From assembly GCA_937876245.1 (NCBI GenBank), contig CALEGP010000038.1, positions 1 through 64,000 on the forward strand: a DNA stretch of 64,000 bases, written 5' to 3'. The notes under the pieces are model-generated. The model had not been told where the DNA came from. It did not search any database and saw only the letters and a program-made list of their open reading frames with translations. A program made the translations under genes and the position numbers. Positions within the stretch are counted from its first letter, which is position 1. Each line of letters begins with the position of its first letter. The DNA is from an uncultured Actinomycetes bacterium (GTDB lineage Bacteria > Actinomycetota > Actinomycetes > Nanopelagicales > Nanopelagicaceae). This document shows positions 1-64,000 of this stretch, piece by piece.

Positions 1-4
1 AAGA

Positions 5-511
5 ATGTTATGTCCATTTTGCAGAAGCGATGACTCAAGGGTCGTTGATTCTCGCTCTGGGCAAGATGGCACCTTGATCCGTCGCCGCCGCGAGTGCACA
101 GCCTGTAATCGCCGGTTCACGACCTCTGAGACCTCGGTACTAATGATCATCAAGCGATCAGGTGCCACTGAACCCTTTAGCCGGGAAAAAGTTATCTCTG
201 GCGTTTCCAAGGCTTGCCAAGGGCGTCCAGTAAATGATGATGACCTAGCGCTTCTTGCTCAGAGAGTAGAAGAGGCTCTGCGCTCTGATGGTCAAGCAGA
301 AGTTGAAGCACAAGAAGTTGGAATGGCAATCCTCGCGCCACTCCGAGAGCTAGACCAAATCGCGTACTTGCGGTTTGCTTCGGTATATCGTTCGTTCTCC
401 ACACTTGAAGATTTCGAAGGCGAGATCGCACTTCTCCGCGCCGCTCCTTCCGCTACAAGCAGTTCCCAATCGAGCCAAGCAGTATCAGCAGCAAAAACTT
501 TAGTTAATTAA
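5..511 (+). CDS. nrdR: Transcriptional repressor NrdR
   Basis: This is the zinc-ribbon/ATP-cone repressor that controls ribonucleotide reductase genes according to the ATP/dATP balance. The N-terminus shows the zinc ribbon directly (Cys3, Cys6, Cys31, Cys34, with an RRRREC stretch between). It is followed by an ATP-cone domain at about residues 46-136. The 168 residues slightly exceed the usual 150 or so because of a Ser/Ala-rich tail. The start at base 5 gives the MxCPFC N-terminus typical of the family. It lies 27 nt upstream of the class II ribonucleotide reductase, its expected target. The promoter, and any NrdR boxes, would lie left of the window. Confidence 0.95.
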
Positions 512-538
512 TAATCTAGCGGAAGAAGGAAACAGTTT

Positions 539-3373
539 ATGTCTATCGTCAATAAGCCAGCAACGTCGGGAAGTAAGAAGACCCTAGGTAAGGGACTTAC
601 TCTTGAACGTATTTATACAACCGCTGGAAAGCACCCTTATGACGAAGTGACATGGGAACGTCGCGATGTTGTTCAGACCAACTGGAAATCTGGCGAAGTT
701 ATCTTCGAACAAAAAGGTGTGGAATACCCTGACTTCTGGTCAGTCAACGCATCAACCATCGTTACAACAAAATATTTCCGCGGTGCAGTTGGCTATGAAA
801 ATCGCGAGTGGTCATTAAAGCAAGTTATCGATCGCGTGGTTCTTACCTATACAAAAGCTGGAAAAGAATTTGGATACTTTGCAACAGATCAAGATGCCGA
901 AATTTTTGAGCATGAATTAACTTGGATGCTTATGCATCAAGTCTTCTCATTTAACTCACCTGTCTGGTTTAACGTAGGAACTAATGCCCCACAACAAGTT
1001 TCAGCCTGCTTCATCCTCGCTGTCGATGACACTATGGATTCAATCCTTAACTGGTATCGCGAAGAGGGAATGATTTTCAAGGGCGGCTCAGGTGCAGGAC
1101 TTAACCTCTCGCGCATCCGTTCAGCTAAAGAACTTCTAAAATCAGGCGGAACAGCTTCAGGCCCAGTCTCATTCATGCGAGGTGCTGACGCATCTGCAGG
1201 AACAATCAAATCAGGCGGCGCAACCCGTCGGGCAGCAAAGATGGTTGTTCTAGATGTAAATCACCCAGATATCGAAGAATTCATTGAGACCAAGGTTCGC
1301 GAAGAAGACAAAATCCGCGCACTTCGTGATGCCGGCTTTGATATGGATCTTGGTGGCAAAGACATTATCTCTGTGCAGTACCAGAACGCCAATAACTCGG
1401 TTCGCGTTTCTGATGAATTCATGCGCGCTTATGAAAACAGTGAAAAATTTGGCCTAGTAGCTCGCGCTTCAGGTGAAGTTATTGAAACTGTGGAAGCTCG
1501 CGATCTTTTCCGCAAAATGGCAGAAGCGGCTTGGGCATGCGCTGATCCAGGAATTCAATATGACGACACAATTAATGATTGGCATACAAACCCAGAGACC
1601 GGACGCATCAACGCATCAAATCCTTGCTCTGAATATATGTCACTAGATAACTCTTCCTGTAACTTGGCATCTCTCAACTTGCTTAAGTTCCTAGAATCAA
1701 ATGGTTCTTTCGATACTAAGAACTTTGTAAAAGCAACAGAATTAATTATCACTGCGATGGATATCTCAATTTGCTTCGCTGATTTCCCAACTGAACCAAT
1801 TGCGGAGACAACTCGCAACTACCGTCAACTCGGTATTGGTTTTGCAAACCTTGGCGCCCTACTTATGGCATCTGGTCTGGCTTATGACTCAGATGGTGGC
1901 CGACAACTAGCTGGCGCAATTACCTCTCTTATGACTGGCACTTCATATCGTCGCTCAGCAGAACTTGCTGGAATCGTTGGGCCATATGCTGGTTATGCCC
2001 GCAACCAATCGGCACACATTCGCGTTATGAAGAAGCATGCAAACGCCTCAGCTTCGGCCAAGAGCATTACCTCACTCGATCAAGATGTTTGGCAAGTAGC
2101 TAATAAAGAATGGGAGAAGGGCCTAGCAATTGGCGAGAAGAACGGCTGGCGCAATGCCCAAGCTTCAGTTCTTGCCCCAACCGGCACTATCGGCTTGATG
2201 ATGGATTGCGATACAACAGGTATCGAGCCAGACCTGGCTCTTGTTAAGTTCAAGAAGCTTGTCGGCGGCGGTTCTATGCAGATCGTTAACCAGACAATTC
2301 CTCAAGCACTTAAGAAACTTGGTTATTCAGATGAGACCAACGAGGCAATCGTTGAATATATTGCAGAGAAAGGAAACATCATTGATGCCCCTGGCCTAAA
2401 GTCAGAGCATTACGATATTTTCGATTGCGCAATGGGTATTCGCTCAATCTCAGCGATGGGCCACGTAAAGATGATGGCGGCCTGCCAACCATTCCTATCT
2501 GGCGCGATCTCAAAGACAGTGAACCTGCCTTCAGATGCGACAGTGGCTGAAATCGAAGAGGTTTATTACGAGGGTTGGAAACTTGGCCTAAAGGCGCTCG
2601 CTGTTTATCGCGACAACTGCAAAGTTGGCCAGCCACTATCTGATTCAAAGGGCGCACCTAGCGATGAAGCATCAGAAATAGTTCATCCAACTGCAACTCG
2701 CAAGCGACTTCCTAAGTCTCGTCCATCAATCACAACTTCATTTATGGTTGGTGGCGCCGAGGGTTATATGACTGCTGGTGCATATGCAGATGGCGCACTT
2801 GGTGAAGTATTCCTAAAGCTTGGTAAGCAAGGTTCAACACTTGCCGGAGTAATGGATGCCTTCTCAATCGCAGTATCAATTGGTTTACAATATGGCGTTC
2901 CGCTAGAAACTTTCGTAGAGAAGTTTACTAACTTGCGCTTTGAGCCAGCCGGCATGACAGATGATGCAGATATCCGCATGGCGCAATCCATGATGGATTA
3001 CATCTTCCGTCGCTTGGCGCTGGATTACCTACCATTTGAAACTCGCAGTGCGATGGGTCTCTACACTTCATCAGAGCGTCAACGCGCTCTAGATACTGGG
3101 GAATACACGCCTGATGAATCTGCCGTTAGAGAAATTGTTGCAACCCAAGTACAGAGCGCCTCATTCAAACCAGCTGCAAAAGCTCCGGTAGAAGTAAAAA
3201 TTGAGGGAACACCGTCAGCAGGAGCAGGCGTTGGATCTTCAATGGAGCTCTTCGAAAAAATGAGCGGCGTTAAATCTGATGCTCCACTCTGCATGACCTG
3301 CGGCGTGAAGATGAGGATGGCTGGCTCGTGCTTTGTCTGCGAAGGTTGCGGTAATACTTCCGGGTGTTCATGA
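539..3373 (+). CDS. nrdJ: Adenosylcobalamin-dependent (class II) ribonucleotide reductase
   Basis: The enzyme reduces ribonucleotides to deoxyribonucleotides using coenzyme B12 as radical source, so it works with or without oxygen. The 944-residue protein shows the FNSPVWFN and GGSGAGLNLS segments, an active-site NPCSE motif, and the LAPTGTI segment of the 10-stranded barrel. The C-terminal Cys-rich tail (CMTCG, CEGCG, ending GCS) acts in re-reduction. A ribosome site (gaagaagga) precedes the ATG. It sits directly after nrdR, the common actinobacterial order. No class I or III reductase is in the window, so B12 dependence of DNA synthesis is plausible but not shown. Confidence 0.95.
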   Translation: MSIVNKPATSGSKKTLGKGLTLERIYTTAGKHPYDEVTWERRDVVQTNWKSGEVIFEQKGVEYPDFWSVNASTIVTTKYFRGAVGYENREWSLKQVIDRVVLTYTKAGKEFGYFATDQDAEIFEHELTWMLMHQVFSFNSPVWFNVGTNAPQQVSACFILAVDDTMDSILNWYREEGMIFKGGSGAGLNLSRIRSAKELLKSGGTASGPVSFMRGADASAGTIKSGGATRRAAKMVVLDVNHPDIEEFIETKVREEDKIRALRDAGFDMDLGGKDIISVQYQNANNSVRVSDEFMRAYENSEKFGLVARASGEVIETVEARDLFRKMAEAAWACADPGIQYDDTINDWHTNPETGRINASNPCSEYMSLDNSSCNLASLNLLKFLESNGSFDTKNFVKATELIITAMDISICFADFPTEPIAETTRNYRQLGIGFANLGALLMASGLAYDSDGGRQLAGAITSLMTGTSYRRSAELAGIVGPYAGYARNQSAHIRVMKKHANASASAKSITSLDQDVWQVANKEWEKGLAIGEKNGWRNAQASVLAPTGTIGLMMDCDTTGIEPDLALVKFKKLVGGGSMQIVNQTIPQALKKLGYSDETNEAIVEYIAEKGNIIDAPGLKSEHYDIFDCAMGIRSISAMGHVKMMAACQPFLSGAISKTVNLPSDATVAEIEEVYYEGWKLGLKALAVYRDNCKVGQPLSDSKGAPSDEASEIVHPTATRKRLPKSRPSITTSFMVGGAEGYMTAGAYADGALGEVFLKLGKQGSTLAGVMDAFSIAVSIGLQYGVPLETFVEKFTNLRFEPAGMTDDADIRMAQSMMDYIFRRLALDYLPFETRSAMGLYTSSERQRALDTGEYTPDESAVREIVATQVQSASFKPAAKAPVEVKIEGTPSAGAGVGSSMELFEKMSGVKSDAPLCMTCGVKMRMAGSCFVCEGCGNTSGCS

Positions 3374-3389
3374 TCTGAAAATCTTAAAT

Positions 3390-3436
3390 AATGAGAATGA
3401 GCCTCGTGTGAGAAATCACCGGGGCTCATTCTCATT
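3390..3436 (+). terminator. Strong hairpin after nrdJ, probable terminator
   Basis: A perfect 14-bp inverted repeat (arm aatgagaatgagcc at 3390-3403, its complement at 3423-3436) encloses a 19-nt loop, 17 nt after the nrdJ stop. There is no long U-tract downstream (only ttt), so it may be a weak intrinsic terminator, an mRNA 3' stabiliser, or part of the ppdK leader. Position and stem quality are seen; the role is inferred. Confidence 0.6.
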
Positions 3437-3532
3437 TGAAGGCAAACTACCTGCGAAGACCGAGCTATAGGAAATATGCTCAGGCCAAGCAGTTCGGCTA
3501 GTACATGCAGGTCAACTAAGAAAGGGTCAACG
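3437..3532 (+). promoter_or_regulatory. ppdK 5' leader with possible structured RNA
   Basis: This 96-nt stretch between the nrdJ hairpin and the ppdK ATG has an outer complementary pair, acctgc (about 3451) with gcaggt (about 3506). It encloses smaller possible helices (gagc/gctc, gcc/ggc). GGTCAAC occurs twice just before the start, the second copy overlapping the ribosome-site region. I do not recognise a known riboswitch here. It may simply be a short 5' untranslated region. Confidence 0.3.
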
Positions 3533-6247
3533 ATGACTTCTTTTATCTATCCATTCTCCTTTGGGGATCGAACACAATCAGATTTGCTTGGTGGTAAAGG
3601 TGCAAATCTTGCGGAAATGGTGAAAATTGGGTTGCCAGTTCCTCCGGGTTTCACAATTACAACGCTAGCCTGCCGAGAATTCCTTTTGAACGAGAAGATT
3701 CCTGATTCGCTATCTGGTGAATTAAGCGCTGCTCTTACAAATTTAGAGAGAGAACTTGGAAAAGAATTTGGTAATCCAACAAATCCGCTCTTAGTTTCTG
3801 TGCGTTCTGGTGCAAAATTTTCGATGCCCGGAATGATGGAGACAGTTTTAAATGTGGGAATGACACCCGAAGTTGCCGAGGCGATGGCCGAGCAAACTGG
3901 CGATCCAAAGTTTGCTTGGGATTGTTATCGGCGCTTTATCGATATGTATGGCCGAATTGTTTGTGATGTTCCAAATGAAGAGTTCCAGAAAATTGCCGAT
4001 CGGGTGCTGACACAATTTAGCGTTGCGGCTATCTCTGATTTGACTGTTGATGGTTTGAAGGCTCTGACTGATGGATATATCAAAGTAACTGAAGCAATAA
4101 CAGGAGAAGCTTTTCCAACCGATCCCCACGAACATCTTTCTAGATCGGTGGAAGCGGTATTTCATTCTTGGAATTCAGAACGAGCACAGCTCTATCGCCA
4201 ACGTGAGCGAATTCCATCTGACTTAGGAACCGCAGTAAATGTGCAGTCAATGGTCTTTGGAAATCTTGACGACCAGTCTGGAACAGGTGTTGCATTCACA
4301 AGAGATCCGGCAACGGGGGAGTCGGGAAGTTATGGTGATTATTTAATTCGAGCTCAAGGTGAAGATGTAGTGGCTGGTATTCGAAACACAATGTCACTTG
4401 CTGATTTAGCCGAGGCAATTCCAAGAATTCATAGCGAGCTTGAAGTCGTTATGCAAAAGCTCGAATCGCATTACAGAGATCTTTGCGATATCGAATTTAC
4501 TGTGGAAAAGGGGAAACTTTGGATTCTGCAGACCCGTGTTGGTAAACGGACAGCAGAAGCTGCCTTCCGCATTGCAATGCAGCTGGTTGAAGAGGAAGAA
4601 ATTTCAATCGATGAAGCACTCGTGCGTGTAAGCGGGGGACAGTTGGCACAACTGATGTTTCCTCAATTTGATTTGCGGGGGAGTATAGAAGAAATTGCAC
4701 GCGGCCTTGCGGCATCCCCAGGAGCTGCAGTCGGTGAAGTTGTTTTTGATTCAAAGAAAGCCTATGACGCATCTAAAGATGGCCGAAAAGTAATTTTGGT
4801 GCGCCGCGAGACCAGTCCTGATGATCTGGTTGGAATGGTGGCGGCCCAGGGAATTTTGACCAGCCGCGGTGGAAAGACTTCGCACGCGGCGGTTGTTGCC
4901 AGAGGCATGGGCAAGACTGCCGTTTGCGGAACAGAGAGCATCACAGTTGATGAAGCTGGTGGTTTTTTCACCGTGGCTGGCAAGAGCGTTTATGCCGGTG
5001 AAGTAATTTCTATTGACGGATCAACCGGGGCGGTTTACTTAGGCGAGCTTCCAGTTGTTGCATCTCCCGTGACTTCCTACCTGGAAGGCCGCTTAGATTC
5101 TGAAAGTGAGGAGGCAGCTCCAGTTGTAAAAGCGGTGCACCGGTTATTGACACATGCCGACAAGATCCGCAGATTAGAAGTTCGAGCTAATGCCGATACG
5201 CCAGAAGATGCCATTAGGGCACGAATTTTAGGTGGCCAAGGAGTCGGACTTTGTCGTACCGAGCACATGTTCTTAGGACCGCGTAGGTCATATGTCGAAC
5301 GTTTGGTCTTGGCTGAAAACGAAGATGTTCAGCGCGGAGTTATTGGCGAGATGGAAGTTTTGCAGCGCGCAGATTTCGTGGGAATTATGATGGCAATGTC
5401 AGGTTTACCAGTAACTGTTCGCTTACTTGATCCGCCACTTCATGAATTTTTGCCACCACTTGCCGAGCTCACTGCTCGGATGGCGCGAGCCGAAGCGTTA
5501 AATGAGGATATTTCCGGGCGCGATGCTGCTGTCTTTGCTGCCGTTAAGCGGATGCATGAATCCAATCCGATGCTTGGTCTTCGCGGTGTACGGCTAGGTA
5601 TTTTGATTCCTGAACTTTATAAAATGCAGGTCCGTGCTTTGATCTATGCGCTGCTGGAAGTGCGCAAACTTGGACATGATCCAAAACCAGAAGTAATGAT
5701 TCCACTAGTGGCGACCCAACGCGAGCTACTTTATCTTCGGGAAACTCTGGAAGAAGAAATCAAACTAACTTTCAAAGGAACTGGCCAGAATGCGCAGATT
5801 CCAATTGGCACAATGATCGAAACTCCGCGGGCGGCAATAACTGCCGAGCGGTTAGGTGTTTATGCCGACTTCTTCTCCTTTGGAACTAATGATTTAACGC
5901 AACTTACTTGGGCATTTAGTCGTGATGATGTTGAGTCATCATTTCTGCCGCGCTATCTAGATCTGGAGCTATTGCCATTTAATCCATTTGAATCCCTTGA
6001 TCAAGCTGGCGTTGGAATTTTAGTTAAGACGGCAACTGATAAAGCTCGCTCAATTCGTCCTGACTTCAAGTTAGGCGTCTGCGGTGAACACGGCGGCGAT
6101 CCATCAAGTATCCATTTCTTCGACAAAATTGGTCTGGATTATGTTTCTTGCTCACCATTTAGAGTGCCAGTTGCTAGATTAGAAGCAGGTCGAGCGATCG
6201 CTATCAAGGCCAATTTAAAGGCCACTGAGGAGAGTTCAACACAGTGA
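3533..6247 (+). CDS. ppdK: Pyruvate, phosphate dikinase
   Basis: PPDK interconverts pyruvate + ATP + Pi with phosphoenolpyruvate + AMP + PPi, and so can run gluconeogenesis or PPi-linked glycolysis. The N-terminal nucleotide-binding domain opens with FGGKGANLAEM-like residues (seen as LGGKGANLAEM). The central swivelling domain carries the phosphorylated His in GGKTSHAAVVARGMGK, and the C-terminal barrel the catalytic Cys in GVCGEHGGD. I place the start at 3533 (MTSFIYPF), 7 nt after aaaggg, giving 904 residues. An in-frame ATG at 3476 would add 19 atypical residues. Its stop overlaps the glpX start (GTGA), so the two gluconeogenic genes are translationally coupled. Confidence 0.96.
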   Translation: MTSFIYPFSFGDRTQSDLLGGKGANLAEMVKIGLPVPPGFTITTLACREFLLNEKIPDSLSGELSAALTNLERELGKEFGNPTNPLLVSVRSGAKFSMPGMMETVLNVGMTPEVAEAMAEQTGDPKFAWDCYRRFIDMYGRIVCDVPNEEFQKIADRVLTQFSVAAISDLTVDGLKALTDGYIKVTEAITGEAFPTDPHEHLSRSVEAVFHSWNSERAQLYRQRERIPSDLGTAVNVQSMVFGNLDDQSGTGVAFTRDPATGESGSYGDYLIRAQGEDVVAGIRNTMSLADLAEAIPRIHSELEVVMQKLESHYRDLCDIEFTVEKGKLWILQTRVGKRTAEAAFRIAMQLVEEEEISIDEALVRVSGGQLAQLMFPQFDLRGSIEEIARGLAASPGAAVGEVVFDSKKAYDASKDGRKVILVRRETSPDDLVGMVAAQGILTSRGGKTSHAAVVARGMGKTAVCGTESITVDEAGGFFTVAGKSVYAGEVISIDGSTGAVYLGELPVVASPVTSYLEGRLDSESEEAAPVVKAVHRLLTHADKIRRLEVRANADTPEDAIRARILGGQGVGLCRTEHMFLGPRRSYVERLVLAENEDVQRGVIGEMEVLQRADFVGIMMAMSGLPVTVRLLDPPLHEFLPPLAELTARMARAEALNEDISGRDAAVFAAVKRMHESNPMLGLRGVRLGILIPELYKMQVRALIYALLEVRKLGHDPKPEVMIPLVATQRELLYLRETLEEEIKLTFKGTGQNAQIPIGTMIETPRAAITAERLGVYADFFSFGTNDLTQLTWAFSRDDVESSFLPRYLDLELLPFNPFESLDQAGVGILVKTATDKARSIRPDFKLGVCGEHGGDPSSIHFFDKIGLDYVSCSPFRVPVARLEAGRAIAIKANLKATEESSTQ

Positions 6248-7197
6248 CGCCAGTTCCAGATCGCAACTTAGCGTTAGAGCTGATTCGCGTTACTGAAACG
6301 GCGGCACTTGCCGCAGGTCCATGGGTTGGCAGAGGCGATAAAATTTCAGCTGATGGCGCTGCAGTGAAAGCAATGCGCTCGATGATTAACACAGTAGATA
6401 TGGCGGGCATTGTCGTAATAGGTGAGGGCGAAAAAGATAACGCTCCGATGCTCCATGATGGCGAAGAGGTCGGAAATGGCTTAGGCCCAAAATGTGACGT
6501 TGCAGTTGACCCAATTGATGGAACTTCACTAACTGCAAGTGGAGCAAACGGAGCAATTAGCGTTATTTCACTTGCCCCACGTGGAGCTATGTTTGATCCA
6601 TCTGGCGTTTTCTATATGGATAAAATTGTCACCGGGCCAGAAGGTGGCGACAAGATCGATATCAGCGCACCAGTTAAATACAATTTGGAAGTTGTTGCGA
6701 AAGCTAAAAAACGGAGCATAAGCGATCTGACTGTAGTAGTTTTAAATCGCCCGCGACACGATAATTTGATCAAAGAAATTCGCGACGCTGGGGCGAGAGT
6801 TAAATTAATTCAAGATGGGGATGTCGCAGCAGCAATTGATGCGGTACGACCCAGCACATCTGTGGATTTGTTAATGGGAATTGGGGGCACTCCTGAGGGC
6901 GTAATAACTGCGGCAGCAATGATTTGTTTAGGCGGAGTCATCCAAGGGGTATTGCGACCTAAAGATCGCTCAGAGAAAGAGAGCGCAATTGCAGCCGGTT
7001 ATCAGTTGGATAAAATTTATCTAACAAAAGATTTAGTCAATTCAGATGATGTTTTCATGGCCGCTACTGGAATTACAGATGGCGAGTTATTGAAAGGAAT
7101 TAGATACTCAGAATATGGCGCAATTAGCCAATCGTTGGTTATGCGCGGCCAATCCCACACAGTCCGATTTGTGGAAACCGAGCATCACCTTAAATAG
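6244..7197 (+). CDS. glpX: Class II fructose-1,6-bisphosphatase (GlpX)
   Basis: This enzyme hydrolyses fructose-1,6-bisphosphate to fructose-6-phosphate, the committed gluconeogenic step. The 317-residue length is normal for GlpX. Visible signatures are the metal-binding GEGEKDNAPML segment at about residues 60-70 and DPIDGTSL at 89-96, both typical of the lithium-sensitive phosphatase fold. The GTG start overlaps the ppdK stop by 4 nt, so PPDK and GlpX form one gluconeogenesis operon. Some GlpX proteins also act on sedoheptulose bisphosphate; that cannot be judged here. Confidence 0.95.
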   Translation: MTPVPDRNLALELIRVTETAALAAGPWVGRGDKISADGAAVKAMRSMINTVDMAGIVVIGEGEKDNAPMLHDGEEVGNGLGPKCDVAVDPIDGTSLTASGANGAISVISLAPRGAMFDPSGVFYMDKIVTGPEGGDKIDISAPVKYNLEVVAKAKKRSISDLTVVVLNRPRHDNLIKEIRDAGARVKLIQDGDVAAAIDAVRPSTSVDLLMGIGGTPEGVITAAAMICLGGVIQGVLRPKDRSEKESAIAAGYQLDKIYLTKDLVNSDDVFMAATGITDGELLKGIRYSEYGAISQSLVMRGQSHTVRFVETEHHLK

Positions 7198-7204
7198 TAA
7201 GTAA

Positions 7205-9262
7205 TTGTCGGGTAGCGCCGCTAGGGTTCACCGTGTGATCGAGAAAATGCGTAGCGCCCTTGCGGTTGCAGTTGAAGCAATCGGTGGTTCACCACGCGAA
7301 GGTCAGATTGAAATGGCCGAAGCAGTAGCAAATGCGCTCTCTGATCGCCATCATTTATTAGTCCAAGCGGGAACTGGAACTGGAAAATCACTGGCTTATC
7401 TAGTCCCAGCACTTGTCCATGGCAAGAAAGTTTTAGTAGCAACCGCAACTCTGGCGCTGCAACGACAATTAGTTGAGCGCGACTTACCTAGAATAAAAGG
7501 CGCACTAGAAAAAGAGCTAGGGCGCGAGTTAACTTTCGCAGTATATAAAGGCGTAGGCAACTATCTATGTTTGCAGAAAATGAATGGTGCCGAGGGCGAT
7601 CCTGATGGTGAAGTTTTGTTAGATATCGGCTCACTAGAAAAAGATGCGAAGCGGCTTCGAGCTTGGGCAGAAACACCTGGAGTTTCGGGTGATCGTGACG
7701 ATGCCCCGGAAGTTGATCGTCGCGTCTGGTATGCCAACTCGGTTTCGGGGCGGGAATGTATCGGCAAGGATGACTGCGCATATGGATCAAAATGTTTTGC
7801 CGTAGCTGCGAAAGAAAAAGCCCAAACCGCCGATGTAGTGGTAACAAATCACACGTTGCTGGCGATTGAAATTGTCGATTCGCACCCGATTTTGCCCGAG
7901 CGAGATGCCGTAATTTTGGATGAGGCTCATGAATTTATGGACCGTACGACACAGGCGGTCACCGAAGAATTGACGGCTGGTCGCGTGGAGCGCGCAGCAA
8001 ATATGGCAAAGAAACATTTACCCGGCAAGGCATCTGATGCATTTGGCAAAGCTGCAGATGTATTTGCCAAAGCGCTAAATGATTTTGCCTCTGATGTACG
8101 AAACGATTCAACAAAAGCTGGACGACTTCCAGAGCTACCAGCTCAACTTGAGGCGCCAATTCGTAAAGTTAAGGAGAGCGCACAAGCAGTAATCGCTCTT
8201 ATCAACGCCGATTCGGATGTAATTAATCCAGATTCCATGGCGCAGCGCGCGCGAGTAAAAGGCGCAACGAACGAAGTTTCACAGACTGCGACAAAAATGC
8301 TCAAGCCAAGTGCGCACCAAGTTATGTGGTTTGAACCAACATTTTCCACTCTTTACTTAGCTCCCTTATCTGTCTCGCAAGTACTGCGTCAGAACCTTTT
8401 AACTGAAACACCGGTAATCGCAACTTCAGCAACTCTCTTAGTTGGTAAATCATTTGATTCCATAGCAAAATCAATTGGCTTTGTTCTAAGTTCGGGGGAG
8501 TCGGACGAGTCAGAGGATTCGGAAAGCTCGGAAAATGAATTAGAAGATGGTGAGATTGACCCGGCAAATGTTCAAATGCTCGATGTCGGATCACCCTTTG
8601 ATTTTGCGAACCAAGGAATGCTCTATCTGCCAAAACATATTCCAGAACCTGGGCGCGATGGACCAAGCAAAGAGGCCTTGACCGAACTGGCCGAATTAAT
8701 TGATGCCGCAGGCGGTAGAACTCTTGCGCTCTTCTCCTCCTGGCGGGGTGTAGAAATGGCAGATGAATATCTGCGAAGAGTTCTAGTCGAACTCGAAATT
8801 CCAATAATTACCCAGAAGCGCGGCGATAGCGTTGGCACACTTGTCGAAAGATTTGCCAAGGATCCAAAATCAATTTTGTTGGGCACCATTTCGCTCTGGC
8901 AGGGAATCGATGTTCCTGGCCCGGCATGCACACTCGTTGCAATCGATCGTATTCCTTTTCCTCGCCCCGATGAACCTGTGATGAGTGCTCGCGCCGCTGA
9001 AGCGGATGCAGCAGGTGGAAGTGGGTTTATGCAAGTTTCACTGCCTCGGGCGGCACTTTTATTAGCTCAAGGAACTGGACGTTTAATCAGATCAATCGAT
9101 GATCGTGGCGTCGTCGCAATATTGGATTCTCGAATTGTGACTAAAAGGTATGGCTCAGTTCTGTTAAATTCTATGCCGCCCTTTTGGCGCACAAGTGATG
9201 GAGCGGTAATTAGGGATTCGCTAAAACGCCTAAATAAAGATTATCTTGAGGCGGGCCAGTAA
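7205..9262 (+). CDS. DinG/XPD-family ATP-dependent DNA helicase
   Basis: This is a superfamily 2 helicase of the DinG/XPD (Rad3-related) group. Walker A is AGTGTGKS at residues 55-62, the DEAH box lies in ILDEAHEF at about 240, and motif VI in GTGRLIRS near the C-terminus. Four cysteines between these (NYLC, then ECIGKDDCAYGSKC) match the iron-sulfur domain of XPD-like helicases. An acidic Ser/Glu/Asp-rich insert of some 25 residues sits near residue 430. The start is the TTG at 7205, 7 nt after glpX; an ATG at 7247 is an alternative. The 3' end overlaps the convergent Nudix gene by 33 nt. A role in DNA repair is inferred from the family. Confidence 0.9.
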   Translation: MSGSAARVHRVIEKMRSALAVAVEAIGGSPREGQIEMAEAVANALSDRHHLLVQAGTGTGKSLAYLVPALVHGKKVLVATATLALQRQLVERDLPRIKGALEKELGRELTFAVYKGVGNYLCLQKMNGAEGDPDGEVLLDIGSLEKDAKRLRAWAETPGVSGDRDDAPEVDRRVWYANSVSGRECIGKDDCAYGSKCFAVAAKEKAQTADVVVTNHTLLAIEIVDSHPILPERDAVILDEAHEFMDRTTQAVTEELTAGRVERAANMAKKHLPGKASDAFGKAADVFAKALNDFASDVRNDSTKAGRLPELPAQLEAPIRKVKESAQAVIALINADSDVINPDSMAQRARVKGATNEVSQTATKMLKPSAHQVMWFEPTFSTLYLAPLSVSQVLRQNLLTETPVIATSATLLVGKSFDSIAKSIGFVLSSGESDESEDSESSENELEDGEIDPANVQMLDVGSPFDFANQGMLYLPKHIPEPGRDGPSKEALTELAELIDAAGGRTLALFSSWRGVEMADEYLRRVLVELEIPIITQKRGDSVGTLVERFAKDPKSILLGTISLWQGIDVPGPACTLVAIDRIPFPRPDEPVMSARAAEADAAGGSGFMQVSLPRAALLLAQGTGRLIRSIDDRGVVAILDSRIVTKRYGSVLLNSMPPFWRTSDGAVIRDSLKRLNKDYLEAGQ

Positions 9263-9742
9263 GGCGGGCCAAGTTTTTGCAAAGCTGGGGTGCAAGGTTT
9301 TTGTAGTTACCTCATCAAAGGCTACCCACTCAACTTGAAGTGATTCATCGTTCTGTTCATGAGCCACTAAATCTTTATGGGCATGGGAGATGACGGTGTC
9401 ATATGTCCAGCCATTATGTTCGTCATGAAATATCTCAATAGGATCAACCAGATTTATTCGAATCCCAATTTCTTCGTGTGCTTCGCGCAGCGCCGCTTCA
9501 ATTGCACTTTCGTGGGAATCGCGCGCGCCACCAGGAATGCCCCAGGTATCTCCGTTATGCACCCAAGGTGCTCTATGTTGCATCAAAATTCTTCTATCGC
9601 GGACCAACAACAATCCAGCTGCGCCATGCAAACCCCAATGGCGGTTGCCACATACACAATCGACCCAACCATCACCATCTCTATGTGCCACGCCTCTAGA
9701 TTTACACAATCCACCCTTTTCCACAATGTGAGGCCCGAGCAA
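9230..9742 (-). CDS. Nudix hydrolase
   Basis: The 170-residue protein carries a textbook Nudix box at residues 72-94 (G-x5-E-x7-REAHEEIGI), the metal site for hydrolysis of a nucleoside diphosphate linked to another group. The N-terminal part has Cys/His residues (GGLCKSRG, VDCVCGNRHWG) before the fold begins at GAAGLLLV. The substrate cannot be told; NTP pool sanitising is possible. The longest frame begins with TTG at 9742 without an obvious ribosome site, so the start is uncertain. Its 3' end is antisense to the last 33 nt of the helicase gene, and its 5' end is 34 nt from the divergent PKD gene. Confidence 0.85.
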   Translation of the reverse strand: MLGPHIVEKGGLCKSRGVAHRDGDGWVDCVCGNRHWGLHGAAGLLLVRDRRILMQHRAPWVHNGDTWGIPGGARDSHESAIEAALREAHEEIGIRINLVDPIEIFHDEHNGWTYDTVISHAHKDLVAHEQNDESLQVEWVAFDEVTTKTLHPSFAKTWPALLARLKIIFI

Positions 9743-9776
9743 GGCGTCACTGGTTATCCGGGCCTATCTTGCAGCG

Positions 9777-10484
9777 ATGCGTTTGAAATTAGCTCTGGTT
9801 CTGGCGTTAATACTTCCAGCAAGCCCTAGCCAAGGAGCACCAAATTGTTCGGTAAAAGTTTGCATAAAGGTTTATACAGATCCCAAGACTGGCAAGTTAG
9901 TGATAAGTGCAAAACGAAATGGGAGCAGCTCTACGCCGACTCCTAAACCGACGCCGACGCCTAAACCAACGCCGACTCCTAAACCAACGCCGACTCCGAC
10001 TCCTAAGCCGACGGTTAAGCCCAGAGTTGTCGTAACAAAAAAATATACGCCGAAACCTAAAGCCCAACTCTCACTTTCAGATCAGCTTGCACAATTAATT
10101 CCAATGCGTGAGATATTTCATCAACCCTCCGCTGGTGCGCTAGTTCAAGTTCCAGTAAATTTTTGGACCACAACCCCGGCGAGCTTTAATACATCAGTTG
10201 TCATGCTTGGCGTAGCGATAACTGTGCGTCTTTCTCCTACCTATCTCTGGGATTTCGGTGATGGTACAAAGTTTTCAACCTCATCTAGAGGCGCCCCATT
10301 TCCCGATCTAAGCATCAGTCATACATACAGCAGAGAGGGCAGTTTCATTGCTTCTCTTACTATCTCTTGGTCTGGAACTTGGCGAGCATCGGGAGTGAGT
10401 CAGACTGTAAGCGGCGGGGCGATAATTCAAACTCTCTATTCACCACTTCTGGTCATTGGAGCACCTTCAAAATATTTTAATTAA
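9777..10484 (+). CDS. Secreted PKD-domain protein with Pro/Thr repeat linker
   Basis: The 235-residue protein starts with a signal peptide (MRLKLALVLALILPA, likely cleavage near residue 20). A short Cys-containing segment follows, then a Thr-Pro-Lys repeat linker at about residues 52-79. The C-terminal part ends in a PKD-like beta domain with the hallmark YLWDFGDGT and later HTYS. Such domains mediate extracellular adhesion or polymer binding. No catalytic motif is visible. Location outside the membrane is inferred from the signal peptide; the binding partner is unknown. Confidence 0.7.
   Translation: MRLKLALVLALILPASPSQGAPNCSVKVCIKVYTDPKTGKLVISAKRNGSSSTPTPKPTPTPKPTPTPKPTPTPTPKPTVKPRVVVTKKYTPKPKAQLSLSDQLAQLIPMREIFHQPSAGALVQVPVNFWTTTPASFNTSVVMLGVAITVRLSPTYLWDFGDGTKFSTSSRGAPFPDLSISHTYSREGSFIASLTISWSGTWRASGVSQTVSGGAIIQTLYSPLLVIGAPSKYFN
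9933..10013 (+). repeat. In-gene tandem repeat coding for (PTPTPK)n
   Basis: About four imperfect 18-bp units (acg ccg act cct aaa cca) encode the Thr-Pro-Lys linker of the PKD protein. Units differ mainly at third positions (acg/act, ccg/cca/cct), and one carries an extra Thr-Pro pair. This is a likely site of length variation by slippage. Confidence 0.85.
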
Positions 10485-10558
10485 ACACAAGATAGTTTTT
10501 CCCACAAGAGTGACTAGAGCAGTAATCAAATGAGGCAAGAAGCGCAATTCTTCGCCGC

Positions 10559-11551
10559 ATGACAACACTTACCTCACCTCATGATTTACTCGCTGCTGTT
10601 CCTTTCCTAATTGGATATCACCCAATAAATTCCCTGGTAGTTATTGCACTTCGTGGCGATTCAATTGGAATGGCGATGCGCATCGATTTTCCGGAAGATA
10701 TTGATCCCGGGGCTCTAGACGAAATGGCAGATCATCTGGTATCCGAGGGTGCGGATGGCGCCCTTATCGTGGCATATCTGCCAGAAGATATTTTGGATAG
10801 TCAATATGTTCTCGATCCACTTAGTGAGGCGATAGAGCTTCGAAATATGAAGATTCGCGAATGTTTGGAAATCAGAAATGGCCGTTGGCGCAGCACAATC
10901 TGCAGTGACCTGGCTTGCTGTCCCAAAAATGGGAATCTATTACCTGAAGTATCGAATTCTCGAATAGCTGCCGAGCAAGTAGCAAATGGCATACCGGCAC
11001 CCTTTGAAAATCTAAATAGCATGTGCGAATCAATTGCGCCCTTCGAGGCAGATCTCGAATTAATCGAAGCAATTAAGTCGGTACCGAAAATAGATTATGA
11101 AGATGAGGGCTTTTACCTTCTGCAACGCGAAGGCGCCCTGGCTTTTGCTGACGTAGTCGAAGTTTTTGTTCGTGATGGAATTTGCCGAGATAAAGAATTA
11201 TTGGCCTTAGTCTTAGTGCGTCTTAGGGATCTGCAAGTTCGGGATTATGCGATGGGAATTACCGATGAAGACAATATTGAGGCGATGTGGAGTATGTGGA
11301 GATGGCTTCTTCGCCTGGCCCCAGCCGGAGAGATAGCGCCAGTTGCCTCACTCTTCTCCTCGGTTTGTTATGAGAGAGGGGAGGGGGCTCTGGCGGCAAG
11401 AGCGCTAGATAGGGCCCTAGCCGATGACTCGAGTTACCCCTTGGCAAAGTTACTGCGCCGGGTATATGCCGCGGGCTGGCCCCCTGAGAGTTTTGCCACA
11501 ATGCGCAAGGAGCTACACCCGAAAGTTTGTGCCGCCCTATTTGCAAGGTAG
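10559..11551 (+). CDS. DUF4192 family protein
   Basis: The 330-residue protein matches the actinobacterial DUF4192 family. Its opening (a short Thr/Ser-rich segment, then DLLAAVPFLIGYHPINSLVVIAL) is the family hallmark, and the C-terminus has the usual Ala/Leu-rich helical repeats. The function of the family is not established. No signal peptide or membrane segment is seen, so it is probably cytoplasmic. It stands alone between the PKD gene (74 nt gap) and alanine dehydrogenase (9 nt gap) and may be co-transcribed with the latter. Confidence 0.85.
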   Translation: MTTLTSPHDLLAAVPFLIGYHPINSLVVIALRGDSIGMAMRIDFPEDIDPGALDEMADHLVSEGADGALIVAYLPEDILDSQYVLDPLSEAIELRNMKIRECLEIRNGRWRSTICSDLACCPKNGNLLPEVSNSRIAAEQVANGIPAPFENLNSMCESIAPFEADLELIEAIKSVPKIDYEDEGFYLLQREGALAFADVVEVFVRDGICRDKELLALVLVRLRDLQVRDYAMGITDEDNIEAMWSMWRWLLRLAPAGEIAPVASLFSSVCYERGEGALAARALDRALADDSSYPLAKLLRRVYAAGWPPESFATMRKELHPKVCAALFAR

Positions 11552-11560
11552 CCTCTCTTC

Positions 11561-12643
11561 ATGATTATTGGCGTGCCTAAAGAGATTAAGAACAATGAAT
11601 TTCGAGTTTCCACAACACCATCTGGCGTTCATACATTTGTTCAGGCCGGACATAGCGTTCTAGTCGAAGCAGGAGCAGGTCTTGGTTCTGCCATTACAGA
11701 TGCTGATTATGTAAGTGCTGGTGCAACAATTATTGCTAGCGCGGATGAAATTTGGGCTAAGGCAGATTTAATCGTAAAAGTTAAGGAGCCGATTGCCGCT
11801 GAATATCCCCGGATGCGCAAAGGGCAAATTCTTTTCACCTATTTACACCTAGCGGCATCACGAGAGTGCACCGATGCAATTATCAAATCTGGAACAACAG
11901 CCATTGCTTTTGAAACTGTAGAAATGAATGGACAGTTGCCACTTCTTGCTCCAATGTCTGAAGTTGCGGGCCGAATGTCAATTCAAGTTGGCGCGACAGC
12001 GCTACAAAAACCTGAAGGTGGCCGCGGAGTTTTGCTCGGCGGAGTTCCTGGAGTTACCCCAGCAAAAGTCGTGGTGCTTGGCGGCGGAGTAGTTGGAGTG
12101 TCAGCGGCGACAATTGCACATGGAATGCGAGCAGATGTAACTATTCTAGATCTTGATTTAAATCGTCTGCGTTACTTAGATGAATTATTTTCTGGTCAAG
12201 TAAAGACTGTGGCTTCCTCGGCATATGCAATTGAAGAACAATGCATGGCAGCTGATTTAGTTATTGGCGCAGTATTAGTTCACGGGGCGAAAGCACCGAA
12301 ACTTGTGAGCGATGCGCTCGTAGCAAAAATGAAGCCAGGTTCAGTTTTGGTGGATGTCGCGATCGATCAGGGTGGATGTTTCGAAGGTTCTAAGGCGACA
12401 ACGCACTCCGATCCAACATTCAAAGTCCATAATTCGCTTTACTACTGCGTGGCAAATATGCCGGGCGCCGTTCCAGCAACCTCAACTGCTGCTCTGGCAA
12501 ATGCCACAATTAAGTATGCCCTGGCATTGGCAAATAAGGGCTGGGAGAAAGCGTGCGCGGATGACCCTGCCCTGGGTAAGGGTTTGAACGTACATGAAGG
12601 CAAAATCACCTATCAGGCAGTGGCTAGCGCTCACGGTTTGTAA
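11561..12643 (+). CDS. ald: Alanine dehydrogenase
   Basis: This enzyme catalyses NAD-linked reversible deamination of L-alanine to pyruvate and ammonium. The 360-residue protein has the family start MIIGVPKEIKNNEFRV, catalytic Lys75 and His96 (VKVKEP, TYLHLA), and the Rossmann loop LGGGVVG near residue 173. It lies directly before a glutamine synthetase, so the pair could couple ammonium release from alanine with ammonium capture. The distance is 35 nt, and the second gene probably has its own start signals. Confidence 0.96.
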   Translation: MIIGVPKEIKNNEFRVSTTPSGVHTFVQAGHSVLVEAGAGLGSAITDADYVSAGATIIASADEIWAKADLIVKVKEPIAAEYPRMRKGQILFTYLHLAASRECTDAIIKSGTTAIAFETVEMNGQLPLLAPMSEVAGRMSIQVGATALQKPEGGRGVLLGGVPGVTPAKVVVLGGGVVGVSAATIAHGMRADVTILDLDLNRLRYLDELFSGQVKTVASSAYAIEEQCMAADLVIGAVLVHGAKAPKLVSDALVAKMKPGSVLVDVAIDQGGCFEGSKATTHSDPTFKVHNSLYYCVANMPGAVPATSTAALANATIKYALALANKGWEKACADDPALGKGLNVHEGKITYQAVASAHGL

Positions 12644-12678
12644 CAATCCCGTAACACGGCTTTGGCATTATCTCTGCC

Positions 12679-13992
12679 ATGACTTCCCACAGCGATGAAA
12701 TAAGTAAGCAAGAAGAGTTCGTAATGCGCACTCTTGAAGAGCGCGATATTCGATTTGTTCGACTTTGGTTTACTGATGTACTGGGATTTCTTAAATCTGT
12801 TGCAATTGCCCCAGCAGAACTTGAGAACGCTTTTCAAGAAGGAATTGGTTTCGATGGTTCGGCAATTGAGGGCTTTGCTCGAATTACTGAATCGGATATG
12901 TTGGCAAAACCTGATGCTGGGACATTCACGGTTCTTCCCTGGCGTACCGCCAATCCCGGAGCCGCAAAGATGTTCTGTGATATCACGATGCCGGATGGAA
13001 CTATTTCGAGCGCTGATCCGAGAAATGTTTTAAAGAGAATTCTTCGTAAAGCGGCCGACATGGGCTATACCTGCTATACCCATCCAGAAATGGAATTCTT
13101 TCTATTCAAGAATACGCCGGAAGAGAATACTCCCCCGGTTCCAGTCGATTCTGCTGGTTACTTCGATCAAACACCATCAGCTGTTGGCCATGATTTTCGC
13201 CGCCAAGCAATCACCATGTTAGAAGCAATGGGTGTTTCTGTTGAATTCTCACATCACGAAGGTGCTCCGGGTCAACAAGAAATAGATCTTCGTGATGCCG
13301 ATGCGCTTTCAACGGCCGATAACATTATGACTTTTCGCCATGTAATAAAAGAAATTGCGCTGGACCAGGGTTTTCACGCATCTTTCATGCCCAAACCATT
13401 TACTGATCATGCTGGCTCGGGAATGCACACTCACTTCTCACTCTTTAATGGCGAGGAAAATGCCTTCCACGAAGAGGGCGCTGATTTACAACTTTCACCT
13501 GTCGGCAGATCTTTCATCGCTGGGATTTTGAAACATGCCAGGGAGTTCACTGCGATTACAAATCAATGGGTCAACTCGTATAAGCGCTTAAGTGGCGGCG
13601 GCGAGGCTCCGGCATTGGTTGACTGGGGCCACAATAATCGCAGCGCTTTGGTTCGAATTCCGGCATATAAACCAAAAAAAGAGCACAGCACTCGCGTTGA
13701 AGTTCGCTCACCGGACTCGGCCTGTAATCCATATCTAGCTTTTGCCGTTATTTTGGCCGCTGGACTAAAGGGCATAGAGGAAAAATATGAATTGCAGACA
13801 ACAGATGGCCCAGAAGTTCTGCCAACAAACCTAGAGGAGGCGATTGTGGCGATGGAGTCGAGTTCACTAGTTCGTGAAGCGCTAGGAGAAGATGTATTTG
13901 AGTATGTTCTTCGCAACAAGAGAGCAGAGTGGGCGGATTATCGTCGCCAAGTCAGCGCCTATGAGCTAAACCGGTACCTGCCTCTCCTTTAA
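12679..13992 (+). CDS. glnA2: Glutamine synthetase, GlnA2-like type
   Basis: The enzyme makes glutamine from glutamate, ammonium and ATP. The 437-residue protein is shorter than the classic GlnA1 (about 470). It closely follows actinobacterial GlnA2 in the N-terminal RTLEERDIRFVRLWFTDVLG, the FDGSAIEGF loop, the metal site PEMEFF, NQWVNSYKRL and RVEVRSPDSACNPY. I see no tyrosine adenylylation segment of the GlnA1 type near the C-terminus, so control by GlnE is unlikely. The ATG at 12679 is used; a later ATG at 12724 (MRTLEERD) is possible. Confidence 0.93.
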   Translation: MTSHSDEISKQEEFVMRTLEERDIRFVRLWFTDVLGFLKSVAIAPAELENAFQEGIGFDGSAIEGFARITESDMLAKPDAGTFTVLPWRTANPGAAKMFCDITMPDGTISSADPRNVLKRILRKAADMGYTCYTHPEMEFFLFKNTPEENTPPVPVDSAGYFDQTPSAVGHDFRRQAITMLEAMGVSVEFSHHEGAPGQQEIDLRDADALSTADNIMTFRHVIKEIALDQGFHASFMPKPFTDHAGSGMHTHFSLFNGEENAFHEEGADLQLSPVGRSFIAGILKHAREFTAITNQWVNSYKRLSGGGEAPALVDWGHNNRSALVRIPAYKPKKEHSTRVEVRSPDSACNPYLAFAVILAAGLKGIEEKYELQTTDGPEVLPTNLEEAIVAMESSSLVREALGEDVFEYVLRNKRAEWADYRRQVSAYELNRYLPLL

Positions 13993-14002
13993 TTTACGGT
14001 AA

Positions 14003-15739
<1,737 letters not shown>

Positions 15740-15759
15740 AAATCGCTACGGTAGCGACC

Positions 15760-16491
15760 GTGGCCGTCTATCGTGATCAAGCAGTAGTTCTGCGAACCCA
15801 GAAACTTGGCGAAGCGGATCGAATTATCACGCTATTTACCAAAGAACATGGCCGGTTGCGAGCAGTCGCAAAAGGAGTTCGAAGGACAAAATCTAAATTT
15901 GGGGCGCGCTTAGAGCCGACATCATTCGTGGATCTCCAGCTTTATGCTGGCAAAACCTTCGACATTGTTACGCAAGCGCAATCGATTGAGAACTTCGGTG
16001 AGGCTCTAGCAACGGACTACAAAAACTGGACGACTGCAAATTCAATTCTTGAGGCGGCCGAGAGATTTACCGAAAATGAACACGAGCCGGCGTTGCAACA
16101 ATTTAATCTGGTGGTTGGCGCACTTCGCGCCCTGGCACACGACACTTATGATTCCTCGCTTATATTGGATGCCTATTTACTTCGCTCACTCGGCGTTGCA
16201 GGTTTTGCACCATCAATGACAACTTGTTCGAAATGTGACTTGCCTGGGCCACATAAATATTTTTCTCTAGTCGGGGGCGGAAGTGTTTGTGTTGATTGCC
16301 GGCCGTCAGCGGCTGCGACTCCAGCGCCGCAAACTCTAAGTTTGATGGCAAATTTAATGACGGGGGATTGGAATGGCGCTGTGGAAAGTGAGCCAAGATC
16401 TCGACGTGAAGCATCTGGCTTAATTGCGGCCTATCTTCAATGGCACCTTGAGCGGGGTTTACGAAGCCTGCCACTTGTTGAGAGAATTTGA
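15760..16491 (+). CDS. recO: DNA repair protein RecO
   Basis: RecO works with RecF and RecR to load RecA on SSB-coated single-stranded DNA. The 243-residue protein has the OB-fold start [19 protein letters not shown] and [13 protein letters not shown] zinc-finger-like [10 protein letters not shown]...CVDCR segment lies at about residues 155-182, followed by a helical tail. The start is GTG at 15760. The stop overlaps or touches the uppS start region (TTGATTGTG), so the two are probably coupled, as in many actinobacteria. Confidence 0.93.
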
Positions 16492-16493
16492 TT

Positions 16494-17216
16494 GTGGCAA
16501 TTCCAAAATTAAAAGCTGAACAAATTCCGAGCCATGTTGCAGTTGTAATGGATGGAAATGGTCGGTGGGCAAAAGCGCGGGGCTTGCCAAGAACTGCTGG
16601 GCATGAGGCAGGAGAGGCAGCGCTGCTGGATGTAGTAAAAGGTGCAATAGAAATCGGAGTTAAAGAATTAAGTGCTTATGCATTTTCCACGGAAAATTGG
16701 CGCCGCTCTCCTGAAGAAGTTAAATTTTTGATGGGCTTTAATCGAGATGTGCTGCGTCGCAGGCGCGATGAAATGAACCAGCTAGGGGTGAGAGTTCGCT
16801 GGGTGGGGCGTTCACAAAAACTTTGGACTAGCGTTATAAACGAGCTACGGGAAGCCGAAGAGCTAACCAAACGGAATAAGGTTCTAACGCTCAACATGTG
16901 CGTAAATTATGGCGGTCGAGCCGAGATCATCGACGCAGTTCAAGAGATTGCGAGTGAGGTAGCTAAGCGAAAGCTAAAACCGGCAGCAATTACCGAGAAA
17001 TTAATTAGCAAGCACCTCTACAACCCAAAGATGAGCGATGTAGATCTCTTCTTGCGCTCATCTGGCGAGGCGCGCACGAGCAATTTTCTACCGTGGCAAT
17101 CAGTGTATGCCGAGATGGTATTCATGGATGTCTTATGGCCCGATGTTGATCGCCATACTCTATGGAAGGCAATTGAAATTTATGCGATGCGCGATCGCAG
17201 ATTTGGTAAGGCCTAG
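16494..17216 (+). CDS. uppS: Isoprenyl (undecaprenyl-type) diphosphate synthase
   Basis: This cis-prenyltransferase builds the polyprenyl diphosphate that carries cell-wall precursors. The N-terminal catalytic motif [17 protein letters not shown], then GHEAGEAAL and [12 protein letters not shown], and the C-terminal [16 protein letters not shown] with YAEMVF are all present. I choose the GTG at 16494 because gagag at 16480-16484 is then 9 nt away. The TTG at 16488, overlapping the recO stop, is the alternative. Chain length of the product cannot be read from the sequence. Confidence 0.93.
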
Positions 17217-17217
17217 T

Positions 17218-17583
17218 TCAACATTTAGAGCAGAGACCATAAATTTCAGCTAAATGTCCAACATCCCTAAAGCCATGCTTTAGGGCCATCGACTTGGCCC
17301 ACTTCTCAATTGCGCCACCTGGAATTTCAATCGCATCACCACAGCCCTTGCAGACTAGGTGGTGGTGATGAGCCTCACCGCATAAGCGGTAGATAGATTC
17401 ACCATCATCACGGCGCAGAACATCGACAATTTTGTCGAGGGCAAGTGATTGCAATGAGCGATAAACAGTGGTCAGACCGATACTTTCACCAGCGCGTTGC
17501 ATCAACTGGTAAACCTCTTGCGCACTGGCAAAGCCGCCGGCGCGCTCGAGAGTATTTAGAACGCGGGGATTAGAGCGAGACAT
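17218..17583 (-). CDS. zur: Fur-family metal repressor, Zur-like
   Basis: The 121-residue protein is a Fur-fold regulator with an N-terminal winged helix (TTVYRSLQSL as recognition helix) and a metal-binding C-terminal domain. It shows the HHHH cluster at 72-75 and paired CxxC motifs (Cys78/81 and Cys118/121) for structural zinc. The zinc assignment rests on context: it follows a ZIP-type zinc transporter by 6 nt in the same operon, and a Zur-type palindrome lies upstream of both. It would repress its own operon when zinc is plentiful. Iron-type Fur is less likely but not excluded. Confidence 0.88.
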   Translation of the reverse strand: MSRSNPRVLNTLERAGGFASAQEVYQLMQRAGESIGLTTVYRSLQSLALDKIVDVLRRDDGESIYRLCGEAHHHHLVCKGCGDAIEIPGGAIEKWAKSMALKHGFRDVGHLAEIYGLCSKC

Positions 17584-17589
17584 TGCTTA

Positions 17590-18333
17590 TTACTCTCCAA
17601 TATTTCCAACAATAATCCACATAGCAACTGCGCCAATGATAGTTGCAATCATTGTTAGCCTTGAAGGATGGCGCGAATGTGCCTCTGGCAATATATGCGA
17701 GGTAGCTAAGTAGATTACAAAACCGGCAAATATTGCCAGGTAGAGTCCAAGAATTGGTTCACTAATTGTTATATAGGTTCCAAGTGCTGCTCCAGAAATT
17801 CGCATTACGGAGTCGAGTCCAAGTAAGGCATATGAGCGCTTGCTCCAATGGCCACTCTTTATAAGAAGTGAGACGGTATTTAGGCCATCACTAAATGCGT
17901 GAGCCAAGATTGCAATAAAGACTGCAAAGCCAAGGGCGTTGCTCACTTGGAAAGCTAGTCCCAGTGCAATGCCATCTAAAAATACATGCCCACCCATAGC
18001 AAGTGCGCCGAGAGTTCCAGCAATATTCGAGGAGTGATTGTGATCGTGCGCATAATCAGATTCTGCAGGCTCGTGTGAACCAAAGATTTGTTCGGCAAAG
18101 TGGAGAGCTAGAAAGCCGCCGACAAAGGCTAGAGATACGACTGGAACTCCGCCAAAAACATCAGTATTTAATTCAAATACTTCAGGTAAGAGATCAAAGG
18201 CGACCAGGCCAAGTAGGAGTCCGGCTGAAAGTCCAAGAACTAGGTGGAGGCGATCTCTAGATCGAATAGCGAGGAATCCACCGGCTGTGGTTGCGATGGC
18301 TGTTATTGCGGCTAGGACGATGGCGATATTCAT
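17590..18333 (-). CDS. ZIP-family divalent metal (zinc) transporter
   Basis: This 247-residue membrane protein has about eight hydrophobic segments. The paired metal-site helices are HVFLDGIALGLAF and ILAHAFSDGLNTV. A His-rich cytoplasmic loop (YAHDHNHSS) sits between segments 3 and 4. ZIP proteins move Zn2+ or related ions into the cytosol. I place the start at 18333 (MNIAIVLAAI), just downstream of the palindromic operator. The open frame continues upstream but would translate through the operator. It is the first gene of a two-gene operon with zur. Confidence 0.9.
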   Translation of the reverse strand: MNIAIVLAAITAIATTAGGFLAIRSRDRLHLVLGLSAGLLLGLVAFDLLPEVFELNTDVFGGVPVVSLAFVGGFLALHFAEQIFGSHEPAESDYAHDHNHSSNIAGTLGALAMGGHVFLDGIALGLAFQVSNALGFAVFIAILAHAFSDGLNTVSLLIKSGHWSKRSYALLGLDSVMRISGAALGTYITISEPILGLYLAIFAGFVIYLATSHILPEAHSRHPSRLTMIATIIGAVAMWIIVGNIGE

Positions 18334-18351
18334 CTCCGAAATGTAGCATAA

Positions 18352-18374
18352 ATGAAAATGATTGTCATTTTCAT
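18352..18374 (-). promoter_or_regulatory. Zur box (perfect 10-3-10 palindrome)
   Basis: The arms atgaaaatga and tcattttcat are exact inverted repeats around ttg, ending 18 bp upstream of the ZIP start. The sequence fits the actinobacterial Zur consensus (TGAAAAT-GATT-ATTTTCA type). It lies in the gap between the zip-zur operon and the divergent glyS. It most probably gives zinc-dependent autoregulation of zip-zur. Confidence 0.87.
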
Positions 18375-18482
18375 AGCCACCCATTACCACGGCGCAATTT
18401 AGGCGGATTAGGGCGTTAAACTTGGATTCACGAATGCAACGTTTGTTGCTTTTCGCCGACAGCCAGCCGGATGGAGAAATCA

Positions 18483-19862
18483 ATGGCCGCAGATCGTTTA
18501 GAAACAATAGTAAGCCTGGCAAAACGCAGAGGTTTCGTTTATCCCTCTTCAGAAATATATGGCGGACTTCGCGCCTCGTGGGATTATGGCCCACTGGGAG
18601 TCGAGCTCAAGAACAATGTGAAACGTCAATGGTGGCGCGCCATGGTTCAAGGCCGCGAGGATGTTGTTGGTTTAGATTCTTGCGTGATTTTGGCCCGCGA
18701 AGTTTGGGAAGCATCTGGACACGTTGAAACTTTCAGCGATCCGCTTACTGAATGTACCGAATGCCACAAGCGTTATCGAGCTGATCATTTAGAAGAGGCT
18801 TATGAGGCAAAAAATAAGCGCAAGCCAGAATCAATGGCTGAAGTTAACTGTCCAAATTGTGGCAACAAGGGTAAATTCACAACGCCAAAACAATTCTCAG
18901 GTTTACTTAAAACTTATCTTGGCGCAGTAGAAGATGAATCAGGACTGGCATATCTTCGCCCAGAGACTGCGCAGGGCATCTTTATAAACTTTGAGAATGT
19001 GGCAACTACATCTCGCAAGAAACCACCATTTGGTATCGGCCAAATTGGAAAATCTTTTAGAAATGAAATAACACCAGGAAACTTTATTTTCAGAACCCGC
19101 GAATTTGAACAAATGGAAATGGAATTCTTTGTAGTTCCAGGAACAGACGAGGACTGGCACCAATATTGGATTGATACTCGACTTGAGTGGTACAAGGGAC
19201 TTGGCATAAACCCAGATCGCTTGCGGCTATTCGAGCATCCGAAAGAGAAGCTTTCGCACTATTCAAAGCGCACCGTTGATATTGAATATAAATTTGAATT
19301 CAATGGAACCGAATGGGGCGAGCTAGAAGGAATAGCTAGTCGTACAGATTTCGATCTCAAGGCCCACGGTGCGGCTTCCGGAAAAGATCTTTCTTGGTTT
19401 GATCAAGAGAAGAATGAGCGTTGGGTGCCATTCGTTATCGAGCCAGCAGCAGGTGTTGATCGCTGCGCACTGACTTTTATGATGGATGCATTCACTGAAG
19501 ATGAGGCACCAAATTCCAAAGGCGAGATGGAGAAGCGAGCAGTCATGAAACTTGATTATCGCTTGTCACCAATCAAAGTTGCGGTACTTCCATTATCTAG
19601 AAATGCTGATTTATCGCCTAAAGCGCGTGATTTGGCTGCGCAACTCCGCCAAAATTGGTCTGTCGATTTTGATGATGCCGGCGCAATTGGTCGTCGCTAT
19701 CGCCGACAGGATGAAATTGGAACGCCTTTTTGCATCACTATCGATTTTGAAACTTTAGAAGATAATGCAGTAACAATTCGCGAACGAGACACTATGGCAC
19801 AGGAGCGACTTAGTATTGATCAAGTTCAAAATTGGCTTGCGCCACGGTTGTTGGGTTGTTAA
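18483..19862 (+). CDS. glyS: Glycyl-tRNA synthetase (single-chain type)
   Basis: This class II synthetase charges tRNA-Gly. The protein is the eukaryote/archaea-like single-chain dimeric form used by Actinomycetota. Motif 2 is FRNEITP...[12 protein letters not shown], motif 3 lies in GVDRCAL, and the C-terminal anticodon-binding domain begins around residue 365 (KVAVLPLSR). A zinc-like CTECHKRY...CPNCGNKG insert is visible near residues 85-125. The ATG at 18483 has GGAG 7 nt upstream, so I prefer it to the ATG at 18471. The length is 459 residues. Confidence 0.96.
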
Positions 19863-21025
19863 CGCAAACTCATAAACCACTTGTCCTTCCAATTGCCAAT
19901 GGCCAATTCGCAAATGACAGGATGGTTTTAGATACCCCAGTCGTACTTGCGCCGATGGCAGGAATTACCAATTCAGCGTTTCGCACGCTCTGCCGTGAAC
20001 AAGGGGCGGGACTCTTTGTCTCAGAAATGGTTACGGCGCGGGCGCTAATCGAACGTCATCCAGAAACAATGCGCTTGATTACACCGGGCAAGGGCGAGAG
20101 CCCACGGTCGGTCCAGTTATATGCCGTTGACCCAAAAGTTACGGCGCTGGCTGTTAAATTATTGATGGAAGAAAATTTAGCTGACCACATTGACTTGAAT
20201 TTCGGTTGTCCTGTTCCCAAAGTTACGAGGCGTGGTGGCGGATCAGCGCTGCCATATAAGCAGACCCTATTTTCGCAAATTGTTGGCTCGGCAGTAAATG
20301 CAGCGAAACCTTTTGGCGTTCCAGTTACTGTGAAGATGCGCATCGGAATCGACCCGAGCAATGAGACATATCTGACCGCTGCTAAGGCTGCAGCTGATGC
20401 AGGAGTTGCTTGGGTGGCCCTGCACGCTCGCTTTGCTTCACAGATGTATGAAGGAAAGGCGGATTGGTCGGCAATCTCTCGCCTTGTTGAATTTCTCGAA
20501 CCAACTGGCGTGCCGGTATTGGGCAATGGCGATATTTGGTCAGGTCAAGATGGTGTGCGAATGATGAATGAAACAGGATGCGCTGGAGTAGTCGTAGGTC
20601 GTGGCTGTCTCGGTCGGCCCTGGTTATTTGGTGATTTAGTTGCAGCGTTTAATGGATCGGAAAATCGAATCACTCCAACTCTTTTTCAAGTGCGCGATAT
20701 TATTTTTCGGCACGGCGAACTATTGGTGGAATTTTTCGAAGCCGAAGGGCGAGCGATGCGCGATTTGCGTAAGCATATGGCCTGGTATTTAAAGGGCTTT
20801 AGCGTTCCCCGCGAGTTACGAAGTAAATTTGGCATGGTTGCATCTCTTGGTGAGCTCCAGCATTTGTTGGCGCAACTCGATGATCAGCCATATCCGGTTG
20901 AGGTTGGCGAATCTCCAAGAGGGCGAACGAGTCACGGCCGACCAGTTCACCTGCCTGATGGCTGGTTAAAAGATCCATTTGAAATTCCTAAAATTACAAT
21001 TGATGATTCAGTTTCAGGGGGTTAA
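19856..21025 (+). CDS. dusB: tRNA-dihydrouridine synthase
   Basis: This FMN enzyme reduces uridines in tRNA D-loops. The barrel start [18 protein letters not shown], the [20 protein letters not shown] catalytic segment (Cys at about residue 112), VTVKMRIG, and the phosphate-binding GNGDI and [13 protein letters not shown] are all present. The frame opens upstream inside glyS. I take the TTG at 19856, which overlaps the glyS stop. An ATG at 19922 (MVLDTPVV) would remove the usual first strand. The gene follows glyS without a gap and was probably co-transcribed. Confidence 0.93.
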
Positions 21026-21027
21026 CT

Positions 21028-21657
21028 TTGTTTCTGATATTTAAGATCATCAAGCGAGCAATTACCTTCATCCTGTTGTTGGTGATAGTTCTTCCGCTTT
21101 ATGCCGGCTCTCGTGTTTGGTACACCGCAAATCACACAAGCCCAAAAGTAAGTGATGTGATCGTTGTTTTAGGTGCTGCTCAATTTGACGGAGTACCTAG
21201 CCCCGTTCTAGAAGCAAGACTTCGAGAAGCGAAACGTATTTTCGCTGCGAAATTGGCGCCGCAAATATTGACCGTGGGATCGAGAGCGCCGGGGGATCGT
21301 ACAACTGAGGCGGCAACTGGATTTGATTGGTTGGTCAGTCAGGGAGTCGCTAAAAGCTTTGTTGATTACATTCCTTTTGGTCGAGATACTCTGGCCAGCA
21401 CTAAGAGATATGTAAAAGTCATGAAGAAAATGAATATGAGTTCGGCAATCATCGTAACCGATGAATATCACTGCTTGCGAGCAATCACAATGGCGCAAGA
21501 CTTAGGAATTTCAGCGACCTGTGCACCTGCCAGAACTGGCCCGGCGTCAACAGGTAATTCAAGTTTACGTTATTTAATTCGCGAGACCGCCGCCTATTTG
21601 GCCTATGTCACCGTCGGGCGCCACGGTATTCATTTAACCGATCAGATTAAGAACTAG
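21028..21657 (+). CDS. YdcF-like (DUF218) membrane-anchored protein
   Basis: The 209-residue protein has one N-terminal membrane helix (about residues 8-26). A DUF218/YdcF-type domain follows, with DVIVVLGAAQFDGVPSPVLEARL, the SRDTLASTKRY-like segment (seen as GRDTLASTKRY) and IIVTDEYHCLRA. Members such as SanA/ElyC act in envelope integrity or polyprenyl recycling, but the function here is unknown. The TTG start at 21028 is 2 nt after dusB, with gggg upstream. Confidence 0.85.
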   Translation: MFLIFKIIKRAITFILLLVIVLPLYAGSRVWYTANHTSPKVSDVIVVLGAAQFDGVPSPVLEARLREAKRIFAAKLAPQILTVGSRAPGDRTTEAATGFDWLVSQGVAKSFVDYIPFGRDTLASTKRYVKVMKKMNMSSAIIVTDEYHCLRAITMAQDLGISATCAPARTGPASTGNSSLRYLIRETAAYLAYVTVGRHGIHLTDQIKN

Positions 21658-21691
21658 CAATGAGCGATGGAGCGGTTAAGGTTACGACACT

Positions 21692-22927
21692 ATGGTTTTA
21701 AAGGCAGCAGTTGAGCACTCCGGATATACTGATTTTGACCGCGCCCGCTATTTGGATGAGCCAGCAAAAAGATTGGGCCGAACTGAATTTGCTAGAGACC
21801 GCGCAAGAATTATTCATTCATTTGCGCTCCGCCGACTTGCCGCCAAGACTCAGTTAGCGGTTCCATGGGCGACAGATTTTCCTCGTACCCGACTTTCACA
21901 TTCACTTGAATGTGCTCAAGTTGGTCGAGAACTTGGTGCGGCACTTGGCGCAGATCCAGATTTGATGGAGGGGGCATGTCTTGCCCACGATATTGGCCAT
22001 CCACCTTTTGGCCACAACGGCGAGGATGCGCTCAATGAAGTTGCATTAAGTTGTGGCGGCTTCGAAGGCAATGCACAGAGTTTTCGCTTACTTGTTCGTC
22101 TGGAAGCCAAGACGGTTGATGCCGAGGGAATCTCCATTGGCTTGAATTTAACTCGAGCAAGCCTGGATGCCGCCACAAAATATCCATGGCCTCGTGCAGA
22201 GAATGCTCGCAAGTTCGGTGTTTACGATGACGATTTGGGAATTTTTAACTGGGTTAGAAAAGATGCGCCAATCGGCAGCCAATCCTTTGAGGCGCAAATA
22301 ATGGACTGGTCAGATGATGTGGCTTATTCCGTACATGATTTAGAAGATGCCCTGGTGACTGGCCAAGTTAAATTACATGATTTAACAAATGATTTTCCCG
22401 ATATTTACAAAGATGCGCAGGCTAATAATTTGGCCGATATCACAATCGAAGAGGCAAAAATTGCTCTCGAGAATTTACAGGAACTTTCTTGCTGGCCTAA
22501 AGAGTATGACGGTAGCCATAGGGCACTAGCCAGATTAAAAGATTTAGCAAGTCAGTTAGTCGGTCGTTTTGCAAGAGCTGCAGAAGAGGCAACACGAGCA
22601 GCACATGGTCAAGCCGATCTAACTAGGTACAAAGCCAATTTGGTTGTTCCGCGCGCTCAACATGTTGAAGTTGCCCTTCTTAAATCGCTGGCTGGTTTTT
22701 ATATTATCAATTCGGTCAATTCGGTAAAACGTTATGACAACGAACAAGTGCTGGTTCAAGAATTAGTCGCTGCAGTATTGAAAGATGCACCAAACACTTT
22801 AGAGTCCTTCTTTCTTCAAGATTGGAAACGCGCTACCACTGACAGCGCAAAATTGCGCGTAGTTATCGACCAAGTTGCGTCACTTACCGACCCTGGGGCA
22901 ATCGCTTTGCATACCCGACTAAGATAG
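21692..22927 (+). CDS. dgt: dGTP triphosphohydrolase-like HD protein
   Basis: This enzyme hydrolyses dGTP (and related dNTPs) to the nucleoside and triphosphate. It has the HD metal site: His70 in RTRLSHSLE, and His99-Asp100 in CLAHDIGHPPFGHNGE, with a later Asp in QIMDWSDDVAYSVHD. The 411 residues match the short Dgt-like subfamily that sits before dnaG in actinobacteria. It is followed after 5 nt by dnaG, linking dNTP pool control with replication priming. Confidence 0.93.
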   Translation: MVLKAAVEHSGYTDFDRARYLDEPAKRLGRTEFARDRARIIHSFALRRLAAKTQLAVPWATDFPRTRLSHSLECAQVGRELGAALGADPDLMEGACLAHDIGHPPFGHNGEDALNEVALSCGGFEGNAQSFRLLVRLEAKTVDAEGISIGLNLTRASLDAATKYPWPRAENARKFGVYDDDLGIFNWVRKDAPIGSQSFEAQIMDWSDDVAYSVHDLEDALVTGQVKLHDLTNDFPDIYKDAQANNLADITIEEAKIALENLQELSCWPKEYDGSHRALARLKDLASQLVGRFARAAEEATRAAHGQADLTRYKANLVVPRAQHVEVALLKSLAGFYIINSVNSVKRYDNEQVLVQELVAAVLKDAPNTLESFFLQDWKRATTDSAKLRVVIDQVASLTDPGAIALHTRLR

Positions 22928-22932
22928 GCGCT

Positions 22933-24768
22933 ATGGCTTCCGGTCGAATTCGTGATGAAGATGTGACTTATGTTCGCGATAACAGCGCAATAGATGGCGT
23001 TGTGGGCGATTTTGTACAGCTAAAGAGCGCAGGCGGCGGCCAGAAAAAGGGACTTTGTCCATTTCATGATGAGAAGAGCCCATCATTTCATGTGACCCCA
23101 AGCAAAGGTTTCTTTCACTGTTTTGGCTGCGGCGTCGGGGGAGATGTAATTGCCTTCTTGATGAAGATGGATCATTTATCGTTTTCCGAATCAGTGGAAC
23201 GACTCGCTGACCGAATGGGATATACCCTTCGTTATGACGGAACGAATGTAAGCGCGGGGCCGAGTGTCAACCGGTCCAGACTTGTGGCGGCAAATGTTGC
23301 TGCGATGAATTTCTATCGTGAACAGTTAAATCTTCCAGGTAACGCTCAGGTAGGTCGAGATTTTCTTCAGAAACGTGGCTTTGATAAGGCGGCAGCTGAA
23401 TTATTTGGTGTCGGATATGCGCCGGATGAATGGGATGGCCTCTATAAACATCTGAGGGAACTTGGATTTACAGATAGCGAATTATCTTTAGCAGGCTTAT
23501 CAAAAGATGGCACAAAGGGGCCGATAGATCGCTATCGGAATCGTTTAGTTTGGCCGATAAAAGATATCTCGGGTGATGTCGTTGGCTTTGGTGCTCGTAA
23601 ATTGGCTAGTGATGAAGTTGATCAAGGCCCTAAATATTTAAATACTTCAGAAACCCCAATTTATAAAAAGAGCCAAATTCTTTATGGTCTAGATATGGCG
23701 AAGAAAGAAATCGCCAAGAAACGTCAAGTGGTAATAGTTGAAGGATATACCGATGTAATGGCGGCACATTTAGCTGGAATCACTACCGCTGTTGCAACTT
23801 GTGGCACTGCCTTTGGCGATGACCACATTCGGGTTATTCGCCGCCTATTAATGGACGATGATGCTTTTCGCGGTGAAGTTATCTTTACCTTTGACGGCGA
23901 TGCTGCGGGACAAAAAGCGGCCCTTCGAGCATTTGATGATGATCAGAAATTTGTTGCCCAAACTTTTGTTGCAGTGGAGCCGTCAGGAATGGACCCCTGC
24001 GATCTGCGCATTGCATCGGGTGATGTTGCGGTCCGTGACCTGATCGCACGCCGAGTACCGTTATTTGAGTTTGCGATAAAAAGTGAGATTGCAAAATATG
24101 ATGTGGCATCGGCCGAAGGTCGGGTTTCTGCCCTGAACCAAGTTGCCCCACTTATTGGGAAAATACGCGATGCTTCATTGCGCCCCGAATATGCCAGATT
24201 GGTAGCGGGATGGCTTGGGATGGAAGTTGATATTGTCACAACCGCCATAAAGAAAAGTGCAACAAGGAGCGCTCCTGTCCAGAGCTTAGAACCAGCAAAA
24301 CAATCGGAAATTAACCTTCGTGATCCGGTATTGATGATGGAGCGCGAAGTACTTAAGATTAAATTGCAACACTCAGAGATGGCCAAAGATTGGGAACTAC
24401 TTGAGAAAAACGCATTTTCCTATTGGGCGTATCACCAACTACGGACCCAATTAGATCAGGCTTCAGAATTCAATGTACAAAAACTCCTAGCCGAGAGTGA
24501 GAGCGAGGACATTCGAGCGCTAATTACTGAATTAACCGTAGAGCCGATTCGCACTGATCGGGAAATATCCGAACGCTATATTGCTGCAATTTTTGCCAGA
24601 CTTCGCGAGGTGGCGCTAAGCAGATCGATAGCTGAAATTAAGTCAACTCTCCAGCGCCTTAATCCAACTGAGAATGAGGCTCAATATAATGAGACTTTCT
24701 CGGCTCTAGTGGCCATGGAAGCTGAACGTCGCAGCCAGAAAGACGCCGCTCTGGGTGAATTGGGTTAG
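22933..24768 (+). CDS. dnaG: DNA primase
   Basis: DnaG synthesises RNA primers for replication. The 611-residue protein has the CHC2 zinc finger (Cys42, His45, Cys63, Cys66), a TOPRIM domain with IVEGYTDVMAAH at about residue 265 and TFDGDAAGQKA near 318, and a helical C-terminal domain for helicase contact. The start is ATG at 22933, 5 nt after dgt. It precedes tRNA-Asn, a common actinobacterial order. Confidence 0.97.
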   Translation: MASGRIRDEDVTYVRDNSAIDGVVGDFVQLKSAGGGQKKGLCPFHDEKSPSFHVTPSKGFFHCFGCGVGGDVIAFLMKMDHLSFSESVERLADRMGYTLRYDGTNVSAGPSVNRSRLVAANVAAMNFYREQLNLPGNAQVGRDFLQKRGFDKAAAELFGVGYAPDEWDGLYKHLRELGFTDSELSLAGLSKDGTKGPIDRYRNRLVWPIKDISGDVVGFGARKLASDEVDQGPKYLNTSETPIYKKSQILYGLDMAKKEIAKKRQVVIVEGYTDVMAAHLAGITTAVATCGTAFGDDHIRVIRRLLMDDDAFRGEVIFTFDGDAAGQKAALRAFDDDQKFVAQTFVAVEPSGMDPCDLRIASGDVAVRDLIARRVPLFEFAIKSEIAKYDVASAEGRVSALNQVAPLIGKIRDASLRPEYARLVAGWLGMEVDIVTTAIKKSATRSAPVQSLEPAKQSEINLRDPVLMMEREVLKIKLQHSEMAKDWELLEKNAFSYWAYHQLRTQLDQASEFNVQKLLAESESEDIRALITELTVEPIRTDREISERYIAAIFARLREVALSRSIAEIKSTLQRLNPTENEAQYNETFSALVAMEAERRSQKDAALGELG

Positions 24769-24800
24769 GACCCAAGCGTCAGATATAGTTCGTTCGATAA

Positions 24801-24873
24801 TCCCTCATAGCTCAATTGGCAGAGCAGCCGACTGTTAATCGGCAGGTTCTTGGTTCGAGTCCAAGTGAGGGAG
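24801..24873 (+). tRNA. tRNA-Asn (anticodon GTT)
   Basis: A full cloverleaf can be drawn. The acceptor pairs tccctca with tgaggga, the anticodon stem gccga/tcggc encloses loop ctgttaa, and the T-arm is cttgg-ttcgagt-ccaag. The discriminator is G and no CCA is encoded. The length is 73 nt. Confidence 0.97.
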
Positions 24874-24932
24874 CTATTCCCCGATTTACTTAGGCCACCG
24901 TGGCAACAGAAGTATGGAATGGGATCCAATAA

Positions 24933-25811
24933 TTGAGCAGATACAGCCTCACTAAGTCTTGGCAGAATACTCCGGTAGCAGCGCGCATAATTCGACTTTT
25001 CCTTGGTGTTACTTTTATTTATGGCGGTTGGAATAAAGCAACAGATGCCGGTTTTCTTGACCCAGCATCAGCGCATTACATTGGCGCCCAAATTACCGGC
25101 TACTTAACAACTTCGCCTATCTCTTTCATTTTGAAGCAGATACTTGAACATGCAACGCTTTTTGGCTGGCTAATCATGCTCTCTGAATTTGCGATTGGTT
25201 TCGCAACCCTTGCTGGCATCGCCTTAGAGCTGGCATCAGTTGGTGGATTCGCACTTTCAATCACTCTTTGGCTAAGTGCAACTTGGAGCGTTAAGCCTTA
25301 CTTCCTTGGAAGCGATACTGCATATGCAGTTCTTTGGCTGGCGCTATTCTTTTTGGTCCGACAAAACACTAAGGGTAAACGCGTGACCGCGCTGTTGCCA
25401 GATTTGACTGATCGTCGAGAAATATTTCGACTCGCTGGAGTTGCAGCAGCATCTGTAGTTGCTGCGCTGGCAGGAAGTAGATTCAGAACCGCAACGCCAA
25501 CGCCTGAAGCTGGAAGTTCAATCATAAAGTTGGCAGATTTTCCGGTGGGCTCTGCACAAGGTTTTGTTGCAAACGATGGCACACCTAGCGTTCTCTTTAG
25601 GACTAAGGCCGGCCTCTTTGCCTACTCAAGAATTTGTACTCACCAAGGTTGCACGGTTGGCTATGATGCGAAAGCAAAGCTTCTAATCTGTCCTTGCCAC
25701 GGCTCAGAATTTGATCCGATGAAAGAGGGTTCTCCAATTTCTGGTCCGACAAAGATCCCCTTGCCTAAAATTAACGTCGCGATAAAAGGCGCAAATATCG
25801 TCCAGATTTAA
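24933..25811 (+). CDS. DoxX-like membrane domain fused to a Rieske [2Fe-2S] domain
   Basis: The first 145 residues form a four-helix DoxX/DoxD-type quinol-interacting membrane domain (GVTFIYGGWNKATD, FGWLIMLSEFAIGFA). A RREIFRLAG motif at 161-169 follows with a hydrophobic stretch, which looks like an internal Tat-type anchor. The C-terminal Rieske domain has both cluster boxes (Cys235-His237-Cys240 and Cys253-Cys255-His256), so the cluster and the disulfide pair are both possible. The protein probably passes electrons between quinol and an outer-face partner. The partner is unknown. The TTG start at 24933 is assumed. The 3' end overlaps convergent galK by 4 nt. Confidence 0.8.
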   Translation: MSRYSLTKSWQNTPVAARIIRLFLGVTFIYGGWNKATDAGFLDPASAHYIGAQITGYLTTSPISFILKQILEHATLFGWLIMLSEFAIGFATLAGIALELASVGGFALSITLWLSATWSVKPYFLGSDTAYAVLWLALFFLVRQNTKGKRVTALLPDLTDRREIFRLAGVAAASVVAALAGSRFRTATPTPEAGSSIIKLADFPVGSAQGFVANDGTPSVLFRTKAGLFAYSRICTHQGCTVGYDAKAKLLICPCHGSEFDPMKEGSPISGPTKIPLPKINVAIKGANIVQI

Positions 25812-26953
25812 TGTGGAGTTGTTAGATCGGTAATCCTGGCTCCGCTACTTGGCAGCGGGGAGAAGAATCTGGGCGCTCTAAATTTTGCGGCGCTAAATGA
25901 CGAAGTAATCTGCAATCTGACAAGTTCAGCATCTTGGGCGCTAACAAGAGCAATGGCACTTCCCCCAAACCCGCCCCCAATCATTCGCGCACCTAGAGCA
26001 CCAAATTCAAGTGCCGTTGTTACGGCTAGATCTAACTCCGGAGCAGAGACGGTGTAGTTATCGCGTAATGAAATATGCGCCGCACTTACGATTTTTCCAA
26101 AACCGCGGAAGTCCGCAGATTTAAGCAGTTCAACTGCATCTAGAACCCGCTGCATTTCAGTAACACCATGAAAGGCACGAGCGTAAGTTGTTGCATCAAG
26201 TTCGGACTTTCTCAAGACAAAATCAGTGAGTGAAATATCGCGAAGCGATGTAATCCCTAAATCCGAAACCGCCTTCTCGCATGAAGCGCGCCGTTCAGCA
26301 TAACCGCCGTCAACTAGAGCATGGTGGACTTGAGTATCAATTACTAAGAGCTCCAAGTGATGTGGCGCAATATCAAATGGAATCTGTTCGGTAGATAGAT
26401 CGCGAGTATCCAAAAGAAGAGCATGTCCTTGTTTTGCCATTAAAGAGACAGATTGATCCATAATTCCGCAAGGCATTCCAACATAGATATTCTCACCCTT
26501 CTGTGCAGCGCGGGCTAAAGTTGGAAGCGGCAAATTTAATTTGAAAAGTTCATTCACTGCAGTTGCAACTGCACATTCCAGAGCGGCGCTCGAAGATAGA
26601 CCCGCACCAAGTGGCACTTGGCCATCAATTAAAATATCGAGGCCAGAATCTATTTCAAGAGCCCAGAGAACTCCAATCGGGTATCGGGTCCAAGGCTCGC
26701 CACTTAGCGGCTCAAGTTTGCTTCTCTCAACCACCGAAATCTCGCTGGCTTTCTGTAAGGAAGCAACACGAATACTATTCGAGGAGTTTTTGGCAATTGC
26801 GACAGTTGTGACATCTGAAATTGCGAAGGGCAGAACAAAACCATCCAGGAAATCTACATGCTCGCCAATAAGATTCACTCGACCTGGGGCGCTAGCAATT
26901 ACATCGGGCTGCGCGCCGTATAACTCTACAAATTTAGCTGCGATTGGCGGCAT
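25808..26953 (-). CDS. galK: Galactokinase
   Basis: GalK phosphorylates galactose at C1, the entry of the Leloir pathway. The signature ASAPGRVNLIGEHVDFLDGF is at about residues 20-39, the ATP-binding GLSSSAALE lies near 125, and the C-terminal motif GGFGGSAIAL is present. I choose the ATG at 26953 (MPPIAAKF), with ggga 8 nt upstream, over a frame reaching 26989. It then overlaps the 3' end of galE by 20 nt and has 381 residues. It is the last gene of galT-galE-galK. Confidence 0.94.
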   Translation of the reverse strand: MPPIAAKFVELYGAQPDVIASAPGRVNLIGEHVDFLDGFVLPFAISDVTTVAIAKNSSNSIRVASLQKASEISVVERSKLEPLSGEPWTRYPIGVLWALEIDSGLDILIDGQVPLGAGLSSSAALECAVATAVNELFKLNLPLPTLARAAQKGENIYVGMPCGIMDQSVSLMAKQGHALLLDTRDLSTEQIPFDIAPHHLELLVIDTQVHHALVDGGYAERRASCEKAVSDLGITSLRDISLTDFVLRKSELDATTYARAFHGVTEMQRVLDAVELLKSADFRGFGKIVSAAHISLRDNYTVSAPELDLAVTTALEFGALGARMIGGGFGGSAIALVSAQDAELVRLQITSSFSAAKFRAPRFFSPLPSSGARITDLTTPH

Positions 26954-27899
26954 TTTGAGATTCCCAAGTATCACTGACCATTTGTTCAATACTTCGAAGT
27001 GGCGACCAACCCAAAATAGTTTTAGCCTTGGAGATATCCGCTATTAATATTGCGGGGTCTCCGGCTCGTCGAGCAGTAATTTTACTCGGGATCTCTCGGC
27101 CAAGAACTTTCGATGCAGCCCTGATGACCTCCATTACTGAGTATCCACTGCCGCTGCCCAAATTAATTATCAGATGCTTGCTCATCTCTAATTTTTCAAG
27201 AGCTGCAATATGTGCGTCAATTAAATCTACAACATGGATGTAATCCCGAATACATGTGCCATCTTGCGTCGGCCAGTCATCACCAAAAATATTAAGTGGG
27301 CTCTCTACGCTGGCACGCAGTAGATTGGGAATCAAATGAGTTTCTGGGTCGTGCCGTTCAGCAAGCCAGCCGCCTTCAGATTGAAGTGCACCTGCTACGT
27401 TGAAGTAGCGAAGGCTTATTGCCGCGATTCCACTTTTGGCTGCTTCGGTAATCATGCGGTCAACTTCCAGCTTGGTTGAGCCGTAAGGGCTGGTTGGATT
27501 TGTACTTGAGTCTTCAGTAATTGGTATAGCTTCGGGTTCACCGTAGGTCGCAGCCGTTGATGAGAAAACAAGTTTTGTGATACCTGCCTTTCTCATTTCA
27601 CTTAATAGAATTCGCGTTCCACCAACATTAACTTCATGATAGAGCTCGGGCTTCAAAACTGATTCACCGACTAGCGATTTAGCAGCGAAGTGGATTACCC
27701 CTTGGCAACCAGCAATAGCCCTTTGGACCGATGCCGGGTCAAGCAAGGAACCGTGAATGAAAGTTGCGCCACTAGGAACCGCATCTTCATGACCCGAAGA
27801 GCAGTCATCTAAAACGCTGACCTCATAACCTCGCGCTAAAAGCTCTGCTACTGCGGTGGAGCCAATATATCCAGCGCCACCTGTGACTAGGACCCGCAT
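26934..27899 (-). CDS. galE: UDP-glucose 4-epimerase
   Basis: This short-chain dehydrogenase fold enzyme interconverts UDP-galactose and UDP-glucose. The NAD loop GGAGYIG is at residues 7-13, with the catalytic Ser near 114 (SSTAATYGE) and the YGSTK Tyr139/Lys143 pair. The 321 residues fit the family. It overlaps galT at its start by one base and galK at its end. UDP-galactose would also feed envelope polysaccharides. Confidence 0.95.
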   Translation of the reverse strand: MRVLVTGGAGYIGSTAVAELLARGYEVSVLDDCSSGHEDAVPSGATFIHGSLLDPASVQRAIAGCQGVIHFAAKSLVGESVLKPELYHEVNVGGTRILLSEMRKAGITKLVFSSTAATYGEPEAIPITEDSSTNPTSPYGSTKLEVDRMITEAAKSGIAAISLRYFNVAGALQSEGGWLAERHDPETHLIPNLLRASVESPLNIFGDDWPTQDGTCIRDYIHVVDLIDAHIAALEKLEMSKHLIINLGSGSGYSVMEVIRAASKVLGREIPSKITARRAGDPAILIADISKAKTILGWSPLRSIEQMVSDTWESQNAANRS

Positions 27900-29026
27900 C
27901 AGATTTTTACATCACGCAATTGTGCTGCGGATTGCTCTGGCTTCATATCCATTATGAAAGCTTGCATCGCCGATTCGGAGCCGGCGAGATATTTAAGTTT
28001 CCCTGGCGCACGCCTGATACTTGTAATTTGCAGATGCAGTCCGAGAACATCATGGCCATCGTCAACCGGCGCCTGGTGCCATGAAGCCATATATGCCATC
28101 TCGATTCCAAAGACGCCATCTAAGCGTTGCATGGCCTCCTTCGCTACTTCACCAAAAGACTGAGCAGCCAAATCGGAGAGTTCGGAGAGATTGGCAACAA
28201 ATTTTTTTGGAGCGATGTGAATCTCGAAGGGATACCTAGATGCAAATGGAACATAGGCGAGCCAATCTGAATTTTGTGCAACCATTCGGAGCTCATCTTT
28301 TAGCTCGCGGGCAATAATGTCGGTCAAGAGTGGTCTGCCATTTTTCGCAAAATACTCTTTAGCAACTTGCAACATTTTCTCTACCCGAGGCGGCAGGTAT
28401 GAATAGGCATAAATTTGGCCATGAGGATGGTGCAAGGTAACGCCAACTTCAACTCCGCGATTTTCAAATGGGAAGATATGGCGGATAAATGCCAACTTTG
28501 AAATTTCCCGAGTTCGATCTCGCCAAGCTTCCATAATAAGTCGGATCTGTACGAGAGAGAGAGAGCCAAAATTGGCGTCATGGTCATCAGTAAACGAGAT
28601 AACTTCACAGAATCCAGCAGCGTCAACGGTGGGAGTATCGAGGCCGGCTAGTACTGGTAATTCCCATTCAGCCTTGGGGTCGGCAAGTGATGGCGAAAGA
28701 TTTTCAAATACCGCGACTTGGTAATTGGCTTCGGGAATTTCAGTTTGCAACCCCGGCTTAGTCGGACAAAGTGGGCACAATTCTTTGGGTGGAAGAAAGG
28801 CGCGCGTCTGGCGGTGTGCTGCCATGACAACCCATTCATTGGTAAGCGCATCTAGTCGAAGCTCTCCAAGTCCAGGACGATTTTCTACCGGCCGTTGATC
28901 CTTTGCCTCACGTATAACTTGCTCGGAATCATAATAAGAGATTGTCCTGCCGTCAGAGAGTTTTCGATCCTGACGCATAATGCCATCGCTAAGTTGGACC
29001 GCTTTTTCGCTGCTCACAGTGGGCAA
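27899..29026 (-). CDS. galT: Galactose-1-phosphate uridylyltransferase
   Basis: GalT exchanges UMP between UDP-glucose and galactose-1-phosphate. Visible are the N-terminal RLDALTNEWVVMA, the zinc-site LCPLCP, and the catalytic HPHGQIYAY that carries the covalently modified His. The C-terminal domain has WHQAPVDDG. The 375-residue frame starts with TTG at 29026; an ATG 16 codons later (MRQDRKLSDG) is also possible. It lies 19 nt downstream of the GH25 gene and starts the gal cluster. Confidence 0.94.
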   Translation of the reverse strand: MPTVSSEKAVQLSDGIMRQDRKLSDGRTISYYDSEQVIREAKDQRPVENRPGLGELRLDALTNEWVVMAAHRQTRAFLPPKELCPLCPTKPGLQTEIPEANYQVAVFENLSPSLADPKAEWELPVLAGLDTPTVDAAGFCEVISFTDDHDANFGSLSLVQIRLIMEAWRDRTREISKLAFIRHIFPFENRGVEVGVTLHHPHGQIYAYSYLPPRVEKMLQVAKEYFAKNGRPLLTDIIARELKDELRMVAQNSDWLAYVPFASRYPFEIHIAPKKFVANLSELSDLAAQSFGEVAKEAMQRLDGVFGIEMAYMASWHQAPVDDGHDVLGLHLQITSIRRAPGKLKYLAGSESAMQAFIMDMKPEQSAAQLRDVKI

Positions 29027-29045
29027 CTCTATCTTTCAATATCTT

Positions 29046-30332
29046 TTAATTACGAATTTGCCCCGCGCATGCATCAAATGGCTTTGGTGCTGGTTTCTTG
29101 GTCGGTGATGGTTTTGGCTCAGGAGTCGGGCCTTGGGTAACTTCAAAGTAAATCGGAATATCTACAGTTGAATGAGTCTGGGATGCATCAAAGTATTCGA
29201 TATAGCCAGCGTAAGTTCCGGCCGGCAGCGCAGAAATCTTTAGCGTCCAACGCCCAGATGCAGATCGAATAACACTCTGTGCTCCAACTTTGGCTAGCGA
29301 ATCGGCCGAAATAAAGCGCACACTTCCAGTGACTACTGGGGTCCCATTAGGTCGAGTAGCGTCAAGAGTGAAATCGGCAGAGTCATTTGTCGTAATTATG
29401 GAAGAACTAGAAGTCAAGGTTGCAGTCGTTGTCTCATTGAAGGGAAGTAGATCTACCGCATCTGGTTGCCAGATACCAGTTGTCATCGCATAAAATTGTT
29501 CACTACTTCCGCCAAAAACATTTAAATCAATTCGCGAACTCTTTACGCCATATCTCGAGCCCTTTCCGCAAGAGGTGTATTGCCAAATTTGATAGTCAGC
29601 AGTGCAATCAGCTTTAGTCCAAGAGTGGGCATAACAGCCAACGCTCTTCATGCCGGGGTGGTTGGCTAAATTAGCTGGGTCTTTTCCATAAGCAGCAATC
29701 CAAAGAGGATAGTTTGCAAGTTCTATCGATCTTTTCATCGCACCCTGCAAGAAATTAGGATAAGAATAAATAAGCGGATTCCGATTTGTTCTGGCCGAAA
29801 CTTCATCTAACCAGGTCTTCGCCCATAACGTCACATGCCTCTTCTTGGCATATTTCTTGCAGACACCAGAAATTTTACGAACGCAATTAGTTTCAAGATC
29901 CAGGGCTATCGGCAAATCCTGATCGGTATAGCCACCAATCTCAGCTAATCGCCAGATTGCCTTCTGTGCCTGTGCCATAGCATCAGCAACGACTTCGACT
30001 TTCTTTCTGGTATCTGGAAGGTATGCGAAATAGTAGAAGCCGGTATAAAGCCCCGCTTCATGCGCTGCGGTTCGATCTTCGATTAGATAATTTCTCGCCA
30101 TTTCGTCAGCGTCAGGATTAGAGTCAGAACCCTTGATAATCACAAAGCGAACTCCAGAGGCAGCCATTTTTGTGAAATTAATTGGCTTATCGTAAGGATG
30201 TTGCCATCGGCTGATATCTACGCCATGAATACGATTCCCTGGTCCCGCAGTTACAAGTTGTAGAGGAGCAGCAATCACATTTGTTGAAACCAATGAAAGA
30301 GAGAGGACAATGAGTAAGAATAAACGTCTCAA
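29046..30332 (-). CDS. Secreted GH25-family muramidase with C-terminal Ig-like region
   Basis: A signal peptide (about residues 1-21) leads into a glycoside hydrolase 25 domain (about 35-285). It shows HGVDISRWQ with the key Asp39, VRFVIIKGSD, TGFYYFAY and the catalytic LPIALDLET. After a linker comes an Ig/Big-like beta domain (about 305-405) and a Pro/Lys-rich tail. GH25 enzymes cut the glycan strand of peptidoglycan, so this is likely an autolysin or cell-wall remodelling enzyme. The TTG start overlaps the stop of the small upstream gene (TTGA). Confidence 0.9.
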   Translation of the reverse strand: MRRLFLLIVLSLSLVSTNVIAAPLQLVTAGPGNRIHGVDISRWQHPYDKPINFTKMAASGVRFVIIKGSDSNPDADEMARNYLIEDRTAAHEAGLYTGFYYFAYLPDTRKKVEVVADAMAQAQKAIWRLAEIGGYTDQDLPIALDLETNCVRKISGVCKKYAKKRHVTLWAKTWLDEVSARTNRNPLIYSYPNFLQGAMKRSIELANYPLWIAAYGKDPANLANHPGMKSVGCYAHSWTKADCTADYQIWQYTSCGKGSRYGVKSSRIDLNVFGGSSEQFYAMTTGIWQPDAVDLLPFNETTTATLTSSSSIITTNDSADFTLDATRPNGTPVVTGSVRFISADSLAKVGAQSVIRSASGRWTLKISALPAGTYAGYIEYFDASQTHSTVDIPIYFEVTQGPTPEPKPSPTKKPAPKPFDACAGQIRN

Positions 30333-30601
30333 GCTTCAATAACCTCCATTTTCTCCTGTGTTACTTTAAATATTGCAGAGACTAGTTTGTCAGTTTGTTG
30401 GGGGCTACGTGCGGTTTTGAAGTTGTGGTCGCCACTAAATTTCTCACTGTCGGCAAAGCTCACCTCCAATACATTGCCTTCTAGTTTTACTAACCTGGCA
30501 TCAAACCAGAGCAGCCAAGCAACTCGATCAACTTCCAAGATGGTATCGAGGATTTGATTCCAAGAAAGTTTGAGAGTTTCTATAGAGAATTCTGAGTTCA
30601 T
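30329..30601 (-). CDS. Small protein of unknown function, resembles a DnaX C-terminal segment
   Basis: The 90-residue protein has no signal peptide or membrane helix. The pattern SWNQILDTILEVDRVAWLLW followed by a strand-rich LEGNVLEVSFADSEKF recalls, from memory, the small C-terminal domain of actinobacterial DNA polymerase III gamma/tau. That likeness is unproven. Its ATG overlaps the glcF stop (TAATG) and its stop overlaps the GH25 start, so it is firmly inside this operon and very likely translated. Confidence 0.65.
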   Translation of the reverse strand: MNSEFSIETLKLSWNQILDTILEVDRVAWLLWFDARLVKLEGNVLEVSFADSEKFSGDHNFKTARSPQQTDKLVSAIFKVTQEKMEVIEA

Positions 30602-31647
30602 TATTGTTCTGACATTGCAACTAATTGCGCCAGATGAATCACCTTGGTTTTCACTTTAGCTCTGCGAAGTTCAGTAGCAAGTTGACGAGTGCACCCAGGA
30701 TTGAGCGTTGCAATGTAATCCAAATCTAGCTCCTTAATATCTGCGATCTTTTGGCTCACAACTTTTCGGCTATTTTTCTTCTGCAACAGGGCATATGTTC
30801 CTGCAGCGCCGCAGCAGTCGCCAGAACCAGGAACTTCAACATAATCACCAAGTTGTTTTAGAACTTTACGGGGCTCGGCAAATACCCCCATCCCATTTCG
30901 TAAATGACAAGAATCCTGCAATCCCACGCGTATGATGCCTCCATTTTGTGAAATTGGTTTTAAGTTGACTTCACGATTTATCCACCACTCAGAGAATTCT
31001 TGAACCCGATCTCGCCCAATAACCGAAGATAAATGTGCTGCGCAACCGCCCGCAGTTGTAAGTATGGTTCCCGGTAACTTAGCGCCGAGGGCTTGAGCCA
31101 AAGATTTCCCTTTTTCCATATCACCGTTATGAGCGTGTAGTGCGCCGCAACAACCTTGAGTTGAAGAGCAAGAAACTTCAGGAGCAAGTTGGGCAACAGC
31201 TCGACTTACCTCTGGGAAGAGTCGACGCTCAAAGCACCCATACATCAAATGTAGATCTGCCTGGGCCTTACGGTTTTTGGCGACAGGAGAAAAAAGACCA
31301 AGACTCCATATGCCGAACCTATTTCCAACCGCCATAAATAGAGCACGAACAATTAGCGGTCGATTTTTTCCCTGCCAAGTTATCTCACGCATCTCCTCTA
31401 ATAAGACACCGTATTCAACGCCGGCAGGACAGACTGGTTCGCATGCTCGACATCCCAGGCAGAAAGTTGATTCGTTAAGTAGATCAAGGGCTGGCAATTT
31501 ATCGTTCTGTACCGCTCGCATCAGCGTGATTCGACCACGAGGCGATGACTCTTCCTTGCCGGTTAATTGGTAGGTAGGGCAAGCTGGCAAGCAGTAGCCA
31601 CAGGAAATGCAAGGGTCCAATTTGTCTTGGCTAAATTTTTCTCTCAT
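30601..31647 (-). CDS. glcF: Glycolate oxidase iron-sulfur subunit (GlcF-like)
   Basis: The protein has two ferredoxin-type [4Fe-4S] motifs (Cys13/16/19/23 and Cys63/66/69/73) and two C-terminal CCG domains (GCCGALHAHNG, DCCGAAGTY), as in GlcF and related heterodisulfide-reductase-like subunits. It would take electrons from the flavin subunit coded just upstream. At 348 residues it is a little shorter than typical. Its ATG overlaps the glcD stop by 4 nt. Lactate rather than glycolate as substrate cannot be excluded. Confidence 0.9.
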   Translation of the reverse strand: MREKFSQDKLDPCISCGYCLPACPTYQLTGKEESSPRGRITLMRAVQNDKLPALDLLNESTFCLGCRACEPVCPAGVEYGVLLEEMREITWQGKNRPLIVRALFMAVGNRFGIWSLGLFSPVAKNRKAQADLHLMYGCFERRLFPEVSRAVAQLAPEVSCSSTQGCCGALHAHNGDMEKGKSLAQALGAKLPGTILTTAGGCAAHLSSVIGRDRVQEFSEWWINREVNLKPISQNGGIIRVGLQDSCHLRNGMGVFAEPRKVLKQLGDYVEVPGSGDCCGAAGTYALLQKKNSRKVVSQKIADIKELDLDYIATLNPGCTRQLATELRRAKVKTKVIHLAQLVAMSEQ

Positions 31648-33047
31648 GAACCTATCCGTCCCGGATTAAGAATTCCTGCTGGATCGAAAATTTTCTTAAT
31701 ATTGCGTTGCAGTTGCATATTTGGCGCCCCAATTAAACTTTCAAGATACGGTAACTTGGCAGATCCGACGCCGTGCTCACCAGTAATACTTCCACCAAAC
31801 TCAAGAGGTAGAGCGAATATCTCAGAGAGCGCCAGCTCTGCTTTGGCAACTTCCTCGGGGTTATTTCCATCTAAAACTATTGTCGGATGCAGATTTCCAT
31901 CCCCGGCGTGCCCAAAAGTTCCGATGCGAAGGCCATACTTTTTGCCGATTGCTTGGATGCGATTAACCACTTCGGCCATTGCTTTTCTTGGTACTGAAAT
32001 ATCTTCCAGGATAGAGAGAGAGCTTAATCTAGCTAGCGCTGGCAACGAACATCTGCGGGCATAGAGCAGAGCTTCGGCGGCCGCAACATCTGCCGCAAGG
32101 GTAACGCCGCGAGATCCCGGAGATGCCAAGGCTATTTCTGACATTCTGGTAACGCTCTGTTCTATGGAAATTGCATCGCCATCATCGCCGAATAAGAGTA
32201 GCGCTCCAGCTTTTGTGTCCAATCCAAGATGAGCGAAATCTTCTACCGCCACCAGGCAAGTGTTATCTAAGAATTCTAGCGTGGCGGGCAAAATTCCTGA
32301 TGTAATAATTTTTTCGACTGCGCCAGCTGCTGCAGATAAATCTTCGAAGTAAGCGACACCATATTTGGATGCTTCTGGGCGGGGAGCCAGTGCGAGAGTT
32401 ATTTCAGTAAAGACAGCAAGAGTTCCTTCACTTCCAACCAATAATCGAGTGACGTCATAACCGGCGACATCCTTTACTAAACGGCCGCCTGTGCGGATGA
32501 TTTCACCATTACCAAGTACAGCTTCCAGACCAAGAATATAATTTCGAGTTGTTCCATATTTAAGGCCACGTAGGCCACCTGCGCTGGTCGCGACATTTCC
32601 GCCTATCGTGGAAACACTTCGTGAACCTGGATCAGGGATAAAGCGCAAGCCCTGCCTTTCGGCTAATTTGTCTAGGGCTAAATTGGTAACGCCAGGTTGA
32701 ACAACGGCTAGCATTTCAGATTTGGAAACTTCCAATATAGCTTTCATATTTGTCATGCTTAGCACGATTCCGCCATTTAACGGAACGGTCGCCGCGCAGA
32801 GATTACTTCCGGCGCCGCGAGGAATTATTGGAGTTTTTGTATCATGAGCAAATTTAACTGCCTTGGCGACTTCCTCGGTATTCCTCGGCGAAACTATTAC
32901 TTCCGGTAGCCCTTCAAACATTGGAGTCGCATCACGACTATATGCCTGAAGTGAAACCGCGTCACCTCGGACGACTTCGCTGCCAAGAAGGTCAGTTAAT
33001 TTTGCTACTAAATCTGATTCGGACACTAGGCAATTAAACCACTGCAC
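31644..33047 (-). CDS. glcD: FAD-linked glycolate/2-hydroxyacid oxidase subunit (GlcD-like)
   Basis: This flavoprotein of the FAD_binding_4 family has a PP-loop region (PRGAGSNLCAATVPLNGGIVLS) and GSRSVSTIGGNVATSAGG. The C-terminal FAD-linked oxidase domain shows FGHAGDGNLHPTI and GSITGEHGVGSAK. With GlcF it oxidises glycolate or another 2-hydroxyacid and passes electrons toward quinone. Glycolate is a major algal exudate in lakes, which would suit a planktonic cell (inference). The GTG at 33047 directly follows the nnrD stop; a GTG at 33026 is the alternative. Confidence 0.92.
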   Translation of the reverse strand: MQWFNCLVSESDLVAKLTDLLGSEVVRGDAVSLQAYSRDATPMFEGLPEVIVSPRNTEEVAKAVKFAHDTKTPIIPRGAGSNLCAATVPLNGGIVLSMTNMKAILEVSKSEMLAVVQPGVTNLALDKLAERQGLRFIPDPGSRSVSTIGGNVATSAGGLRGLKYGTTRNYILGLEAVLGNGEIIRTGGRLVKDVAGYDVTRLLVGSEGTLAVFTEITLALAPRPEASKYGVAYFEDLSAAAGAVEKIITSGILPATLEFLDNTCLVAVEDFAHLGLDTKAGALLLFGDDGDAISIEQSVTRMSEIALASPGSRGVTLAADVAAAEALLYARRCSLPALARLSSLSILEDISVPRKAMAEVVNRIQAIGKKYGLRIGTFGHAGDGNLHPTIVLDGNNPEEVAKAELALSEIFALPLEFGGSITGEHGVGSAKLPYLESLIGAPNMQLQRNIKKIFDPAGILNPGRIGS

Positions 33048-33887
33048 CTACGCAAGTATCTTGCCGATTGCCTCTGGAATGTAATCGATAATCATCGAAG
33101 CCGATATTGGCCCACCTTTTGAGGCAAGTCGGGCCGCACGATCATGAACAAAGGAGCCAGTGGCGGCGATTTCAGCAAATCTATTACTCGAATTCAATAT
33201 TTCAATTTCACTTGTGGCAGCTATCGCACCAATAATTCCGGCAAGGACATCGCCCGAACCTGCGGTTGAAAGCCAAGGCGTGGCTCTTGGCAGTTCGATT
33301 GTGATATCACCATTGGCTACAAATGTTTTGGCTCCCTTCAATAGGACGGTTACTCCCAGAAGCTGCGTAGCTTTATTGACCCATTCTTTCGGGTTGCTTG
33401 AAACTTTATCCGAAGAAACTTTGACTCCTTGCTTGCTCAAAAGTTTCGCGAGCTCACCAGCATGAGGTGTTATCAAAGTTGGTTGCTCTAACTTGCCGAC
33501 CAATGAGAGCGCACCAGCATCCAAGATAGTTGGAACGCTCTGTCTCTCAATTACTTTAAACCAGCGATGGCGCAACCAGGTTGTGAAATCATCAAATCTA
33601 TTTCCAACAATTCCCGAACCTGCAAGCCAGGCGTTGACAAGTCCAGGTTGAACAATAACCTCAGGAGAGCTATGCAGAACTAAATGCGCTAGGCCAGAGG
33701 AGCTGTAAAAACGAACCATTCCAACTCCGGTTGCAACTGCGGCTCTTGTGGTTAATACCGCAGCCCCTGGATATTGCGCCGAGCCTGAAATAACTCCCAA
33801 GACTCCTCTTGAATATTTGTGGTCAAATTCATCTGGAATCATTAGACACTTCTTGGCACGCACCGCGCTCCAAACCAAAGTTTTCAT
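33048..33887 (-). CDS. nnrD: ADP-dependent NAD(P)H-hydrate dehydratase
   Basis: This enzyme repairs the hydrated, damaged forms of NADH and NADPH. The 279-residue protein has the YjeF_C ribokinase-like fold with RGVLGVISGSAQYPGAAVLTTRAA-type glycine-rich start, LDAGAL, LITPHAGE, VLLKG and the catalytic AGSGDVLAG. The NnrE (epimerase) half often fused in front is absent, so the epimerase must be separate. It is the first gene of the minus-strand run that ends with galK. Confidence 0.9.
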   Translation of the reverse strand: MKTLVWSAVRAKKCLMIPDEFDHKYSRGVLGVISGSAQYPGAAVLTTRAAVATGVGMVRFYSSSGLAHLVLHSSPEVIVQPGLVNAWLAGSGIVGNRFDDFTTWLRHRWFKVIERQSVPTILDAGALSLVGKLEQPTLITPHAGELAKLLSKQGVKVSSDKVSSNPKEWVNKATQLLGVTVLLKGAKTFVANGDITIELPRATPWLSTAGSGDVLAGIIGAIAATSEIEILNSSNRFAEIAATGSFVHDRAARLASKGGPISASMIIDYIPEAIGKILA

Positions 33888-33939
33888 CTCATTATTCTAA
33901 AGCAATTAAAGAGAAGAGATATTGTATAGAGCCATCGTG

Positions 33940-34007
33940 AGCGATGCCTCTACTTTCTAGGCATTTGCGCTGGTAGGGCTACATAATTATTTCGTAGGGG
34001 AGTAGCC
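33940..34007 (+). promoter_or_regulatory. Upstream region of the aldolase gene with inverted and direct repeats
   Basis: A hairpin (agcg-atgcct with aggcat-ttg-cgct) spans 33940-33971. Beyond it GTAGGG occurs twice, 21 bp apart (33973 and 33994), and GGCTAC at 33977 is inverted as GTAGCC at 34002. The repeats lie 40-80 nt before the start, where a regulator could bind. Binding is inferred only from symmetry. Confidence 0.35.
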
Positions 34008-34050
34008 TGTGAATGTAATTAATGGGCAGTAATAGGGAAATGAGAGAAAC

Positions 34051-34938
34051 ATGAACGCTCAACAACTCGAACAGATGCGCAATGGTAAAGGATTCATAGC
34101 AGCTCTTGATCAGAGCGGTGGAAGCACACCAAAGGCGTTGAAGCTATATGGTGTGGAAGAGAGCGCTTACGCCAGCCAAGAAGAGATGTTCGACTTGGTC
34201 CACCAAATGCGCGCCAGAATAATTGAGAGTCCAGTATTTAAAAAAGATCGAATCCTTGGCGTAATTTTATTTGAGATGACTATGAACAGAGAAGTAGCAG
34301 GTCTAGGTAGCGCCGAGTACCTGTGGCGAAATAAAGGGATTGTTCCATTCCTTAAAATTGATAATGGACTTTCAGAGCAGGAAAATGGCGTGCAATTAAT
34401 GAAGCCGATACCAGAGCTTGCTGCTCGACTAGAAAGCGCGAAGAAACATGAAGTATTTGGTACAAAAATGCGATCCGTAATTAAGTTGGCAAATGTTGCA
34501 GGGATCGAGGCCTGCGTGGATCAACAATTTGAAATTGGCCAAATCGTACTGGCCGCCGGTTTAGTGCCGATTTTGGAACCAGAAGTAGATATAAATAGTT
34601 CAGAAAAAAGTGAGGCAGAAGAAATTTTGAAAGCCTCCCTGTTAAAACATCTGGACTCGCTAGATGTTTCGCAGAGCGTCATGCTGAAGTTGACTTTGCC
34701 AGATAAAGAGGGCTTTTATTCAGATTTGGTTTCCCACCCACGAGTTCTGCGAATTGTTGCACTTTCAGGTGGCTACTCTCGAGAAAAAGCTAATTCGATA
34801 CTTACCAAGAATCCCTCATTGATTGCTAGCTTCTCTCGTGCGTTAACTGAAGGTTTAGGAGTCAAGCAAACTGACGTGCAATTCAACGAGTTACTAAATT
34901 CCTCTATTCAAAGCATTTATGAGGCATCAATTACATAG
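34051..34938 (+). CDS. fda: Class I fructose-bisphosphate aldolase
   Basis: The enzyme splits fructose-1,6-bisphosphate to dihydroxyacetone phosphate and glyceraldehyde-3-phosphate through a Lys Schiff base. The 295-residue protein begins with GFIAALDQSGGSTPKAL, continues with the FKKDRILGVILFEMTM segment and RSVIKLAN, and has VMLKLTLP, a good candidate for the Schiff-base Lys. This is the short bacterial class I type seen in staphylococci and some actinobacteria. It stands alone, with a 163-bp repeat-bearing upstream region and no co-directed gene close downstream. Confidence 0.92.
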   Translation: MNAQQLEQMRNGKGFIAALDQSGGSTPKALKLYGVEESAYASQEEMFDLVHQMRARIIESPVFKKDRILGVILFEMTMNREVAGLGSAEYLWRNKGIVPFLKIDNGLSEQENGVQLMKPIPELAARLESAKKHEVFGTKMRSVIKLANVAGIEACVDQQFEIGQIVLAAGLVPILEPEVDINSSEKSEAEEILKASLLKHLDSLDVSQSVMLKLTLPDKEGFYSDLVSHPRVLRIVALSGGYSREKANSILTKNPSLIASFSRALTEGLGVKQTDVQFNELLNSSIQSIYEASIT

Positions 34939-35047
34939 CAAAAGTAGGAACCGGCACATGTGTGATGCTGACAAATTTGAATCTAGCGAGGAGCGAGGTT
35001 TGGCCCTCTACCGAATTGAAGACCAGGCCCAATTCATAAACTAAACT

Positions 35048-35145
35048 TTGACAGTAGTTGACAGGTGCTAGCACTCATATGATTTCGATTTGGCAAAATT
35101 CTCAATGGTTACTCACTAAAATTGTAGTTTCGAAACTTCCATTTT
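35048..35145 (+). promoter_or_regulatory. Upstream region of the DUF2249-dosR operon with a 28-bp imperfect palindrome
   Basis: Two copies of TTGACAG (35048, 35058) are spaced by one helical turn. A TATGAT hexamer is at 35078. Further down, 35118-35145 is a 28-bp dyad centred on AGTTTC|GAAACT, with 12 of 14 pairs matching and outer arms AAAAT/ATTTT. It lies 35-62 bp before the start codon. I do not recognise the operator class. Confidence 0.45.
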
Positions 35146-35179
35146 GGTTCAGTTTCACTCTGATTAGAATTGAGACGAT

Positions 35180-35485
35180 ATGCAAGATTTAACAATTACA
35201 CAAGCACCACATAAGGCCAATTCTCATTCCTGTCGTTGCGGCGAGGATGCCTCAGATTCATATCCAGAGCTTGATGCTAGAAATATTCCGTCCGCAATTA
35301 GACATCCGGCAATTTTTGGCGTTCTAGATTCATTACTTTTGGGGTCTGGTTTCGTTTTGATAGCGCCACATAAACCGGTCCCTCTGTTATCTCAGGTGGA
35401 GAAGAAGTTTCCTGGATTATTTGAAGTTAGTTTCATTAACGAAACGCCAGAAAATTTCCGTGTTCAATTTATTCGTAAAATTTAG
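35180..35485 (+). CDS. DUF2249 domain protein
   Basis: The 101-residue protein has a short N-terminal HSCRCGED cluster and then the DUF2249 core: ELDARNIPSAIRHPAIFGVLDSL, an APHKPVPLLSQ segment, and EVSFINETPENFRVQF. The family recurs beside genes of anaerobic nitrogen-oxide respiration, but its biochemistry is unsettled. The Cys/His cluster could bind a metal. It is 9 nt upstream of the response regulator, so the two form an operon. Confidence 0.85.
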   Translation: MQDLTITQAPHKANSHSCRCGEDASDSYPELDARNIPSAIRHPAIFGVLDSLLLGSGFVLIAPHKPVPLLSQVEKKFPGLFEVSFINETPENFRVQFIRKI

Positions 35486-35494
35486 GGCGAGCTT

Positions 35495-36136
35495 GTGGTA
35501 ACAAGTGTTTTTGTTGTAGATGATCACGAACTGGTGAGAAAAGGGTTAATTGATTTGATTAACCATGAGGATGATCTTCGAGTCGCCGGAAGCGCATCAA
35601 GTGTTTGCGAATCGTTAGAGAGATTCGAGGAGAGTCAGGCGGATGTGGCAGTACTGGATATTCGACTTGCAGACGGTTCTGGAGTAGATCTATGTCGAGA
35701 GCTTCTAGCTCTGAGCCCTCAACTTCGCGTACTAATGCTCACCTCCTTCGAAAGCGATGAGGCGTTATTGGGATCAATGCTGAACGGCGCCCATGGGTAT
35801 TTGTTAAAAGATATTCGCAATCTGGAACTTTTGTCGGCAATCAGGAAAGTTGCAGCAGGAGAAAGCCTGCTAGATAGTTTGGCAGTTTCAGCAGTTACTA
35901 GTCGTTTGCGGAAGAATAATAATCCGGCCAGCGAAATGTATGAACTCACGGAACAAGAACAGCGAGTGCTTGAACACATTGGGAAGGGCATGACTAATCG
36001 TGAAATTTCCAGATCTATGTTCTTGGCGGAAAAAACGGTTAAAAATTATGTTTCTTCGCTTTTGAGGAAACTCGGCCTTGAACGTCGCACTCAAGTTGCC
36101 GCTTTGGCGGTTCGTCTCGGAGTTAATAGACAGTGA
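35495..36136 (+). CDS. DosR/DevR-like LuxR-type response regulator
   Basis: The 213-residue protein has a receiver domain with Asp9-Asp10, phosphoacceptor Asp55, Thr83 and Lys105. The C-terminal LuxR-type helix-turn-helix follows. Its recognition part MFLAEKTVKNYVS followed by LGLERRTQ is nearly identical to mycobacterial DosR/DevR as I recall it, more than to enteric NarL. It likely activates the nitrate genes when its kinase senses low O2, NO or CO. The partner kinase lies 2 nt away, convergent. The start is GTG at 35495. Confidence 0.9.
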   Translation: MVTSVFVVDDHELVRKGLIDLINHEDDLRVAGSASSVCESLERFEESQADVAVLDIRLADGSGVDLCRELLALSPQLRVLMLTSFESDEALLGSMLNGAHGYLLKDIRNLELLSAIRKVAAGESLLDSLAVSAVTSRLRKNNNPASEMYELTEQEQRVLEHIGKGMTNREISRSMFLAEKTVKNYVSSLLRKLGLERRTQVAALAVRLGVNRQ

Positions 36137-36138
36137 AG

Positions 36139-37248
36139 TTAGAGACTTGCTCGCCAAATAGCTCTTGTTCCACCGTTGCCACCTTGAATTCTTGCAATTT
36201 CAAATTCCCCACCTCGCTCCAAGGCGCGTTTTTCCAAGTTAAGTAATCCGCTTCTTCTTGTGCTTTCGTTATATCCCATCCCGTTGTCTACAACTCTAAC
36301 TTCACAATATGTCTGATTTGCCATTATGAGAAGCTCAATAGATGACGCACTCGCATGACGAATTGAATTAGTAATTAACTCTCGTATCACGGGGATAATT
36401 TGAGCAGATAGATCTGCTCCAATTACCGAATCCACGGGCCCCTCAAATTTCAGGGCAATTCTGAAACCAGCTATTGAACTCAATGAAACTATTTCACTCT
36501 TCACTTGTGTTCGGAGATCCTTGATTGGAAGATGTTCTTGAAGTGCGAAAATAGTGGAGCGAATCTGTTGGACAGTTGCATCCAATCCGTCCATACTCTC
36601 CTTAACTTTAGGGAGATAGATTTGCGGAAGCGTGGAGTCTGATTCAAGAGATCGCATAGAGAGGCCGATTGCAAAAAGTCTTTGGATAACCAAATCATGT
36701 AGATCGCGCGCTATCCGCTCGCGTTCAGCCAGGAGGTCAACTTGGTTTCTAGCAACCTGTCCGCGATAACTGTCTATTGCAACTCCTGCAGCAGATGCTA
36801 AAACAACGACGAGTTGCTCATCTTCTTCGGTGAAATCCTGACCATTCCGTTTTTCGGTAAGGTAGAGGCTTCCGTAAATTTCCTCACGAATTCTAATTGG
36901 TACTCCTAAAAATCCAGACATCGAAGGGTGGTTTTTAGGAAAACCGATCGAGGCAGGATGATCGCTTAGAACAGGAATGCGCAATGGCGTGGGGTGCTTT
37001 AGAAGGTGACCCAACAACCCTTTTCCCTCTGGGAAGGTCGGTATTTCATCGGCCGTTTCTTCAGATATTCCTACATAAGTAAATTCTTCTAGAGAACCGT
37101 CTGGACTTATGGAACCCAGCGCCCCATAAGTGCAATCGGTAATTTCGACAGCATTTTGAATTAAACGAAGAAGGGAGGTTTTCAGGTCCTTCCCTTTTGC
37201 AACGTCCATGATCGCCTCAGAGAGCACGCTTAAGCGAGTCAGATTCAT
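36139..37248 (-). CDS. Single-GAF DosS/DosT-like haem sensor histidine kinase
   Basis: The 369-residue protein has one GAF domain (about 14-165), a HisKA_3 dimerisation box with phospho-His184 (ERIARDLHDLVIQRLFAIGLS), and an HATPase domain at about 260-369 (ELITNSIRHA, DNGMGY). The segment NHPSM-x2-FLGVP puts His107 at the position of the haem-ligand His149 of M. tuberculosis DosS. Tyr129 in SLYLTEK falls at the position of the distal Tyr171. DosS and DosT carry two GAF domains; this one has only the haem type. No membrane helix is seen, so it is cytoplasmic. It follows narK2 by 36 nt. Confidence 0.88.
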   Translation of the reverse strand: MNLTRLSVLSEAIMDVAKGKDLKTSLLRLIQNAVEITDCTYGALGSISPDGSLEEFTYVGISEETADEIPTFPEGKGLLGHLLKHPTPLRIPVLSDHPASIGFPKNHPSMSGFLGVPIRIREEIYGSLYLTEKRNGQDFTEEDEQLVVVLASAAGVAIDSYRGQVARNQVDLLAERERIARDLHDLVIQRLFAIGLSMRSLESDSTLPQIYLPKVKESMDGLDATVQQIRSTIFALQEHLPIKDLRTQVKSEIVSLSSIAGFRIALKFEGPVDSVIGADLSAQIIPVIRELITNSIRHASASSIELLIMANQTYCEVRVVDNGMGYNESTRRSGLLNLEKRALERGGEFEIARIQGGNGGTRAIWRASL

Positions 37249-37284
37249 AGCGCAATTCTCTCGAAAATTACCTCAAATGACGAG

Positions 37285-38625
37285 TTAGCTTTTCGCTTCT
37301 GCATTTACACGCGCATAAAACCACCAGGCTATTCCAGCGCCAACTATGGAAAAGGCGCTGATGGCAAGAAAGAAGTTCTCTGGCGCAAAAATGGATAGCA
37401 GCACTCCGAAAATAAACGGCCCAAATGCGGCAATTGCCGCAGTCCAGCCAAGTACGCCACCCGCCTGTCTAGGCGCAAAAATCATTGGCATCTGTTTAAA
37501 CGTGCTGGCATTCCCAACGCCCGTGAAGAAGAAGATCACCATCATTCCCCAGAAAAATGGGGCAAAGTCGGCAGAACTATCAGGGGATAGGTGGCCACTT
37601 GTAAAGAGTGCGGCGGCTGCAATTCCTACTCCAGAGAAACAAGTCAATATTCCGCCACCAATTCGATCGGCAAGTGGTCCACTTACTACACGAGCCACAG
37701 AACCAACCAATGGACCGAAGAAAGCGTATTTAACCGGGTCAGGAGCATTTGCAAATTCACCGAATAAGTTCTTTATAAGAAGTCCAAATTGTGCTGCAAA
37801 CCCGGAGAAAGTTCCGAAGGTCATGAAGTAAAGAAAGGTCATTAGCCAAGTGTGCCGGTTATTGAATATATCGAGCTGATCGCGAATTCCTCGAGACTTG
37901 ACTGGAACGCTTTTTAGCAGCAACCAGGAAAGTATCACTGACACTAGTACAAAGGGGATCCAAATTAGTCCAGCATTTTGGTACCACACATCTTTATCAA
38001 TATTCTTTGTGGCATCCACGAAACGTTGCGGAGCGCCAAATGTAGCGCCAAACATGGCCGAGCCAACGATAACGGGCGTCAAGAATTGAATGATGCTTAC
38101 GCCAAAGTTACCAACTCCTGCCTGAATTCCAAGAGCCAATCCCTGTTTTGATCGTGGGAAGAAGTAGGAAGTGCTTGGCATAAACCCCGAGAAAACACCA
38201 CCTCCAATTCCCGCCAGGAATGCAAGTGCTAGTAATGCAACATATGGAGTGGAAGGCGTACGAATTACAAGCGCCCAACCAATCAAAGGCAAGAGTAAGA
38301 GCGCTGTTGAGTAGGTAACCAATTTTCGTGTTCCAAGTATTGGTGGCAAAAACATCCAAATTAATCGTAAGCCACCGCCAGCTAGACCCGGCATCGCTGC
38401 CAACCAATACAGCTCCTTCTTTGATAAATCAAAACCTAAGTTATTCAATTTTGGGGCGAGTGCTGAAACAAGGAACCAACTCATAAAGCCGAGGGTTAGG
38501 GCATAAGTTGTCACCCACAAAGTTTTCCAAGCAATCTTGGAGTCCCACTCTCCCTCGATATTCGGGTCCCAAGAGGTAAGCCATTCGGAGGACTTGCCAG
38601 TGGGATTCGAGTTACTTGTTGACAT
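37285..38625 (-). CDS. narK2: Nitrate/nitrite transporter, NarK2 type
   Basis: This 446-residue major facilitator has 12 predicted helices and an extended N-terminus ending in WLTSWDPNIEGEWD. The nitrate signature GGGVFSGFMPSTSYFFPRSKQG and GIQAGVGNFGVS identify the NarK2 type, usually a nitrate/nitrite antiporter. It would bring nitrate to the cytoplasmic NarG site and remove nitrite. It starts 2 nt after narK1 stops. In mycobacteria narK2 belongs to the DosR regulon, which fits the neighbouring kinase. Confidence 0.92.
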   Translation of the reverse strand: MSTSNSNPTGKSSEWLTSWDPNIEGEWDSKIAWKTLWVTTYALTLGFMSWFLVSALAPKLNNLGFDLSKKELYWLAAMPGLAGGGLRLIWMFLPPILGTRKLVTYSTALLLLPLIGWALVIRTPSTPYVALLALAFLAGIGGGVFSGFMPSTSYFFPRSKQGLALGIQAGVGNFGVSIIQFLTPVIVGSAMFGATFGAPQRFVDATKNIDKDVWYQNAGLIWIPFVLVSVILSWLLLKSVPVKSRGIRDQLDIFNNRHTWLMTFLYFMTFGTFSGFAAQFGLLIKNLFGEFANAPDPVKYAFFGPLVGSVARVVSGPLADRIGGGILTCFSGVGIAAAALFTSGHLSPDSSADFAPFFWGMMVIFFFTGVGNASTFKQMPMIFAPRQAGGVLGWTAAIAAFGPFIFGVLLSIFAPENFFLAISAFSIVGAGIAWWFYARVNAEAKS

Positions 38626-38627
38626 TT

Positions 38628-39941
38628 TTATGCTCCATTTCGGTTAGAATCTTGAAAATCAATTTGGTGTTCGAGATTTGGGCTTGCTTCGTGGAGTAGC
38701 TTCATAATGACAAAATGCATCCAAATTAATGCGGTAAGGGTTAGCAGGAACAGCACTACAAATGTTGATTGGGGCAGTCCAGTCCAATGTCCAACAATGA
38801 CGAATAATGGTGGTAGAAAGAAGCCACCTAGCGCTCCTAATGTTCCTACCAGACCACCTACGGCTCCGATATCCTTAGGAAAATATTCTGGAATATGTTT
38901 ATAAACCGCAGCTTTCCCAATTCCCATTGAGCAACCAACGATAAAGAGCAACCCGGTAAATGGCACAACTCCTAAGTGGTACGGAAGTACCTCTTTTGGC
39001 CCACTCGGAGTATTCAATACGATATATCCAAATGGTGCAGCTAGAAGTAGCAATGCAAGGACCATGGTTATAAAGGTCGCGTACATCAATCTGCGCGCAC
39101 CAATACGATCCGATAATTGTCCACCTACGGGCCTAAGTAAAGAAGCCGGAAAGATGAAAAGTGCAGTAAGTAAGGCGGCATCTCTAAGTTCTAGGCCGTA
39201 TACGGACACGTAATATTTTGGCATCCATGATGCAAGAGCGACATATGCTCCAAAAACGATAAAATAATAGAAGCTAAAGCGCCACACTTGGACATACCTG
39301 AGCGGAATAAACATTTCCTTTAATGGTCGAGCCATTTGTACATTTGCTGAATCAGATGGAGTGAGCAACATCGTTGCAATAGCGGTGATCACCAGCAGAA
39401 TGGAATAGAGCGCAGGGACAAATCGCCACCCTCCTGGAATAATTCCACCTAAATAGGATCCGCCTACGGTGCCAGCAATAAGTGCGGGGCCAATGAACTT
39501 CGTTAAAGATGCACCAATATTGCCGGCACCAAACACGCCAAGAGCGAAACCCTGATGTTTTCTTTCGAACCAGTGCGAATTCCATGCAATTCCTACGCTA
39601 AATAAGTTTCCAGCGATACCAATTAGGAATGCGAGAATTAGCAACCAATTGTACGAAAGCTCCATGTGGGCCAAAAGGTAGGAAGGGATTGCTGTTATAA
39701 ACAGCATTGCGACTGTTACTCGTTTTCCACCAATTCGATCAGCAAGAATTCCAAGAAACAAGCGCCAAATTGATCCGTTAAGAATGGCAACGGCAGATAA
39801 CCAAGCCAGTTGTGAATCACTTAATCCAAATTCCTCTTGGATGGGAATTCCTAGAACTCCAAACATTAACCAAACAGCAAACATAAGGGTGAAGGCGAAT
39901 GTTGATAAAGTTAAAACTCTTCCTGAATCTTTCATTTTCAC
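38628..39941 (-). CDS. narK1: Nitrate transporter, NarK1 type
   Basis: The 437-residue, 12-helix major facilitator carries the NarK1-like signature GNLFSVGIAWNSHWFERKHQG and GVFGAGNIGASLTK. Characterised NarK1 proteins are proton-linked nitrate importers that start respiration. The GTG at 39941 has aaggag 8 nt upstream. It is the first gene of narK1-narK2-kinase and is divergent from narG, sharing a 116-bp control region. Confidence 0.92.
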   Translation of the reverse strand: MKMKDSGRVLTLSTFAFTLMFAVWLMFGVLGIPIQEEFGLSDSQLAWLSAVAILNGSIWRLFLGILADRIGGKRVTVAMLFITAIPSYLLAHMELSYNWLLILAFLIGIAGNLFSVGIAWNSHWFERKHQGFALGVFGAGNIGASLTKFIGPALIAGTVGGSYLGGIIPGGWRFVPALYSILLVITAIATMLLTPSDSANVQMARPLKEMFIPLRYVQVWRFSFYYFIVFGAYVALASWMPKYYVSVYGLELRDAALLTALFIFPASLLRPVGGQLSDRIGARRLMYATFITMVLALLLLAAPFGYIVLNTPSGPKEVLPYHLGVVPFTGLLFIVGCSMGIGKAAVYKHIPEYFPKDIGAVGGLVGTLGALGGFFLPPLFVIVGHWTGLPQSTFVVLFLLTLTALIWMHFVIMKLLHEASPNLEHQIDFQDSNRNGA

Positions 39942-40004
39942 AGTGCTAACTCCTTAAAACGAATTGCCTCTAGAGCAAAGCATCTCCTAAAGGATCTAGG
40001 GCAA

Positions 40005-40024
40005 ATAGGGTCTTTGTACCTATA
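40005..40024. promoter_or_regulatory. Candidate DosR-like operator between narK1 and narG
   Basis: The 20-mer reads AT-A-GGGTCTTTGTACC-TATA. It has inverted arms ATAGG/CCTAT and keeps GGG.CT and a following CC of the mycobacterial DosR consensus (TTSGGGACTWWAGTCCCSAA), about 12 of 20 positions. A second TAGGG lies 9 bp upstream. The regulator coded nearby has an almost unchanged recognition helix, so a related site is expected. The match is partial and the call tentative. Confidence 0.4.
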
Positions 40025-40057
40025 CATCTGAGAGCACTAGAGCGACAGAATGGGGGT

Positions 40058-43000
40058 ATGAAAAATGAGGAAGCTACATCTGCTGGTTTAGAGGAATCAC
40101 TTGTTAAACTTGGTCGGTTTTTTACCAGAGGCGAAGTCTCTCAAGATTTAAGGTCTATAACTAAAGATGGTGGCCGCGAGGGCGACGAGTTTTATCGTGA
40201 TCGCTGGAGTCATGACAAGGTAGTTCGATCAACACACGGGGTTAATTGCACTGGCTCTTGCTCTTGGAAAGTCTATGTGAAAGATGGAATCATCACTTGG
40301 GAAACCCAGCAAACTGATTATCCATCCGTCGGCCCAGATTCGCCCGAGTACGAGCCACGGGGGTGCCCTCGAGGTGCGGCCTTTTCTTGGTACACATATT
40401 CTCCAACTCGAATTCGTTACCCATATATTCGGGGGGTACTCCTGGAAATGTATAGGGAGGCGAAGTCTCGCCTTGGTGATCCCGTACTTGCTTGGGCAGA
40501 TGTTGTGGATAATCCTGAACATAGAACTAAGTACCAAAAAGCGCGCGGTAAGGGTGGTTTAGTCCGCGCCGAGTGGGGTGAAATATCCGAAGTAATTGCA
40601 GCCGCTCATGTTCACACGATCAAAAAATATGGACCTGATCGCGTCTTTGGATTTTCTCCTATCCCAGCTATGTCTATGGCTTCACACGCAGCCGGTTCAC
40701 GATTCATATCGCTCATGGGTGGATCGATGCTCTCTTTTTATGATTGGTATGCAGATTTACCAGTTGCCTCTCCACAAGTCTTTGGTGACCAGACCGATGT
40801 TCCTGAATCGGCCGATTGGTTTAACGCTTCATATTTAATTATGTGGGGATCAAATGTCCCAGTTACGAGAACTCCAGACGCCCACTTTATGACAGAGGCT
40901 CGGTATCGTGGTCAAAAAGTTATTGCTATAAGTCCAGATTATGCCGACAACACCAAGTTTGCAGATGAGTGGGTGGCCCCTCATCCGGGAACAGATGGCG
41001 CTCTTGGGATGGCTATGGGCCACGTGATTCTCAAAGAATTTTTCGTAGATAGACAAACGCCACGATTTACCGAATATGTTAAAAAATTCACTGACCTGCC
41101 TTACTTGGTTTCGCTCCGGGAAAAAGACGGGGCTTGGGTGCCAGATAAGTTTATTGTTGCCGCGGATCTCGGAGATACTTCAGAGGGCGCTAAATTTAAA
41201 ACTGTTGTTTTAGATTCGGTTAACGGAAAGACTTTTATCCCCAATGGCTCACTGGGGCATCGATTCAATGATGAATCAATGGGTAAATGGAATCTTGATT
41301 TAGAAGGAGTTGATCCACTCTTATCTGTCTATAAAACGCAGGGCGCTTCAGTAACTGCTATTTCTTTACCCCGCTTCGATGTGGGTCAAGGAGAGTCCGA
41401 AAGTGGAGGTGTTCTCTATCGAGGAGTTCCAACAATTGAAGTGGCCGGGAGAAAGGTGACAACAGTATTTGATCTTATGCTGGCTCAGTATGGCGTCGCC
41501 CGTGAAGGACTTGCAGGAGATTGGCCAAAAGATTACACAGATATCTCTCCATATACTCCAGCGTGGCAGGAAGAAATTACGAATGTTCCAGCTGCGCAAG
41601 CAATTCGGATCGCGCGCGAATTTGCACAGAATGCCGATGAGTCTGAAGGTCGCTCGATGATTCTTCTTGGCGCGGGCACCAATCATTGGTTTCATTCAGA
41701 CACTATGTACCGAACATTTTTGGCGCTCGTAACTCTGACTGGATGCCAGGGTGTAAACGGAGGCGGTTGGGCTCACTATGTAGGTCAAGAAAAATGTCGC
41801 CCGGTAACAGGTTGGGCACAGATTGCATCCGGCGCAGATTGGTCCCGCCCTGCTCGGCAAATGATCGGAACTGCATTTTGGTATGTCTCAACCGATCAGT
41901 GGAGATACGACGCTCTTAAATCTGAATTGCTTGCAACTCCGCTAGGAGAGCAGCGATTCAAGAACATGGCCGCAATTGATGTTCTAGCGAAATCAGCGCG
42001 CATGGGCTGGATGCCCTCTTATCCCTCACTAAATCGAAATTCCCTTGATTTAGCGGATGAAGCTCGCTCGCTTGGAGTAGAACCAGTGCAGCACGTTGTT
42101 GATGAGTTAAAGAATGGAGATCTAAAATTTGCTATTGAGGACCCCGATGCGCCAGAGAATTGGCCACGCGTCTTAACGGTTTGGCGGGCTAATATTCTTG
42201 GGTCCTCCAGTAAAGGAAATGAATATTTCTTAAAACATTTACTTGGTACAGATAACTCAGTGCGAGCCGAAGAGAATGGATTAGAAGACCGACCCCGGGA
42301 TGTTAAATGGCAGACAGAAGCACCGGAAGGAAAACTGGATTTACTTGTATCAATTGATTTCCGCATGACCAGCACTGGGCTATTCGGGGATATTCTGTTA
42401 CCAGCCGCAACGTGGTACGAAAAACATGATCTATCAAGCACTGACATGCATCCATTCATTCATGCTTTCACCCCGGCGATTAATCCGCCATGGGAGACAA
42501 AAACAGATTACGACATCTTCCAAATGTTAGGGCGGCAGGTCGCCGAACAGTCGAAGGGACATCTTGGCGAACGTGAAGATATTGTTGTTGTCCCTCTGCT
42601 CCATGACACCCCTGACGCGATGGCCAATCCAAGTGGCATAGTCGAGGATTGGCGTGATGGGAAAGTGGAGCCGATACCTGGAGTTACCATGCCAAAACTC
42701 ATGCTCGTAAAGCGGGACTACACGAAATTGGGCGAAAAGATGTCGGCGCTTGGTCCGCTGGTTGATCAATTGGGCACGAACACTAAGGGAGTTCCAGTAA
42801 GTCTGCTTCCGGAAGTCGAACTCTTGCGCCATGTGAACGGTGTAGTCGCGCGCGGTGTTGCCGAAGGACGGCCATCTCTTGCTACGGCGATTAATGCTTG
42901 CGAAACAATTCTCGCATTATCCGGAACAACAAATGGGCGGGTCGCTGTTGCAGGATTCAGGGCGCTTGAAAAGCGGACTGGTCAGAAGTTAACAGATTTG

Positions 43001-43741
43001 GCCCTTGATAATGAAGGAAAGCGAATAACTTTTGCTGACACGCAAGCTCGTCCAGTACCGGTGATTACCAGCCCAGAATGGTCTGGTTCCGAGCACGGAG
43101 GACGTCGATATACCGCCTTCGCAATAAATGTTGAACGTCTCAAGCCATGGCACACGCTGACTGGACGACAACACTTCTTCATAGATCACGACTGGATGAC
43201 AGAACTGGGTGAACAAATGCCAATCTTTAGGCCGCCACTTAATATGCATCGGATTTTTGGGAGCCAAGGAGATGGAATTGAAAAAGAAGTAACCGTTCGA
43301 TATTTGACACCTCACTCGAAGTGGTCAATTCATTCCGAATATCAAGATAATCTATTTATGCTCTCGTTATCGCGGGGAGGACAAGAGATTTGGATGAGCG
43401 TTGAAGATGCGCAAACAATCGGAGTCAAAGATAATGAGTGGATTGAGGCCTATAACCGTAATGGCGTCGTAGTAGCTCGGGCATGCATCTCTCACCGTAT
43501 GCCAACAGGAACTGTTTTCATGTATCACGCCAAGGACAGAGTCGTTGATGTACCTCTTGCAGAAACTTCCGGCAAACGCGGCGGAATTCATAATTCTCTT
43601 ACGAGATTGATGCTAAAGCCAACTCACTTAATCGGGGGTTATGCCCAACTTTCGTTTGCATTCAATTACCTTGGGCCGACAGGCAATCAAAGAGATGAAG
43701 TGACGGTTATTCGCCGTCGATCACAGGATGTGGAGTACTAA
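40058..43741 (+). CDS. narG: Respiratory nitrate reductase, catalytic alpha subunit
   Basis: NarG reduces nitrate to nitrite at a Mo-bisMGD site facing the cytoplasm. The 1227-residue protein has the FS0 [4Fe-4S] ligands His60, Cys64, Cys68 and Cys103, and the SFYDWYADLP segment with Asp229 in the place of the Mo-ligand Asp of E. coli NarG. PESADWFN, TRTPDAHF and the C-terminal molybdopterin-dinucleotide domain (from about 1075) follow. There is no Tat signal, only the remnant-like GRFFTRGE that marks inward-facing NarG. Its stop overlaps the narH start by one base. Confidence 0.97.
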   Translation: MKNEEATSAGLEESLVKLGRFFTRGEVSQDLRSITKDGGREGDEFYRDRWSHDKVVRSTHGVNCTGSCSWKVYVKDGIITWETQQTDYPSVGPDSPEYEPRGCPRGAAFSWYTYSPTRIRYPYIRGVLLEMYREAKSRLGDPVLAWADVVDNPEHRTKYQKARGKGGLVRAEWGEISEVIAAAHVHTIKKYGPDRVFGFSPIPAMSMASHAAGSRFISLMGGSMLSFYDWYADLPVASPQVFGDQTDVPESADWFNASYLIMWGSNVPVTRTPDAHFMTEARYRGQKVIAISPDYADNTKFADEWVAPHPGTDGALGMAMGHVILKEFFVDRQTPRFTEYVKKFTDLPYLVSLREKDGAWVPDKFIVAADLGDTSEGAKFKTVVLDSVNGKTFIPNGSLGHRFNDESMGKWNLDLEGVDPLLSVYKTQGASVTAISLPRFDVGQGESESGGVLYRGVPTIEVAGRKVTTVFDLMLAQYGVAREGLAGDWPKDYTDISPYTPAWQEEITNVPAAQAIRIAREFAQNADESEGRSMILLGAGTNHWFHSDTMYRTFLALVTLTGCQGVNGGGWAHYVGQEKCRPVTGWAQIASGADWSRPARQMIGTAFWYVSTDQWRYDALKSELLATPLGEQRFKNMAAIDVLAKSARMGWMPSYPSLNRNSLDLADEARSLGVEPVQHVVDELKNGDLKFAIEDPDAPENWPRVLTVWRANILGSSSKGNEYFLKHLLGTDNSVRAEENGLEDRPRDVKWQTEAPEGKLDLLVSIDFRMTSTGLFGDILLPAATWYEKHDLSSTDMHPFIHAFTPAINPPWETKTDYDIFQMLGRQVAEQSKGHLGEREDIVVVPLLHDTPDAMANPSGIVEDWRDGKVEPIPGVTMPKLMLVKRDYTKLGEKMSALGPLVDQLGTNTKGVPVSLLPEVELLRHVNGVVARGVAEGRPSLATAINACETILALSGTTNGRVAVAGFRALEKRTGQKLTDLALDNEGKRITFADTQARPVPVITSPEWSGSEHGGRRYTAFAINVERLKPWHTLTGRQHFFIDHDWMTELGEQMPIFRPPLNMHRIFGSQGDGIEKEVTVRYLTPHSKWSIHSEYQDNLFMLSLSRGGQEIWMSVEDAQTIGVKDNEWIEAYNRNGVVVARACISHRMPTGTVFMYHAKDRVVDVPLAETSGKRGGIHNSLTRLMLKPTHLIGGYAQLSFAFNYLGPTGNQRDEVTVIRRRSQDVEY

Positions 43742-45312
43742 TGAAAGTTATGGCGCAAATGGGAATGGTGATGAACCTCGATAAGTGCATTGGCTGTCAT
43801 ACATGTTCTGTTACATGCAAGCAGGCTTGGACAAATCGAACTGGGCTTGAATATGCCTGGTTCAATAATGTCGAAACTAGGCCAGGTCAGGGATATCCAC
43901 GCGGGTATGAAGATCAAGCAAAGGCCAAAGGGGGATGGGTGCGAACCTCGAAAGGACGCCTTCGACTCAAAGCTGGGAGTCGCATAAGTCGTCTAATTTC
44001 TATTTTCTCTAATCCAAAGATGTTAAATATTAAGGATTATTACGAACCGTGGACGTATGAGTATGACAATTTGATAACTGCTCCGCTTGGCCAGCAGACT
44101 CCAGTAGCACGGCCGAAATCTTTGCTCACTGGTAAACCAATGAAGATTGAGTGGTCTGCAAATTGGGATGATGACCTGGGCGGAGGTCCGGAAAATATCG
44201 AGAAAGACCCAATTCTAAAGAAATTGGCAGAGGATGTAACCACAAAAGTTAAATTAGCGTTCGAGGAAACTTTTATGTTCTACCTTCCTCGTATTTGCGA
44301 ACACTGCCTCAATCCAGCATGCGTTGCGGCATGCCCTTCAGGTGCTATGTACAAGCGCGCTGAAGATGGAATCGTCCTCGTAGATCAACAACAGTGCCGC
44401 GGGTGGCGAATGTGCGTTTCGGCATGCCCCTACAAAAAAGTTTATTTCAATCATAAGACAGGAAAAGCTGAAAAATGCACATTGTGTTATCCGCGTCTTG
44501 AAATAGGACTGCCGACAGTTTGTTCTGAAACTTGTGTCGGCCGCTTACGTTATCTGGGTCTATTCTTGTACGACGCAGACAGAGTTACTGAAGCAGCGTC
44601 AGTTGAAAACGAACAGGATTTATATCAGGCCCAGCTCGACCTACTTCTGGATCCAAATGATCCGGAAGTTTTGAAAGCGGCACGGGCCGAGGGAATTCCA
44701 GAAGACTGGTTGGTAGCGGCTCAAAATTCTCCCGTTTACAAACTTGCTAAAGTTTATAAAATTGCTCTTCCTTTGCACCCTGAATATCGAACGATGCCAA
44801 TGGTTTGGTACGTGCCGCCTCTTTCGCCAATTGTTGATGTTCTGACAGAGACTGGTCATGATGGTGAGGATGCAGGGAATCTCTTTGGCGCAATTGATGC
44901 TCTTAGAATTCCACTTGCATATCTAGCAGAACTTTTCTCGGCAGGAGACAAAGAAGTAGTTGAGGGAACGCTTCGAAAATTGTCGGCAATGCGTTCATAC
45001 ATGCGCGACATAAATTTAGGTCGTACCCCGCGACCCGAAATTCCTGCGGCAGTGGGCATGGATCAGGAATCTATTTATGAGATGTATCGTCTATTGGCAA
45101 TCGCTAAGCACGAGGACAGATATGTCGTTCCTGCGGCACATGCTGAGCAGGCTGAAGATCTGGAAAGAATGGGTCAGAACATGGGTTGTTCACTCGACGG
45201 CGTAAATCTTGGTGATGCAAATGCTGGACCATTTGGTCAATCGTCCGGAAATCCCGTTCCGGTAACAATCGAGAATTTCAATATTATGAAAGCGAGACAG
45301 TCTAATGAATAA
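43741..45312 (+). CDS. narH: Respiratory nitrate reductase, beta (iron-sulfur) subunit
   Basis: NarH wires electrons from NarI haems to NarG through four clusters. The first Cys group is Cys16/19/22/26. Further groups begin at Cys186/189/194/198 and Cys219/225/229, with Trp222 in place of a Cys, which marks the [3Fe-4S] cluster. The last is Cys246/249/261/265. The 523 residues match the family, and the ATG has ggag upstream. The 3' end overlaps narJ by 8 nt. Confidence 0.97.
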   Translation: MKVMAQMGMVMNLDKCIGCHTCSVTCKQAWTNRTGLEYAWFNNVETRPGQGYPRGYEDQAKAKGGWVRTSKGRLRLKAGSRISRLISIFSNPKMLNIKDYYEPWTYEYDNLITAPLGQQTPVARPKSLLTGKPMKIEWSANWDDDLGGGPENIEKDPILKKLAEDVTTKVKLAFEETFMFYLPRICEHCLNPACVAACPSGAMYKRAEDGIVLVDQQQCRGWRMCVSACPYKKVYFNHKTGKAEKCTLCYPRLEIGLPTVCSETCVGRLRYLGLFLYDADRVTEAASVENEQDLYQAQLDLLLDPNDPEVLKAARAEGIPEDWLVAAQNSPVYKLAKVYKIALPLHPEYRTMPMVWYVPPLSPIVDVLTETGHDGEDAGNLFGAIDALRIPLAYLAELFSAGDKEVVEGTLRKLSAMRSYMRDINLGRTPRPEIPAAVGMDQESIYEMYRLLAIAKHEDRYVVPAAHAEQAEDLERMGQNMGCSLDGVNLGDANAGPFGQSSGNPVPVTIENFNIMKARQSNE

Positions 45313-45952
45313 AGAGATCGCGAGAGTCATTTCATCTTTTGCACTTCTTTATCCTGGCGATGAATTTATCGCGAAGCGACCAGAACTTCTAGCCTTGGCG
45401 AGGAGTTTGCCTGCTAATTTGGGTGGGCCGCTAGTCCAATTCCTTGAAGCGAGTGAATCGCTACCACTTAATAGGCTGCAAGAGCACTACGTCGAGACCT
45501 TTGATATGAGACGAAAGTGCTCTCTTTTTCTGACTTCTTGGACGCATGGCGACACCCGAAACAGAGGAATGGCCCTCGTCTATTTCGCCGAGATATATAA
45601 ACGATTTGGAATCAAGTTGGAATCGACAGAACTTCCAGACCACCTATCGGTCGTTCTCGAATTTGCCGCGCTTCATAATCCGAAGGAGGGAGATTTGCTT
45701 TTAGGAGAGCATCAAGCTCCAATTCTTTTAATAAGGGATTCACTCGCTAAGGCCAGATCCATTTACGTGAACGTTCTTGATGCGGTAATTGCTTCACTTC
45801 CAGCAATGACCGATGAAATTCTTGCACGAGCAGAAGCACTAGCAATTACTGGACCGCCTAAGGAGTTTGTTGGATTAAGTGGCGCAGTATCCGTCGCACT
45901 CGAACCATTCTCGTCTAGGGGAAATTCTATTTTCGAAGGAGCAATTCAATGA
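45305..45952 (+). CDS. narJ: Nitrate reductase assembly chaperone
   Basis: NarJ is a cytoplasmic chaperone that holds NarGH during cofactor insertion and membrane docking. The 215-residue, mainly helical protein has the family features LLYPGDEF near the start, LQEHYVETFDMRRKCSLFLT and the DHLSVVLEFAAL segment. It sits in the conserved narGHJI order and overlaps both neighbours. Confidence 0.94.
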   Translation: MNKEIARVISSFALLYPGDEFIAKRPELLALARSLPANLGGPLVQFLEASESLPLNRLQEHYVETFDMRRKCSLFLTSWTHGDTRNRGMALVYFAEIYKRFGIKLESTELPDHLSVVLEFAALHNPKEGDLLLGEHQAPILLIRDSLAKARSIYVNVLDAVIASLPAMTDEILARAEALAITGPPKEFVGLSGAVSVALEPFSSRGNSIFEGAIQ

Positions 45953-46689
45953 GTTCGATTGATGTTCTGCTCTGGTCCGTACTTCCCTATTTTGCAATAT
46001 CCTCCTTCACTATAGGCCTAATGTGGCGTTTTAAATACGATAAATTCAATTGGACGACTAGATCATCACAGCTTTATGAAGGAAAATTGCTCAGAATTGC
46101 CGGCCCCCTATTTCATCTTGGACTTTTTGCCGTCATTGGTGGACATATCGTTGGTTTGCTTGTGCCTCAAAGCTTTACCGATTCGCTTGGCCTTAGCCAT
46201 GAGGCGTACCATCTTGGCGCAATTTCAATGGGCGGTGCGGCCGGAGTAGCGACACTACTTGGGATTGGATTGCTTATTTATCGCCGTCGAACCACAGCTA
46301 TGGTTTTTGTAGAGACGACGAAAAACGATAAGGGAATGTACATATTTTTAGTTGCCACTCTATTAGCTGGTTCGGCAGCGACGCTATCGAGCGCTGGAAT
46401 TATCGGCAAGGAACATAATTATCGCGAAACGGTTGCACCGTGGGTCAGGTCAATTCTTACTTTTCGTCCAGACGGTGAATTGATAATGGCCAGCCCCCTC
46501 GCTTTTAGAATTCACGCAATAACGGCCATGGTGCTATTCGTGGTTTGGCCATTCACTCGACTCGTTCATTCGCTAAGTGCGCCAATCGGATATCTATTTC
46601 GGCCTTCAATCGTCTATCGAACCCGTGACGTTCGATCCAGCGCAGGCAACCGTAGGTCTAGACAGGGTTGGGAACGAGTGAAGTATTAA
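45949..46689 (+). CDS. narI: Respiratory nitrate reductase, gamma (cytochrome b) subunit
   Basis: NarI anchors NarGH to the membrane and oxidises quinol at two b haems. The 246-residue protein has five hydrophobic helices. The four haem ligands are visible as His56, His66, His189 and His207, very close to the E. coli numbering (56, 66, 187, 205). The long C-terminal RDVRSSAGNRRSRQGWE tail is basic and cytoplasmic. The ATG overlaps the narJ stop (ATGA). Confidence 0.96.
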   Translation: MSSIDVLLWSVLPYFAISSFTIGLMWRFKYDKFNWTTRSSQLYEGKLLRIAGPLFHLGLFAVIGGHIVGLLVPQSFTDSLGLSHEAYHLGAISMGGAAGVATLLGIGLLIYRRRTTAMVFVETTKNDKGMYIFLVATLLAGSAATLSSAGIIGKEHNYRETVAPWVRSILTFRPDGELIMASPLAFRIHAITAMVLFVVWPFTRLVHSLSAPIGYLFRPSIVYRTRDVRSSAGNRRSRQGWERVKY

Positions 46690-46690
46690 C

Positions 46691-47299
46691 GTGTCATATA
46701 ACATCACATATTTGATTCTCACAGGAGGGGAGAGTAGGCGCTTTGGCTCGCCAAAAATGGAAGCAGTCCTAAATGGGAAAAGTCTCTTGGCGCATATTGT
46801 CGATGGGATACCGAACGAATCTGAAATTATTGTCGCCGGCCCAATTCCCAAGAATTTATCAAGAGGGGTGCACCAAGTGACAGAAAAAATTTCGTTTGGC
46901 GGACCGGTGTCCGGAATTTCTCATGGACTGACTCTGGTCACTACGGACTATGTGGCAGTAATTGCAACAGATGTGCCATTTGGGGGCGGAGCTATCGACG
47001 TGCTGAAGAAAGATTTGTCGACCAAATTTGATGCCTTCATTCCCATCGATCGCCAGGGATCGCTTCAGTATCTCTCGTCGATATTTAACGCCAATAAATT
47101 ACGAGAAGCCATCGCGAATTTGAATTCGCCCCTAAATGCTTCACTCAAAATATTGGTCAAAAGCCTGAGGGTAAAAGAGATTGCTTTCGCCGAATGGGAT
47201 TCCTATTTGTTAAAGGATATCGATACTCTGAAAGATCTCTCTGATGCTGAAAGTTGCTTAACGGATACGGTAAAACGCTTAGAGATAAGGGCGCTATGA
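46691..47299 (+). CDS. mobA: Molybdenum cofactor guanylyltransferase (MobA-like)
   Basis: MobA joins GMP to molybdopterin to make the dinucleotide cofactor that NarG needs. The 202-residue protein shows the nucleotidyltransferase opening LTGGESRRFGSPKMEA, then SFGGPVSGI and VIATDVPF (metal-binding Asp). The GTG start at 46691 is 1 nt after narI, so the gene is part of the nar transcript. Confidence 0.88.
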   Translation: MSYNITYLILTGGESRRFGSPKMEAVLNGKSLLAHIVDGIPNESEIIVAGPIPKNLSRGVHQVTEKISFGGPVSGISHGLTLVTTDYVAVIATDVPFGGGAIDVLKKDLSTKFDAFIPIDRQGSLQYLSSIFNANKLREAIANLNSPLNASLKILVKSLRVKEIAFAEWDSYLLKDIDTLKDLSDAESCLTDTVKRLEIRAL

Positions 47300-47523
47300 A
47301 CGAGTGGGTCATTGAAGTCAAGAAAAGTTTTGGACTAGAAATTGATTGTGATATTAAGGCAATTCTCGACGTCGCCCGAGTGGCGGCACATTCAGTCGAA
47401 AGACCGGCCGCCCCAGTAACTACATTTCTTATGGGGGTCGCATTCGCGAATGGCTGCAGAATAGATGAGCTGACAGAAAAAATTGATGCTCTGGCCAGGG
47501 ATTGGCCTGTAAAAGAGCGATGA
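47296..47523 (+). CDS. DUF6457 family small protein
   Basis: The 75-residue protein (MNEWVIEVKKSFGLE...) fits the small actinobacterial DUF6457 group found beside molybdenum cofactor genes. The core VARVAAHSVERPAAPVTTFLMGVA is a helix-turn-helix-like pair of amphipathic helices. The function is unknown; a role in MoCo synthesis or insertion is inferred from context. The ATG overlaps the mobA stop, and its own stop overlaps the moeA start (both ATGA), so it is tightly coupled on both sides. Confidence 0.85.
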   Translation: MNEWVIEVKKSFGLEIDCDIKAILDVARVAAHSVERPAAPVTTFLMGVAFANGCRIDELTEKIDALARDWPVKER

Positions 47524-48692
47524 AAACTAATGAACCATCTTGGCGAGAGGCAGGGAAGATTGCTTACCGATCATTCCCAGCCCTTGAAGTTGAGAGAGTT
47601 TCTATTTCCCAATGTGCAGAGCGGATCCTCGCACAAGACGTGAGAGCTCTCTGCGATCTTCCTACTTACACAACTTCAGCAATGGACGGGTATGTAGTCT
47701 GTGGCACAGGCCCATGGCATATTGAGGGAGACATTAAAGCTGGAAAGATATTCGAGCGAAAGCTAAATGATGGCCAAGCTGTTCGCATTGCAACTGGAGC
47801 GGTAATTCCTGAGGGGAGTTATGGTGTGTTGCGTTGGGAGGACGCCAGGATTGTGGGAAGTCTCTTATCAGGCGAGGTGGAACACAATCAGGATATCCGG
47901 CCAGCTGGTTATGAATGTAGAGAAGGAGATTTATTAGTTGCCAAAGGAACTCGATTGTCACCGAGTCAGATTGGTTTACTTGCAGCCGCAGGATTTGATG
48001 AAATTTCTATTTCTAAAAGACCGCGGATTTCCCTCATTACTTTTGGCGATGAACTGCAATTCTCTGGCGTTCCTAGCGAGGGCTTGGTGCGCGATTCCTT
48101 AGGCCCGCAAATTCCTGCCTGGCTACAACGCCTCTCAGCTGAAATTATCTCTTCTAGCCACGTCGATGATAATTTGGATTTGGTTGTGAATGCGATGAGC
48201 GAGGAAATCGAAAAATGTGATTTCTTAATCACGACTGGGGGAACTGCTGATGGACCAAGAGATCATATGCGAGCTGCGCTTGCAGCGATAGGCGCTGAAT
48301 TTTGTGTGGATCGAGTACGTGTTCGGCCTGGACATCCAATGATTCTGGCGTCGACGAGAAATAAGAAGAATCGGTTAATTCCAATTTTAGGATTGCCTGG
48401 AAATCCCCAGTCCGCAATCGTGGGATTAATGACCCTAGGAATTCCAGTTCTAAATGCGTTAACGGGCAGTGCTCCTGCGACAACCGAGAGAGCAGTATCG
48501 GCCACCGATCTTCAAGCTCCAGCGAATTTTACTCGTCTGGTTTTAGGCAATCTTGTCGAAGGCAAGTTTATAGAAGGAGACCACTTGGGTTCGGCAATGC
48601 TTCGCGGACTGGCAAATTCAGGGGGTTTCGCGGTCGTGCAAGATGGCCTGACCCCAGCTGGAAAGGGCATTGAATGGTTAGCCCTCCCATGA
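47520..48692 (+). CDS. moeA: Molybdopterin molybdenumtransferase
   Basis: MoeA inserts molybdate into adenylated molybdopterin. The 390-residue protein has the N-terminal TSAMDGYVV, the RIATGAVIPEGSYGVLRWE segment, the MoCF-binding TTGGTADGPRDH and the LPGNPQSAIVG loop, and a C-terminal beta-barrel domain. The ATG at 47520 overlaps the preceding stop. A frame reaching 47502 adds residues that read through that stop region and is less likely. Confidence 0.95.
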   Translation: MKTNEPSWREAGKIAYRSFPALEVERVSISQCAERILAQDVRALCDLPTYTTSAMDGYVVCGTGPWHIEGDIKAGKIFERKLNDGQAVRIATGAVIPEGSYGVLRWEDARIVGSLLSGEVEHNQDIRPAGYECREGDLLVAKGTRLSPSQIGLLAAAGFDEISISKRPRISLITFGDELQFSGVPSEGLVRDSLGPQIPAWLQRLSAEIISSSHVDDNLDLVVNAMSEEIEKCDFLITTGGTADGPRDHMRAALAAIGAEFCVDRVRVRPGHPMILASTRNKKNRLIPILGLPGNPQSAIVGLMTLGIPVLNALTGSAPATTERAVSATDLQAPANFTRLVLGNLVEGKFIEGDHLGSAMLRGLANSGGFAVVQDGLTPAGKGIEWLALP

Positions 48693-48717
48693 AATACAAA
48701 CGAACTGGAGTATAAAA

Positions 48718-49203
48718 ATGGCTAACGAAAATAATTTCTCCCATTTAAATAAGGATGGTCATGCCGCAATGGTGGATGTCACAAATCGTGAAGTTTCCAT
48801 AAGAATCGCGGCTGCTAGCGGAAAAGTTATTCTCGCTAAGGAAGTAATTTTGGCGCTCGAAAATAAGTCAGTTCCAAAGGGCGATGTGCTTGCGACTGCG
48901 CGCATTGCCGCAATTATGGGGGCAAAGCGAACTTCCGAACTTATTCCGCTCTGTCACCCAATTGGAATTCATGGAGTTAAGGTTGATCTCACGATTGTCG
49001 AGGACGGTGTCGAAATTGAAGTCGAGATTAAAACCGCCGATCGAACGGGTGTCGAGATGGAAGCGCTCACCGCGGCAGCCGTCGCCGCACTAACAATAAT
49101 TGACATGACTAAGTCCATGGACCCAACCTCAATAATTTCCGAAATTAAGATGAATTCGAAATCTGGTGGCCGCAACGGTATCTGGCATCGGGGGACCAAT
49201 TGA
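48718..49203 (+). CDS. moaC: Cyclic pyranopterin monophosphate synthase
   Basis: MoaC completes step 1 of molybdopterin synthesis, turning the MoaA product into cyclic pyranopterin monophosphate. The 161-residue protein has MVDVTNREVSIRIA, the KGDVLATARIAAIMGAKRTSELIPLCHP segment (Lys, His and Cys of the active site) and EMEALTAAAVAALTIIDM. It begins 25 nt after moeA with ggag before the ATG. Confidence 0.96.
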   Translation: MANENNFSHLNKDGHAAMVDVTNREVSIRIAAASGKVILAKEVILALENKSVPKGDVLATARIAAIMGAKRTSELIPLCHPIGIHGVKVDLTIVEDGVEIEVEIKTADRTGVEMEALTAAAVAALTIIDMTKSMDPTSIISEIKMNSKSGGRNGIWHRGTN

Positions 49204-49679
49204 TAACTGCAATGGTATTAACTATTAGCGACAGAGCTTCAGCAGGAATATACCAGGACGAAAGCGGACCCTTGCTTTCTGCCGGTCTGTCCGAACAGGG
49301 CTACAAAGTTATACAGTCAGTTCTTGTTCCAGATGACGTAGATAAAATTTCATCTGCGATTTCCAGTGCCTTGGCGCTTGAAGTTCGATTGATCGTTACA
49401 ACTGGGGGAACTGGAATATCGGAGCGCGATGTTACGCCGGAGGCGACAGTTCAATTTATAGAAAAAATGTTACCTGGATTCTCTGAAGCGTTGCGAGCCT
49501 TAGGGCGCAAGGTGAATGCGAAGTCTGACTTAACGAGAGGCCTGGCTGGGATTAATGGCAAATCTCTCATAATAAATCTTCCAGGTTCACTAGGTGGAGT
49601 ACGTGACGGCCTGGTGATTATCGGAGCATTGGCTGGCCACATTTTTGATCAATTGGATGGTGGCGAACATGTTAAATGA
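49200..49679 (+). CDS. mog: Molybdopterin adenylyltransferase (MoaB/Mog family)
   Basis: This protein activates molybdopterin by adenylation before MoeA acts. The 159-residue MoCF-fold protein has VLTISDRASAG, the binding loop TTGGTGISERDVTPEAT and the LPGSLGGVRD loop. The TTG start overlaps the moaC stop (TTGA). MoaB and MogA cannot be separated by eye, but one such enzyme is enough for the pathway. Confidence 0.92.
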   Translation: MITAMVLTISDRASAGIYQDESGPLLSAGLSEQGYKVIQSVLVPDDVDKISSAISSALALEVRLIVTTGGTGISERDVTPEATVQFIEKMLPGFSEALRALGRKVNAKSDLTRGLAGINGKSLIINLPGSLGGVRDGLVIIGALAGHIFDQLDGGEHVK

Positions 49680-50088
49680 ATGGTGTGAGATTACAAACTT
49701 GGAAATATCTGCCGCTAAACTTGGGGAGAAAGTTAAATCTGACAAATCTGGCGCAGTCGTGACTTTTTCGGGTGATGTTCGGGACATAGACAGCGGAAGA
49801 TTTGTTGTATCTCTCACATACGAAATTCATCCATCTGCAAAGAAAGTGCTAGACGAAATTGTTACTCGGGCGCTTGGATCACAAAAGGAAGTTAGCATCG
49901 CGGTCGCTCACAGATTTGGCCTCATTCCTATTGGCGAGACGGCATTTGCAGTTGCGGTTGCCTCCGAACACAGAAGAGAAGCCTTTGAGATGTGCAGCAA
50001 GATTGTAGATTCAGTCAAATCTGAGTTGCCGATATGGAAGCATCAAAAATTTTCAGATGGCACGAGTGAGTGGGTAAATTGCGCATGA
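49669..50088 (+). CDS. moaE: Molybdopterin synthase catalytic subunit
   Basis: MoaE, with MoaD, adds two sulfurs to cyclic pyranopterin monophosphate. The 139-residue protein has the TFSGDVRDIDSGR opening, LTYEIHPSAKK, VAHRFGLIPIGETAFAVAVAS and the WKHQKFSDG catalytic Lys segment. The ATG at 49669 overlaps the mog 3' end by 11 nt; an upstream in-frame ATG exists but is less likely. Confidence 0.94.
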   Translation: MLNEWCEITNLEISAAKLGEKVKSDKSGAVVTFSGDVRDIDSGRFVVSLTYEIHPSAKKVLDEIVTRALGSQKEVSIAVAHRFGLIPIGETAFAVAVASEHRREAFEMCSKIVDSVKSELPIWKHQKFSDGTSEWVNCA

Positions 50089-51086
50089 AGTCTCTGACTG
50101 ACAATTTTGGGCGTACCCACCGGGACCTGCGCGTTTCTCTTACGGATCGTTGTTCCCTGCGGTGTCAATATTGCATTCCTAGTGATTTTGCATCCTGGAT
50201 ACCCGCTAACGAGTTATTAACCACTAAGGAATTATTGCTGGTAATTTCTGAAGCAGTTAGAAATGGAATAACAGGAATTCGTTTAACTGGTGGCGAGCCC
50301 TTGTTACATCCGGATATCGTACAAATTGTTCGTGAGATCAGTGAACTTCCGAGCTCGCCAAGTATCTCTTTGACAACTAACGGAATTAAGTTGAATGAAT
50401 TGGCAGCGCCATTAGCGGATGCTGGACTAGTACGCGTCAATATCAGCCTAGATACTTTGAGTCGTGAGACGTTCAAAAGGTTGACCTTTCGAGATCGGAT
50501 TGATGATGTTTTCCGGGGAATACGGGCGGCAAAATTGGCGGGGCTGTCGCCAATTAAAATAAATACGGTGCTCATGCGCGGAGTCAATGATGGAGAGGCC
50601 ACGAGTCTCTTGGAGTGGGCACTTTCTGAAGGTCTGTCTTTGCGCTTTATCGAACAGATGCCCTTGGACGCCGCCGGCCTCTGGGATCGAAAAACTATGA
50701 TTTCTGCCGACGAAATAGTGGCCCTGCTTTCCGAGAAATTTGAACTCTCATCGGTTGAATTGCGCGGCTCCTCACCTGCTGAAGAATTTTATGTTGACCG
50801 AACGCGGGCTACGGTGGGGATTATTGGCAGTGTCACGCGGCCATTTTGTGGAGCTTGTGATCGGTTACGTTTAACTTCAGATGGACAATTGCGCTCTTGT
50901 CTATTTGCAATAGACGAGATCGATATTCGAAAAGTTCTGCGCAATAACCAACTGGATGAGAAATCGATCCGAGATCAAATTAGTTCTTGCTTCGAAAGAA
51001 CGGTGAAATCCAAGCTTGCAGGTCACGGAATTAACGAGCCACTTTTTATTTCGCCACCTAGACCGATGTCTGCTATCGGTGGGTAA
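50085..51086 (+). CDS. moaA: GTP 3',8-cyclase
   Basis: MoaA is the radical-SAM enzyme that opens molybdopterin synthesis from GTP. The 333-residue protein has the SAM cluster Cys23/27/30 and TGGEPLLHPD. A second C-terminal [4Fe-4S] cluster is marked by FCGACDRLRL...CLF. It ends in Gly-Gly, which is needed for activity in known MoaA. The ATG overlaps the moaE stop (ATGA). It is the last gene of the forward nar-moa operon. Confidence 0.96.
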   Translation: MKSLTDNFGRTHRDLRVSLTDRCSLRCQYCIPSDFASWIPANELLTTKELLLVISEAVRNGITGIRLTGGEPLLHPDIVQIVREISELPSSPSISLTTNGIKLNELAAPLADAGLVRVNISLDTLSRETFKRLTFRDRIDDVFRGIRAAKLAGLSPIKINTVLMRGVNDGEATSLLEWALSEGLSLRFIEQMPLDAAGLWDRKTMISADEIVALLSEKFELSSVELRGSSPAEEFYVDRTRATVGIIGSVTRPFCGACDRLRLTSDGQLRSCLFAIDEIDIRKVLRNNQLDEKSIRDQISSCFERTVKSKLAGHGINEPLFISPPRPMSAIGG

Positions 51087-51088
51087 AA

Positions 51089-51331
51089 TTATCCGCCCGC
51101 AAATTGTGGGAGAACGTCGATTCGTGAGCCACCTTTTACTTGTATTGAGCGATCTCGAACGGCTACTTCATCGATCAGGTATGAGCACTGTGGCAAGACC
51201 CTTGCCAACTCTCCTGAGGATTTTATTAGGCTGGCAATTATTTCCTCAATACTATCGGGCTGAACATGGACATGAGGCACCCCGGCTGCTTCTCTGGCAG
51301 CAGCATAGAATTTTATCTCCACCAAATCCAT
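51089..51331 (-). CDS. moaD: Molybdopterin synthase sulfur carrier subunit
   Basis: MoaD is the ubiquitin-like sulfur donor of molybdopterin synthase. The 80-residue protein opens with a beta strand (VEIKFYAAAREAAG) and ends with the required Gly-Gly (LPQFAGG). Unlike the other cofactor genes it is on the minus strand, with 2 nt between its stop and that of moaA. It needs its own promoter in the 62 bp before modB. A moeB-type activating enzyme is not in the window. Confidence 0.92.
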   Translation of the reverse strand: MDLVEIKFYAAAREAAGVPHVHVQPDSIEEIIASLIKSSGELARVLPQCSYLIDEVAVRDRSIQVKGGSRIDVLPQFAGG

Positions 51332-51393
51332 GCTTTGATTATCGACTACTCAGCAAATAATGACAACACCGAAAAAATAGGGATTCGAGAATT

Positions 51394-52215
51394 ATGAGAA
51401 ATTCAGCTTCCAGGAGTTCGATACCTAAGACTTTTTGGTTTCTTGGGGGAGTCGGTTTGGCATTTATTTTGTTGCCAATCCTTTCCCTGATCCTGAAGGT
51501 TAGCCCTTCGAGATTCTATGAGGATCTAAGGGCACCAGAAACGATTTCTGCTTTGCGTATTTCTTTAGAATCATCGATTGTAATCGCTCTTTTGGCATTT
51601 ATTTTCGGGGTACCTGTTGCATTTCTAATCTCGCGAGCACCTGTGATTTTTGGGAGAATCGTGCGCCCAATAATCGTATCTGCACTGGTATTCCCCCCTA
51701 CAGTGGCCGGTCTGGCACTCACGGCATTTATAGGCGATGAAGGAATTGTCGGAAAATACTTGGGATCAGTTTTCGGAGTTTATTTTTCAGGAAGCATGGC
51801 TGCGGTCATAATTGCGGGATTGTTCGTCGGCGCTCCCTTTCTTATCTTGATTGCTGAGGCAAGCTTCGATCAATTAGAGATCAGATTAGAAGAGTCGGCA
51901 ATTACGGAAGGCGCAACTAGATGGCAGGTATTCAGGTTCATCTCTATACCTCAAGTGCTTGGTGCCTTAATTGCTGGCACCACTCTTACTTGGGCACGGG
52001 CGCTAGGAGAGTTTGGTGCAACTATGACCTTTGCTGGTTCATTTCCTGGAAAAACATTCACTCCCTCGATGCAAATTTATGCAGATTTGAAGGTCAATCA
52101 GGGTGCCGCCTATTCACTTAGTATTTTCATGTTATTTATTTCTTTAGGAACACTTCTTTTACTCCAAGGTCGTTGGCTTCATATACTCTGGAAGAGAGGA
52201 AGCAGAATTGGCTGA
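51394..52215 (+). CDS. modB: Molybdate ABC transporter permease (ModB-like)
   Basis: The 273-residue membrane protein has about six helices and the permease EAA-type loop (EESAITEGATRWQVFRFISIP). It has the ModB-like GVPVAFLISRAP, PPTVAGLAL and RALGEFGATMTFAGSFPG segments. It would form the channel for molybdate uptake. Neither a ModA binding protein nor a ModC ATPase is next to it, so it must pair with subunits coded elsewhere, or the cluster has lost them. Its start is 62 bp from divergent moaD. Confidence 0.9.
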   Translation: MRNSASRSSIPKTFWFLGGVGLAFILLPILSLILKVSPSRFYEDLRAPETISALRISLESSIVIALLAFIFGVPVAFLISRAPVIFGRIVRPIIVSALVFPPTVAGLALTAFIGDEGIVGKYLGSVFGVYFSGSMAAVIIAGLFVGAPFLILIAEASFDQLEIRLEESAITEGATRWQVFRFISIPQVLGALIAGTTLTWARALGEFGATMTFAGSFPGKTFTPSMQIYADLKVNQGAAYSLSIFMLFISLGTLLLLQGRWLHILWKRGSRIG

Positions 52216-52321
52216 TTTTGCAGATTCAAATACCTGGAGAGCTCCTGGAATCTATACCGAGGGTGTTTTTCTATTAGGTAGGGAAGATGTCGAGCGAGGT
52301 TTGAGCAACCTATCTAATTGA
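52208..52321 (+). CDS. Possible 37-residue ORF after modB
   Basis: A TTG-started frame (MADFADSNTWRAPG..., ending SNLSN) overlaps the modB stop by 8 nt. It matches no family I know and lacks ATP-binding motifs, so it is not a ModC start. It may be a chance frame or the scar of a lost gene. Confidence 0.25.
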   Translation: MADFADSNTWRAPGIYTEGVFLLGREDVERGLSNLSN

Positions 52322-52363
52322 GTTTATGTTTATCTAATTTCTTACCAGCACTCGAAGGAGACT

Positions 52364-52456
52364 ATGTACGCAAAAATTTTAGATTTAACGCTTGTATTTG
52401 GTGGGGCGGGTCGGGCTCGAACCGACGACTACCGAATTATGAGTTCGGGGCTCTAA
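52364..52456 (+). pseudogene. Possible truncated gene start running into the tRNA
   Basis: An aaggag motif (52355-52360) precedes an ATG by 3 nt and opens MYAKILDLTLVFGG. The frame then continues antisense through the tRNA-Met gene and stops at 52454. The ribosome site without a gene body suggests a remnant cut off at the island boundary. It could also be chance. Confidence 0.25.
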
Positions 52457-52475
52457 CCAACTGAGCTACCGCCCC
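52399..52475 (-). tRNA. tRNA-Met (anticodon CAT, elongator type)
   Basis: The minus strand folds into a cloverleaf. Acceptor ggggcgg pairs with ccgcccc, and the D-arm is gctc-agttggtta-gagc. The anticodon stem ccgaa/ttcgg holds loop ctcataa. The T-arm follows, then discriminator A and an encoded CCA (77 nt in all). The anticodon stem lacks the three G:C pairs of initiator tRNA. tRNA-Ile2 with a modified CAT is a less likely alternative. Its 3' end faces the nitrate block. Confidence 0.93.
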
Positions 52476-52506
52476 GAGTATTTACTCTCAAGGATTGGGT
52501 AAGTCT

Positions 52507-53136
52507 ATGCTAACTCGCGTGAAGCACCGAATATTCCCCTGGATAAGCCTGACTTTCTTAGTGGCAATAATGGCCACTGTGTCAGTATCTAATTCTGCGG
52601 CTACAAGTACCGCCCCTGACTACACCTTCCCAATTGTCGGCTGTAAATATAATTATGCCCACTGGCACCACGATTATCCCGCAACGGATATTTTGACTAA
52701 AAAAGGATGCCATTTTGTAGCCCCTACTTCTGGAATCATCGATGAAGTTAATAGGGTCGATCGTTATTCATGGAAAAATAACGGTGGGGCGCTACGCGGC
52801 GGCCTTTCGATTTCTATGGTTGGTGATGACGGAATTCGTTATTACGGTTCTCACTTTAAAAAAATATACCGAAAGATTATCTCTGGATATCGAGTTGAAG
52901 TTGGTGAGCTTTTAGCCCAAGTGGGCACTTCGGGGGATGCTGCGGGGCTTGCGCCACATGTGCATTTTGGAATCTCTTGGCCAACCAAAGCAGGAATTTG
53001 GTGGGTGCGACGTGGTGAGATTTATCCCTGGAAATATTTAGATGCTTGGCAGGCTGGGGAAAATAAAAATCCTGCTAAAGAAGTCTTTGCTAAAGAGCGA
53101 AAAGTTGGAACCGTTCCAAAGCGTTTTGGTTATTAG
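52507..53136 (+). CDS. Secreted M23-family (LytM-like) peptidase
   Basis: The 209-residue protein has an N-terminal signal or anchor (about residues 8-32) and an M23 zinc peptidase fold. The metal ligands appear in HHDYPATDI (H-x6-D pattern) and HVHFG. Such enzymes cut peptide bridges of peptidoglycan. I use the ATG at 52507 with gggtaag upstream; a TTG at 52495 would add four residues. It starts just after the tRNA-Met gene and ends at a hairpin terminator shared with the cold-shock gene. Confidence 0.88.
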   Translation: MLTRVKHRIFPWISLTFLVAIMATVSVSNSAATSTAPDYTFPIVGCKYNYAHWHHDYPATDILTKKGCHFVAPTSGIIDEVNRVDRYSWKNNGGALRGGLSISMVGDDGIRYYGSHFKKIYRKIISGYRVEVGELLAQVGTSGDAAGLAPHVHFGISWPTKAGIWWVRRGEIYPWKYLDAWQAGENKNPAKEVFAKERKVGTVPKRFGY

Positions 53137-53154
53137 TGAATTTAAGGAATTAAA

Positions 53155-53180
53155 AGAGCCCCACCCGAAGGTGAGGCTCT
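53155..53180. terminator. Bidirectional terminator between M23 peptidase and cold-shock genes
   Basis: The arms agagccccacc (53155-53165) and ggtgaggctct (53170-53180) pair except for one position, around a cgaa loop. On the minus strand the stem is followed by ttttaatt, a good U-tract for ending the cold-shock transcript. On the plus strand cttatgg follows, so termination is weaker. Confidence 0.85.
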
Positions 53181-53198
53181 CTTATGGTTAATGGTTGA

Positions 53199-53402
53199 TT
53201 ATGCAGGATTAACTGCGTCAGCCTGTGGGCCCTTTGGACCTTGAACTACTTCAAATGTCACGGCTTGACCCTCATCGAGAGACTTGTAACCATTGCCTTG
53301 AATTGCTGAGTAGTGAACAAAAACATCTTGTCCGCCACCATCAACTGCAATGAAACCAAAACCCTTTTCAGAGTTGAACCACTTAACTGTACCTGTTGCC
53401 AT
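53199..53402 (-). CDS. cspA: Cold-shock protein (CspA family)
   Basis: The 67-residue single-domain nucleic-acid chaperone has both RNA-binding motifs, KGFGFI and DVFVHY, and starts [14 protein letters not shown]. It binds RNA and melts secondary structure. The ribosome site is aaggaa, 9 nt before the ATG, next to a predicted 5' leader helix. It is a single-gene transcript between its own leader and a strong terminator. Confidence 0.96.
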
Positions 53403-53719
53403 GTAACTTATTCCTTACGGTAAATGTGATCACTAAGAATTCCTTAGCGACCGGTCTTCCTCTGTACAGATTTACCGAGTGAACGGGTACTGCCAAGCGT
53501 CGGACTAGGCAAAAGTGTAACTGCTTATGGGGCAATAGCGAAAAGCGATTCTTAATTAGAGCCAGTCTAGGACTAGCCAGAATTGCGCTTTTAGGGGCAT
53601 AATTGTGTAAGTAGTTAGTTTTAGAACCGTTATTTGAGCGCAAGCGATTCAGATTTCAGCTGGTGGACTGGGGAAGGTCGCACCAAGGCAACCTGAATGA
53701 TGGTTCTAGGAGAATAACC
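53403..53719 (-). promoter_or_regulatory. Long cold-shock 5' leader and intergenic region
   Basis: No gene is supported in these 317 bp. Close to the start codon cggtaaat (53418-53425) is the exact complement of atttaccg (53470-53477), giving an 8-bp helix. It encloses the palindromes gaccggtc (53449) and ctaag/cttag (about 53432-53446). The outer helix ends next to the ribosome site, so it could control translation with temperature. The DUF3145 promoter must also lie here. Confidence 0.5.
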
Positions 53720-54244
53720 GTGAGTTCATTACTAAGCAGTAACTCTTCAATGCACGCTTTGCTGGCCGGAGATCTTCGAATCTACTCCGCCCCCAGAGCC
53801 CTGCTTCGACATATCCAATGGTCGCTAAATGAAATTTTTGGCTACCCAGTTGATTTAAATTGGGAGCAGCAACACCTATCGCCAGGGGCGCTGGCAACCG
53901 AGCTGCAATGGCGCGAAGTAAAACCAGTTGCCTCGAAGATTGCCAGCACACTTAAATCCTGGCACTACCTGCGCTTTGAAGTTCGTGAATTTTCGACAAC
54001 AGGTGGCGAGGGAGTTCTCTACCGATGCACGCCAGAGCTTGGATTACACCAAGCAGTTACTGCTTCAAGTGGTGATGTCATGATTCATGAGAATCGTTTG
54101 ATGACAATCCTAGAAAATACCCGAAGCTATGAGGCGCTTCGGAGGTCAGTTTCAGACTCCCTTGGAATTGCCTGGGACACTGAACTTGAATATTACCGGC
54201 GTGGTGTTGGTGGCGAGGCAGAAATAAAAGCAGTTAGCATTTAG
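53720..54244 (+). CDS. DUF3145 family protein
   Basis: This actinobacterial family lies next to fatty-acid synthase genes in many genomes; its function is unknown. The core IYSAPRALLRHIQWSLNEIFGYPV, LRFEVREF, CTPELGLHQAVTASSGDVMIHENRL is visible. I choose the GTG at 53720 because aggag lies 7 nt upstream; an in-frame ATG at 53663 lacks such a site. The result is 174 residues. It reads toward fabF and is followed after 2 nt by the SIMPL gene. Confidence 0.85.
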   Translation: MSSLLSSNSSMHALLAGDLRIYSAPRALLRHIQWSLNEIFGYPVDLNWEQQHLSPGALATELQWREVKPVASKIASTLKSWHYLRFEVREFSTTGGEGVLYRCTPELGLHQAVTASSGDVMIHENRLMTILENTRSYEALRRSVSDSLGIAWDTELEYYRRGVGGEAEIKAVSI

Positions 54245-54246
54245 CC

Positions 54247-55032
54247 ATGAGCAATGACGGTAATGCGTTCCGGGAAATGGGCCAGGCAAAAAACATGGTA
54301 AATAAACTATCTCGCAGATCTATTACGACAATTATTGCCGCGCTAATTCTTGCAGTTGGAATGGGATATGGTTTAAGCCTTGTTGGTGCTGGACTGTCAG
54401 CTAAATCTGGAAATTCAATTACCGTAACTGGTTCAGCAAAAACTGATGCCGTTGCAGATAATGCTGTTTGGATTTTAAATGTCCAAGAGATGACTGCTCA
54501 AGTTTCAGCAGCTGTAAAAAATGTCGGCGTTGGAGTGGATGCGCTTAAAGGATATCTAACTAATGGAGGTTTGCCGGCTGATGCAATCGAGGTAGGCGGC
54601 GTAACAACATATCCAAATTATGAGTACCAAAATGGCAATTCGACCGGACGTATTTTAAATTATCAGGCAAATCAGAACGTTACTGTTAGATCTAAAGATG
54701 TGAAGCTAGTCCAAAAATTATCCAATGGCATGGGAACGTTGTTACAAACTGGCGTTAATGTTAATAACTACGGACCACAATTTTATGTTTCAAATCTCGC
54801 CGACCTTCGTCCGAAACTTTTGGCGGATGCAACTCGCGATGCCAAGGCTCGTGGATTATCGATAACTGAAGCTGTTGGTTCAAAACTAGGGCCTTTGATC
54901 GCAGTCACGAGCGGTCCAGTTCAGGTAACTGCTCCTGATTCAGTCGACATGTCAGCAGGCGGAATGTATGACACTTCTAGTATCGAAAAGAGCGTTAGTA
55001 CGACTGTTTCAGTGAGTTTTAAAGTTAACTAA
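54247..55032 (+). CDS. SIMPL-domain (DUF541) membrane-anchored protein
   Basis: The 261-residue protein has an N-terminal cytoplasmic stub, one membrane helix (about 27-50) and a SIMPL/DUF541 domain. The domain begins ITVTGSAKTDAVADNAVW and includes TRDAKARGLSITEAVGSKLG. Members are periplasmic or surface proteins (for example E. coli YggE) linked to stress, without a firm activity. It follows DUF3145 by 2 nt and its stop overlaps the convergent fabF stop by 4 nt. Confidence 0.88.
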   Translation: MSNDGNAFREMGQAKNMVNKLSRRSITTIIAALILAVGMGYGLSLVGAGLSAKSGNSITVTGSAKTDAVADNAVWILNVQEMTAQVSAAVKNVGVGVDALKGYLTNGGLPADAIEVGGVTTYPNYEYQNGNSTGRILNYQANQNVTVRSKDVKLVQKLSNGMGTLLQTGVNVNNYGPQFYVSNLADLRPKLLADATRDAKARGLSITEAVGSKLGPLIAVTSGPVQVTAPDSVDMSAGGMYDTSSIEKSVSTTVSVSFKVN

Positions 55033-56270
55033 CCTTCGTAAGATCTAAAGACTAGAACGACATTGTGGCCACCAAAGCCAAATGAGTCGTTTAAACAGGC
55101 AATAGAACCTTCTGGTAAATCGCGGGGAAAATCACGGACAACATCCACAGTTACGGCTTCATCAAGATTTTCAATATTTATTGTCGGCGGCGCTTTGTGG
55201 TGATACATCGCAAGCACGCAGAAAATTGACTCAATCGCTCCGGCACCGCCCAGCAAGTGGCCCGTCATGGACTTGGTAGCAGAGACTGCAACGTGAGAAA
55301 TATGGTCGCCAAGAGCGTTTGCTAGCGCGTTGGCTTCTGCGACATCGCCAGCAGGAGTGGAAGTTGCATGGGCATTTAAGTGAACAATTTCTGAAAGCGG
55401 AATTCCGGCATCTTGCAGTGCAAATTTCACGGCTCTAGTAACTCCAGCACCATCTGGGTCAGGTGCGGCTATGTGATATCCATCAGAAGTTAAACCTTGC
55501 CCCATAACTTCAGCATAAATTTTTGCACCCCTTGCTTTCGCATGTTCCAATTCTTCAAATACAAGAACTCCGCCACCTTCGCCAAGAACAAAACCATCGC
55601 GATCTTTGTCATATGGCCGAGAGGCCTTTGCTGGATCGTCGTTGCGAGTTGATAGCGCTTTCATAGAGGCAAAACCCGACATTGGTAATTCATGAATTGC
55701 AGCTTCGACGCCACCGGTCACAACAATATCCGCGCGATTATTCCTGATCATCTCTAATGCATACCCCGCAGCTTCGGCGCCCGATGCGCAAGCACTTACT
55801 GGAGTATGTACACCGGCTCGTGCCTGTAATTCAAGTCCAACGTTTGCAGCCGGGCCATTTGGCATGAGCATTGGAACAGTGTGCGGGCTTACTGAACGTG
55901 CACCTTTTGTTTTCAAAATATCATATTGATCAAGCATGGTAATTACACCACCAATGCCCGAAGCAATTACAACACCGAGGCGCTCCTTATCAATATCAGG
56001 TGCACCGGCATCCTTCCAAGCTTCACGTGAGGCAATCATTGCAAATTGTTCAGAGCGGTCAAGGCGACGCATTTCGACGCGCTCCATGACCTCTGCCGGT
56101 TCTACTGCCACTCGAGCAGCAAAACTAGTAGATGCACTTTGCGCCCACTCATCTTCAAGTTTGCGCACCCCACTTTTTCCAGCAAGCAAGGCTTCCCAAG
56201 TTGAGGAAACATCACCGCCAAGTGGGGTAGTAGCCCCAAGGCCAGTTACAACTACGCGACGCCTTGTCAT
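55029..56270 (-). CDS. fabF: 3-oxoacyl-ACP synthase II
   Basis: FabF elongates acyl-ACP by condensing it with malonyl-ACP. The 413-residue thiolase-fold protein begins RRRVVVTGLGATTPLGGDV. It shows the catalytic Cys in SACASGAEAAGYA, the first His in NAHATSTPAGD and the second in KSMTGHLLGGAGA. It is the last gene of fabD-fabH-acpP-fabF, the standard actinobacterial cluster. Confidence 0.96.
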   Translation of the reverse strand: MTRRRVVVTGLGATTPLGGDVSSTWEALLAGKSGVRKLEDEWAQSASTSFAARVAVEPAEVMERVEMRRLDRSEQFAMIASREAWKDAGAPDIDKERLGVVIASGIGGVITMLDQYDILKTKGARSVSPHTVPMLMPNGPAANVGLELQARAGVHTPVSACASGAEAAGYALEMIRNNRADIVVTGGVEAAIHELPMSGFASMKALSTRNDDPAKASRPYDKDRDGFVLGEGGGVLVFEELEHAKARGAKIYAEVMGQGLTSDGYHIAAPDPDGAGVTRAVKFALQDAGIPLSEIVHLNAHATSTPAGDVAEANALANALGDHISHVAVSATKSMTGHLLGGAGAIESIFCVLAMYHHKAPPTINIENLDEAVTVDVVRDFPRDLPEGSIACLNDSFGFGGHNVVLVFRSYEG

Positions 56271-56299
56271 TTGAAGAGAATCTCTTATTTACTTATCAA

Positions 56300-56548
56300 C
56301 TATTTGCTATTGGCAACGATGAAATTAACGGCATCGCCTACAGTTGCCATCTTCGTGACTTCCTCGTCAGGAATTTTTACTCCGAATTTTTCTTCAGCAG
56401 CAACCACAACTTCAACCATGCTAAGTGAGTCGACATCTAGATCATCTGTGAACTTCTTATCCATCGCGATTGCGCCAGCATCTATGCCAGCAACTTCAAC
56501 TACGATCTCTTTAATTCCTTCTAGTACTACGTCAACTGTTAGTGCCAT
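56300..56548 (-). CDS. acpP: Acyl carrier protein
   Basis: The 82-residue acidic four-helix protein carries acyl chains on a phosphopantetheine arm attached at Ser41 in DLDVDSLSMVE. The gene lies between fabH (24 nt gap) and fabF (29 nt gap), with a good ribosome site (aaggagac) before the ATG. Confidence 0.97.
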   Translation of the reverse strand: MALTVDVVLEGIKEIVVEVAGIDAGAIAMDKKFTDDLDVDSLSMVEVVVAAEEKFGVKIPDEEVTKMATVGDAVNFIVANSK

Positions 56549-56572
56549 TACTGTCTCCTTATTTATCGTGCT

Positions 56573-57595
56573 CTAGTTATTTGGTTTAAATGGTAGTTCA
56601 ACTACTTGGCCGGCATATACAAGCCCTGCGCCAAATCCTAGGAGAAGTGCGCTCTTTCCGTAAAGTTCCGGCTTCTCAGCAAGCAGCGCATCCATTGCCA
56701 GTGGTATTGATGCCGAAGAAGTATTGCCCGAAGTACGAATATCGTGGGCAACTACTACGGAATCTGGCAATTTTATTGATTTTACGAGGGCTTCAATGAT
56801 TCGATCATTCGCTTGATGAGGGATAAAAACATCGAGAGTCTCAGGCGTAAGACCGGCGGCTTCCAGAGCCCGAAGCGCTACCGTCGGCATTCCATAAACT
56901 GCCCAGCGATAAACCGACTGACCTTGTTGGCTGATATTTGGCCAACCAATATCAAGTTTTCCAGGATTGTTCTTAAATTCTAAGTAAGAAGGTTCGAGAA
57001 GAATCGCTTCACGACTTTCGGCGGCTGCGCCCCAAATGGTCGGCCCAATTCCAATATCTTCTGATGGCCCGATGACTACAGCGCCAGCACCGTCGGCAAA
57101 AATAAATGCGGTTGCTCGGTCATCAGGATCGGTAAAATCTGAAAGCTTCTCTGCTCCCATAACCAAAACATTTTTCGCAGTCTTATTTCGGACTAAGTCA
57201 TTTGCCAACGCAACGCCATAACAAAAACCAGCACAAGCTGCAGAGATATCAAAGGCTGCTGCGCTCGGATTTCCCAGGCGGACAATTAACTCGGAAGCAG
57301 CGCTTGGCGCTTGGAATGGATAGCTAATGGTGGCAAAAATAACAGCGTCAATATCTTCATTCTTTAAGCCGGCGCGTGCAATCGCAATATTTGCCGACTT
57401 CTCTGCCATGTCAATTAAGGATTCCTCGGCGCTTGCAATATGGCGAGACTGAATTCCAGTTCGTTGTTGAATCCATTCATCGGTCGAATCAATTCTTTCT
57501 ATGATCTCTGAATTGGGAACTACTCGTGGTGGTCGGTAAGCCCCAACCGAAAGGATTCGAGCGCTTTGCACCTCTTGATTAAAATTAAGGACCAT
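56573..57595 (-). CDS. fabH: 3-oxoacyl-ACP synthase III
   Basis: FabH starts fatty-acid synthesis by joining an acyl-CoA primer with malonyl-ACP. The 340-residue protein has catalytic Cys121 in ISAACAGFCYG, the His of IPHQANDRI and the Asn of SGNTSSAS. The ATG overlaps the fabD stop by one base. Confidence 0.96.
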   Translation of the reverse strand: MVLNFNQEVQSARILSVGAYRPPRVVPNSEIIERIDSTDEWIQQRTGIQSRHIASAEESLIDMAEKSANIAIARAGLKNEDIDAVIFATISYPFQAPSAASELIVRLGNPSAAAFDISAACAGFCYGVALANDLVRNKTAKNVLVMGAEKLSDFTDPDDRATAFIFADGAGAVVIGPSEDIGIGPTIWGAAAESREAILLEPSYLEFKNNPGKLDIGWPNISQQGQSVYRWAVYGMPTVALRALEAAGLTPETLDVFIPHQANDRIIEALVKSIKLPDSVVVAHDIRTSGNTSSASIPLAMDALLAEKPELYGKSALLLGFGAGLVYAGQVVELPFKPNN

Positions 57596-58518
57596 TAGTT
57601 ACCTCCGTGCTTTGCTATGAATTTGCCAGCTGCGGCTAGATCTTCGGGGCTCTTAAGGGTAAAGGTCTCGATTTCACTCTGCGCTCGCTTAACTAGGCCC
57701 GCAAGGGTTCCGGCAGGTGGCACTTCGATAATACCCGTAACTCCACACTTTGCCAGGGTATTCATGCAGAGATCCCAACGCACCGGACTGGCAATTTGTC
57801 CAACGATGCGATCTAAAATTTCTCGACTATCTTCAATCACCGCGCCATCCTTATTGGATATGAATGGAATTTTTGAGTCGCTACAAATTAGCGATGCGCC
57901 AAGCTTTGCAAGTGGCGAAACTGCGGGCGCCATAGTTGAAGTATGAAAAGCGCCAGAAACTGCGAGCGCACGAACCCGAGCACCTTCCGGTGGATTTTCG
58001 CTAAGAGCGGCCAGAGCGCTTAATGAGCCAGCGGCAACAATCTGACCACCACCATTTTCATTTGCCGCAGTAAGTCCTTGAGCAGCTATCGCATCTAGTA
58101 CCGCTTGGCGCTCGCCACCTAACACTGCAGACATTCCAGTATTCGAATTCTTGGCAGCAATTGCCATTTGAGCGCCGCGGGCGTGAACTAACTTGATCGC
58201 TGAAACTTCATCGATAGCGCCACAGATTGCGGCAGCAGTAATCTCGCCAACAGAGTGTCCAGCGATATAGCTAATGGAAGAAAGATCCGCTCCAAATAGG
58301 GTCGATGCACCAATCATGCCGCCTGCTACTAACAACGGTTGAGCATTTGCGGTATCTCGAATCTCATCAGCAGTTGCCACAGTTCCTAGGCGAGTTAAGT
58401 CCAAGCCGATCGCATCTGACCAGTTACTCAATAATTCAGCAGCTTTTGGATCCTCCAGCCAAGGCGAAAGGAAGCCCGGAGATTGGGAACCTTGACCTGG
58501 AGCGAGGAGAGCGAGCAC
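57595..58518 (-). CDS. fabD: Malonyl-CoA:ACP transacylase
   Basis: FabD loads malonyl groups on ACP. The 307-residue protein begins LALLAPGQGSQ and carries the nucleophile in AGHSVGE (Ser89), with the His partner likely in SGAFHT. The GTG start at 58518 opens the fab operon, which faces away from the etf genes across a 96-bp gap. Confidence 0.95.
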   Translation of the reverse strand: MLALLAPGQGSQSPGFLSPWLEDPKAAELLSNWSDAIGLDLTRLGTVATADEIRDTANAQPLLVAGGMIGASTLFGADLSSISYIAGHSVGEITAAAICGAIDEVSAIKLVHARGAQMAIAAKNSNTGMSAVLGGERQAVLDAIAAQGLTAANENGGGQIVAAGSLSALAALSENPPEGARVRALAVSGAFHTSTMAPAVSPLAKLGASLICSDSKIPFISNKDGAVIEDSREILDRIVGQIASPVRWDLCMNTLAKCGVTGIIEVPPAGTLAGLVKRAQSEIETFTLKSPEDLAAAGKFIAKHGGN

Positions 58519-58614
58519 GGCTGCAGTTTAAGGTTGTCGAGGCGGTACTGCCGAGTATTGAAAATGGGTGGGTCAAGGTGGCGAATTTGGTTACTGGTCA
58601 GTAACATTTAGCAC

Positions 58615-59424
58615 ATGAAAATTGCCGTTTGTGTGAAACAAGTTCCTGACTCCTGGGCCGAGAAAAAAATGGCTGATGGCCTTTTGGACCGAGCAAATGT
58701 CGATGCTGTTCTAAATGACTTAGATGAATACGCAATTGAAGAAGCGCTACGTATTGTTGAAGCTAATTCTCCAACTAAGGAAGCTGGCGAGGCTAGTGGC
58801 CACACAATTACTTTGATATCGATGGGGCCAGAGCGTGCGACTGAAGCAATCCGCAAAGCACTTTCCATGGGCGCGGACGAGGCAATTCATATTTGCGATG
58901 ACCAACTAGCGGGATCAGATGCGCTCGCAACTTCTTTGGTATTGGCCAAAGTAATTAGCGATGGCGCTTTTGATTTAGTGATTTGTGGCACCGAATCAAC
59001 AGATGCACGAATGAGCGTTATTCCAGCAATGTTGGCAGAGCGCCTCTCTTGGGCCCAATTAACCTTTGCCGGAACCGTGAGCGTAGATCCGAGCATGAAA
59101 AAAGTTTCCATTGCTAGGTCTACAGAATTTGGCATTGAAAATATGGAAGCAAATTTTCCGGCAGTAATCAGCGTGATCGAAAAAATTAATGAGCCAAGGT
59201 ATCCCTCTTTCAAAGGCATCATGGCGGCAAAGAAAAAGACGATCACAACAAAAAATCTCGGGGATATTAATATTGCTCCAGAATTGGTTGGAAGTAAGGC
59301 GGCATGGTCGAAAGTTAAAGATGCAACGCTTAGACCAGCTCGGAGTGCAGGAGTTAAGGTTGAAGATGCAGGTGAGGGCGGGAGAAAATTAGTGGAATTT
59401 CTCGTAGAAAAGCGGGCAATTTAA
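58615..59424 (+). CDS. etfB: Electron transfer flavoprotein, beta subunit
   Basis: EtfB pairs with EtfA to carry electrons from acyl-CoA and related dehydrogenases to the quinone pool. The 269-residue protein has MKIAVCVKQVPDSW, LNDLDEYAIEEALRI and the DLVICGTESTDARMSVIPAMLAE signature loop (AMP site). It opens a forward cluster running to ligA. The stop overlaps the etfA start (TAATG). Confidence 0.95.
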   Translation: MKIAVCVKQVPDSWAEKKMADGLLDRANVDAVLNDLDEYAIEEALRIVEANSPTKEAGEASGHTITLISMGPERATEAIRKALSMGADEAIHICDDQLAGSDALATSLVLAKVISDGAFDLVICGTESTDARMSVIPAMLAERLSWAQLTFAGTVSVDPSMKKVSIARSTEFGIENMEANFPAVISVIEKINEPRYPSFKGIMAAKKKTITTKNLGDINIAPELVGSKAAWSKVKDATLRPARSAGVKVEDAGEGGRKLVEFLVEKRAI

Positions 59425-60362
59425 TGAGCGAAGTATTAATTTTAGTAGATGCTGTTGACGGCAAAGTTGCTAAATCAACTGGCGAATTGGCGACATATGC
59501 AAAAAGTATTGGGAAGGTCAATGCTGTTCTCTTTGATGCCAGCTTGGTTTCTCAACTTGGCGCATATGCAATAGATAATGTGATTATCTGCGGGGGAATT
59601 GATATTACGAAATTTTCCTCGGCACCAGTTGTTCAAACTTTGACACAACTGGTCTCCAGCAAATCACCCACTGCAGTTTTAATTACATCAAGTTCGCGCG
59701 GCAAGGAAATTGCTGGTCGCCTTGCAGTCGCAACAGATTCCGGAATCATTACGGATGCCACATCAATTGACGCAGATCTAGTTGCTACTCAAGTTATTTT
59801 CGGTGGCTCGACTACTGTTCGCTCTGCCGTTGCTCATGGCACTGCGATCGTGACACTTCGTTCAAATTCGATTGAACCTCTTGGCGCTAGCGGCACACCA
59901 ACTACCGAAGAATTTACGCCAACAATTACCGACTCGGCCAAACTTGGAATAGTCACTTCGAGTCAACCAGTGGTTAAAGGTGGCCGCCCAGAGTTAACTG
60001 AAGCTTCAATCGTAGTTTCTGGTGGCCGTGGTACTAATGGAGATTTCAAAGCGGTAGAAGAATTTGCAGATGTACTTGGCGCAGCCGTCGGTGCATCTAG
60101 AGCAGCAACAGATGCCGGGTGGTATCCACATACTCACCAAGTCGGACAGACTGGGAAAACAGTAAGTCCTCAACTCTATGTAGCCTGTGGAATTTCTGGT
60201 GCAATTCAACATCGGGCTGGGATGCAGACCAGCAAAATGATTGTTGTCATCAATAAGGACCCCGAAGCGCCAATCTTTGAATTGGCCGATTATGGCGTAG
60301 TCGGAGATTTATTCAATGTTCTCCCGCAGGCAACTGCAGCAATCACAGCTAGGAAGGCATAG
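59424..60362 (+). CDS. etfA: Electron transfer flavoprotein, alpha subunit
   Basis: EtfA binds the FAD of the ETF dimer. The 312-residue protein has the C-terminal FAD domain: [69 protein letters not shown]. It is coupled to etfB by a 1-base overlap. Confidence 0.96.
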
Positions 60363-60388
60363 CTCCAGATCTTAGTTATCCTTTAGGC

Positions 60389-61548
60389 ATGACGATTTAT
60401 CTTGATCACGCTGCTACTGCGCCGATCAATGGCGCCGCGATCGAAGCGCTAAATGCACAGATGCGCAAAGTTGGAAATGCTTCGAGCCTTCACAATCCGG
60501 GAAGATCAATTCGCAAAGATGTAGAAGATGCTCGCCATGCGCTATCCGAGCTAGTTGGAGCGGCGCCATCAGAAATAATATTTACGGGGTCAGGCACAGA
60601 AGCAAATAATTTGGCAATTAAGGGATTTTTTTGGCAATCACCTGAACGCAACGTGATTGTTACATCTGCCTTCGAACATCATGCAATTCTGGATCCAATT
60701 GAATGGCTCGTTGAGCACGAGAGCGCCGAACAGATTCTCATTCCAATTACTAGGGCTGGCTTAATCGATTTAGATTTCTTAAAAGCAGTCGTTGCTTCTA
60801 GAGCTGCAGAGATAGCCGTCATCAGTATTATGCATTCGAATAACGAGCTCGGAGCGATTCAACCTATTGCTGAAGTTGTGAACATTGCCAGAGAGATTCC
60901 AGTTCATACTGATGCGGTACAGAGTTTTGGCAAAGTCGAATTTAATTTTGATTCCTTGGGGGTTACCGCAGCCACAATCAGCGCTCATAAAGTGGGAGGG
61001 CCATTAGGGGTTGCAGCACTAATTTTAAAGCGCGGTTTAGATCTCACTCCCATTTTGCATGGTGGGGGCCAGGAGCGGGAAATTCGCAGCGGAACTTTAA
61101 ATGCACCAGCGATTGTGGCATTTACTGCGGCTGCCCAAGATGCGATCGCAAACCGCGAGGAGAACTTCCGCAAAGTGCGTCATCTTCGTGACTATTTTAT
61201 TTCTAGGCTACAAGTAATCCTGCCTGATGTAAGAATTAATTCAATCTCCGACCCTGCACTTCCAGGAATCCTTAACGCTACATTTCCTGGCACCGAGAGC
61301 GATGCACTTCTTCTACTTTTGGATACTGAGGGGATTTCAGCATCTGCAGGATCAGCATGCAGTGCAGGAGTCCCAAGGCCCAGCCATGTCCTTATGGCTC
61401 TTGGTTTATCTGAAAGTGATGCTGACGCGTCGCTTCGATTATCTATTGGAACAACCAATACCGAAAAAGAAATTGATCAAGTTTTAGCAATTTTGCCAAG
61501 CGTCGTAGAACGTGCCCGAAATGCCTTCGTAGTTAGTGAGTTAATTTA

Positions 61549-61549
<1 letters not shown>
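60389..61549 (+). CDS. iscS: Cysteine desulfurase (IscS/NifS family)
   Basis: This PLP enzyme takes sulfur from cysteine for Fe-S clusters and, given its neighbour mnmA, for tRNA thiolation. The 386-residue protein has TGSGTEANNLAIKG, the Schiff-base Lys in SAHKVGGPLG, and the persulfide Cys in SAGSACSAG. It stands 26 nt after etfA and its stop overlaps mnmA by 1 base. MoaD sulfuration could also draw on it. Confidence 0.94.

Positions 61550-64000
<2,451 letters not shown>

Follow-up and report, generated by a model that had tools for sequence, protein, structure and literature searches.

In enterobacteria (NarXL and NarQP) and staphylococci (NreABC), the nar genes are controlled by a NarL-family regulator, as is predicted for the locus described here. 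NarXL and NarQP use a periplasmic nitrate sensor and NreABC combines an Fe-S PAS domain with a nitrate-binding GAF domain, whereas the kinase at this locus carries a predicted haem-binding GAF domain instead, and its partner regulator is closest to DevR rather than to the regulators of those systems. DosS (DevS) and DosT of Mycobacterium tuberculosis share with this kinase the GAF-A fold, a proximal His, a distal Tyr, the HisKA_3/HATPase core, and a DosR-type partner. However, DosS contains two GAF domains in 579 aa (PMC4082495), whereas the kinase found here has a single GAF domain in 369 aa and carries Gly at the position of DosS Glu87. Likewise, DosR of M. tuberculosis serves a dormancy regulon, with narK2 among its targets (PMC4082495), whereas one local nar site was found here. 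The DevS/OsdK-DevR/OsdR system of Streptomyces coelicolor (SCO0203/0204) is similar in that a DosS-type kinase and a DosR-type regulator act on a narGHJI operon via an upstream Dos-like site, which is located at -53 of narG2 in that species, and activation of narG2 by DevSR/OsdKR has been reported (PMC4766573, PMC5069765). The osdR and osdK genes form one operon and OsdR has about 50 predicted targets (PMC5069765), whereas the regulator and kinase genes are convergent in our locus. DosS-type sensing and DosR-type control of nar (in Streptomyces) and of narK2 (in M. tuberculosis) are already known. The present locus adds a conserved version of DosSR with one GAF domain and one site in a streamlined lineage, i.e. 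a compact variant and not a new kind of system.

The window (the 64,000-nt stretch of DNA analysed, from an uncultured member of the Nanopelagicaceae) contains narK-narK-dosS on the minus strand and narGHJI in divergent orientation on the plus strand, with molybdenum-cofactor genes located 3' of narI (Table 1). The narG, narH, narJ, and narI products exceed the curated cut-offs of their models, and the NarK proteins best fit the NarK subfamily model, with scores below its cut-off. Both narK genes immediately precede the kinase gene in the same orientation, and narK-narK-dosS is a probable single unit in which the second NarK gene comes first. The stop codons of the convergent regulator and kinase genes are only 2 bp apart. 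A DUF2249 gene is found 5' of the regulator gene in part of the relatives; its product here has an N-terminal HSCRCGED stretch and co-travels with the nar cassette, and DUF2249 matches near narG are also present in genomes G070 and G334.

Table 1. Features of the nar-dosS locus (positions in the window; +, plus strand; -, minus strand;., no strand assigned).
Feature	Position	Strand	Basis or remark
DUF2249 protein	35180..35485	+	PF10006, E=3e-18; kept in L013, L016, L042, L049
DevR/DosR-orthologous response regulator	35495..36136	+	3c3w (DevR), E=2.7e-63
Single-GAF DosS-type sensor histidine kinase, 369 aa	36139..37248	-	ATG start; kinase in 29 family genomes
HATPase_c catalytic domain	36148..36516	-	Match to DosS CA domain 3zxo/8sbm, E=4e-17
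HisKA_3 dimerisation/phospho-acceptor domain, His184 (codon 36697-36699)	36535..36726	-	Pfam
Haem-type GAF domain (residues 19-162), homologous to DosS/DosT GAF-A	36763..37194	-	phmmer, 2vzw, E=2e-43; Foldseek, TMt 0.95 to 4yof
Tyr129 codon, predicted distal tyrosine (DosS Tyr171, DosT Tyr169)	36862..36864	-	Alignments
His107 codon, predicted proximal haem ligand (DosS His149, DosT His147)	36928..36930	-	Alignments
Gly45 codon (DosS Glu87, DosT Gly85), DosT-like open haem channel predicted	37114..37116	-	Alignment; mutant work in PMC4082495
NarK-family nitrate/nitrite transporter, directly upstream of kinase	37285..38625	-	TIGR00886, 279.7 bits, below the 311.7 cut-off
Second NarK-family transporter	38628..39941	-	TIGR00886, 220 bits, below cut-off
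Dos-box-like site TAGGGTCTTTGTACCTA, predicted regulator binding site, narK/narG intergenic	40006..40022	.	Fixed distance in 27 genomes
Predicted -10 element CAGAAT, leaderless narG transcript (start = A of ATG 40058)	40046..40051	+	Promoter alignment
narG, nitrate reductase alpha	40058..43741	+	TIGR01580, 1660 bits
narH, nitrate reductase beta	43741..45312	+	TIGR01660, 753 bits
narJ, assembly chaperone	45305..45952	+	TIGR00684, 125 bits
narI, haem b subunit gamma	45949..46689	+	TIGR00351, 184 bits

In the kinase, Pfam detected one GAF domain (residues 21-159) and, above the cut-off, a HisKA_3 domain (175-238), and its HATPase_c match (residues 284-332) was slightly below the cut-off (26.1 versus 26.4 bits). 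The kinase core carries H, N, and G boxes in the HisKA_3/HATPase_c architecture of DosS and DosT, and the DosS-like box described in the initial annotation was found as ERIARDLHDLVIQRLFAIGLS, with His184 as the phospho-acceptor. The haem-His motif and the H-box are separated by 71 residues, as compared with 223-258 in two-GAF homologues, so that there is no space for a second GAF domain; the earlier reading of one GAF domain rather than two is thereby upheld. The tandem GAF-A and GAF-B arrangement of DosS/DosT kinases is absent, and, judged from its sequence, the protein is a single-GAF relative that would work like DosS and DosT, not a canonical DosS. No other HisKA_3 (PF07730) kinase turned up in the genome, which measures 1.52 Mb. 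A NarX/NarQ nitrate sensor identity was considered and rejected (64-78 bits against cut-offs of 553-578, with the match covering only the kinase part and the adjoining end of the GAF domain), as were the NCBIfam equivalog names NarX, MadR, and LiaS, for which every score was far under the cut-off.

The first match of the kinase in a phmmer search of the PDB was the GAF-A domain of DosT (2vzw, E=2e-43), and DosS GAF-A entries came next (~1e-37), values well outside chance expectation. No gap interrupts the alignment of residues 19-162 with DosS/DosT GAF-A, and the identities are 72/140 (51%) to DosT and 66/144 (46%) to DosS. The initial annotation had equated His107 and Tyr129 with His149 and Tyr171 of DosS, and this correspondence was confirmed: His107 falls on DosS His149 (DosT His147), and the His-to-Tyr spacing is 22 residues in both proteins. 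As in DosS and DosT, the proximal His resides in an HPxM..FLGVP motif and the distal Tyr in LYLT. His107, Tyr129, and Gly45 are invariant in 24 of 24 aligned single-GAF homologues and also across 31 GAF domains, a set in which GAF-A domains from two-GAF kinases are represented. The AlphaFold model of the kinase has a mean pLDDT of 82 and a pTM of 0.48, and its domain arrangement is therefore unreliable; its best 17 fold matches in the PDB were all haem-bound DosS/DosT GAF-A domains (target TM-scores up to 0.95, 1.2 A). The model itself is haem-free, and we infer the haem pocket and its occupancy from homology. The E87A and E87G substitutions in DosS result in stable oxy complexes, with disputed kinetics (PMC4082495), and the DosT-like Gly45 in place of Glu87 would favour a stable oxy complex and thus direct gas sensing over redox sensing. 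Of the 'O2/NO/CO or redox sensor' proposed initially, the gas-sensing part is consistent with the sole GAF domain belonging to the DosS/DosT GAF-A type, while the redox option is disfavoured by this glycine. In DosS, both the selectivity for ligands and the stability of the oxy form are influenced by GAF-B (PMC4082495), so that the ligand selectivity of the single-GAF kinase may differ.

The regulator is a NarL-type REC-HTH protein closest to DevR, with scores against structures of 216 bits for DevR, 114 for VraR, and 99 for NarL. It keeps the phospho-site D54 as well as T82, K104, K179, K182, and N183, of which the last three are base-contacting residues in DevR (PMC4082495). Alignment of the narK/narG intergenic regions of relatives (footprinting) exposed an invariant block, which reads TAGGGTCTTTGTACCTA in this genome. 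It is present in 27 genomes in this form or as close variants, e.g. GGGTCTTTAGACCT and GGGTCTAAAGACCT, and the distance between its centre and the narG ATG is 43 nt in 26 of the 27 and 44 nt in the other one. Genome G065 contains two copies of the site, GGGTCTTAAGTCCC and GGGTCTTTAGACCC, the former of which agrees at 13 of 14 positions with GGGACTWWAGTCCC, which we take to be the mycobacterial Dos box consensus (0 of 3000 shuffles did so). The site in the present genome agrees at 9 of 14 positions with this assumed consensus, a score reached by ~38% of shuffles; it was thus rejected as a significant Dos box by itself, and its naming rests on the relatives and on its position. A search of the window with the textbook Dos box GGGACTTNNGTCCC yielded 28 matches with up to three mismatches, whereas 33 were expected by chance, and a sigma-70 scan yielded no more matches than shuffled sequences. 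The genome contains one exact copy of TAGGGTCTTTGTACCTA, the next best having two mismatches, and a genome search allowing three mismatches returned fewer matches than the reversed control; no wider regulon is therefore claimed, and the system looks dedicated to nar on the basis of these searches.

Of 24 distinct promoter sequences, 23 have A at position -11 relative to the narG ATG, 23 have A at -9, and all 24 have T at -7. The -10-like element to which these bases belong sits 6 nt before the ATG and is conserved across the 24 sequences. This conservation suggests that narG mRNA is leaderless and starts at the ATG, because a -10 element at this position would place the transcript start there and the regulator site at about -43. 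This is the place where DevR-type activators overlap the -35 element, and a start-proximal box overlapping -35 is the activation geometry of DevR (PMC3029386).

The distribution of the cassette was surveyed in 296 genomes of the family by whole-genome searches (a seed-based contig scan retrieved two close relatives only). The single-GAF kinase is present in 29 of them (30 matches reached the threshold, one being a different kinase in G079), narG also in 29, and both genes together in 26 (Fisher p ~1e-30 with relatedness ignored). In the kinase-only genomes G181, G188, and G305, the kinase gene sits at a contig end, and the narG of G302, which has no kinase partner, is on a 3.6-kb contig, so that only G070 and G079 are real exceptions. 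The gene order is the same wherever contigs allow comparison (own genome, L013, L016, G029, G065, G211, G292, G297, and G312). The link to nitrate respiration drawn in the initial annotation is supported by this co-occurrence, together with the DosR-orthologous partner and the Dos-box-like site upstream of narG. Among the genomes of its own genus that were searched, the kinase or narG was found in the window's genome alone, even though the four other genomes compared share 90-98% identity in a core protein; the nar-dosS cassette thus appears to have been gained or lost as one unit.

G079 (L044:14212-15726) contains a related nar cluster, a convergent DevR-like regulator gene, and a gene for a 292-aa kinase with neither a Pfam GAF domain nor the HPxM..FLGVP haem motif, and it retains a Dos-box-like site upstream of narG, which looks like a natural loss of the haem sensor. 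In G070 (L043), which has narG without dosS, two ORFs upstream of narG (8461-9210 and 6416-7114) resemble, by eye, helix-turn-helix regulators with C-terminal Cys clusters, suggesting that the regulator has been replaced.

Outside the family, full-length kinase matches (E <=1e-62) were obtained in 14 genomes when 395 genomes from the class were sampled, and a DevR-like regulator gene is close by in every neighbourhood fetched. Single-GAF DosS-type kinases occur in several other actinobacterial families. Like the kinase described here, those of G042, G046, G334, G432, G513, G605, G627, and others have a single haem-type GAF domain and 71-78 residues between the His motif and the H-box. They are 36-43% identical to it, and among those fetched only G334 adjoins narGHJI, its single-GAF dosS and regulator genes lying near narGHJI and DUF2249. 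The protein is 'minimal', as initially described, in having one GAF domain, but kinases of this type are not peculiar to the locus. In the tree, the nar-linked family clade has a support of 100/100 and joins two-GAF sequences of mycobacterial type at 95/91; the number of GAF domains must have switched between one and two at least twice according to the branches with good support, and other forks are weakly supported. This topology suggests that the single-GAF kinases of other families are at least partly of separate origin. No single-GAF DosS was found in the open-access literature; given the occurrence of such kinases elsewhere and the published DosSR control of nar/narK, the novelty of the present system is moderate.

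Ferrochelatase (PF00762) and HemQ (PF06778) were not found in this genome, which is 99.99% complete, and are also absent from G065, G206, G211, G202, G297, and G305 (each at least 98% complete), while both are present in G029 and G228. Two COX1-type oxidases and NarI are encoded in the genome. 'Ca. Nanopelagicales', an order of freshwater actinobacteria, has been reported to be haem-auxotrophic (PMC10202952), and the organism is probably a respiring haem auxotroph: with both enzymes missing, haem is probably scavenged and its supply uncertain.

We consider it likely that the kinase is a DosT-like O2 sensor, which phosphorylates the DosR-like regulator in hypoxia and thereby activates nar; NO and CO are possibly further ligands. 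We infer O2 as the main ligand, the sign of the response, the phosphotransfer, and the occupancy of the site. In this cytosolic kinase of the DosS/DosT type, haem b would be held in the one sensory GAF domain by His107, and Tyr129 would hydrogen-bond O2 on the ferrous haem, keeping the kinase off, as in DosT (PMC4082495). As O2 declines, the haem, ferrous and five-coordinate, would allow autophosphorylation on His184, and the phosphate would pass to Asp55 of the regulator, which would then bind the Dos-box-like site, whose centre is 43 nt before narG, and activate a leaderless narGHJI transcript. The regulator would probably also activate the divergent narK-narK-dosS unit, generating positive feedback, and NO could tune the kinase in either direction. 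A more specific proposal, in which a one-GAF, one-target DosSR gas sensor operates on scavenged haem, a single Dos-box-derived site drives leaderless nar, and GAF-B was lost independently of the other single-GAF lineages, is put forward only tentatively.

Other signals are conceivable. The kinase shares protein family and target genes with S. coelicolor DevS, whose autophosphorylation is lowered by NO at >1 uM along with narG2 transcripts (PMC4766573), and its gene comes after nitrate/nitrite transporter genes on the same strand. It might thus be a haem-based NO feedback sensor, in which NO arising from Nar-made nitrite lowers kinase activity and caps nar expression rather than reporting hypoxia. 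However, O2 keeps mycobacterial DosS and DosT off, while with NO or CO they are active (PMC4082495), and NO feedback and O2 sensing can coexist in a single protein; we regard this explanation as rather unlikely. Because NO inhibits DevS of S. coelicolor (PMC4766573), whereas mycobacterial DosS is active with NO (PMC4082495), the sign of a ligand effect is not safely transferable.

A redox sensor, of the kind once suggested for M. tuberculosis DosS, would be switched off in air by auto-oxidation of its haem iron to the ferric form. Such a sensor would agree with the DosS fold and the His/Tyr pair of the GAF domain, but it is improbable given that the auto-oxidation residue, DosS Glu87, corresponds to Gly45 here, as in DosT, and that all 31 homologues share this Gly. 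Many ligands are known for GAF domains and the kinase is linked to nitrate genes, so a non-haem ligand, e.g. nitrate as in staphylococcal NreA, could be imagined, with nitrate and not a gas as the signal. The haem His and Tyr are nevertheless invariant, the best 17 structural matches are without exception haem-bound DosS/DosT GAF-A, and NreA was matched neither by sequence nor among the fold matches listed, all of which render a ligand other than haem highly improbable. We also see little likelihood that, in a haem auxotroph, the apo form reports a lack of haem and thereby prevents the haem-requiring NarI from being made without its cofactor. The missing ferrochelatase and HemQ families in this and six other nar-dosS genomes and the haem auxotrophy reported for acI relatives (PMC10202952, PMC12381374) would fit such a haem-availability sensor, but G029 and G228 carry this cassette and yet retain both enzymes, so that the sensor is not tied to auxotrophy, and terminal oxidases require haem as well.

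DosT-like O2 sensing is thus the reading that we prefer. The role of GAF-B in DosS and DosT is unsettled (PMC4082495), and a kinase naturally devoid of GAF-B, conserved alongside its regulator and a single target promoter, would allow sensing, phosphotransfer, and promoter output to be studied side by side in a small system. If the one-GAF, one-target reading is true, GAF-B would be dispensable for gas-gated signalling, and the sensor would couple anaerobic respiration to O2 and to external haem. The locus also offers an explanation, at the level of regulation, of how nitrate is respired by streamlined actinobacteria that seemingly rely on their neighbours for haem.

Follow-up and report, generated by a model that had tools for sequence, protein, structure and literature searches.

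A nitrate-respiration gene block beside tRNA-Met at a variable locus of the Nanopelagicaceae

Gene content and edges of the insertion

The DNA analysed here, hereafter the window, is a stretch of 64,000 nucleotides from an uncultured actinobacterium of the family Nanopelagicaceae. It carries the nitrate reductase operon narGHJI together with regulators, transporters and molybdenum-cofactor genes, all between nnrD and a tRNA-Met gene. The features are as follows.

33048..33887, minus strand: nnrD (NAD(P)H-hydrate dehydratase; PF01256 and synteny), the left flank, which adjoins tRNA-Met in four relatives
33888..52398: insertion between nnrD and tRNA-Met, in place of a 29-44-bp spacer in four relatives (G010, G007, G019, G011)
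34051..34938, plus strand: fda (fructose-bisphosphate aldolase; NF003784 above cut-off), inside the insertion
35180..36136, plus strand: DUF2249 protein (PF10006) and LuxR/NarL-type response regulator (named from sequence), the start of the nar module
36139..39941, minus strand: NarX-like sensor kinase with two MFS transporters; NCBIfam scores fall below cut-off for the kinase and for the transporter closest to NarK
40058..46689, plus strand: narGHJI, respiratory nitrate reductase (TIGR01580, TIGR01660 and TIGR00351 above cut-off)
45305-45952, plus strand: narJ, named by its position in the gene order only
46691..51086, plus strand: molybdenum-cofactor genes mobA-like, moeA-like, moaC, mog, moaE and moaA (family searches and names from sequence)
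51086..51340 (approximate), minus strand: probable moaD, recognised by eye, C-terminus ...FAGG
51394..52215, plus strand: modB-like molybdate permease (PF00528; TIGR01581 and TIGR02141 below cut-offs), the last gene before the tRNA
52216..52398: spacer without an intact gene (reading by eye and blastn)
52399..52475, minus strand: tRNA-Met (CAT) with encoded CCA, the right edge of the insertion and the hotspot target (ARAGORN)
52495..53136, plus strand: M23-peptidase-like protein (PF01551 just under cut-off), the right flank, which in relatives lies 5' of the tRNA

Among the cofactor genes, the mobA-like gene was assigned by PF12804, moaA scored above and moeA below its cut-off, and three further genes are presumably moaC, mog and moaE, named from their sequence. 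The order of the cofactor genes beside nar matches that in G286, a genome of another genus (g14), and the DUF2249 protein and response regulator keep their order beside nar in most stretches from genus g11. No modA or modC was recognised beside the modB-like gene within the island.

The right edge is formed by the tRNA. Its 3' end reads ...CCGCCCCACCA, with the CCA encoded and at the low-coordinate end, towards modB. A preliminary description had placed a minus-strand tRNA here with its encoded CCA facing the island, and both ARAGORN and the sequence agree. The 183 bp that separate the tRNA from the end of modB (at 52215) hold, as that description also had it, no intact gene: the longest frame, read by eye, has about 37 codons and a TTG start across the modB stop, and we judged it not to be a gene. 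The spacer had no blastn relative at E<=0.01 among the loci compared with it, self-matches excluded. In the 44 stretches scanned we found 32 full copies of tRNA-Met, counting that of the window; five copies from the genus lack an encoded CCA (in L027, L028, L037, L042 and L257). Of the 27 genomes of the genus, 20 have the M23 gene that lies 5' of the tRNA.

Both edges are defined by relatives that lack nar. In four of them the tRNA lies directly beside nnrD, without fda, and the distance from the tRNA 3' end to nnrD is 44, 44, 29 and 30 bp in G010, G007, G019 and G011, respectively (L026, L031, L033 and L034), compared with 18,511 bp in the window (33888-52398). The insertion therefore spans about 33888-52398: on the right it ends at the tRNA terminus or close to it, and on the left it begins immediately upstream of the start of nnrD. 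The arrangement of tRNA and block is more than chance, because the four relatives have the same tRNA beside nnrD, the other flank of the block. These empty sites bear out the earlier proposal that the tRNA 3' end forms the right edge, whereas the left edge proposed with it (34939-35180, after fda) has to be moved: it falls inside the insert, which includes fda and abuts nnrD. In the stretches read, tRNA-Met and nnrD share a contig in seven genomes of the genus, four with an empty site and three with a filled one (18.5 kb in the window's own genome, 14.8 kb in G006 and 0.6 kb in G009).

NarG was found in one of the 27 genus genomes, the window's own, and likewise in one of the nine with completeness of at least 90% and contamination of at most 5%. 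The aldolase gene fda was also found in one of 27. Since the other genus genomes are 58-99% complete, any single absence of NarG or fda is weak. In G201 (g11) a relative (70.6%) of the window's fda lies 3' of tRNA-Met, and for this reason fda looks like hotspot cargo too. We looked for a compositional mark of foreign DNA in the insert and rejected it: GC content is 46.0% in the insert, close to the 46.9-47.2% of the flanks (43.3% in a 252-kb sample of the same genome).

Variable cargo and tRNA fragments in relatives

The genes beside tRNA-Met vary in all five genera for which the context was read. In g11, g12, g14 and g7 (eight, one, one and one genomes) tRNA-Met is near a relative of the M23 gene, with variable genes around. 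No M23 gene was seen in the g4 stretch (L317). Peroxidase, sulfur-metabolism-like and sugar-transport genes were recognised by eye among the cargo, of which a few genes were also run through family searches (a peroxidase in L035 and a carbonic anhydrase in L309). Similar-looking proteins (...ANI-INSGPVEFGQG..., by eye) stand beside tRNA-Met in different genomes (L027 15721-16776, L041 7639-8817, L253 4333-5517).

Variation is also seen outside the interval between the tRNA and nnrD. Five genomes have inserts between M23 and the tRNA (G009, G003, G012, G021 and G017) and two between nnrD and glcD (G007 and G008), the stretch read ending before glcD in G010, G011 and G019. In G020, a genome that is 83% complete, no nnrD was found, and by eye a C-terminal tail of nnrD lies near the tRNA. 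Inserts in these two adjoining slots reveal a neighbourhood that is plastic throughout, and an att site at the tRNA 3' end does not explain them.

In relatives, tRNA-Met fragments bound other pieces of cargo. Searched with up to three mismatches, a 20-base stretch from the tRNA 3' end matched at 30 places in 19 of the 27 genus genomes; the reversed pattern matched at one. Partial 3'-end copies number 11, in seven of the 27 (one each in G002, G004, G009 and G011, two each in G003 and G021, and three in G023). With length measured to the base before CCA, and allowing mismatches up to the larger of two or 10%, five of them are 47-54 nt long, starting at about the anticodon stem, and six are 16-24 nt long, starting in the T loop. 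Islander (PMC4383910) counts crossovers centred on the anticodon and those in the T-stem region as two classes of tRNA island sites; the two lengths fit these classes and are those that tyrosine integrases would be expected to leave. The fragments share a contig with tRNA-Met in G004, G009 and G021; the one in G002 and both in G003 lie near nnrD, in G003 on a contig other than that of tRNA-Met. In G011 the fragment adjoins tRNA-Val on a separate contig, and in G023 the contigs concerned show no tRNA-Met in the stretch read, so location at the hotspot is not shown for every fragment. A second full copy of tRNA-Met, without CCA, occurs in G013.

The insert of G009 consists of a fucU/rbsD gene (PF05025) between tRNA-Met and a second tRNA 3' end, and a matching 141-aa gene (by eye) is found in G003 in an equal unit of 584 bp between two 3'-end copies. 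This unit (L252, L030) is next to the tRNA in one genome and to a partial copy in the other. In G021 and G023 (L041, L254) two tRNA-Met 3' fragments lie 182 bp apart with the same flanks, beside a peroxidase-like gene. In G225, an apparent shared element-side flank was discounted as probably due to chance, since by eye the sequence there looks like the terminal part of a peroxidase gene.

Fragments were found in other genera as well: 3' copies on the same contig as tRNA-Met, and near it, in G183 (two) and G271 (one), and two 5' fragments in G049 with one more in G286. G049 has a split tRNA-Met: one of its fragments lies between M23 and a 116-aa frame of a tyrosine integrase, with the intact tRNA-Met about 11 kb away. 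That frame matches PF00589 below cut-off (E 6e-4) and phrog_1 integrase at 3.6e-7. It is absent from the results of the PF00589 search of the G049 genome, which is in keeping with a decayed gene but is also a caution. Matches to it at E<=1e-8 occur in three of 296 family genomes, its own (G049) and G260 and G091, and the three stretches around the matches in the latter two hold neither tRNA-Met nor a fragment of it. Between the intact tRNA-Met and the 5' fragment with the decayed frame, G049 carries what appears by eye to be sugar-utilisation cargo (L318 8351-19901).

As a check of the search logic, we looked at eight stretches with integrase-type genes elsewhere. A duplicated tRNA 3' end was found in two and in none of the other six, two of which hold no tRNA. 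The two cases, in L095 and L097, are tRNA-Arg in G013 (20/22) and tRNA-Leu in G006 (exact). None of the eight stretches contains tRNA-Met.

The window differs from these relatives. A copy of the tRNA 3' end had been proposed near 34939-35180 or farther left, and the search for it was negative: the sole match in the window is the tRNA itself, as it is in the whole genome. No degenerate copy above chance was found in 33861-52398; the best alignment score between the left edge of the island and the tRNA 3' end was reached by 46 of 500 shuffles, and the score of 10 for the whole island by 200 of 200. Among the 20 largest of at least 60 families of direct repeats across 33000-53200, the edges are joined by weak identity at most. 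A search with PF00589, which covers tyrosine integrases, found none in the island, in agreement with the preliminary description. The genome's two matches are on contigs C9 and C10, the window being on C38, and we infer that both are Xer-type proteins because 19 of the 27 genus genomes, this one among them, match at least twice at E<1e-39. Thus, the idea of a tRNA-targeting integrase holds in part. Repeated integration at tRNA-Met is seen in relatives, but the nar block keeps neither a distal att site nor a tyrosine integrase, and an integrase is only a candidate for the agent that placed this block.

Source and route of the nar block

We consider it likely that the nar block is a resident metabolic island, derived from another member of the family, at a tRNA-Met hotspot founded by integrases, and that its integrase and att site were lost or never present. 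The hotspot would go back to elements whose tyrosine integrases used the anticodon loop or the T loop of tRNA-Met as attB. Either with fda or after it, the nar block would then have come in from another family member; the integrase and distal att fragment would have been lost, or would never have been there if entry was by recombination in the flanks. The tRNA would stay intact while adjoining genes turn over, nitrate respiration and its own cofactor supply being added here.

The source of the block was addressed with two trees. In the NarG tree (24 rows, midpoint-rooted, covering those 19 of the 28 other family genomes with NarG for which loci were available), the window's NarG is sister to g11 (100/95). 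In the FabF tree (18 rows, midpoint-rooted), g11 joins the single g12 row and the window's genus is outside (99/98). The disagreement supports transfer of nar within the family and does not prove it, because one core gene makes a thin species tree. The FabF comparison and the trees took the place of core-protein identities from sampled contigs, in which the window's genome and g11 had no clear shared core genes.

The preliminary description would have been contradicted by vertical inheritance of nar, and within the genus nar is not simply vertical, given its presence in one of 27 genomes and the disagreement of the two trees. An ancestral presence of nar at this site, followed by loss in the 26 other genomes of the genus, is very improbable. 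On the one hand, NarG (E<=1e-100) is found in 29 of 296 family genomes and seven of 17 genera, and the order of the module is conserved in the stretches read: all nine g11 genomes read have narGHJI with the same regulators and transporters. On the other hand, the tRNA-nnrD junction is clean in four relatives, eight of the 26 genomes without NarG reach at least 90% completeness with at most 5% contamination, and none of the 12 nar stretches examined from other genera, g11 among them, contains tRNA-Met, to which the conflict between NarG and FabF topologies adds. In g12, nar loci in G271 and G264 (L118-L119, L121) lie about 1.4 and 7 kb from tRNA-Glu/tRNA-Gln, whose 3' ends face nar; this is possibly a second tRNA-linked nar site.

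As for the route, it is quite possible, if short of probable, that nar arrived at the tRNA 3' end on an element carrying an integrase and that the integrase and distal att later eroded. The geometry, the empty sites and the relatives' att fragments of the two right types all argue for it, although the window retains no remnant and three neighbouring slots vary rather than one. A weak hint comes from the motif AATACA, which follows the encoded CCA at five of 30 junctions (the window, G003 twice, G002 and G015), with AATATA at G009; neither motif occurs at any of six nnrD-side junctions. However, both are missing at the other 18 junctions, many of them occupied, and the counts, which ignore kinship, may reflect relatedness.

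Entry by homologous recombination in the flanks (M23/csp and nnrD/glcD) is almost as likely; the hotspot allele would have been swapped, with no integrase and with the tRNA as a mere landmark. An island without an att fragment or tyrosine integrase is consistent with this, as are inserts in three adjoining slots (M23 to tRNA, tRNA to nnrD, and nnrD to glcD) and the nnrD tail seen by eye in G020. The presence of fda beside tRNA-Met in G201, in another genus, is what allele exchange would lead one to expect. However, identity of the flanks to other genera is low for direct exchange between genera (46-58% for M23 and 73-82% for FabF), and the tRNA fragments in seven of 27 genomes show site-specific insertion at tRNA-Met.

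It is unlikely, though worth stating, that the family's tRNA-Met locus is a cassette array without an integrase of its own, in which single genes bounded by fragments (the 584-bp fucU unit of G009 and G003) and 182-bp pieces (G021 and G023) would be shuffled by a recombinase acting in trans, blocks such as nar would accumulate beside them, and the tRNA would play the part that attI has in an integron. An artefact of assembly or binning is hardly credible: assemblies of the relatives are fragmented and many are incomplete, but in the window both flanks share a contig with the island, and the genome is 99.99% complete with 0.78% contamination.

Relation to known tRNA-associated islands

The preferred reading, a resident metabolic island at an integrase-founded tRNA-Met hotspot, can be set against known systems. 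By the terms of Islander, the nar island has an intact tDNA at one end, with the 3' end facing the island, and its 18,511 bp fall within the range of 2-200 kb. It is nevertheless outside the definition, because its far end carries no cognate tDNA fragment and its interior no tyrosine integrase. Islander-type islands (PMC4383910) are like it in the intact tRNA, and like its relatives in the anticodon-type and T-region-type fragments. Nor is it a tycheposon: the tRNA border is present, but the tyrosine recombinase is absent. As in an additive flexible island at a tRNA hotspot, cargo varies at one place that is empty in some genomes, and repeats of tRNA fragments occur in seven of 27 genus genomes, none of them the window's own, the hotspot location of some fragments being unproven. 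The nar island is thus an insertion at a site that other inserts, with tRNA fragments, have entered.

The closest likenesses are in 'Ca. Actinomarinales' and the Methylophilaceae. Additive islands of 'Ca. Actinomarinales', also streamlined aquatic actinobacteria, are described as fed by small cassettes inserted at tRNAs, with tRNA-Ile and tRNA-Glu loci also in use (PMC7771536). Their main island determines the glycotype, whereas here the site is tRNA-Met with metabolic genes as cargo (nar, a peroxidase gene, fda and transporters), and unlike those cassettes the nar island itself has no tRNA repeat. Among the flexible islands fGI-2 and fGI-3 of the Methylophilaceae (PMC10872708), repeats of the last 20 nt of tRNA-Lys similarly mark an additive island, and a tycheposon resembles the present island in its tRNA-Met border and nitrogen-related genes; the fGI-3 tycheposon carries xerD, unlike the window's island, which has no tyrosine recombinase. 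We found no description of a nar island at tRNA-Met in literature on Nanopelagicales or nar islands, as represented by titles and the openings of abstracts with few subscription journals covered, and the consulted portions of PMC4741004 and PMC12361377, on nar islands or nar in this group, place nothing at tRNA-Met.

The flexible island anchored at a tRNA is a known kind, to which nitrate-respiration cargo at tRNA-Met adds a case. The finding maps a site where a streamlined actinobacterium carries a full nitrate-respiration pathway as one block. Across the 27 genomes of the genus and their relatives, the locus occurs in empty, single-fragment and multiple-fragment states, which makes the turnover of metabolic cargo at a tRNA measurable.
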